From: Desulfuromusa sp.
Lineage (GTDB): Bacteria > Desulfobacterota > Desulfuromonadia > Desulfuromonadales > Geopsychrobacteraceae
Direction of reading: 5' to 3'
Assembly (NCBI GenBank): GCA_027858895.1
Contig: JAQIBX010000040.1
Span: 1-33,723 of the forward strand
DNA: 33,723 nt
The notes beneath the pieces are model-generated. The model did no database searches and was not told where the DNA came from. It was given only the letters and a program-made list of their open reading frames with translations. Shown piece after piece: positions 1 to 33,723 of this stretch. The stretch's first letter is position 1, and the number at the start of each line of letters is the position of its first letter. Made by a program: the position numbers and the translations under genes.

Positions 1-118
1 TATTGCCATGACGGCAGAGCTGATCACCCCGATAGCCATGGATAAAGAACTGCGCTTTGCGATCCGCGAAGGTGGCCGAACTGTCGGCGCCGGTGTGGTT
101 AGTGAAGTTATCGAGTAA
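1..118 (+). CDS. tuf: Elongation factor Tu, C-terminal end (partial)
   Basis: Only the last 38 codons are present, in the frame starting at base 2 and ending with TAA at 116-118. The translation contains [20 protein letters not shown] and ends [10 protein letters not shown], which is the highly conserved end of domain 3 of EF-Tu, the GTPase that delivers aminoacyl-tRNA to the ribosome. The stop lies 16 bases before rpsJ, so the S10 genes appear to be read through from the str operon with no separate S10 leader. The 5' part is outside the window. Confidence 0.95.
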
Positions 119-134
119 TACGAGGTAAAACTAT

Positions 135-443
135 ATGTCTACTCAGAAAATAAGAATTCGCTTGAAGGCCTATGATCATAGTTTGCTTGATCTTGCAGTC
201 GCTGAGATTGTTGATACAACCAAGCGGACTGGATCTCGCTTGGTCGGCCCGATTCCGCTTCCAACAATTATTAACAAATATTGCGTGTTGCGTGGTCCGC
301 ATGTTGACAAGAAAAGTCGCGAGCAATTTGAAATCCGGACGCATAAGCGCCTTCTTGATATTGTGGAACCAACACAACAGACAGTTGATGCCCTGATGAA
401 GCTTGATCTGTCGGCCGGTGTCGATGTGGAAATAAAGCTCTAG
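135..443 (+). CDS. rpsJ: 30S ribosomal protein S10 (NusE)
   Basis: This 102-residue protein is full length for S10 and begins [18 protein letters not shown], the family signature. S10 sits in the 30S head and, as NusE, also joins transcription antitermination complexes. It starts with ATG after a GAGG-like ribosome site (121-125). It is the first gene of the S10 cluster and lies only 16 bases after tuf, which leaves no room for the long L4-responsive leader known from E. coli. Confidence 0.98.
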
Positions 444-476
444 GCGTAATACTTATAGCGATTTAAGGGCACAAAA

Positions 477-1100
477 ATGACCAACGGATTATTAGGAAAA
501 AAAATAGGCATGAGTCAGATCTTTGCAGCTGACGGACAACGAATTCCAGTGACAGTACTGGAAGTTGGCCCATGCACTGTGTTGCAAAAAAAGACTTCGA
601 CTAATGATGGCTATGAAGCAGTTCAGCTTGGATTTCAGGCAAAAGATTCTCAGCGAGTCAACATGCCTGAAATGGGCCACTTTAAGAAAATTGGTAAGGG
701 TGCTTTTACCTACGTTCGAGAATTTAAAATCACGGGTGAATGTGCAGTTGGTGACCAGATATCCTGTGAATTGTTTAGTCCCGGCGACCGAATCGACATT
801 ACCGGTACCAGTAAGGGTAAGGGATTTCAGGGGGTAATTAAGCGTTGGAATTTCTCTGGCGGGCGAGCCACACATGGTTCAATGTTCAAGCGGAGACCTG
901 GTGCTATTGGTCAGTCTGCATGGCCTGCCAAGGTTATCAAGGGCAAGAAGATGCCTGGTCAGTTAGGAAATGTTCGTGTGACGACGCAGAATCTGATTGT
1001 TGTTGAAGTTCGCCCTGAACTTAATCTTATCTTTGTGCGCGGTGCTGTTCCCGGGACGAAGAACGGTTTGATTGAAATCCGCAAAGGGATTAAAGCTTAG
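477..1100 (+). CDS. rplC: 50S ribosomal protein L3
   Basis: The 207-residue product matches L3 in length and opens with [13 protein letters not shown]. The central loop contains [20 protein letters not shown], the extension that reaches toward the peptidyl-transferase centre. L3 is an early assembly protein of the 50S subunit. The gene follows rpsJ by 33 bases and precedes rplD, the standard S10-operon order. Confidence 0.98.
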
Positions 1101-1125
1101 GCTCTACGGATTTAGGAGTAGAAAA

Positions 1126-1749
1126 ATGGCAACTGTATCAATTTATGACCAGGATAAGAAACAAGTCGGTGAGCGAGAACTTGCTGATGCTGTTTTTAAT
1201 ACTGAAGTTAAAGAATATCTTTTGCACGATATGGTGCGTTACCAACTTGCAGCCCGTCGTCAAGGTTCTGCGGCAACTAAAAACCGCAGTGCGGTAGCTG
1301 GTGGAGGTAAAAAGCCATATCGTCAGAAGGGGACAGGAAATGCCCGTCAGGGAACTATCCGTGCTCCTCATTTCGTCGGTGGTGGCGTTGCTTTTGGACC
1401 CTCACCACGTTCATATGCCTTCAAGTTAAACCGGAAAGTAAAAAAAGCTGCACTTTGTAGTGCTCTATCGGTACGATTCCAGGCAGAGAAGTTGATCGTT
1501 GTTAAGGATCTCGCAATGGATTCCATCAGCAGCAAGTCTTTTGAGCAGCTGATTAAGCGGTTTGAGTTGGAAGGTGTCCTTATTGTGATTGATCAGGCAG
1601 ATTCCAAGGTTGAACTTTCAGCGCGTAACCTTCGAAATATTAAGGTTTTGCGAGCAGAAGGGGTAAATGTCTATGATGTTCTCAAATACCCTAATCTGGT
1701 TTTGACTGATGCTGCGGTCAATGAGATTGAAGGAGCTTTGGAAAAATGA
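1126..1749 (+). CDS. rplD: 50S ribosomal protein L4
   Basis: The product is 207 residues, with the L4 loop region [20 protein letters not shown] that lines the peptide exit tunnel. The open frame extends upstream to 1072, but the ATG at 1126 is chosen because it follows TTAGGAG at 1112-1118 and matches the family N-terminus; the longer form would overlap rplC. The stop overlaps the rplW start as ATGA. In E. coli L4 represses the S10 operon through a leader; no equivalent leader is visible here. Confidence 0.97.
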
Positions 1750-2033
1750 AACCTTTATACGAAATTATTCGCAAGCCATTAATCTCTGAAAAAGCAAATT
1801 TACTTAAGGACAGCTCTGGGATTGTTACTTTTGAAGTTAATCGCGCAGCCAACAAGATTGAGATTAAACAGGCGGTTGAAAAGGCGTTTGATGTAAAAGT
1901 TAAGGCTGTCAACACAGTCCTGTTGCGTGGCAAGATGAAGCGGGTTGGCTCTAACATAGGCCAACGTAGTAACTGGAAAAAGGCATATGTGACCCTCGAA
2001 GAGGGCCAAAATATAGATTTTTATGGCGTGTAA
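1746..2033 (+). CDS. rplW: 50S ribosomal protein L23
   Basis: This 95-residue protein has the L23 opening [13 protein letters not shown] and the later block GKMKRVG. L23 sits at the tunnel exit and is the docking point for signal recognition particle and trigger factor. Its ATG overlaps the rplD stop by four bases (ATGA), which indicates translational coupling, and its ribosome site lies inside rplD. Confidence 0.97.
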
Positions 2034-2066
2034 GACTGTGCGCTTTGCAGGTATGGAGTAGTTATT

Positions 2067-2894
2067 ATGGGTATCAAGAAGTATAATCCAACATCGGATG
2101 GTCGGCGTCACATGACCTCTTCTACTTTTGAGGAGATCACTAAAGGTAGGCCGGAAAAATCGCTGTTGGCGCCTTTAACACGTTCTGGCGGCCGTAATAA
2201 CAGTGGGCGTATTACTAAACGTCATACTGGTGGAGGACATAAGCGCCAGTATAGAGTTATCGATTTTCGTCGCGATAAGCTGGAAGTACCAGCTCGTGTT
2301 GCAGCGATCGAATACGATCCCAATCGGAGTGCTCGAATCGCTCTATTATTTTACGTTGATGGTGAAAAACGTTATATTCTCGCGCCGAGTGGTCTGAATG
2401 TAGATGACAACGTGGTGGCTAGTGATTCAGCAGATATTCGTCCTGGGAATACTATGACGATCCGCTCCATCCCTCTTGGAACCTGGATTCATAATGTTGA
2501 ACTGAAGGTAGGTAAGGGCGGCCAATTGGCAAGAAGTGCTGGTGCATATGCCATGATAACAGCAAAAGAAGGTCGCTATGCCCAACTGCGCTTGCCTTCC
2601 GGTGAGGTTCGCCTGGTGCTGCAAGAATGCCGTGCTACGGTAGGTCAGGTTGGCAACTTAGATTTTGAAAAAATCAAGATTGGCAAGGCTGGTCGTAACC
2701 GTTGGTTAGGTAAGCGCCCACAGTCACGTGGCGTTGCCATGAACCCTGTTGACCACCCGCATGGTGGTGGTGAGGGTAAAAGTTCTGGTGGCCGCCACCC
2801 AGTAACTCCTTGGGGTGTGCCAACCAAGGGTTATAAGACGAGATCAAACAGGCGGACTGATAAGTTTATCGTGCGTCGTCGGAATAAAAAGTAA
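2067..2894 (+). CDS. rplB: 50S ribosomal protein L2
   Basis: The 275-residue product is full length for L2 and begins [20 protein letters not shown]. Near residues 226-240 it carries the conserved [12 protein letters not shown] loop close to the peptidyl-transferase centre, and it ends in the usual basic tail. L2 contributes to subunit association and tRNA binding. It is followed 22 bases later by rpsS, as in other S10 clusters. Confidence 0.98.
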
Positions 2895-2916
2895 TTTAAG
2901 TCTTTAGGAGAAACTT

Positions 2917-3195
2917 GTGGCAAGATCAATTAAAAAAGGTCCTTATATTCAAGAATGCCTATTGCGTAATGTGAATCTCGAAGGAGACGCAAGCCGGAAT
3001 AAGGTTGTTAAGACTTGGTCCCGTCGCTCGACCATCATTCCTGAATTCGTCGGTCTGACTTTTGCTGTCCATAACGGTAGAAAGTTTATACCAGTTTTTG
3101 TCAGTGAAAACATGGTTGGTCATAAGTTAGGTGAGTTCGCGCCGACTCGTACATATTACGGGCACGGAAGTGATAGAAAAAGCAAGGTCAGATAG
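2917..3195 (+). CDS. rpsS: 30S ribosomal protein S19
   Basis: This 92-residue protein reads [14 protein letters not shown] at the start and contains [13 protein letters not shown], both diagnostic of S19, a 30S head protein partnered with S13. The start codon is GTG at 2917, supported by TTTAGGAG at 2903-2910; no in-frame ATG is close by. Confidence 0.97.
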
Positions 3196-3229
3196 TAGTG
3201 CGGCATTTTCTGACAGGAGTACCTAAGTG

Positions 3230-3562
3230 ATGGAATCACAAGCTAAATTGAGAAACGTACGTCTCTCGGCCCGTAAGGCGAGGCTCGTTGTTGATATGGT
3301 TCGCGGTAAGGGGATTCAGGACGCAATGAATATTCTTCAAGTTTCCCCGCAAAAAACCGCTCCCATTTTGTCTAAACTGTTGAAATCTGCTGTTGCAAAC
3401 GCTGAGCAAAGTGGTGTTTCTGATGTAGACCGGTTGTTTGTGAAAACAGTCATGGTCGATCAGGGTCCTGCGCTTAAACGTTTTATGCCCCGCGCTCAGG
3501 GTCGTGCCAGCCGAATTCGTAAGCCTACCAGCCACATCACTGTGGTTCTGGATGTGAAGTAA
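3230..3562 (+). CDS. rplV: 50S ribosomal protein L22
   Basis: The 110-residue protein carries the L22 pattern [18 protein letters not shown] and near its end [13 protein letters not shown], the hairpin that lines the exit tunnel. Two adjacent starts are possible: GTG at 3227 and ATG at 3230. The AGGAG at 3215-3219 is 7 bases from the GTG and 10 from the ATG, so both are workable. I chose ATG because the family normally begins with a single Met followed by Glu. The product differs by one residue. Confidence 0.95.
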
Positions 3563-3579
3563 ATCGAGGAGGTATACCT

Positions 3580-4230
3580 TTGGGCCAGAAAGTTCATCCT
3601 ATAGGATTTCGTCTGGGAATTAACCGGACTTGGGAATCCCGCTGGTATGCGGATTCTGATTATGCTAAAAAGTTGCACGCTGATTTGAAGTTGCGTAACT
3701 TTTTGAAAAAGCGACTGTATCATGCTGGCATTTCTAAAATTGAGCTAGAGCGCGCTGCGAATAAGGTTAAAATTAATATTTTTGCCGCACGTCCTGGAAT
3801 TATTATTGGTAAAAAGGGTGCTGAAGTTGAGGTGCTGAAAAAAGATCTGTCTAAGGTCACCAATGATGAATGTTTTATTAATATTCAAGAGGTACGCAAA
3901 CCAGAAGTTGACGCACAGCTGGTTGCTGAAAACATTGTTTTGCAGCTTGAGCGGCGCGTTGCCTTTCGCCGTGCTATGAAGCGCAGCGTCACTATGGCAC
4001 TTAAGTTCGGCGCTAAGGGGATCAAAATCAACTGTGCGGGACGCCTTGGTGGTGCTGAAATGAGTCGTACTGAATGGTACCGAGAAGGCCGTGTGCCTCT
4101 TCATACTTTGCGTGCAGATATTGATTATGGGTTTGCAGAAGCGAAAACGACCTATGGTATTATCGGTGTTAAGGTGCTCATCTTTAAAGGTGAAGTGCTT
4201 GGTAAAGATAAAGTACAGCCAGTCGGCTGA
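3580..4230 (+). CDS. rpsC: 30S ribosomal protein S3
   Basis: The 216-residue product begins [19 protein letters not shown], typical of S3. It contains a KH RNA-binding domain whose GXXG loop appears as [11 protein letters not shown] near residues 71-80. S3 lines the mRNA entry channel. The start is TTG at 3580, preceded by a strong CGAGGAGG (3566-3573); no ATG lies in frame nearby. Confidence 0.97.
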
Positions 4231-4246
4231 TCAGGAGTAGTTTGTC

Positions 4247-4669
4247 ATGTTAATGCCGAAAAGAGTTAAGCGTAGAAAACAGTTTACTGGGCGAATGACC
4301 GGTCAGGCTTCGCGTGGTACCGAGGTGAGCTTTGGCGATTATGGTTTACAAGCTTTGGAGTGTAGTTGGCTTACCGCGCGTCAAATAGAAGCATCTCGTC
4401 GTGCTATGACTCGCTATATTAAGCGGGGCGGCAACATTTGGATTCGTATCTTCCCACACAAGCCGTTGACCAGCAAGCCCGCCGAAACTCGAATGGGTAA
4501 AGGTAAGGGGTCTCCGGAAAAGTGGGTAGCAGTTATCAAACCTGGTCACATCCTGTATGAAATGCAGGGAGTTACGGAAGAGGTAGCCCGTGAAGCTTTT
4601 CGTCTAGGAGCTCATAAGTTGCCGATTAAAACCAAGTTTGTCAAAAGAGAGGTTGGCGATGAAAGTTGA
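4247..4669 (+). CDS. rplP: 50S ribosomal protein L16
   Basis: The 140-residue protein begins [16 protein letters not shown] and contains [15 protein letters not shown], both characteristic of L16, a late-assembling protein near the A site. An ATG at 4247 follows CAGGAG (4232-4237); the ATG at 4253 is a possible alternative. The last 11 bases overlap the beginning of rpmC. Confidence 0.97.
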
Positions 4670-4850
4670 TGAAATCAAAGATCTCAGTGTTGAAGAATTG
4701 CAGACTAAAACACAAGAATTGCAGCAGGAATTATTTAACCTGAGGTTTCAGTTGCATACTGGACATCTGGAGAATACAACTAGAGTCGCACAGGTGCGAA
4801 AAGATGTTGCCCGGGTGAAAACGATTCTTTCTGGCAAGCTGAATGCTTAG
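4659..4850 (+). CDS. rpmC: 50S ribosomal protein L29
   Basis: The product is 63 residues, [20 protein letters not shown] at the start, a short all-helical protein matching L29 at the tunnel exit next to L23. A longer reading from 4638 would add seven residues unlike the family. The ATG at 4659 is preferred, with AGAGAGG at 4646-4652 inside rplP as ribosome site. Overlap with rplP suggests coupled translation. Confidence 0.95.
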
Positions 4851-4865
4851 TATGTGTGAGGAAAA

Positions 4866-5132
4866 ATGAGCTTAGAACGAGGTAACAGAAGCACCCGTGT
4901 TGGTGTCGTCGTCAGTAATAAGATGGACAAGACCGTTGTTGTAAGAGTTGATACTTTGGTCAAACACACTGTTTATAAAAAATTCATCAAACGGCGAACA
5001 AACTGTAAGGCTCATGATGAGGCTAACAGTTGCGGTATTGGTGATAAGGTTCTCATTATGGAAACAAGACCTTTGTCGAAAGACAAGCGTTGGCGCGTAC
5101 GACAGGTTTTGGAAAAAGCCGTTATCGCGTAG
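4866..5132 (+). CDS. rpsQ: 30S ribosomal protein S17
   Basis: The 88-residue protein contains [17 protein letters not shown] followed by [19 protein letters not shown], the OB-fold signature of S17, a primary 16S rRNA binder. It starts at ATG 4866 after GTGAGGA (4856-4862), 15 bases past rpmC. The rpmC-rpsQ-rplN order is standard. Confidence 0.97.
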
Positions 5133-5143
5133 GAGATTTACTT

Positions 5144-5512
5144 ATGATCCAAATGCAAACCATGCTTAGCGTTGCTGATAACTCTGGAGCCAAAAAACTT
5201 TGTTGTATAAAAGTTCCTGGGGGTTCAAAACGCAAGTACGCCGGTATTGGCGATATTATTATCTGTAGTGTCAAAGAGGCATTGCCGAATTCAAAGGTAA
5301 AAAAGGGCGATGTTGTACGTGCCGTTGTCGTTCGTACAGCTAAAGAAGTAGCGCGTCCAGATGGATCGTTCATCCGTTTTGACGGTAATTCTGCCGTTGT
5401 TGTAGGTACGGGAAACGAACCGCTTGGTACTCGTATTTTTGGCCCCGTAGCCAGGGAGTTGCGAGCTAAGCACTTCATGAAGATCGTTTCATTGGCTCCC
5501 GAAGTTTTATAA
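5144..5512 (+). CDS. rplN: 50S ribosomal protein L14
   Basis: The 122-residue length is exactly that usual for L14, and the start [18 protein letters not shown] and end [12 protein letters not shown] are typical. L14 forms an intersubunit bridge and is the docking site of the silencing factor RsfS. The frame is open upstream to 5090, but the ATG at 5144 follows TAGGAG at 5130-5135 and gives the family N-terminus. Confidence 0.98.
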
Positions 5513-5539
5513 ATTATAGCTAGTTGGAGTGTCAAAGCG

Positions 5540-5869
5540 ATGTCTATTGTTAAATTACATGTCAAAAAAAATGACATGGTGAAAATTACCGCCGGAAAAG
5601 AGCAAGGTAAGACTGGCAAGGTGTTGCGTGTGCTTCCTGGTAAAGGACGCGTTGTTGTTGAAAACCTCAACATTATTAAGCGCCACACTCGCCCTAATCA
5701 GTTAAACCCTGAGGGTGGTATTATTGAGAAGTCGGCACCAATGAGCATTTCGAATGTCATGCTTATTTGTGGATCATGTAACCAGCCAACGCGTACAGGC
5801 GTCCGGTTACTTGAGGATGGTAGCAAAACTCGTTACTGTAAAAAATGTAACGAGAGTGTTGATAAGTAA
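5540..5869 (+). CDS. rplX: 50S ribosomal protein L24 with C-terminal zinc-ribbon cysteines
   Basis: The 109-residue product has the KOW-domain start [20 protein letters not shown] of L24, an assembly initiator of the 50S subunit. Its tail carries two CX2C pairs (C77/C80 and C100/C103), separated by 19 residues, which can form a zinc ribbon as in zinc-type L24 proteins; others lack these cysteines. It begins at ATG 5540 after TTGGAGTG (5524-5531). Confidence 0.97.
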
Positions 5870-5881
5870 ACGGAGAGTTTG

Positions 5882-6421
5882 ATGGCGAGGTTGAAACAAA
5901 TATATCTTCAGGAGCAAGTACCTGCTCTGATGAAGGAATTCCAGTACAAGACTGTTATGGAAGTTCCTCGAGTTGAGAAAGTCGTTCTGAATATGGGTCT
6001 CGGTGAGGCGATTCAGAATCCTAAGCTGCTTGAATCTGCGGTTGATGAATTGGGGCGGATCACCGGTCAGAAAGCAATAATTACTAAGTCGAAGAAATCG
6101 ATCGCAGCTTTTAAGCTTCGCGAAGATATGCCCATTGGTGCTTGTGTAACTTTACGCCAAAATCGAGCTTGGGAATTTCTTGACCGTTTGGTAAATGTTG
6201 CTTTGCCCCGGGTTCGTGATTTTAAGGGGATTTCTCCTAAGGCTTTTGATGGCCGCGGTAATTATACCTTGGGAATTCGTGAGCAGTTGATATTCCCGGA
6301 AATTGATCTAGACAAAATTGCACAAGTTTCCGGTATGAATATCACAATTGTAACAACTGCTCGGACAGACGAGGAAGGTCGCGCATTGCTGACCGGTCTC
6401 GGCATGCCGTTTAGAAAATAA
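5882..6421 (+). CDS. rplE: 50S ribosomal protein L5
   Basis: The 179-residue product contains [15 protein letters not shown] and [19 protein letters not shown], diagnostic of L5, which binds 5S rRNA and contacts P-site tRNA. An extra in-frame TTG lies just upstream at 5879, but ATG 5882 after CGGAGAG (5871-5877) is the better start. It lies 12 bases after rplX. Confidence 0.97.
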
Positions 6422-6442
6422 AGCTTACGAGCGGAGGATATC

Positions 6443-6628
6443 GTGGCGAAAAAATCGTTAATTGTCAAATCAAAGCGGCCTAAAAAGTTTGCGGTACGTG
6501 AGTATAATCGTTGCCCGTTATGTGGCCGCCCGCGTGCTTATTACCGTAAATTTGATATGTGCAGAATATGTCTGCGGAAACTGGCATCCGAAGGGAAACT
6601 TCCTGGTATTGTCAAGTCCAGCTGGTAA
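6443..6628 (+). CDS. rpsN: 30S ribosomal protein S14, short zinc-binding type
   Basis: This 61-residue protein is the short S14 form with four zinc cysteines at C24, C27, C40 and C43 (CPLC and CRIC motifs). Many bacteria also have a longer zinc-free form used during zinc shortage; whether this genome does cannot be seen. The start is GTG at 6443 after GCGGAGGA (6431-6438). The position between rplE and rpsH is standard for the spc operon. Confidence 0.97.
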
Positions 6629-6649
6629 CAGCAAGAAGGAGAAACACCC

Positions 6650-7048
6650 ATGTCTATGACCGATCCGCTGGCGGATATGCTGACCCGAATTCGAAATGCC
6701 GGGGGGGCTGGCCATGCAAAGCTTGATATGCCATCGAGTAACGTAAAGGTTGCAGTCGCAACTGTACTAAAAGATCTTGGATATATTAAGAATTCTAAGG
6801 TTATTAGTGATGATAAGCAGGGTGTCCTGAGGATCCATCTGAAGTATGATGGTAACCAGGAACCAATCATCCATGAAATTAAGCGAATTTCTACTCCAGG
6901 TCGTCGTGTTTACGTCGGTAAGGATGATATTCCACGGGTAAAGAACGGCCTTGGTGCTTCGATTCTGTCGACGTCTATAGGGGTTCTTGATGATGTTTCT
7001 GCTCGCCAGTCCAACGTAGGCGGCGAAGTCGTTTGTACCGTTTGGTAA
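6650..7048 (+). CDS. rpsH: 30S ribosomal protein S8
   Basis: The 132-residue protein begins [16 protein letters not shown] and ends GGEVVCTVW, both typical of S8, a central-domain organiser of 16S rRNA. In E. coli S8 represses the spc operon by binding mRNA near rplE; I could not confirm such a site here. ATG 6650 follows AGAAGGAG (6634-6641). Confidence 0.97.
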
Positions 7049-7071
7049 TAGCAGATCAAGGAGCTTCAACA

Positions 7072-7611
7072 ATGTCACGTATCGGTAAATTACCAGTCAC
7101 TATCCCATCAGATGTCAAGATAACACTTGACGGCAATGTGATGACTGTCGCTGGTCCAAAAGGCTCTCTTACACAAGCACTGCATGAGCGGATGACCATT
7201 GCGGTCGACGAAACTGATCAGCTTAAGGTTATCAGGCCTTCTGACAGCAAACAGGATTCTGCACTGCATGGATTGACCAGAGCACTGATTAACAACATGG
7301 TCGTGGGCGTAACTGTAGGTTTTAAAAAAGATTTAGAGATCAATGGAGTTGGCTACCGTGCCGAGATCAGCGGCGACGTACTAACTTTGGCTCTTGGTTT
7401 TTCTCACCCAGTTGTCTATCACCTCCCTGAGGGGATAAGCATTGAGATTGAAAAACAAACTAAGCTCTCCGTTAAGGGGATAGATAAGCAGCTTGTCGGT
7501 TCTGCTGCGGCAAAAATACGTTCATACCGTAAGCCTGAGCCCTATAAAGGCAAGGGAATTAAATATGCGGACGAGCGTGTCTTGCGTAAAGCTGGTAAGA
7601 CTGGGAAGTAA
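7072..7611 (+). CDS. rplF: 50S ribosomal protein L6
   Basis: The 179-residue product begins [16 protein letters not shown] and ends with the L6 signature [21 protein letters not shown]6 lies near the GTPase-associated centre. The frame is open back to 7033 inside rpsH, but ATG 7072 after AAGGAG (7058-7063) fits the family and the operon spacing. Confidence 0.97.
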
Positions 7612-7638
7612 GGTAGAATTTCAGTAAGGAGCAAAGTT

Positions 7639-8001
7639 GTGGATGTTTCCCAAAAGAGACGCGTTTCTAGGCTAAAGCGTCAAGCACGCGTGAGAAAGAA
7701 AATACGTGGAACAAGTGAGTGCCCTCGGCTTTCAATTTTCCGTAGTGCCAAGCATATTTACGCACAGATTATTGAGGATGAAACGGGTAAGACCTTAGTT
7801 GCCGCTTCAACTCTTGCTAAAGATATTGACTTGGTCGGTAGTGGCAATATAGAAGCGGCCAAGGCTGTTGGTAGTTCAATCGCCAAAAAAGCTCTGGACC
7901 AAAATATCACTAATGTCGTTTTCGACCGTAACGGTTTCTTGTATCAGGGGCGCGTACAAGCGCTTGCTGACGCTGCGAGAGAAGCCGGATTGAAGCTGTA
8001 G
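7639..8001 (+). CDS. rplR: 50S ribosomal protein L18
   Basis: The 120-residue protein has the basic N-terminus [20 protein letters not shown] and the [21 protein letters not shown]-terminal block of L18, a 5S rRNA binder that works with L5. The start is GTG at 7639 after GTAAGGAG (7624-7631). Confidence 0.96.
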
Positions 8002-8013
8002 AGGAGAATATTT

Positions 8014-8505
8014 GTGCCGCATATTGATCCCACTGGATTAGAATTGACCGATCGGGTCATTCATATTAATCGTAACGCTAAAGTTGTCAAAGGTGGTCGT
8101 CGTTTTAGCTTTTCGGCTCTGGTCATCGTTGGTGATGGAAATGGTCATGTTGGCTACGGTCTCGGTAAGGCCAAAGAGGTTCCTGAAGCGATTCGCAAAG
8201 GGGTTGAAGTAGCCAAGAAGAGTCTAATAAAGGTCCCTATTCAAGAGGGCAAAACTATCCCATATGACGTCGTCGGAAAGTTTGGTGCGGGGAGAGTGCT
8301 CCTAAAACCAGCATCAGATGGTACAGGTGTCATCGCTGGTGGTGCTGTTCGTCCAATTTTGGAAGCTGTCGGGATTGGCAATGTCTTGACTAAGTGTCTG
8401 GGTACCAATAATCCACACAATGTAGTCAAGGCAACGATGAGTGCACTAAAAATGCTCAAAAGCCCCGATGAAATATATGCCCGTCGTGGCGTTACCAAAA
8501 GTTGA
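8014..8505 (+). CDS. rpsE: 30S ribosomal protein S5
   Basis: The 163-residue product has the S5 double-stranded-RNA-binding fold: [20 protein letters not shown], then [17 protein letters not shown]. It ends in the ribosomal S5 domain 2 pattern. S5 influences decoding accuracy. GTG at 8014 is the likely start, 12 bases after rplR and preceded by GAGGAGA (8001-8007). Confidence 0.97.
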
Positions 8506-8532
8506 GTATTTCGTACCTAGGAGAACAAAATA

Positions 8533-8712
8533 ATGGCGACGGAAGTGAAAGTCACCCTGAAAAAAAGTCCGATTGGTCGTAAAGCCTATTTTGCAAAAGT
8601 TCTAAAAGGCCTTGGCTTAAATCGTCTGCATCAGACAGTAACTTTGTCGGATACCCCAGAAATTCGTGGGATGATCCGAAAAGTTGAACATATGGTAATA
8701 GTTGAAGGCTGA
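8533..8712 (+). CDS. rpmD: 50S ribosomal protein L30
   Basis: This small gene encodes 59 residues, beginning ATEVKVTLKKSPIGRK and ending KVEHMVIVEG, the usual length and sequence of bacterial L30. It starts at ATG 8533 after TAGGAGA (8518-8524) and stops with TGA at 8710-8712. It occupies the conserved place between rpsE and rplO, which supports the call despite the short length. Confidence 0.95.
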   Translation: MATEVKVTLKKSPIGRKAYFAKVLKGLGLNRLHQTVTLSDTPEIRGMIRKVEHMVIVEG

Positions 8713-8734
8713 TAACGCTCTGAGGATAGTAACG

Positions 8735-9175
8735 ATGGATTTAAGTAATCTAAAACCGGTTCCCGGTTCTACAAAAAATAGAAAACGTATTGGCCGTGGC
8801 CCAGGTTCTGGAACTGGAAAACAATCTGGTAAGGGACACAAGGGTCAGAATGCGCGTAGTGGTGGTGGCGTAAAGCCTGGTTTTGAGGGTGGCCAAATGC
8901 CACTCCAACGAAGAGTTCCCAAGCGTGGCTTTGTCTCCAGAAATAAGACAGTTTATAACCTGGTCAACTTACGTGACCTAGAAGGTTTTGACTCTGGTAC
9001 AGTCGTTGATTTAGAGCAATATGGCAAGTCTGGTCTTGTTGTCGGCATCAAGGATGGCATCAAGATATTGGCAGATGGCGATTTGACCAAAGCACTAACT
9101 GTCTATGCACATAAGTTTAGTAAATCAGCTGCAGCAAAGATTGAAGCTGCCGGTGGTAAGGTTGAGGTTCTTTAG
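8735..9175 (+). CDS. rplO: 50S ribosomal protein L15
   Basis: The 146-residue protein begins DLSNLKPVPGSTKNRKRIGR and continues with the glycine-rich GSGTGKQSGKGHKGQNARSG stretch that defines L15. The frame is open to 8702, but that would overlap rpmD; ATG 8735 with TGAGGA (8721-8726) is preferred. secY begins 3 bases after its stop. Confidence 0.97.
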   Translation: MDLSNLKPVPGSTKNRKRIGRGPGSGTGKQSGKGHKGQNARSGGGVKPGFEGGQMPLQRRVPKRGFVSRNKTVYNLVNLRDLEGFDSGTVVDLEQYGKSGLVVGIKDGIKILADGDLTKALTVYAHKFSKSAAAKIEAAGGKVEVL

Positions 9176-9178
9176 GCT

Positions 9179-10486
9179 ATGTCGACGCTGCAGAACATTC
9201 TAGCTATCCCTGAGTTGAGGCGCAGAATTCTCTTTACTCTGGCAATGCTTGCAGTTTATCGGGTGGGGTGTCATGTCCCGACTCCCGGTATCGATGCACA
9301 GGTTTTGGCGAAATTTTTTGAAGGAACCGAAGGCACCTTGCTGGGTCTAGTCAGCTCTTTTACCGGTGGCGCTCTTCAGCAGATGGCCGTTTTCGCCCTT
9401 GGAATAATGCCTTACATCAGCGCCTCGATCATTTTACAACTTTTAACGGTTGTTTTTGAGCCGATTGAAAAGCTTTCCAAAGAGGGCGAGCAAGGACGCA
9501 AGAAAATCACCGAATATACACGCTATGGTACTATCGTCTTGGCGCTGATTCAGGGAACTGGTATTGCAATGGGTTTGCAGTCGATGGTTGGGCCTGCTGG
9601 CGAACCAGTTGTGCCTGATCCCGGCCTCGGCTTTATTCTGATGACCGTGATCACACTGACTGCGGGTACTGCCTTTATTATGTGGCTAGGTGAACAAATC
9701 ACTGAACGAGGTATCGGTAATGGTATTTCGTTGATCATCTTTGCTGGTATTGTAGCAGGCACACCTTCTGCGATTGTTAACTCGATTCGTTTGGTGCAAA
9801 CGGGCGCAATGTCTCCAACTATAGTTCTTTTCATTCTTGCTTTGATGCTGGCAACAGTCGGTGCTATTGTTTTTATGGAACGAGCTCAACGGCGCGTACC
9901 GATTCATTATGCGAAGCGGGTTATTGGCATGCGGAATGTTGGTGGGCAGGCCAGTCATCTCCCTTTGAAGATCAACATGAGCGGAGTTATTCCCCCTATT
10001 TTCGCCAGCTCAATTATGATGTTTCCAGCGACTATAGCAAACTTTATTGATGCCCCATGGGTAGATACGATGTCTGCTTATCTGTCGCCGACACATTGGG
10101 TCTACAACGTTTTTTATATTGCTTTTATTGTCTTCTTTTGCTACTTCTACACGGCTATAACGTTTAATCCTGTCAATGTCGCTGATAATATAAAAACTCA
10201 AGGCGGCTTTGTCCCGGGAATTCGTCCTGGCAAAGAAACGGCAAATTACTTGGACATGGTATTGAGTCGACTGACGTTTGTTGGTGCAATATATATATCA
10301 ATGGTCTGTGTATTGCCTACGATGTTAATTAGTCAGCTGAATGTTCCATTCTTCTTTGGTGGTACGTCGTTGCTGATTGTGGTTGGTGTAGGAATGGACA
10401 CAGCTTCACAAATTGAAGCTCACTTGATCTCCAGATCCTATGAAGGCTTTATGAAGGGCGTGACTCTTAAGGGTCGGCACGGCTAA
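9179..10486 (+). CDS. secY: Protein translocase subunit SecY
   Basis: The 435-residue protein is the usual SecY length and shows about ten hydrophobic segments. Family blocks include the RRRILFTLAMLAVYRVGCHVP first segment and, near the C-terminal half, IKTQGGFVPGIRPGKETANY, part of the cytosolic loop that contacts ribosome or SecA. SecY is the pore of the inner-membrane export channel with SecE and SecG. It lies within the spc operon, 3 bases after rplO, so its translation is probably coupled. Confidence 0.98.
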   Translation: MSTLQNILAIPELRRRILFTLAMLAVYRVGCHVPTPGIDAQVLAKFFEGTEGTLLGLVSSFTGGALQQMAVFALGIMPYISASIILQLLTVVFEPIEKLSKEGEQGRKKITEYTRYGTIVLALIQGTGIAMGLQSMVGPAGEPVVPDPGLGFILMTVITLTAGTAFIMWLGEQITERGIGNGISLIIFAGIVAGTPSAIVNSIRLVQTGAMSPTIVLFILALMLATVGAIVFMERAQRRVPIHYAKRVIGMRNVGGQASHLPLKINMSGVIPPIFASSIMMFPATIANFIDAPWVDTMSAYLSPTHWVYNVFYIAFIVFFCYFYTAITFNPVNVADNIKTQGGFVPGIRPGKETANYLDMVLSRLTFVGAIYISMVCVLPTMLISQLNVPFFFGGTSLLIVVGVGMDTASQIEAHLISRSYEGFMKGVTLKGRHG

Positions 10487-10499
10487 GATTGGTTGTCCA

Positions 10500-11147
10500 A
10501 TGAAGATTATTCTGCTTGGTCCGCCAGGGGCTGGTAAGGGTACGCAGGCAACGATGCTGATGAAAGAATACAGCATCCCGCAGATTTCAACAGGGGATAT
10601 GTTGCGCGCTGCTGTACATGATCAAACGCCCATGGGGGTCAAAGCAAAAGAATATATGGATGCAGGTGATCTGGTTCCTGATGATGTAGTCATTGGAATT
10701 GTGCGTGAGCGTCTGCAGGCTGATGACTGTAAAAATGGTTTTATCCTGGATGGTTTTCCGCGCACTCAGTTGCAGGCAGATGCTTTAAAGCAAGTCCTGG
10801 CTGAGGTGGACAAGCAGCTCGATTCGGTTATTTCTTTGCAAGTGGAAACTGAGGCTTTGGTCGGGCGCTTGACCGGTCGTCGTACATGTTCTGGCTGCGG
10901 TAAAGGTTTTCATCTGCAATATGAACCACCTGCTCTCGATGGAACTTGTAGCTCCTGTGGTGGTGTTCTGGTGCAGCGTGATGATGATTGTGAAGCAACA
11001 ATTCGCAACCGAATGCAGGTATATCATCAACAGACCGCGCCTCTGGAGGATTACTATCGAAGAGAAGGTTTATTGACGGTTATCGATGGAATGGGTGATA
11101 TTTCAGCTGTTCAGCGAGCAATAGTTTCAACACTTCAGGGTCATTAG
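10500..11147 (+). CDS. adk: Adenylate kinase, zinc-LID type
   Basis: The 215-residue product interconverts AMP and ATP with 2 ADP. The P-loop GPPGAGKGT spans residues 7-15, and the AMP-binding region contains DGFPRT near residue 84. The LID carries four cysteines at C130, C133, C150 and C153, the structural zinc site found in many Gram-positive and some deltaproteobacterial enzymes but not in E. coli. It is followed directly by map, with no spacer. Confidence 0.97.
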   Translation: MKIILLGPPGAGKGTQATMLMKEYSIPQISTGDMLRAAVHDQTPMGVKAKEYMDAGDLVPDDVVIGIVRERLQADDCKNGFILDGFPRTQLQADALKQVLAEVDKQLDSVISLQVETEALVGRLTGRRTCSGCGKGFHLQYEPPALDGTCSSCGGVLVQRDDDCEATIRNRMQVYHQQTAPLEDYYRREGLLTVIDGMGDISAVQRAIVSTLQGH

Positions 11148-11900
11148 TTGATTGTTATAAAGTCTCGCCCTGAGATTGAAAAGATGCGCAGAGCTGGCCG
11201 GATGGTAGCAGAGATTCTAGAGATGCTTCGCGAGAAGGTACGCCCTGGAGTAACAACGCTCCAATTAGATCAGTTAGCAGAGAAGCAATGTATTGAATGG
11301 AAGGCACGTCCGGCCTTCAAGGGTTATGGCGGCTTTCCTTTTACTATTTGTGCTTCGCCGAACAACCAGGTTGTGCACGGTTTTGCCAACCAAGACCCAT
11401 TACAGGAGGGAGATATAATCAGTATCGATTTTGGTCTGATTATAGATGGTTTTTTCGGCGACTCTGCTGTGACGATTCCGGTTGGTAAGATTGACGATGC
11501 AACTATACAACTACTGCAGGTAACACAAGATTCACTCAAGTGTGGTATAGCTGCTGCGCTGCCGGGCGGACATCTTTCAGATATTTCTAGTGCCATTCAG
11601 ACTTGTGTAGAAAAAGATGGTTTTAGTGTGGTTAGAGAGTTCGTTGGACATGGTATTGGTCGTCAGTTGCATGAAGAGCCTCAGATAGCAAATTATGGTG
11701 TGCAGGGGCGTGGTCCTAAATTGAAAGATGGGATGACCTTTGCGATTGAGCCGATGGTAAATGTCGGGCTGCCTGGGGTAAAGGTGCTGGAAGATGGTTG
11801 GACTGCTGTAACCATTGATGGCAAGCAGTCAGCTCATTTTGAACACACAATAGCAATTACTGAAAACGGGCCTGAAATACTGACCTGTCTTGATCGTTAA
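11148..11900 (+). CDS. map: Methionine aminopeptidase, type I
   Basis: The 250-residue enzyme removes the N-terminal methionine from new proteins. All five metal ligands are visible by comparison with the E. coli enzyme: D94, D105, H168, E201 and E232; H78 is the conserved active-site histidine. The start is an unusual TTG at 11148 that touches the adk stop codon, so reinitiation is likely. The N-terminus IVIKSRPEIEKMRRAGRM fits the family, supporting this start. Confidence 0.96.
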   Translation: MIVIKSRPEIEKMRRAGRMVAEILEMLREKVRPGVTTLQLDQLAEKQCIEWKARPAFKGYGGFPFTICASPNNQVVHGFANQDPLQEGDIISIDFGLIIDGFFGDSAVTIPVGKIDDATIQLLQVTQDSLKCGIAAALPGGHLSDISSAIQTCVEKDGFSVVREFVGHGIGRQLHEEPQIANYGVQGRGPKLKDGMTFAIEPMVNVGLPGVKVLEDGWTAVTIDGKQSAHFEHTIAITENGPEILTCLDR

Positions 11901-11958
11901 TTAATAATGTTGGATCTATCGCTGTTGATAGAGAAATTGATAGGAAAAGGATCTCAAA

Positions 11959-12072
11959 ATGAAGGTTAGAGCTTCGGTTAAGAAGATCTGTGATAAATGC
12001 AAAATTATCAAACGCAAAGGTGTTATCCGAATCATCTGCGAGAATCCCAAACACAAGCAAAGACAGGGATAA
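11959..12072 (+). CDS. rpmJ: 50S ribosomal protein L36, zinc type
   Basis: This 37-codon gene encodes [20 protein letters not shown] and ends [10 protein letters not shown]. The zinc ligands C11, C14, C27 and H32 of L36 are all present. It starts at ATG 11959 after AGGAAAAGGA (11942-11951) and ends with TAA at 12070. It lies between map and rpsM; infA, which often precedes it, is not here. Confidence 0.96.
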
Positions 12073-12089
12073 GGCCCTAGGAGGAAAAA

Positions 12090-12458
12090 TTGGCACGTAT
12101 TGCTGGAGTCGATTTACCGCGTAATAAACGCATTGAAGTTGCGATGACCTATATTTATGGGATTGGTCGCACTACGTCGCAAAATATCCTTTCACAGGCA
12201 GGTGTAGATTTTAATGCCCGTACTGATGATTTGACAGAGTCTGAACTTGTTAAGATTCGTGAACTTGTAGACAATGATTGCACTGTAGAGGGTGATTTGC
12301 GTCGCGAGCTGACAATGAATATCAAGCGATTGATGGATCTTGGTTGTTATCGTGGTTTGCGCCATCGTAAAGGTTTGCCAGTGCGCGGTCAGAATACCAA
12401 AAATAATTCACGGACCCGTAAGGGGCCGAAGAAAACTGTTGCCGGTAAGAAGAAATAA
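12090..12458 (+). CDS. rpsM: 30S ribosomal protein S13
   Basis: The 122-residue protein starts [20 protein letters not shown] and ends with the basic tail rich in [12 protein letters not shown], as in S13 of the 30S head, which bridges to the 50S subunit. The start is TTG at 12090 following a strong TAGGAGGA (12078-12085). It opens the alpha-operon part of the cluster. Confidence 0.97.
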
Positions 12459-12470
12459 GCGGAGTTATTC

Positions 12471-12866
12471 ATGGCTAAATCAGGAAAAAAAATCGTACGT
12501 AAAAAGGTAGTAAATAAAAATATAGCTAAAGGTGTTGTGCATATACAATCCACCTTTAACAACACCATTGTGACCATTTGCGATCCTGTTGGTAATGTTG
12601 TTGCATGGTCGACCGCCGGAGCAAAGGGCTTTAAGGGGTCACGGAAAAGTACTCCATTTGCAGCTCAGATAGCAGCAGAAGATGCGGCAGTCAAAGCTAT
12701 GGAGCACGGTATGCGTTCGGTTGAGGCCTGTGTAAAAGGTCCGGGTAGTGGTCGTGAATCAGCTTTGCGTGCGCTCTCATTGGCTGGTTTGACAGTTACT
12801 ATGATAAAGGACGTAACACCGATCCCCCATAATGGTTGTCGTCCGCCCAAGCGTCGTCGCGTTTAA
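12471..12866 (+). CDS. rpsK: 30S ribosomal protein S11
   Basis: The 131-residue protein contains [20 protein letters not shown] and ends [18 protein letters not shown], an unmistakable S11 C-terminus. S11 lies on the 30S platform near the Shine-Dalgarno helix. It starts with ATG 12 bases after rpsM. Confidence 0.98.
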
Positions 12867-12884
12867 GCATCGAGGAGGAAAAAG

Positions 12885-13514
12885 TTGTCTAGATACTCTG
12901 GTCCGGTCTGCCGTCAGTGCAGAAGAGAAAATACTAAACTGTTCCTGAAAGGGGACAGATGTTATACCGATAAGTGTGCTTTGGAACGTCGCAATTATGC
13001 TCCTGGTCAGCATGGTCAACGTCGTACCAAGGTTACAGACTACGGTACTCAGTTGCGTGAAAAACAAAAGGTAAAACGTACATATGGCTTGCAGGAAAAA
13101 CAATTCAGGCTCTATTTTTTCAAAGCAGATCGTATGAAGGGTGTTACGGGCGAGAATCTTTTGATGTTGCTTGAACGCCGCCTTGATAGTGCTATTTATC
13201 GTCTAGGCTTTTCAGTGTCTAGAGCTCAAGCGAGAACTTTGGTTCGCCATGGCCACTTTCAGGTTAATGGACAAAAAGTCAATATTCCTTCTTATTTAGT
13301 GCGTCCGAATGATGTTGTCACTTTGCGCGAGAAGAGTCGTGAGGTTGCTTGTATCAATGAATCTCTAGACAGTGTAATGCGTCGCGGATTACCATCTTGG
13401 GTTGAGCTTGAGCGTGATGCCTTTAAAGGTACCATTAAGACTTTACCGGTACGTAGTGAATTAACAACACCTGAGTTCCAAGAGCAGTTGATTGTTGAAC
13501 TTTACTCTAAGTAA
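12885..13514 (+). CDS. rpsD: 30S ribosomal protein S4, zinc type
   Basis: The 209-residue protein begins [19 protein letters not shown] and has four cysteines, C9, C12, C26 and C31, the zinc-binding form of the S4 N-terminus. The S4 RNA-binding domain follows (near residues 95-160, [20 protein letters not shown]). S4 nucleates 16S rRNA folding and in E. coli represses the alpha operon. The start is TTG at 12885 after CGAGGAGG (12871-12878). Confidence 0.97.
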
Positions 13515-13556
13515 TTTAGAACCTCATCAGGGTCTCTTGAGAGGGAGAATAAATAT

Positions 13557-14567
13557 ATGTACAAAAACTGGAGAGAACTGATCAAGCCGGTACGCTTGGA
13601 AGCAACTGAATTAAGCGTAACCTATGGTAAATTTGTTGCAGAACCATTTGAGCGCGGCTTTGGTACCACTCTTGGCAACTCATTGCGTAGAATACTTCTC
13701 TCATCTCTTCAGGGGGCTGCGATTACCTCTGTACGGATAAAAAATGTTCAGCACGAGTTCTCAAGCGTCGTCGGGGTCACTGAAGATGTTACTGATATTA
13801 TCCTCAATTTAAAGGGTGTTAAGGTACGTTTGCATGGCCATGATGACCGTAATGTTCGAATTGTGCAAAAGGGTGCTGGAGTCATCAAGGCAGGTGACAT
13901 TATTACCAACAACAATGTCGAGATTTTAAATCCTGACCTGTATATTGCGACTTGTGGAGATGAGACTGATCTTGAAATTGATATGACTGTTGCCATGGGC
14001 AAAGGTTATGTTTCTGCAGAAAAAAATCGGGATGATAGTGCTCCGGTTGGAACAATTCCGATCGACGCAATATTTTCTCCGATAGCAAAAGTCAATTATA
14101 CTGTTTCAAATGCGCGAGTGGGACAGATAACTGATTACGACAAACTGACACTGGAATTAAAAACTGATGGCAGTGTCAAACCAGAAGATGCGATTGCCTA
14201 TGCCGCTAAAATTTATAAGGAGCAGCTGCAGATCTTTATCAATTTTGATGAAACAGTTGAGCCCGTTTTAGCAGAAGAAAGCATTGAAAAAAATAAGATA
14301 AATGAAAATCTTTATCGTTCAGTCGAAGAACTGGAGCTATCGGTACGTAGTGCCAACTGTTTAAAAAATGCCCAAATTAATCTCATTGGTGAACTGGTAC
14401 AAAAGTCAGAAGCAGAGATGCTGAAAACCCAGAATTTTGGCAGGAAGTCACTGAATGAAATTAAGGATATCCTTGCTGAGATGGGTTTAGGCCTCGGCGT
14501 AAAATTGGATAGTTTTCCAGATCCTGATTATTTGAAATTGATTCAAAAGGGTCATGACGACGAATAG
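13557..14567 (+). CDS. rpoA: DNA-directed RNA polymerase alpha subunit
   Basis: The 336-residue protein shows both alpha domains. The N-terminal dimerisation domain contains [20 protein letters not shown], and the C-terminal domain (residues about 250-320) contains the [20 protein letters not shown] helix-hairpin region that binds promoter UP elements and activators. It lies between rpsD and rplQ, the universal position, and starts at ATG 13557 after GAGGGAGA (13540-13547). Confidence 0.98.
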
Positions 14568-14604
14568 TCTCCCTTTTATTGGTTTTTAGAAAGGAACAAA
14601 AGTA

Positions 14605-15015
14605 ATGCGCCACAATAAATCTGGCAGACGTCTAGGCCGCAAGCCCGATCATCGTCAACATATGATGCAAAACATGGTTATCTCTTTTTTTGAAAATGAG
14701 AGAATTACAACAACAGTGACCCGTGCTAAAGAACTGCGTAAGCTTGTAGAGAAAATGATAACGCTCGGCAAGCGAGGTGATATACATGCTCGCCGTCAGG
14801 CTCTGCGGGTGATGCATGATCAGAAGGTTGTTGCTAAATTATTTGAAATGATTGCGCCACGATACTCTGATCGACCTGGTGGTTTTACCCGAATCATTAG
14901 ACTTGAGAATCGTCAAGGCGACAATGCGCCTATGGCAATTTTCGAGCTAGTTGAGGAAGGCTATGAGCCAAAACAAGAAGTTCAAGAAACAACTGTTGAA
15001 GAAACGGTTGCATAA
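14605..15015 (+). CDS. rplQ: 50S ribosomal protein L17
   Basis: The 136-residue protein begins [20 protein letters not shown], the L17 signature. Compared with E. coli L17 it has an acidic tail (about the last 20 residues, rich in Glu, Gln and Val) that probably extends from the ribosome surface. It is the last gene of the super-operon and is followed by a strong terminator. Confidence 0.97.
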
Positions 15016-15084
15016 CAATCTAAAATCGACAAAAGATTACCTGTGGAAGAGACCGCTTAACATATTTTTTTCAGGTAGATGATT

Positions 15085-15127
15085 AACAGGGGACAAAGAA
15101 TTATTTCTTTGTCCCCTGTTTTTGTTT
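15085..15127 (+). terminator. Intrinsic terminator of the ribosomal super-operon
   Basis: The arms 15085-15100 and 15105-15120 are exact reverse complements of 16 bases, with a four-base loop (TTAT). The right arm runs into TTTGTTT. It lies 70 bases past the rplQ stop and is the only strong hairpin-plus-T structure I noticed in the first 15 kb. Confidence 0.92.
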
Positions 15128-15144
15128 GAAGAATTTGCTACACG

Positions 15145-15173
15145 TTGACTCCGTAAGTACTGAATGTTACTTT
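15145..15173 (+). promoter_or_regulatory. Possible sigma-70 promoter for mgtE
   Basis: TTGACT (15145-15150) is followed after 17 bases by TACTTT (15168-15173). The -35 matches consensus at five of six bases and the -10 at three. It lies between the upstream terminator and the mgtE start, where a promoter is expected. The weak -10 keeps confidence low. Confidence 0.35.
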
Positions 15174-15219
15174 CTAATTGTTTTTCACTTTTCCGTTCAA
15201 CGCAACCTAGGTGTGTCCT

Positions 15220-16578
15220 ATGCATGATCAAAAAATGCAGGTACTGCAGGGTACTGTTGGTAAGTTGCTCCGCCGCGGAGCTACTACGAACTTAAAGAAA
15301 GCTCTCGGCAAAATTCACCCGGCAGATATTGCCCATCTCTGCCGTTATTTTGAGCTTCATGAACAGAAAATTCTGCTTGAATTAACCCCTGATTTGGATC
15401 GTGTTGCCGATGTCTTGTCTGAGCTGGAGCCAGAATCGTGGCCGCTACTTGCTGAGCTTCTAGAGAAAGACTACCTCATCTCAATTGTGCATGAAATGGC
15501 GGATGACGATAGTGCTGTATTTATTAGAAGTCTTCCTGACGCATTGGCTGAGGAGATCTTGGCAGCGCTGCACGATGATCAGTCAGATGATGTTGAACAT
15601 TTGCTCGGCTATGATGAAGAGACAGCTGGCAGTATCATGTCAACTGACGTTTTTTCACTTGACCAGGATATTACAGTCAGGCAGGCGATTGAGTCTCTCC
15701 AAGGTTCAGAAGACTATGAAATGGCTTTCTATGTTTACGTTACCGATGAACATAACCACCTGGTTGGAGTGTTGTCGTTACGCCAATTGTTGACGGTCCC
15801 GCCAGGAACATGTTTACGCGATATCATGTCGACTAATGTAATGAGGGTCAGAACTGACATGGATCAGGAACAAGTTGCTGGCCTCGTTGCCAAATATAAT
15901 ATCCTGGCAATACCGGTTGTTGATGATCAAGGTAAATTGCTTGGATTGATAACGGTTGATGATGTTATCGATGTCATGCGTGATGAAGCTACAGAAGATA
16001 TTCTGCGGATGGCTGGTACCAGTGAAGAAGAACTGTTGTTGGGTTATAAATCGTTGCAAATTGCGCGTTTACGTCTTCCCTGGCTATTGGCGACCCTGGT
16101 TGGTGGCGTCGTGACTGGAACCTTGATGTGGTATTTCAGGGCAACATTGGAACAAGCCATTATGCTGATTTCATTTATTCCAGTTATCACTGGTATGGGT
16201 GGAAATGTCGGCGGACAGACATCAACTATTTTGGTGCGAGGTTTTGCCACTGGTAAAATTGACTTTTCTATGGTGCGACAGGTTTTTCTGAAAGAGTTGC
16301 GAGTAGGATTGATAATGGGGGTTGTCTGCGGACTGGTGATTGCCGGGGTAGCATCAGTCTGGCATCAGAACATCTACTTGGGTCTCGCGGTTGGAGTGGC
16401 GATGGTCACGGCCATTACGGTTGCTGCCTGTATGGGGGTCATTGTTACAGTATTTTTCAAAAAAATAGGGGTTGATCCGGCAATAGCATCGAGTCCTTTT
16501 GTGCAGACGGTCAATGACATCAGCGGAATCCTGATTTATTTCAGTACAGCAACCCTGTTCCTACCTTATTTAATATAA
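15220..16578 (+). CDS. mgtE: Magnesium transporter MgtE
   Basis: The 452-residue protein has the MgtE layout. An N-terminal helical Mg2+-sensing domain (about 1-125) contains HPADIAHL. A pair of CBS domains follows (about 130-255). The membrane domain (about 280-450) has the pore-region block PVITGMGGNVGGQTSTILVR and ends in hydrophobic helices. MgtE imports Mg2+ across the inner membrane and closes when cytosolic Mg2+ is high. ATG 15220 is preferred over GTG 15211; the ribosome site (CTAGGTG, 15207-15213) is weak. No Mg2+ riboswitch was evident in the short leader. Confidence 0.95.
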   Translation: MHDQKMQVLQGTVGKLLRRGATTNLKKALGKIHPADIAHLCRYFELHEQKILLELTPDLDRVADVLSELEPESWPLLAELLEKDYLISIVHEMADDDSAVFIRSLPDALAEEILAALHDDQSDDVEHLLGYDEETAGSIMSTDVFSLDQDITVRQAIESLQGSEDYEMAFYVYVTDEHNHLVGVLSLRQLLTVPPGTCLRDIMSTNVMRVRTDMDQEQVAGLVAKYNILAIPVVDDQGKLLGLITVDDVIDVMRDEATEDILRMAGTSEEELLLGYKSLQIARLRLPWLLATLVGGVVTGTLMWYFRATLEQAIMLISFIPVITGMGGNVGGQTSTILVRGFATGKIDFSMVRQVFLKELRVGLIMGVVCGLVIAGVASVWHQNIYLGLAVGVAMVTAITVAACMGVIVTVFFKKIGVDPAIASSPFVQTVNDISGILIYFSTATLFLPYLI

Positions 16579-16634
16579 ACTGTACGCTGCTGACGAGCTG
16601 GATTTACTTACCTTTTTGAGTTTGTAGAAAAGTC

Positions 16635-17378
16635 ATGGTGCATTTGCCACAACGTAGTGAGGCTTTGGTCTTACGCCGTACTAACTATGGAGAGTCTGAT
16701 ATAATTCTGACTCTTTTTACCGCCACTTATGGTCTGCAGAAAGGTTTTGCAAAGTCAGCGCGGAAAAGTCGTAAGCGCTTCGGAGCCGTTCTTGAACCAT
16801 TTACCCAAGCTGTTTTTCAGTGGAAGAAAGGGCGCGGGTCTTTCTGGTTGTTGCAGGAAGCTGAACTGGTCACCCTGCGTTTTGGATTGCGTAGTGATTT
16901 ACAGCGACTTGCTCTCGCAAGTTATGGTGTTGAATTAGTTGGTCTGTTGCTACAGGAGGGTGAACCTCAGCAACTCATTTATGAACTCCTCTGCAGTTTC
17001 CTTGACTATCTTGAACAAGGTGGCGATGAGTTCAGTGCCAGGCTGCTATTTGAGTTGCGGTTGATTTATCTGCTTGGATATATGCCTCACCTGCTTCATT
17101 GCAGTGAATGTCTGAAAATTTTTGCAAATGAACTGATCCGCTTTGATGCTAACCGTGGCGGCAGCCTTTGCCTCGATTGTGCGGGGTCTGGTGGCATATC
17201 TGTTGATCTTGGAACTATTGGGTCGTTGGCTCGCTCACTCAAGGTCGCACATAGGCAGTTTAGTGGGTTTTCCTTTGGCCCTAAAACGCTTCATCAGGCA
17301 GGTTTAATCCTCAGTCAGGTTTTGCAGCAAATTTTGCCGAGAGAACCAAGATCGCTTAAATTTCTCTCTCAACTGTGA
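16635..17378 (+). CDS. recO: DNA repair protein RecO
   Basis: The 247-residue protein has an N-terminal OB-fold (SEALVLRRTNYGESDIILTL) and a helical C-terminal domain with a zinc finger made by C156, C159, C179 and C182. RecO works with RecR, and RecF where present, to load RecA on SSB-coated single-stranded DNA. It lies 56 bases after mgtE with no terminator seen, so the two may be cotranscribed. The ribosome site upstream of 16635 is not strong. Confidence 0.93.
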   Translation: MVHLPQRSEALVLRRTNYGESDIILTLFTATYGLQKGFAKSARKSRKRFGAVLEPFTQAVFQWKKGRGSFWLLQEAELVTLRFGLRSDLQRLALASYGVELVGLLLQEGEPQQLIYELLCSFLDYLEQGGDEFSARLLFELRLIYLLGYMPHLLHCSECLKIFANELIRFDANRGGSLCLDCAGSGGISVDLGTIGSLARSLKVAHRQFSGFSFGPKTLHQAGLILSQVLQQILPREPRSLKFLSQL

Positions 17379-17390
17379 CCATTGCCAATC

Positions 17391-17419
17391 TTGACATCTT
17401 TAGGGGTGAAAGCTAAACT
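17391..17419 (+). promoter_or_regulatory. Likely sigma-70 promoter for glyQ-glyS
   Basis: A perfect -35 box TTGACA (17391-17396) is separated by 17 bases from TAAACT (17414-17419), which matches the -10 consensus at four of six positions. It lies just after recO and about 65 bases before the glyQ start. No T-box-like leader fits in that space. Confidence 0.65.
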
Positions 17420-17484
17420 CGCGCTTCCATTTCGTATTTATGTCCCCCGTTATTTATGACGGATTTATTTTTTTTGGAGGTCAT

Positions 17485-18354
17485 GTGACATTTCAGAACT
17501 TAATTCTTTCACTGCAAAACTTTTGGGCCGAGCAGGGCTGTATTATTCAGCAACCGTACGATATAGAAAAGGGGGCTGGGACTTTTAATCCGGCAACATT
17601 TTTGCGAGCGCTCGGGCCCGAGCCTTGGAATGTTGCTTACGTAGAGCCATCCCGGCGTCCTACAGATGGGCGTTACGGTGAAAACCCCAATCGTTTACAG
17701 CATTACTACCAGTTTCAGGTTCTCCTGAAACCATCTCCACAGAATATTCAGGACCTCTATCTCGATTCTCTCAAAAGCTTCGGCATCGATCCCCTAGCGC
17801 ACGACATCAGATTTGTTGAAGATGACTGGGAGTCACCGACCCTGGGAGCTTGGGGATTAGGTTGGGAGGTTTGGTTGGATGGGATGGAAATTACTCAATT
17901 TACCTATTTCCAACAGTGTGGTGGCTTTGAGCTGAAACCAATTCCGGGTGAAATTACTTATGGAATTGAACGTATTGCTATGTATCTGCAGGGGGTTGAC
18001 AGCGTTTACGATCTGGAGTGGGTGAACGGTATCAAGTATGGGGATGTTCATCATCAGACTGAAGTTGAATTTTCCCGTTATAATTTTGAAGAAGCTGATA
18101 CGGATATGCTTTTTCAACTTTTTGATATGTATGAAAAAGAATCACTCCAGTTGGTAGAGAAAGCTCTCGTCTTTCCCGCCTACGATTTTGTTTTAAAATG
18201 TTCGCATGCTTTTAATCTACTTGATGCTCGAAGTGCAATTTCGGTTACAGAACGGGCAAGCTATATTGGTAGGGTGCGCAATATGTCCAAACTTTGCGCT
18301 GCTGGGTATATTGCCCAGCGAGAAAAACTTGGTCACCCACTACTGAAAAAATAA
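17485..18354 (+). CDS. glyQ: Glycine--tRNA ligase alpha subunit
   Basis: The 289-residue product contains [20 protein letters not shown] and [20 protein letters not shown], signatures of the catalytic alpha chain of the bacterial alpha2beta2 glycyl-tRNA synthetase. The frame is open to 17440, but GTG at 17485, right after GGAGG (17476-17480), gives the family start [14 protein letters not shown]; the upstream residues are not family-like. The four-base gap between GGAGG and GTG is short. glyS follows 49 bases later. Confidence 0.95.
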
Positions 18355-18403
18355 CACACTAATTGTTGCCGCTTTTGTCGGTGCATACTAACTGGAGTGA
18401 TAC

Positions 18404-20467
18404 ATGTCTGCAGAACTGTTCCTCGAACTGGGGACTGAAGAAATCCCGGCAGGATTTATTCCGCTGGCTTTAACAGATATTCAACAGCAACTCAGCCAGG
18501 AATTAGAACGTGCGCGAATCTTATTCGGTGAAATACATACCTTTGCAACACCGAGAAGACTCGCGATCTCAATCAAGGATGTTGCTCGATTACAGCAACG
18601 GCAGGAACTGGAAGTTACCGGCCCCCCTGCTCGTATTGCTTTTGATCTTGATGGCAATCCAACTAAGGCCGCTGAAGGGTTTGCTCGAACCAATGGTGTT
18701 CCGGTTGGTGATTTGCAAACAATTGAGACCGGAAAAGGTAAATATCTGTTCTTCTCAAAGGTGATTGAAGGTGGAGAAACAAAAACGGAATTGCAACAAA
18801 TCCTGCCTCGTGTGATTGGTAATATTTCATTCAAAAAATCGATGCGCTGGAAGGACCTGGAGGTTCGTTTTGCCAGGCCAATGCACTGGATCGTTGCAGT
18901 TTATGACGGTAGCGTTGTCCCTTTTAGTTATGGCGATCTGCAAAGTGGTAACCTTTCCCGAGGCCATCGTTTTATGGCACCGGGAGAATTTTCCGTAGCT
19001 GGCGCAGACGATTATCTGTTTAAGGCTGAGCAGCAGCATGTGATCCCTGAAATTGGCAAGCGCCGACAGTTAATCGAAACTCAACTTAAACAATTGGCGC
19101 AGAATTTAGGCGGAGAAATCAATCAAGATGATGAACTGCTTGAAGAGGTCAGCTTTCTGGTTGAGTCTCCACAGGCACTGGCCGGAAGTATCGAAAGTCA
19201 ATTTTTGCAGTTGCCCCCGGAACTTTTGATTACCAGTATGCGTGAGCATCAGCGCTATTTCACTTTGGTCGATGAGCGGGGCAAGTTGCTGCCTAATTTT
19301 ATTACAATTGCCAATACCCACGCCAAAGACCCTCAAGTCGTTGTGGCGGGGAATGAACGAGTATTGAAAGCGCGTTTGTCTGATGCCATGTTTTTCTGGC
19401 GAGAGGATAAGAAACACAAGTTGGAAACGCGCCTGGAGGCGTTAAAAAAAGTTGTCTACCAGGCCAAATTAGGAACCAGCTTTGAGAAGATCGAACGTTT
19501 TACCGAGTTGGCTACCGGTCTAGCACAACAAATTGCCCCACAAACTGTTGAGATGACCAAGCGTGCTGCTACTCTTGCGAAATGTGATCTTGAGACCGGA
19601 ATGGTCTATGAATTCCCGGAGCTACAGGGGATCATGGGTCGTGAGTATGCCCTGCTGGAAGGGGAAGATCAGCGGGTTGCAACCGCCATCTATGAACATT
19701 ATCTGCCTATTCAAGCTGGTGGCGAACTCCCAAGTGATGATATTGGTGCTTTTGTCTCTCTGGCAGATAAAATAGATACTATTTGCGGCTGTTTCAGTGT
19801 CGGGTTGATCCCGACCGGAACCGCTGATCCATATGCTTTGCGTCGGAGTGCCATTGGTATTCTGTCCATTATTCTGGATCGTGGTTATGCCATCTCAATT
19901 CCCGACTTGGTATCCAGAAGTGTCCAGTTGTTAGAAGCCAAGAGGCAACGTGCTGCCGAAGAAGTTGTTGCCGATGTGGTTGAATTTATTCGTCTGCGAC
20001 TGGTCAATATGTTGTCTGGAAAAAACTATCCAGCAGATGTTATCGACGCTGTTCTGAGTGCTTCTTTTGTTGAGCCGAGTGATTCTTTAGAGCGAATAAA
20101 GGCTCTGTCTGCGCTGAAAAAGCAGGACGATTTTGAACCTCTGGCGGTTGCTTTTAAACGGGTTGGAAATATTATCAAAGACGGTCTGGATCAGCCTATC
20201 GATCAAAGCCTGCTAACCGATGATTGTGAAAAAATCCTCTTTGAACGTTTGCAGGAGGTTCGGAATAGCGTGGAAAAATTTATTTCTGGGCGTAACTATG
20301 TCCAGGCCCTGGAAGCAATTGCTGGATTACGTCAACCAGTTGATAATTTCTTTGATGGTGTCATGGTCATGGTGGATGATGCTGCGATCAAAAACAATCG
20401 CCTGGCGTTGTTAACCAGTATTGCCGGCTTGTTTAAGGGGATCGCCGATTTTCGTCGGATTGCTTGA
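18404..20467 (+). CDS. glyS: Glycine--tRNA ligase beta subunit
   Basis: The 687-residue protein starts SAELFLELGTEEIPAGFIP and contains SMRWKDLEVRFARPMHWIVA and TSMREHQRYFTLVDERGKLL, typical of the beta subunit. This chain recognises tRNA-Gly; the central region includes an HD-like fold and the C-terminus a DALR-type anticodon-binding domain. It starts at ATG 18404 after ACTGGAGTG (18390-18398). Length is normal. Confidence 0.97.
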   Translation: MSAELFLELGTEEIPAGFIPLALTDIQQQLSQELERARILFGEIHTFATPRRLAISIKDVARLQQRQELEVTGPPARIAFDLDGNPTKAAEGFARTNGVPVGDLQTIETGKGKYLFFSKVIEGGETKTELQQILPRVIGNISFKKSMRWKDLEVRFARPMHWIVAVYDGSVVPFSYGDLQSGNLSRGHRFMAPGEFSVAGADDYLFKAEQQHVIPEIGKRRQLIETQLKQLAQNLGGEINQDDELLEEVSFLVESPQALAGSIESQFLQLPPELLITSMREHQRYFTLVDERGKLLPNFITIANTHAKDPQVVVAGNERVLKARLSDAMFFWREDKKHKLETRLEALKKVVYQAKLGTSFEKIERFTELATGLAQQIAPQTVEMTKRAATLAKCDLETGMVYEFPELQGIMGREYALLEGEDQRVATAIYEHYLPIQAGGELPSDDIGAFVSLADKIDTICGCFSVGLIPTGTADPYALRRSAIGILSIILDRGYAISIPDLVSRSVQLLEAKRQRAAEEVVADVVEFIRLRLVNMLSGKNYPADVIDAVLSASFVEPSDSLERIKALSALKKQDDFEPLAVAFKRVGNIIKDGLDQPIDQSLLTDDCEKILFERLQEVRNSVEKFISGRNYVQALEAIAGLRQPVDNFFDGVMVMVDDAAIKNNRLALLTSIAGLFKGIADFRRIA

Positions 20468-20511
20468 TTGACAAGTATGGTTTGGATCTCTTTGCAGTAA
20501 GGAGTAACTAC

Positions 20512-23172
20512 ATGTCTAAATTTGTTTATGCCTTTGGTAATGGCGAGGCCGATGGTGATGGCTCAATGAAGGAGTTGCTGGGCGGTAAGGGTGCAAATCT
20601 GGCTGAAATGACCTCCATCGGGCTGCCTGTTCCCCCCGGATTTACATTGACGACTGATGTCTGCAAAGCTTTCTATGCAAATAACCAAGATTACCCTGCT
20701 GGATTACGTGACGAAGTTGCCAATGCGTTAAAAATTCTTGAACAACGGATGGAAAAAGGGTTTGGCGACGGTGATAACCCATTGCTTGTTTCTGTCCGTT
20801 CAGGTGCGCGCGCGTCGATGCCGGGAATGATGGATACGGTTTTGAACCTGGGGCTGAACGATCAGACTATTCAGGGAGTGATCCGCCAGAGTAACGATTC
20901 ACGTTTTGCTTATGATTCTTATCGACGTTTTATTCAAATGTATGCCAACGTTGTCAAAGGGCTAAACGGTGAAATCTTTGCGAAGCTCCTGGCACAGAAG
21001 AAAGATTTGAAGGGTTTTGATCAGGATACCGAGCTATCAGCTGAAGATCTGAAGCAACTCGTTAGTGAGTTTAAGGTGAGTTACAAAGAAAACCTGGGTG
21101 AAGATTTTCCGGAAGATCCGCAGCAGCAACTCTGGGGAGCTATCGGCGCAGTATTTGGTTCCTGGATGACTCACCGTGCCGTAACCTATCGAAAGCTTCA
21201 TGCGATACCCAGCGATTGGGGTACTGCTGTGAATGTTCAGGGAATGGTTTTTGGTAACATGGGTGATGATTGCGCAACGGGTGTTGCTTTTACCCGTGAC
21301 CCAGCGACCGGGGAAAATTATTTTTATGGTGAATATCTGGTCAATGCCCAGGGTGAAGATGTGGTCGCAGGGATCCGAACTCCACAACCGATCAACCGAG
21401 ACAAGCACAGGGATGGTGATCTCCCGGCCATGGAAGATGTGCTCCCAGACAGCTATCTGCAGTTGGCCAATATCCGCTCGATTTTGGAGCAGCACTATAA
21501 GGATATGCAGGATATAGAGTTTACGATTGAAAAAGGAAAACTCTATATGTTGCAAACCAGAACGGGAAAACGGACGGCTCATGCCGCTATCCGAATTGCA
21601 GTCGATATGGTTGCTGAGGGATTAATTACAGAAAGGGAAGCTGTACTACGTGTTGACCCCGATCAACTTGATCAGTTGTTGCATCCCTCTCTTGATCCTC
21701 ATGCAGAGAAGCAGATTATTGCAAAAGGGTTGCCGGCATCCCCCGGGGCGGCTAGTGGCCAGGTGGTTTTCAATGCTGATGCAGCTGAAGAACAGACCCG
21801 GCTAAAGAAAAAAGTTATTCTGGTGCGGATTGAAACCAGCCCTGAGGATATCCACGGGATGCACGCCGCCCAGGGAATTTTAACCGCTCGCGGTGGGATG
21901 ACTTCTCACGCTGCCGTGGTTGCTCGCGGAATGGGGAAATGCTGCGTGTCTGGGTGTGGTGATATTAAAATAGACTATGAGAAGCAGCAATTTACGACAA
22001 AATCGGGACAAATTATAAAGCGGGGGGATAGCATTACCCTGGATGGTTCAGTTGGTGAAGTGATGCTAGGGGTGGTGCCAAAGGTCCAACCGGAGGTCAG
22101 TGGTTATTTTGCGACCCTGATGGGCTGGTCCGATCAATTTCGGCGACTTAAGGTGCGTACTAATGCTGATACTCCTCACGATGCTAAAGTTGCTAGGGAC
22201 TTCGGCGCTGAGGGTATTGGTTTGTGCCGAACCGAACATATGTTTTTTGAAGGTGATCGGATTCAAGCGGTGCGGGAGATGATCCTCGCTAATAGTCTGG
22301 AAGGGCGTAAGCACGCTCTGGATAAAATTCTGCCGATGCAGAAAAGCGATTTTATCGGACTCTTTCGTGAAATGAAGGAACTCCCAGTCACTATACGTTT
22401 GCTTGATCCACCGCTGCATGAGTTTTTGCCACAAACGGATGATGATATTTCGGAGCTGGCCAACGCGGTAGGTATCCGTTTTTCAGAGGTTAAAGATCAT
22501 GTGGCAGATCTGCATGAATTCAACCCGATGCTGGGACATCGTGGCTGTCGCTTAGGCATTACCTTCCCGGAAGTCTATGATATGCAGGTGCGAGCAATTA
22601 TGGAGGCTGCCTGTGAACTGGTCAAGAATGAAGGTTTCAAGATTGTTCCAGAGATCATGATTCCGTTGATCAGCCATGTCAATGAACTGAAGATTTTACG
22701 TGCCAATGCGGTGAAGGTGGCGGATGAGGTTTGCGCAAGCTTCGGGGTAGATATCGACTATTTGATCGGAACCATGATTGAATTGCCACGAGCGGCTTTG
22801 ACGGCGGATGCTATTGCTCGTGAAGCGGAGTTTTTCTCTTTTGGAACCAATGATCTGACTCAGACGACCTATGGATTGTCACGCGATGATGCCGGGCATT
22901 TTTTGCCCGACTATATTGCCCGTGGGGTGCTGAAAAAAGATCCCTTTGTTGCCTTAGATCGCCGTGGCGTTGGCGAACTGGTAAAAATTGGTTTTGAGAG
23001 GGGGCGTAGTACCCGCCCTGATTTGAAGGTTGGGATCTGTGGCGAACATGGTGGCGAGCCCTCTAGTGTTGCTTTTTGCCACGAGATTGGTTTGGATTAT
23101 GTATCCTGCTCCCCATATCGAGTACCGATCGCTCGTTTGGCTGCGGCGCACGCGGCATTGCAGGATACGTGA
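20512..23172 (+). CDS. ppdK: Pyruvate, phosphate dikinase
   Basis: The 886-residue enzyme interconverts pyruvate, ATP and phosphate with phosphoenolpyruvate, AMP and pyrophosphate. The ATP-grasp region contains KELLGGKGANLAEM and SVRSGARASMPGMMDTVLNL. The phospho-carrier histidine is H466 in GGMTSHAAVVARG, and the TIM-barrel domain ends with catalytic C843 in ICGEHGG. The frame opens at 20464, overlapping glyS, but ATG 20512 after AAGGAG (20499-20504) matches the family. In acetate- or pyruvate-using anaerobes it often supports gluconeogenesis, which would fit ackA nearby. Confidence 0.97.
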   Translation: MSKFVYAFGNGEADGDGSMKELLGGKGANLAEMTSIGLPVPPGFTLTTDVCKAFYANNQDYPAGLRDEVANALKILEQRMEKGFGDGDNPLLVSVRSGARASMPGMMDTVLNLGLNDQTIQGVIRQSNDSRFAYDSYRRFIQMYANVVKGLNGEIFAKLLAQKKDLKGFDQDTELSAEDLKQLVSEFKVSYKENLGEDFPEDPQQQLWGAIGAVFGSWMTHRAVTYRKLHAIPSDWGTAVNVQGMVFGNMGDDCATGVAFTRDPATGENYFYGEYLVNAQGEDVVAGIRTPQPINRDKHRDGDLPAMEDVLPDSYLQLANIRSILEQHYKDMQDIEFTIEKGKLYMLQTRTGKRTAHAAIRIAVDMVAEGLITEREAVLRVDPDQLDQLLHPSLDPHAEKQIIAKGLPASPGAASGQVVFNADAAEEQTRLKKKVILVRIETSPEDIHGMHAAQGILTARGGMTSHAAVVARGMGKCCVSGCGDIKIDYEKQQFTTKSGQIIKRGDSITLDGSVGEVMLGVVPKVQPEVSGYFATLMGWSDQFRRLKVRTNADTPHDAKVARDFGAEGIGLCRTEHMFFEGDRIQAVREMILANSLEGRKHALDKILPMQKSDFIGLFREMKELPVTIRLLDPPLHEFLPQTDDDISELANAVGIRFSEVKDHVADLHEFNPMLGHRGCRLGITFPEVYDMQVRAIMEAACELVKNEGFKIVPEIMIPLISHVNELKILRANAVKVADEVCASFGVDIDYLIGTMIELPRAALTADAIAREAEFFSFGTNDLTQTTYGLSRDDAGHFLPDYIARGVLKKDPFVALDRRGVGELVKIGFERGRSTRPDLKVGICGEHGGEPSSVAFCHEIGLDYVSCSPYRVPIARLAAAHAALQDT

Positions 23173-23182
23173 TACTTTATGG

Positions 23183-23225
23183 AAACACAAAAGCCCCGCC
23201 AGAAGCTGGCGGGGCTTTTGTGTTT
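23183..23225. terminator. Bidirectional intrinsic terminator between ppdK and the EAL protein gene
   Basis: The arms 23183-23202 and 23206-23225 are perfectly complementary over 20 bases, with a three-base loop (AAG). The + strand continues into a run of T, and the A-rich left flank gives T residues when read on the - strand. It sits between convergent genes, so it probably ends both transcripts. Confidence 0.92.
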
Positions 23226-23231
23226 TTTATT

Positions 23232-25409
23232 TCAATATTGATTTATTGTCCCATACTTATCAATAAAATCAATTAGTTGTTTTTTTTCAATCGGCCTGCT
23301 GTAATAAAAGCCCTGCGCAATGCCACAACCTTGTTGTAATAAGTATTCATGCTGTGCCAGGGTCTCAACTCCTTCAGCAATAAAGTCAAGTTGCAGCCCT
23401 TTAGACACATTAATGACAGCGGGAATAATTGTATCAATCATGTTGTCTGCAGTTATCTTTTGCATAAAAGATTGATCCAGTTTCAAAGTGTTCAATGGCA
23501 GATGATCCAGATAACTGAGAGAAGAGTAGCCAGTGCCGAAATCATCGATCGCAATTTTAATACCTGCACTCGTCAATTTTACAATATTTGAAAGCGTCCT
23601 GTTTATATTCTGAACCAGGATGTTTTCTGTCAGCTCCAATTCAATCTCTTTTGGATTGACTTCATAGGCATGAAGTTCTTCCAGAACGTATTCGGCAAAA
23701 TTACCCATTGCCAGCTGTAGGGCTGATACATTAATAGAAACTTGTATCTTCAGCCCTGTTTTATTCCAATTGTATATGTCTTGACAGACCTTTTTGAGGA
23801 CAATATCCCCGATATCGTTGATGAGTGAAGTTTCTTCCGCAATATCGATAAATTTTCCGGGCAGGATCAGTGTCCCGTCGGCTGACATGATTCTAACCAG
23901 CGCTTCAGCAGCATGAATCTTCCCTGAAATCAGGTCGATCTGTGGTTGATAGAAAACAATGAATCGATCATTTTTGATGGAATCTCTAATCAAGTTCTCG
24001 ACAAAGACTGTATGACTGTTTTTGTTTTTCAGTTTGTAACTGTAAAGGCAATGTGTTTTCCGGGTTTTTGTTTTTGCGCTGCACACGGCCGTGTCAGCAT
24101 TTCTTATCAGCTCTTCCATGGTTTCGCCATGATCTGGATAGACTGCAATACCGATACTTAGAGCAATATGAACATCCTGCCCATTATGTGTGAATGGGAG
24201 CGCGGCTTCAGAAATAATTTTCTTTGCGGCTGCAATCGCATCATCGGCGGAGTTTACATCCGACATGAGTAAAATAAACTCATCACTGCCCAGGCGGGCT
24301 AAAGTGTCTTCCTCGCGGGTGCATCTCCGTAGGGTTTCGGCAAGGCCCTTTAGCAGTTCATCGCCAAGGCTTTGCCCGTAGGTGTCGTTGATTAATTTGA
24401 AGCGGTTGATATCAATAAATAACAGTGCAAACTTTTCATTGTTTATCTTTGAATGATTAATCAAAGAGACTAAGTGTTCGTTCAATAATGTTCGGTTTGG
24501 TAATCCGGTCAGCAGGTCATGATTGTGCTGAAAACGGATGATTTCTTCCGCTTTCTTTTTCTCTGTAATATCTCTGGCTACCCCATAGGTGCCAATAAAA
24601 CTCTGTTTACGATTATAGTTTCTACCTAGTTTGAAGCCACCGGAAGTCTTTTTTTCTATATTGATTGCACGGACTTCTACGTATAGTAACGAACTTTTGT
24701 TTTTACATTGTAGCCTTAGTTCCTGACTTTTAGTGTCTTTTGGAAACTGTTTGTCATTGAAAAAAAGGTTGGCTCGCTCGATATCTTTAGCATAGACCAC
24801 GTCCTGATAGTGTTTTCCGATGATCTCTTTTCTGCTGTAGCCAAGCAATTTAATGGTTTTTTTGTTGATAAAAACAAAATAACCATCTCGATCAAGCATG
24901 TACAATAAATCGGGTGAATTGTGCACAATGAAGCGATGCAGTGCTTCCGATTCTTCCAATTTTTCAACCATCTCCTGGTTTTCTCGTTCAAGATGAATTT
25001 TTTCCAGAACATTTTTGATTGAAAATAGTAGTTCATCTGCTGAATAAGGTTTGCGGATGAAATCTTTTGCCCCATTTTTAAGAACACGGATCGCTTTTTT
25101 AATTTCAGATTCACCGCTGACAACGATAACATTTGTATTAATATTATTTCTGTTGATGTGATCAAGAACCGCTTCACCGTTCATATCCGGCATGTTGAGA
25201 TCAAGAAGGATCAGTTCATATTTATTGTGTTGGAGCTCTGCAATCGCGGCGTATCCGCCAGAGACTGAATGCGCATTCAGGCCGTTTAGTGAAAGCACCC
25301 CCTTGATACTTTTTGCCACTGCCAGATCATCGTCAACAATCAGTATTTTTACATTGCTCATTGGCGAAGCACTGTTCTTGACTTTATTGAAATGACCTAA
25401 GTCTATCAT
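23232..25409 (-). CDS. Response regulator with PAS, GGDEF and EAL domains (cyclic di-GMP turnover)
   Basis: The 725-residue protein has four domains. A receiver domain (about 20-135) has phospho-acceptor D70 and K120. A PAS domain spans about 155-285. A GGDEF domain spans about 295-460. An EAL domain spans about 470-720. The EAL domain keeps E502-A503-L504, the ELTEN block and DDFGTGYSS (622-630), so it is likely an active cyclic-di-GMP phosphodiesterase. The GGDEF signature is changed to GSDEF (374-378) but the upstream RXXD inhibitory site (R365-D368) is kept; cyclase activity is uncertain. Its ATG overlaps the kinase gene stop (ATGA), so the kinase is the likely partner. A start at residue 17 (25361) is a possible alternative. 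Confidence 0.93.
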   Translation of the reverse strand: MIDLGHFNKVKNSASPMSNVKILIVDDDLAVAKSIKGVLSLNGLNAHSVSGGYAAIAELQHNKYELILLDLNMPDMNGEAVLDHINRNNINTNVIVVSGESEIKKAIRVLKNGAKDFIRKPYSADELLFSIKNVLEKIHLERENQEMVEKLEESEALHRFIVHNSPDLLYMLDRDGYFVFINKKTIKLLGYSRKEIIGKHYQDVVYAKDIERANLFFNDKQFPKDTKSQELRLQCKNKSSLLYVEVRAINIEKKTSGGFKLGRNYNRKQSFIGTYGVARDITEKKKAEEIIRFQHNHDLLTGLPNRTLLNEHLVSLINHSKINNEKFALLFIDINRFKLINDTYGQSLGDELLKGLAETLRRCTREEDTLARLGSDEFILLMSDVNSADDAIAAAKKIISEAALPFTHNGQDVHIALSIGIAVYPDHGETMEELIRNADTAVCSAKTKTRKTHCLYSYKLKNKNSHTVFVENLIRDSIKNDRFIVFYQPQIDLISGKIHAAEALVRIMSADGTLILPGKFIDIAEETSLINDIGDIVLKKVCQDIYNWNKTGLKIQVSINVSALQLAMGNFAEYVLEELHAYEVNPKEIELELTENILVQNINRTLSNIVKLTSAGIKIAIDDFGTGYSSLSYLDHLPLNTLKLDQSFMQKITADNMIDTIIPAVINVSKGLQLDFIAEGVETLAQHEYLLQQGCGIAQGFYYSRPIEKKQLIDFIDKYGTINQY

Positions 25410-27514
25410 TTCAACTCAATCTCACTCTCTTCTTGTTTTCGGGGGATAAGAATTTTAAATTCAGTACCTTGGCCTTGGCTGGAATAACAAGAGATGTTGC
25501 CTGAAATTTCCTGAGCTAACGAATTAACAATGGCCAGCCCCAAACCGGAATGCCCCTCTTTCGTACTAGTAACCGGTTTGAACAGGTTTTTTAAAATATC
25601 GGCATCAATTCCAGGACCATTATCTTGAATTGAAATTTCGACGTATTGTTTGCTATTTTGATAAACATTGTCTCTGCTGGTGATCTTAATTGTGCCACTT
25701 TCCTGCATCGCTTCAACGCTATTTTTTATGAGGTTGATCAGTATCTGCTTCAACTTATCTTTGGGACAACAGAGAATTGGAATTTTTTTATCCAAGAGTA
25801 AGGTTGATTTTACCTGGTTGGTTTTGTAGAGAGAGCCGTTAAACAGGGTATCCAACTCGGTAAGTAGTTTATTGATATCAACCTGTTTATATTTTGTTTT
25901 GGTCGGAGCTTCAGGATCTTTTGCTCTTAGTAGAATACTGCCAACCCGTTCAATTTCTTCACTGATAAATTTAATTTCTTCCTGAGCCGAATGGTCGCTG
26001 TCAATCTTTTTGCCCAGCATGTAGAGATAGTTATTGATGATAGTCAGTGGGTTGCTGACTTCGTGGGCAACTTTTTTGAAATCAACGATGGTCATGCCGA
26101 CCGCTTGAGATGTGTCCTGATTCAGTGAAAAATACTTTCGAGCTATTTCACTGCTCAGTAATTTTAATAATGCTGCTTTATTTTTAAGAAATGGCCATTC
26201 CTGTTCAGTTGTTCCGAGTGCAAGAACACCAAGACCGGTTCCAGTGTGATAAACGGGTAGAAAATAGGCAGCTTCAGCGCCAAGCAGCCTGATAACCTGT
26301 TTATCCGCTATGGAACAGCTTTCCTTCAAGGAAATAAAGCTATTTTTTTCGTTAAATGCCTTGACCAGTAAACTGTTTTTGTCCTCGGTTTTAAATTCAA
26401 TTTCATCCAGTTGATTAATTTCCAGGTCATTGATTGCTGAGAGTGTCGTCTGATTGTCATCTACTTTAAAAAAGAACAGCTGGTTCAGGTTGAAGATGGC
26501 ATTGAAATTGGTTCTAATCTCTTTGGTAAATTCCACTAGCTCAACTTGTTCGCTTTTTCCAATCGTAGCGCTTAATGCAATAGCTTCGACCTTTTCTGCC
26601 AGTTTTTTTCTGCTGGTTTCATGCTGGGTTGTATCGAAGGTTTTTGCCTCATTCTCCTCCAAATAAAAACGACCGCTGAAACCAAGATCAGTGATCATCT
26701 GCTTGCTTTTTTCTGCAGCCAGGGTGAGGCAATCCAGAATGGTGTCTTCAGTTATGTCAAAAAGAAGCCCTGCTTTTTCTAGGAAGAGGTTACTGTCGCG
26801 GGCGCTATTTTTTGAACTAAGGGGGCTGGCAACGGCAAGAATTTTCAATAAGATTGGAGAACTGCTCAGTTCCTCTGCTGGTGCATGCTGAAAGTTTATC
26901 GCATCGGCAATAAAAGAATCGAGCTCCCAACTTTCAACCAATGCGGCACCTAATTCACAGTGATTGACCTGTAAATGTTCTTGTTCAAGAAAGAGAAATT
27001 CTTCTGTCTCACTATAGTAACGGTCCAGCAGGGGGAGGTAACTGCTTTCACGGTTTAGTAGCAGTAGCAGCATGCCGACTTGATGGAGCAGTCCGGCAAG
27101 AAATGCTTCGCCGGGTTTTTCATATCCGACCAGTTTGGCGATTCGTTCTGCCAGGTTGGCGCAAATCAGGGCGCGTAGCCAAATAAACTGGACATGTCTG
27201 TTGAAGTCTTTAGTGAAATTTGCAAAAAATTGCTGTATAGCACAGGTCGTAACTATGTTTCTGACGTTGGTCATCCCTAGAATAATTAACATTCTGCGGA
27301 TATCGGCTATTTTATTCCATTGCCGATAGGCTGGTGAGTTTGCAACTTGCAATATCTTAGCGGTTAAACTGACATCCTTTTTGATTGCTGTTGAAAACAT
27401 TTCAAAATTAGCATTGTTATTGTGACACAAGTCTAGTAGCTCAACCAGAAGGCTTGGCTCAGAAGGCAAGTTGTCAACCGAATAGCTTTTATTTTTAAGA
27501 TAGATACGCTGCAT
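25406..27514 (-). CDS. HDOD-GAF-type sensor histidine kinase
   Basis: The 702-residue protein combines an N-terminal HDOD domain (about 5-215), a GAF-like region (about 318-463) and a histidine kinase core. The H-box reads FKKVAHEVSNPL with H484, followed by the N-box LINLIKNSVEAM, the DNGPGID G1 box and GHSGLGLAIVNSL G2 box, so the kinase looks intact. The HDOD core has LLHQVG where HD phosphohydrolases have an HD pair, so it is probably a non-catalytic interaction or sensing domain. No membrane segment is seen, suggesting a cytosolic sensor. The frame opens at a TTG (27550), but ATG 27514 has AAAGGA (27526-27531, read on the minus strand) upstream. It is coupled to the downstream REC-PAS-GGDEF-EAL gene. 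Confidence 0.9.
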   Translation of the reverse strand: MQRIYLKNKSYSVDNLPSEPSLLVELLDLCHNNNANFEMFSTAIKKDVSLTAKILQVANSPAYRQWNKIADIRRMLIILGMTNVRNIVTTCAIQQFFANFTKDFNRHVQFIWLRALICANLAERIAKLVGYEKPGEAFLAGLLHQVGMLLLLLNRESSYLPLLDRYYSETEEFLFLEQEHLQVNHCELGAALVESWELDSFIADAINFQHAPAEELSSSPILLKILAVASPLSSKNSARDSNLFLEKAGLLFDITEDTILDCLTLAAEKSKQMITDLGFSGRFYLEENEAKTFDTTQHETSRKKLAEKVEAIALSATIGKSEQVELVEFTKEIRTNFNAIFNLNQLFFFKVDDNQTTLSAINDLEINQLDEIEFKTEDKNSLLVKAFNEKNSFISLKESCSIADKQVIRLLGAEAAYFLPVYHTGTGLGVLALGTTEQEWPFLKNKAALLKLLSSEIARKYFSLNQDTSQAVGMTIVDFKKVAHEVSNPLTIINNYLYMLGKKIDSDHSAQEEIKFISEEIERVGSILLRAKDPEAPTKTKYKQVDINKLLTELDTLFNGSLYKTNQVKSTLLLDKKIPILCCPKDKLKQILINLIKNSVEAMQESGTIKITSRDNVYQNSKQYVEISIQDNGPGIDADILKNLFKPVTSTKEGHSGLGLAIVNSLAQEISGNISCYSSQGQGTEFKILIPRKQEESEIELK

Positions 27515-27590
27515 ATCTATCGCAATCCTTTCTTTTCTTGCCCAGTGCAAAAATAGTCATATACTCTTTAGATTGACGTAGCATTGAATA

Positions 27591-27619
27591 ATTTATCAGT
27601 GAAAGAGAGTCTACTTCAA
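27591..27619 (-). promoter_or_regulatory. Possible promoter of the HDOD kinase operon
   Basis: Read on the - strand, TTGAAG (27619-27614) and ATAAAT (27596-27591) are 17 bases apart, about 80 bases before the kinase start. The wider gap 27515-27693 is very A+T rich, so chance matches are likely. A small A+T inverted repeat (27634-27651) lies just upstream of it. Confidence 0.28.
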
Positions 27620-27693
27620 AAACGATATAAAACAAATAATTTTAATTATTTTTTTCACTTAAACTTGTGAAACATTGTAATTCTGTAGAGTTT

Positions 27694-28575
27694 TTACTTT
27701 TTGCCGAAAAAAAGATTATGCATTGAACTAACGTTTTTAGGGCCGAGTCGACCTGATTTCTCGGTAATTATGCTCGTCATTTTCCCCATTTGCAGGTAGA
27801 GCGGTAACAGTTCTGGGGCAGCTTTTTTTAGTGCCTCTATATGGTCTGTAACGGTTCCAATATCGCCACGTACAATGGGGCCAGTTAATCCATGTTCGGG
27901 ACCGAGATCTTTCACATTATCCAAAGATGCTTGCACTAACGGTAACAACAGTGGAATTGTCTGATCTGGTTTGATCCCACAATGAACCAGCAGGTCACGG
28001 GCGGAAGCGAGCAACGTGACAAGGTAATTTGATGCGATACAGGCTGCGGTGTGGTAGAGCACTTTCTTATCGCCATCAATGGTAAAAGAATGACCGCCCA
28101 TGGCCTTGACCAGCTGTTGTCCCAATACCAACGTTTCTGGGTTGTCTCCTTCCAGGGCACAAGGTGCTTGATGCAGATGATCAAACGCTTTCTGGCGGTC
28201 GGCAAAAGGAAGCAATGGGTGCAGTGAGAGCAGGGACGCTAGCGATGAATGATGGCGCATGATTTCAGCGGGATGTAGGCCGCTGAAATGAATCAAAGTC
28301 GTTTGTTTTGAAAGATGACACGAAGCCTGAAGTTCCAATGCTATATTTTGAATTTGATCATCGGGCACTGCCAACAGGATTATTTGAGCGGTGGCACTAT
28401 CTGCAAGCTGATCTGAAGCCAGATCTGTCGGACAGCCGATAAATCCACAGGCTTCAGAGGCCCTTTGCCGCTTGCGGCTGATAAGTGCAGTTATCGGATA
28501 ACCGGCTTCATGCAGGCGTCTACTAACTGCGCAGCCAACCCGACCTGGGCCAATTAAGGCGATACTTTGTTTCAC
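27694..28575 (-). CDS. Rossmann/DUF2520 domain reductase-like protein
   Basis: The 293-residue protein begins KQSIALIGPGRVGCAVSRRL, a dinucleotide-binding Rossmann fold with GPGRVG at 9-14. It continues with the helical DUF2520 region containing HTAACIASNYLVTLL and GLTGPIVRGD. The architecture resembles ketopantoate and F420-dependent NADP reductases; some DUF2520 relatives have been linked to ketopantoate reduction in pantothenate synthesis, but nothing here proves the substrate. The start is GTG at 28575, overlapping the upstream gene's TGA as GTGA, so the two products probably act together. Confidence 0.85.
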   Translation of the reverse strand: MKQSIALIGPGRVGCAVSRRLHEAGYPITALISRKRQRASEACGFIGCPTDLASDQLADSATAQIILLAVPDDQIQNIALELQASCHLSKQTTLIHFSGLHPAEIMRHHSSLASLLSLHPLLPFADRQKAFDHLHQAPCALEGDNPETLVLGQQLVKAMGGHSFTIDGDKKVLYHTAACIASNYLVTLLASARDLLVHCGIKPDQTIPLLLPLVQASLDNVKDLGPEHGLTGPIVRGDIGTVTDHIEALKKAAPELLPLYLQMGKMTSIITEKSGRLGPKNVSSMHNLFFGKK

Positions 28576-29228
28576 GCCACCGAAGCCTGTAGTGATCCGA
28601 CCTGCTCTATTGTCCCTTCGAGATGATCACCGCTTTCGATTCTGCTGACGCCTGCAGGAGTTCCGGTCAGAATGATATCGCCTGTCTCCAGAGTGTAAAT
28701 GGCTGATATTTCAGCGATGATCTTTTCTACAGAGCGCATCATTTGATCTGTATTCCCCTGCTGACGAATTTCACCATTAACTTTCAGGGTGAGCTGAAGG
28801 TTGTTTGGGTTGTCAACTTTTGCAGCTGGGGTGAAGTCGGATATGGGGCAGGCCGTATCAAAGCCTTTAGCAATCTCCCATGGCAGGCCTTTGCTTTTCT
28901 GTTCACTCTGGATGTCACGCAGGGTTAAGTCAAAGGCAACGCCGTACCCAGCTAAGTGCGACAAAGCGTCTTTCTCCTGAATATGCTTACCTGATTTTCC
29001 CACCAGCAAGGCCAACTCTAGTTCATGATGGCAGTCGTTAGAATATTCAGGAATTTCAATAACACCACCATCGGCTAACAGGCTACTGGCTGGTTTACAG
29101 AAGATGACAGCACGGTCGGGCACTTTGCTGCCAAGCTCGCGGATATGGTCCAGATAATTTTGGCCTAAGCAGACAATTTTGCCAACTGTGTAGCTTTCCT
29201 GAGTGTTTTTTATTCGCACTTGGTGCAT
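28572..29228 (-). CDS. Fumarylacetoacetate hydrolase-family protein
   Basis: The 218-residue protein is a single-domain member of the FAH superfamily. It shows GKIVCLGQNYLDHIRELG, the metal-binding HHELELALLVG block (E69, E71), D100, and GDIILTGTPAGVSRIESGDH near the end. Relatives act as acylpyruvases, oxaloacetate decarboxylases or isomerases of aromatic breakdown. The short FAHD1-like form and lack of aromatic-pathway neighbours favour the first two, but this is inference. It starts at ATG 29228 after GGAGATAAA (read on the - strand) and overlaps the DUF2520 gene. Confidence 0.88.
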   Translation of the reverse strand: MHQVRIKNTQESYTVGKIVCLGQNYLDHIRELGSKVPDRAVIFCKPASSLLADGGVIEIPEYSNDCHHELELALLVGKSGKHIQEKDALSHLAGYGVAFDLTLRDIQSEQKSKGLPWEIAKGFDTACPISDFTPAAKVDNPNNLQLTLKVNGEIRQQGNTDQMMRSVEKIIAEISAIYTLETGDIILTGTPAGVSRIESGDHLEGTIEQVGSLQASVA

Positions 29229-29286
29229 TTTATCTCCTTCAAGGTGATTTGTTGGAAAGATTCCTGTTGGTTATCCTAAGATCTGA

Positions 29287-29316
29287 AAGATAGCGGTTTT
29301 TGGCTGTTAAACGCAA
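29287..29316 (-). promoter_or_regulatory. Possible promoter of the FAH/DUF2520 operon
   Basis: On the - strand TTGCGT (29316-29311) and TATCTT (29292-29287) are 18 bases apart, each matching the sigma-70 consensus at four of six bases. The predicted start would leave a leader of about 50 bases before the FAH-family gene. Confidence 0.35.
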
Positions 29317-29397
29317 GGCTTCTCGTTGCTGGTTTGGCCATTTTTCCTGTGTTAGTATGAATTTTGCCCCATAGAAACTATGTGATAAGGATGACTC

Positions 29398-30285
29398 ATG
29401 TATTATTTTAACTACGAAGAACCGGTATTTAGACCCCCCTCTGAAGCGCGATCATTGATCCTGCAAATTACCATCGGTTGCAGTCAGAATCAGTGTAGCT
29501 TTTGTGGCATGTACAAGATGAAACAGTTTCGGATTCGTAGTGTGGCAGATATTGCTGCTGAAATTGATGCCATACCAGGGGGACACCGCAACCACTATCA
29601 ACGAATCTTTCTTGCCGATGGAGATGCTCTGGTCTATCCGCAGCCACAATTGATTGAGATTCTAGATCTATTGAATCATAAATTTAAGAATTTGACCCGC
29701 GTCGGTATCTATGCCTCGCCGAAAAGTTTGACGACCAAGAATGTTGAGGAATTGCAGCAACTTAAATTAAGGAAGTTACGCATACTTTACTTCGGTCTCG
29801 AAAGTGGTGATGCTGCGACGCTGAAGTTGACAAATAAAGGTTACAATCCGGAACAGATGCTGGAACTTTGTCGTAAGGCACAGACTGCTGGGATGAAATT
29901 GTCGATTACTGCAATTCTCGGTCTGGCCGGTCGGACCCGTAGTAGTGAACATGCTGCTGCGACAGCTGCGTGGATCAACCAACTTTCACCCGAATATTTC
30001 TCATTATTGACCATGTTTCGGCGTCACAATGATGCTTATTTTGAGCAGATTGAGCCACTGACGAATGGTGAAATTATCGAGGAAGCGTTGCTGATTGTAA
30101 AAAACTTGCAGCCACAAAAAACAATTTTGCGCTCAAATCATGTTTCGAATATTTTTAATCTTGCGGGGAGCTATCCAAAAGATCGGGAGAAATTAATTGT
30201 TCAGGCTGAAGCTGCTCTCGCAGAAGCACGTAGCCATCCTGATTGGTTTGCTCAGGTGCCTGATTACGGTGAGGCATATTTCTGA
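29398..30285 (+). CDS. Radical SAM protein of unknown substrate
   Basis: The 295-residue protein has a radical SAM core. The cluster cysteines are C28, C33 and C36 (GCSQNQCSFCGMYK), spaced CX4CX2C rather than the common CX3CX2C. Later blocks include FLADGDALVYP and YFGLESGD, which fit the SAM-binding barrel strands. I recognise the pattern TIGC..N.C.FC.MYK as a widespread COG1032-like group with no assigned reaction known to me. There is no B12-binding or TRAM domain. It starts at ATG 29398 after AAGGA (29387-29391) and stands alone, divergent from the FAH gene. Its stop codon overlaps the start of a long inverted repeat. Confidence 0.88.
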   Translation: MYYFNYEEPVFRPPSEARSLILQITIGCSQNQCSFCGMYKMKQFRIRSVADIAAEIDAIPGGHRNHYQRIFLADGDALVYPQPQLIEILDLLNHKFKNLTRVGIYASPKSLTTKNVEELQQLKLRKLRILYFGLESGDAATLKLTNKGYNPEQMLELCRKAQTAGMKLSITAILGLAGRTRSSEHAAATAAWINQLSPEYFSLLTMFRRHNDAYFEQIEPLTNGEIIEEALLIVKNLQPQKTILRSNHVSNIFNLAGSYPKDREKLIVQAEAALAEARSHPDWFAQVPDYGEAYF

Positions 30286-30413
30286 TGGCGTCGCAAAAAA
30301 GTCCGTTCTCCTGTGTTGCAGCAGTTTTTCAGGACCTTGACATACCCTGTGTATGCCTTCACCCCTGAAAAACAACTACGCCTTGGAGATCGAAATTTTT
30401 GCTTAGCCATTCG
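30284..30413. repeat. Long nested imperfect inverted repeat between convergent genes
   Basis: About 130 bases fold back on themselves. ATGGC (30285-30289) pairs with GCCAT (30406-30410), GCAAAAA (30293-30299) with TTTTTGC (30396-30402), CTCC (30309-30312) with GGAG (30385-30388), and GTTTTTCAGG (30324-30333) exactly with CCTGAAAAAC (30364-30373). The centre is a hairpin CATAC-CCTGT-GTATG (30341-30355). It starts inside the radical SAM stop codon and ends 23 bases from ackA. It may serve as a bidirectional terminator, or be a dispersed palindromic repeat or miniature mobile element; one copy cannot tell. Confidence 0.8.
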
Positions 30414-30436
30414 TTTTTTGCGAACAGCAGTTATTT

Positions 30437-31702
30437 TCACTTGCGTTGAAAAGTCCTTTCAGTAAATGAATATTTGAAATTCATGTGATCTGTATAGGTT
30501 TCTTCCAGAATTGCAACAACGTCTTCAGTAAATACCAGTTCCTCATCTGTTGGAATGACAAAAACTTTGACCGGAGAATCGGGTGTGGTGATCGTTGTTT
30601 CCACTTTGCGGGTCATCGTGGTGCGGTTTTTTTCCTTATCCAGTTTGATGCCGATATGTTCCAGATTCTCCAGAGATTTTTCACGGATCAACCACGCCAT
30701 CTCGCCAACCCCGGCGGTAAAGACGACAGCATCCAGTCGGCCAAGGATTGCGCAGTAGGAACCAATATATTTCTTGAGTCGGTAGCCTTCAATCTCCAGC
30801 GCCAGGGTACAGCGTTCATTGCCAGACTCAGCAGCTTCAATGACATCCCGACGGTCTGTAAACTCACCAGTAATGCCCAGAATCCCCGATTTTTTATTCA
30901 GAATACTGTCGATTTCTTTTGGTGATAAATTCTCGCGTTCCATAATGAATGCTGGAATTGCCGGATCAATATCTCCGCAGCGGGTTCCCATGACAGCGCC
31001 CTCTAAAGGTGTGAGACCCATTGATGTGTCGATTGAAATGCCATTTTTGATTGCCGCGTGGGAGACGCCATTACCAATATGCATGGTAATAATATTGCAG
31101 TCTTTAGGATTTTTCTGTAGCAGAACCGCAGCACGCTTAGAGACATAAAGATGGCTGGTGCCGTGAAAACCATAACGACGTACACCATGCTTTTCATACC
31201 ATTCCTGTGGAACCGGATAAGTATAGGCATGTTCTGGCATCGTTTGGTGAAAAGCGGTATCAAAAATAGCAATATGGGGGACATCGGGCAGATTTATTTG
31301 AGCCGCTTCAATCCCAGAAATATTTGGGGGGTTGTGCAGCGGGGCCAGATGTTGAACTTCCTTGATGGCATTAAGGACAGCGTCGTTGATCAGCACGGAA
31401 CAGGTAAACTTCTCACCACCATGTACGACCCGATGACCTACGGCTGAAATCTGACTCATGTCTGCAACAACTCCGTAGGTTTTATCTGTAAGGATTTTGA
31501 CAATCAGATGGACGGCCGTTTTGTGATCGGGACACTCATATTCTTCCCGGTAGGTTTCGCGGCCGGGGACTTCATGAATGATATAAGAATCGCCGATGGT
31601 GACACGTTCAACCATCCCCTTCGCGATGACCACGTTTTTTTTCCAGTCAAACAGCTGATATTTTACCGAGGAGCTACCACAATTCAGTGCCAGAATGTCC
31701 AT
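30437..31702 (-). CDS. ackA: Acetate kinase
   Basis: The 421-residue enzyme interconverts acetate plus ATP and acetyl phosphate plus ADP. It opens with DILALNCGSSSVKYQLFDW and carries VVHGGEKFT, RRYGFHGTSH, TMHIGNGVSHAA and AVVFTAGVGEM, the acetate and sugar kinase family signatures; the length is slightly above the usual 400. It starts at ATG 31702 after AAGGAG (read on the - strand). Phosphotransacetylase (pta), its usual partner, is not within the window. I found no convincing promoter in the A+T-rich upstream gap. Confidence 0.97.
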   Translation of the reverse strand: MDILALNCGSSSVKYQLFDWKKNVVIAKGMVERVTIGDSYIIHEVPGRETYREEYECPDHKTAVHLIVKILTDKTYGVVADMSQISAVGHRVVHGGEKFTCSVLINDAVLNAIKEVQHLAPLHNPPNISGIEAAQINLPDVPHIAIFDTAFHQTMPEHAYTYPVPQEWYEKHGVRRYGFHGTSHLYVSKRAAVLLQKNPKDCNIITMHIGNGVSHAAIKNGISIDTSMGLTPLEGAVMGTRCGDIDPAIPAFIMERENLSPKEIDSILNKKSGILGITGEFTDRRDVIEAAESGNERCTLALEIEGYRLKKYIGSYCAILGRLDAVVFTAGVGEMAWLIREKSLENLEHIGIKLDKEKNRTTMTRKVETTITTPDSPVKVFVIPTDEELVFTEDVVAILEETYTDHMNFKYSFTERTFQRK

Positions 31703-31859
31703 ACTTAGATCTCCTTGAAGTCAACGAGCCGTCTTATTTGAAGTTAGGATTACCTGGAACCGCGATGGAGATAAACCCTTTAATCATAAAGTTATTATTG
31801 ATAGAATCGATCAACAAACTAGCTTGAATGGCAGCTTTTTTGCAAGGTTTTTTCTGCTC

Positions 31860-31888
31860 TGGACAGCGACTTGAATATCTGTTAAAAG
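31860..31888 (+). promoter_or_regulatory. Possible promoter of the ferredoxin gene
   Basis: TGGACA (31860-31865) and TAAAAG (31883-31888) are separated by 17 bases, about 60 bases before the ferredoxin ATG. The -35 is five of six to consensus; the -10 is weaker. A perfect short palindrome (31900-31916) would lie just past the transcription start. Confidence 0.35.
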
Positions 31889-31899
31889 ACAGAACGACG

Positions 31900-31916
31900 C
31901 ACTCGATAGTCGAGTG
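31900..31916. promoter_or_regulatory. Perfect 7-bp palindrome in the ferredoxin leader
   Basis: CACTCGA (31900-31906) and TCGAGTG (31910-31916) are exact reverse complements around TAG. The element lies 30 bases before the ferredoxin ATG. It could be an operator for a dimeric regulator or a short 5' RNA hairpin protecting an abundant message. The sequence does not match a site I can name. Confidence 0.45.
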
Positions 31917-31946
31917 AAAAAAATCTCATATTTTGGAGGAATAATC

Positions 31947-32114
31947 ATGGCTCATGTAATTTCTGACGAGTGTATTGCTTGTGGTGCTTGCCTGCCCACT
32001 TGTCCCGTTGAAGCAATCAGTGAAGGCGATATCTACACTATTGACGCTGATCTCTGTACTGATTGTGGTGCTTGTACCGATTCTTGTCCGGTAGATGCTA
32101 TCTCTGCTGAATAA
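31947..32114 (+). CDS. 2[4Fe-4S] ferredoxin
   Basis: The 55-residue protein is a classic clostridial-type dicluster ferredoxin. Its two CX2CX2CX3CP motifs use C9, C12, C15, C19 and C37, C40, C43, C47. Such proteins carry low-potential electrons, for example for pyruvate:ferredoxin oxidoreductase or hydrogenase. The frame is open to 31914, but ATG 31947 follows a strong GGAGGA (31935-31940) and gives the family start AHVISDECIACGAC. It is a single gene with its own terminator. Confidence 0.97.
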   Translation: MAHVISDECIACGACLPTCPVEAISEGDIYTIDADLCTDCGACTDSCPVDAISAE

Positions 32115-32140
32115 TCAGCACTGATCAGTAACAAAATTAT

Positions 32141-32176
32141 GGCGGTAACTGTTTCGGACGGTTGCCGTCTTTTTTT
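32141..32176 (+). terminator. Intrinsic terminator after the ferredoxin gene
   Basis: GGCGGTAACTGT (32141-32152) pairs with ACGGTTGCCGTC (32158-32169), allowing three G-T wobbles, around a TTCGG loop. It is followed by seven T residues (32170-32176). It begins 26 bases past the ferredoxin stop. Confidence 0.85.
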
Positions 32177-32193
32177 GTGTCACGATTGAATTG

Positions 32194-32238
32194 AAAAAAT
32201 GGGGGGGGGGGAGTACGTAAAAAATGGGGGAGTGACGT
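32194..32238. repeat. Tandem duplication containing a poly-G tract
   Basis: Copy one is AAAAAAT, 11 G, AGTACGT (32194-32218). Copy two is AAAAAAT, 5 G, AGTGACGT (32219-32238). The copies are adjacent and differ mainly in G-tract length, a form expected from slippage. It is non-coding, between the ferredoxin terminator and the end of the DUF3426 gene. Confidence 0.85.
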
Positions 32239-32245
32239 TGGAAGT

Positions 32246-33325
32246 TTATTCAGTAGCAGGTTGAGAGGATGTGACTTTCACGCTGAATTCCGAGAGGCTT
32301 TGAGGCAGATCTTTAAAAACAATATCAAAAGGGATGGATTGTTTGCTGTCAATTTTCATATTGCTGAGGTTATTGCCAAACTGGTTTCCCATGATTTTCT
32401 CCAGCTCTAAAAATGACAGCGATGATAACTTCTCATCATCAATGGCGTTGCCGCAAAAAACAGTTTTTTGCAGCAACGGTTTGCCATTCTGATCAAAAAT
32501 GACCCCCTTAACCTGTATTGCTGCGCGGGCTTCGGCAAAGTTATTGATTGCTTCTCCGCGGATCAGAAAAAATTCACCATCGTGTTCGTTTTGGATGAAT
32601 TTCCCTTCCAGGTTGCTGAGGGTGATCTGGCCGGTTTGCACCGGCCGCTCAATTTGTTGTCCAAAAATCTGCTGGATCGTCTGATTCAGCTGATCCGTTC
32701 CATTCATATAGACGAACACACCGCCAACAATCATTATTCCCAAAATCAACAACAACAGAACTCTGATGATACTGGAAACCGGATTACCTTTCTTCTCCTG
32801 AACAGCTTGTGCTGGTTGTGACGGGAAATCTGGTTCAGTTGGCTTTTCCTCGTCTTTAGTAAATATACTGGCAACTTCTGCTGCAGTCGCCTCGGGAAGC
32901 TTAACGTCCGCACTTGTCTGGTTATCTTCGGCAGTAAAAACTTTTTCTATCGTGCTGATAGACTCTTCGGCAGATTCGGTAAAGGTGAAATCTTCTTCAG
33001 TATCTGCTGCTGCGCCGAAGGTAAAGGATTCCTTCTCGGCTGTGCTGGAGTCCAGTTCCTGGAATTTGTCGTAATCGAAATCAGCTTTTTCAGCGGTTTT
33101 TTCGTTGACGTTTTCGTCGGAGAGGGAGGGCTGCTCCATGGAGTCGCTGACTGGTTCCTCTAGGAAATTGTCTACTTCTTCGAGAAACGGCAATTGCTGT
33201 TCAAGCGGTTTTTCTGCTAGAAAAACATGTTTACAGCGAGCGCAACGAACCTTTGCACCCTTGTCAGGGATTCGATCGGAATTAACGTTAAATTGGGTCG
33301 AACACTCGGGACAAACAATGATCAT
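32246..33325 (-). CDS. Zinc-ribbon and DUF3426 single-pass membrane protein
   Basis: The 359-residue protein begins IIVCPECSTQFNVNSDRIPD, an MJ0042-type zinc ribbon with C5, C8, C28 and C31. A long acidic, low-complexity linker (about 45-175) follows, then one membrane helix (about 185-207, rich in Leu, Ile and Val), and a C-terminal DUF3426 domain (about 220-355). By topology the zinc ribbon is likely cytoplasmic and the DUF3426 domain periplasmic, though there is no direct proof. Relatives are common in proteobacteria but lack a settled function. It starts at ATG 33325 after AAAGGAG (read on the - strand), 80 bases after hpt. Confidence 0.88.
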   Translation of the reverse strand: MIIVCPECSTQFNVNSDRIPDKGAKVRCARCKHVFLAEKPLEQQLPFLEEVDNFLEEPVSDSMEQPSLSDENVNEKTAEKADFDYDKFQELDSSTAEKESFTFGAAADTEEDFTFTESAEESISTIEKVFTAEDNQTSADVKLPEATAAEVASIFTKDEEKPTEPDFPSQPAQAVQEKKGNPVSSIIRVLLLLILGIMIVGGVFVYMNGTDQLNQTIQQIFGQQIERPVQTGQITLSNLEGKFIQNEHDGEFFLIRGEAINNFAEARAAIQVKGVIFDQNGKPLLQKTVFCGNAIDDEKLSSLSFLELEKIMGNQFGNNLSNMKIDSKQSIPFDIVFKDLPQSLSEFSVKVTSSQPATE

Positions 33326-33391
33326 CAGGCGCTCTCCTTTGGCAGGGTTAATTCAAACAGTGAACCAGCTCTTCGTAGCTAAAGCACTACT

Positions 33392-33403
33392 CCGGTTAAC
33401 CGG
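33392..33403. repeat. 12-bp perfect palindrome after hpt
   Basis: CCGGTTAACCGG lies two bases past the hpt stop, in the 80-base gap before the DUF3426 gene. There is no T tract after it on the - strand, so it is not a standard terminator. It could be a weak processing or attenuation hairpin, or chance. Confidence 0.3.
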
Positions 33404-33405
33404 GG

Positions 33406-33723
33406 TTAGTCAGTTTCAACCAGGTAAATATCGGGCAGATTGCGGTACTTTTCATCGTGATCAAGTCCGTAGCCGATAATAAAACCATCTTCCATGCTGA
33501 TGCCGATATAGTCTGCTTCAATGTCAACTTCGCGGCGTGCCCTCTTGTCGATCAATGTACAGATTTTTAAGGAACGAGGCTCTTGTAACAGTAATTTATT
33601 GTAGAGGCATTCCAGAGTATAGCCACTATCAACAATATCTTCGACGATGATAACATGGCGATCACGGATCGGCATTTCAAGTTCTTTACGGAACTCAATG
33701 ATTCCGGAAGTCTTGGTACCGGA
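33406..33723 (-). CDS. hpt: Hypoxanthine phosphoribosyltransferase, C-terminal part (partial)
   Basis: The frame runs off the window end; 105 residues are visible, starting SGTKTSGIIEFRKELEMPIR. HVIIVEDIVDSGYTL is the PRPP-binding loop of the phosphoribosyltransferase fold. LKICTLIDKRARREVDIEAD and GYGLDHDEKYRNLPDIYLV are the usual hypoxanthine-guanine type C-terminus. The enzyme salvages hypoxanthine and guanine to IMP and GMP. The start codon is outside the window. Confidence 0.95.
   Translation of the reverse strand, partial: SGTKTSGIIEFRKELEMPIRDRHVIIVEDIVDSGYTLECLYNKLLLQEPRSLKICTLIDKRARREVDIEADYIGISMEDGFIIGYGLDHDEKYRNLPDIYLVETD

Follow-up and report, generated by a model that had tools for sequence, protein, structure and literature searches.

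What does an HDOD domain contribute inside a histidine kinase, and does such a kinase control the c-di-GMP enzyme encoded beside it? Passages of PMC11004494 and PMC6543031 describe HDOD, a bacterial domain, as having an unknown function or a mechanism not yet established. In a contig of Desulfuromusa sp. (JAQIBX010000040.1; the window, meaning the whole stretch of 33,723 nucleotides analysed here), one HDOD-kinase adjoins one c-di-GMP enzyme; the pair offers a defined readout for HDOD and could help to reveal the role of this puzzling domain. A preliminary description made from the letters alone had proposed a closed circuit of these two genes, running from HDOD/GAF sensing to c-di-GMP breakdown.

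Open reading frames and translations place both genes on the minus strand where that description had put them. With their Pfam matches, they encode an HDOD-GAF-histidine kinase of 702 residues (25406..27514) and a REC-PAS-GGDEF-EAL response regulator of 725 residues (23232..25409); all domain coordinates below are likewise on the minus strand. The kinase stop indeed overlaps the regulator start, in the four bases ATGA (25406..25409, minus strand), and the same 4-base overlap occurs in 9/11 ortholog loci of the window's genus. The regulator would probably be produced by translation coupled to that of the kinase. Although the longest kinase ORF reaches a TTG at 27550, the ATG at 27514 is the likelier start, because most close relatives begin there. 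Where the regulator and ppdK genes converge, a terminator scan of the plus strand found a strong hairpin with a 20-pair stem (23183..23225, unstranded), which is probably a terminator common to both genes, its use on the minus strand being what we infer.

The catalytic half of the kinase carries the expected residues. Its DHp helices, seen in the predicted model, span residues about 476-535 (25910..26089) and bear the phospho-acceptor H484 (26063-26065), and the HATPase_c domain occupies residues 586-693 (25436..25759; PF02518, 83.5 bits), the kinase model matching solved kinase domains with Z up to 22.3. Pfam HisKA scores below threshold in the window kinase (21.1 bits vs a cut-off of 26.9), and at E 0.1 it is matched by 29/29 aligned kinases. 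The H-E-x-x-N-P box, N box and G boxes of HisKA histidine kinases are all present: H484, E485, P489, N594, N598, D631 and G635 are found in 71/71 kinase-regulator pairs, and N488, G633, G657 and G659 in 70/71. The claimed fusion of HDOD to a histidine kinase core is therefore confirmed, HisKA being the sub-threshold part, as is the numbering of H484. The protein was also right to be called soluble-looking, since its single hydrophobic stretch is borderline and lies within HDOD.

Assignment of the GAF domain (residues about 326-466, 26117..26539) comes from its predicted fold. Because kinase cores filled the fold comparison of the whole model, this region was folded and searched separately. It was predicted with a pLDDT of 89. 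Of its 20 Foldseek matches at E <=0.001, the majority have descriptions that name a GAF domain or a protein containing one, including 5w10 (the Lcd1 GAF), 3o5y and others at E 4e-5 to 1e-3; the title of the top-ranked match, 3oov (3e-5), says only that it is part of a chemotaxis protein. The predicted fold thus places the region among GAF domains, as had been proposed, but no Pfam GAF model matches the window kinase at either 0.001 or 0.1, and across the 29 aligned kinases any single GAF model matches at most 7 (E 0.1).

The HDOD domain itself (residues 16-212, 26879..27469) is matched by PF08668 with 163.2 bits against a curated cut-off of 22.9, and the kinase model matches 3hc1, an HDOD structure from Geobacter, with a Z of 18.8 and an rmsd of 5.0 over 266 aligned residues. 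Its HD pair reads H144-Q145 in place of the His-Asp metal pair of HD-type phosphohydrolases. If HDOD nevertheless still worked as a phosphohydrolase, with the kinase sensing its product or substrate, retention of the first His in 61/71 pairs would fit, as would DVU0330, which keeps both residues and is weakly active on a model substrate according to passages of PMC4114195. The Asp, however, is present in 8/71 pairs and lost in 63/71, including the window, and the same passages report DVU0330 as lacking c-di-GMP activity and GsmR as lacking phosphatase or phosphodiesterase activity; we regard an enzymatic HDOD as very improbable. Without the Asp of the HD pair, HDOD is therefore probably a sensor or docking domain. 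Cys118 in HDOD, considered as a redox site, was rejected: it is invariant in the 29-row alignment, but Cys occupies the position in only 41/71 pairs.

All four domains of the regulator exceed their Pfam cut-offs. The receiver (residues 22-129, 25023..25346; PF00072, 92.5 bits) has the acidic pocket, phospho-Asp and Lys of response regulators, with D26, D27, D70, S98 and K120 in 71/71 pairs; D70 (25200-25202) had been numbered correctly. A PAS domain (residues about 159-261, 24627..24935; PF13426 and PF00989) leads to the GGDEF domain (residues 296-451, 24057..24524; PF00990, 163.5 bits) and the EAL domain (residues 474-706, 23292..23990; PF00563, 210.5 bits). Every EAL metal and substrate residue checked is present in the window regulator, and E502, N560, D622, K643 and Q699 occur in 71/71 pairs, D623 in 70 and E679 in 69. 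The GGDEF motif (24276-24290), by contrast with the GG[DE]EF of diguanylate cyclase active sites, reads GSDEF. Since the motif is GSDEF and the EAL residues are intact, net c-di-GMP breakdown by the window regulator is likely.

Among the 71 pairs, Ser stands at the second glycine in 14 rows, the window and 13 others; 11 of the 14 come from the window's genus, two of these 11 being near-copies. The motif is intact in 54/71, and breakdown therefore cannot be generalised to the whole family: judged by their motifs, relatives of the window regulator may be bifunctional, and some members may synthesise c-di-GMP. The breakdown output of the preliminary description is accordingly favoured for the window copy but does not extend family-wide. 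Even in the window, the regulator might be a bifunctional switch in which phosphorylation toggles synthesis and breakdown, GSDEF being still active. The inhibitory-site RxxD is retained there as R365-E-E-D368 (REED), five residues before the motif, with the Arg in 63/71 pairs, and 71/71 pairs, the window among them, keep the GTP-contact residues N341 and D350 and the metal residue D333. Against a switch, Ser has replaced the second glycine while the EAL residues stay fixed, and passages of PMC4114195 describe the combination of an inactive GGDEF with an active EAL as common. We therefore hold such a switch to be possible, if unlikely. There is no sign of a Hypr-type (cGAMP) GGDEF domain. By the rule for that type, the residue to look at is the base-contact Asp, D350, which is retained throughout.

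The same pair was then sought in related genomes. The regulator lies directly downstream of the kinase in 39/40 loci examined from the order, the kinase of the remaining one being truncated by a contig end, and the two are adjacent in 18/20 further loci of the class. This last count includes L162 and L166, whose regulators were masked by over-long upstream starts (L162 was labelled manually); in the two exceptions, the kinase has no adjacent regulator (L169) or adjoins a different one (L157). Conserved separation in close relatives, named beforehand as the observation that would speak against the circuit, is absent: within the window's genus, ortholog loci keep both genes adjacent in 11/11, one with its regulator truncated by a contig end. 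Of two further genomes from the genus, G061 carries a distant copy alone (L058), likewise adjacent, and G051 gave no match at 1e-30. Side by side, the two genes occur in many Desulfuromonas-like bacteria and in other proteobacteria, including the cultured Marinobacter daepoensis and Massilia aurea, and a paralogous form is present in Desulfuromusa kysingii.

Adjacency also differs with the kinase type. A GGDEF-EAL partner stands beside 40/60 HDOD-kinases from named records vs 2/20 kinases without an HDOD match, a comparison in which partners overlapping the kinase by >250 bases would be missed. The control is impure, as at least L120 and L123 resemble truncated or broken members, and a GGDEF-EAL partner goes together with a GAF model match in L127 and L128. 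Other HDOD-kinases adjoin REC-HK-REC proteins (12/60) or have no adjacent receiver (7/60).

Such exchanges of partner suggest another reading, in which the two genes, though in one operon, belong to separate signal paths: the kinase would chiefly serve another regulator, and the phosphodiesterase would be phosphorylated elsewhere. Other kinases are plentiful in the genome itself, with 35 matches when every kind is counted. Nor did DHp-REC covariation support the pairing: the contact positions of solved complexes were neither singled out nor enriched (best rank 135/4559; effective depth, 51 sequences). Partner type nevertheless follows the kinase tree, its three states requiring 7 changes vs a shuffled mean of 22.3 (the 7 obtained after, the mean before, correction of one label). 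Of the 111 kinases in the tree, 89 have a GGDEF-EAL partner; this trait requires 3 state changes, or 1 without L157 and L169, vs 21 on average for shuffled labels, a mean that also predates the correction. Distances in the kinase and regulator trees correlate with r 0.81, vs a maximum of 0.15 over 1000 permutations, and 45/68 splits are common to both, an agreement that partly reflects common species history. Orthologs and paralogues each form a single clade in both trees, so that their pairs fall in matching clades. Separate signal paths are thus quite improbable in our view. Taking conserved adjacency plus shared descent as the mark of a cognate pair, we find both here, and the comparisons support a long-lived, co-inherited pair that is more than chance.

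The wider kinase lineage has varied neighbours, which include the REC-HK-REC proteins and a possible MshEN protein, and the question of HDOD sensing is therefore testable in several groups. In 10/12 cases, the first REC of a REC-HK-REC protein obtains a better score against RECs from GGDEF-EAL partners (35 rows) than against background ones (39 rows, after removal of 15 from loci with duplicates or partners; with those 15 retained, background RECs outscored in most of the 12). This is no more than suggestive that the same receiver is retained there and joined to a different output.

Taken together, we consider it quite probable that the pair is a cognate two-component system in which the signal passes from the HDOD/GAF kinase through H484 and D70 to GGDEF-EAL and net c-di-GMP hydrolysis. 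The cytoplasmic kinase would read some internal condition through GAF and through an HDOD whose hydrolase pair is gone; this reading would set kinase or phosphatase activity at H484. Phosphate would move from there to D70, whose phosphorylation would govern the C-terminal GGDEF-EAL unit. In the window organism, the net output would most likely be EAL-catalysed hydrolysis of c-di-GMP, and the GSDEF-type GGDEF domain would serve as a regulatory module that binds GTP or c-di-GMP. A more speculative extension, which we think rather unlikely, makes HDOD a putative c-di-GMP receptor in the kinase and the pair a self-contained homeostat with hydrolysis switched on at high c-di-GMP; if true, a catalysis-dead but ligand-keeping HDOD would explain why an old HDOD-kinase lineage stayed beside a c-di-GMP enzyme.

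Our search of the open-licence PMC literature found no description of an HDOD-kinase/GGDEF-EAL regulator pair, which is a widespread, uncharacterised variant of known c-di-GMP two-component systems. The kinase core finds some of its best curated or solved-structure matches among AtoS, ZraS (9jfj) and NtrB-type kinases. The AtoS model NF008468 gives 151.5 bits vs an equivalog cut-off of 646, which does not place the window kinase in AtoS; these kinases also have other sensor domains, and the partner of the window kinase is no sigma-54 activator. On the regulator side, passages of PMC4114195 describe D. vulgaris DVU0408 (gene of 2148 bp), like the window regulator a receiver with EAL and a degenerate GGDEF domain, as a phosphodiesterase aided by GTP and with undetectable cyclase activity, and we count it as precedent for the window regulator as a GGDEF-degenerate phosphodiesterase. 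Compared by description, its GGDEF change is F to Y, unlike the second G to S of the window, and those passages name no HDOD-kinase partner. SadB of Pseudomonas fluorescens is likewise an HDOD protein tied to c-di-GMP, which it binds, but it is a YbaK-HDOD protein without a kinase, and its binding domain is left unsettled in passages of PMC6543031. EAL-HDOD phosphodiesterases, among them ZpdA and CdgJ of Vibrio cholerae, combine HDOD with an EAL enzyme, though, as passages of PMC12607878 present them, in a single fused protein without a phosphorelay. GsmR (in passages of PMC4114195) and MmoQ (3ljx, 3p3q) also bring HDOD into two-component signalling; in both it sits in the regulator, whereas in the window it sits in the kinase.

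We examined the gene layout and found that the kinase gene (25406-27514, minus strand, 702 aa, HDOD-GAF-DHp-HATPase_c) and the regulator gene (23232-25409, minus strand, 725 aa, REC-PAS-GGDEF-EAL), both defined by ORF, translation and Pfam, overlap in an ATGA at 25406-25409 on the minus strand. This bears out the preliminary description, in which the kinase stop overlaps the regulator start, and the overlap suggests coupled translation. A sequence scan revealed a 20-pair hairpin (23183-23225) separating the regulator 3' end from ppdK, which faces it. Upstream, the nearest gene lies 179 bases from the kinase start and has weak, below-cut-off oxidoreductase matches, and a fumarylacetoacetate hydrolase-family gene is next beyond it. 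Window positions 477-20467 hold ordinary content: ribosomal protein genes, secY, adk, rpoA, then mgtE and glyQ, and also glyS.

The kinase had been described as an HDOD-GAF-histidine kinase. The HDOD domain and kinase core were recovered, while GAF gave no Pfam match in the window kinase and was recognized by predicted fold, as residues 318-472 modelled alone (pLDDT 89) match solved GAF domains. In the whole-kinase model (pLDDT 75, pTM 0.41), residues 4-279 match 3hc1, an HDOD structure from Geobacter, at Z 18.8 and rmsd 5.0, and residues 477-695 match kinase cores by structure comparison. A record titled Desulfovibrionaceae (L147) carries HDOD, kinase core and REC in a single 978-aa frame, a hybrid kinase form.

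The same pair, which had been proposed for a search in related genomes, proved to be adjacent there. When 136 genomes of the order were searched at the protein level, 53 had a match with E no higher than 1e-30, and we fetched 40 stretches (the 41 best-ranked places minus the window, G076 and G082, together with two loci from a paralogue family at 28% identity). The regulator adjoins the kinase on the same strand in 39 of the 40, with its frame broken in two of these (L046, L048) and running off the contig end in a third (L033); at the fortieth, L050, the kinase is cut by the contig end, and its other half, L068 (among the 39), has the regulator. As far as contigs extend, ortholog copies of the window's family (L031-L055 and L068) have ppdK after the pair and, in most cases, the hydrolase gene ahead of the pair. 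More distant copies sit in other surroundings; thus, the pair outlives its gene neighbourhood. The window's own genome has a second, paralogous HDOD-kinase (L151; contig C68, 3000-4091), 55% identical to the L069 copy over a match covering only residues 6-369 of 697.

To widen the sample, we scanned a contig database and analysed the best 80 of 540 confirmed places, a sample leaning to close kin, in which HDOD and kinase were both matched in 60. Among these 60, a GGDEF-EAL regulator lies downstream in 40, six of which (L071-L076) repeat loci of the order-level set above, five of them identically and L072 as a near-copy, and one of which (L077) is apparently G076's locus. The others have REC-HK-REC (12), no adjacent receiver (7) or, on a short contig, another receiver protein (1); kinases without an HDOD match have the GGDEF-EAL regulator in 2 of 20. 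Within the same best 80 of 540 places, the GGDEF-EAL form occurs, among others, in Desulfuromonadales, Marinobacter, Thioalkalivibrio, Candidatus Competibacter and the Oxalobacteraceae Massilia, Duganella and Janthinobacterium. At the level of the class, a profile run against 248 genomes matched 80 of them at 1e-60. Twenty loci were hand-chosen from this list, three from the window's order or family (G130, G047, G048) and two (L173, L174) apparently duplicating the records L117 and L114; the regulator is adjacent in 18, including L168, cut by a contig end. The exceptions are L157, followed by REC-HK-REC instead, and L169, with no adjacent regulator.

REC-HK-REC replaces the c-di-GMP regulator at L080, L081, L096, L104, L106, L107, L113, L115, L116, L124, L126, L134 and L157, and many HDOD-kinases so paired come from Desulfobulbaceae or Desulfosarcinaceae. 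Its first REC may be the part in common with GGDEF-EAL partners (10 of 12). Desulfobacula-like records (L084, L086, L102, L120, L123) have a related kinase with a protein of 320-358 aa behind it and, next in line, a ParA/MinD-like ATPase (assigned by Pfam on L084 only). Pfam on three of the 320-358 aa proteins gave sub-threshold MshEN at 2e-4 (L123) and 0.006 (L086), and none (L084); these neighbours hint at a further tie to c-di-GMP or motility.

A tree of 91 HDOD-kinases places the 71 members of the pair set, all with a GGDEF-EAL partner, on one side of one branch with support 99; that set omits five of the 40 fetched loci, with a cut or broken gene (L033, L046, L048, L050 and L068), and five identical rows. 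With 20 rows added (111 kinases, 109 different), the partner is present in 89 of 111, counting L162, and the tree requires three changes of state, or one without L157 and L169. Given so few changes, a single association with two later departures is the simplest account of the tree; both trees cover kinases with an HDOD match and so lack L127 and L128, whose neighbour is a GGDEF-EAL regulator, and FastTree is prone to joining long branches, for which several kinase rows were flagged. Kinase and regulator distance matrices correlate with r 0.81 (permutation maximum 0.15, n=1000), 45 of 68 splits are common to both trees, and orthologs (24) and paralogues (7) each form one clade in either tree. 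Part of this agreement comes from shared species history. A contact-covariation test between kinase and regulator was negative at the depth of the pair set used.

Across the 71 pairs, kinase H484 (the phospho-acceptor), E485, N594, N598 and D631 are invariant, and N488 and E592 are each kept in 70. Since E-x-x-N after H484 is the phosphatase motif of HisKA kinases, the kinase may also strip phosphate off. Equally invariant are receiver D26, D27, D70 and K120 and EAL E502, R506, N560, E595, D622, K643 and Q699, with D623 in 70 and E679 in 69. The cyclase motif is an intact GGDEF in 54 pairs; serine occupies the second glycine in 14, including the window (GSDEF, 24276-24290), and the first in 3, and 63 pairs retain the inhibitory-site Arg. 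Eleven of the 14 second-glycine cases belong to the window's genus, of which L037 keeps GGDEF; the other three are L063, L064 and L089. From this distribution, the cyclase motif apparently decayed recently, mainly in the window's genus, with EAL residues unchanged. Together with the precedent for phosphodiesterase output in DVU0408, a Desulfovibrio vulgaris GGDEF-EAL response regulator (PMC4114195), this makes a phosphodiesterase the most likely output of the window regulator. In the HDOD domain, the first His of the HD pair is kept in 61 of 71 pairs and the Asp in only 8; the window has H144-Q145.

The analysis establishes the anatomy, residues, adjacency and co-inheritance of the pair. In the proposed mechanism, signal binding by HDOD and GAF would set the kinase/phosphatase balance at H484, phosphate would pass to D70 of the regulator, and the PAS and GGDEF domains would relay to EAL, lowering c-di-GMP. 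A bolder and rather unlikely reading is that HDOD itself senses c-di-GMP; SadB, a Pseudomonas fluorescens HDOD protein, binds c-di-GMP through a domain not settled there (PMC6543031). Searches of the open PMC literature turned up no article about an HDOD-kinase that has a c-di-GMP regulator as its partner. Going by record labels, the pairing is conserved in members of two phyla (Thermodesulfobacteriota and Pseudomonadota). As c-di-GMP two-component systems are already well known, the pair is a variant of them in which HDOD serves as kinase input.
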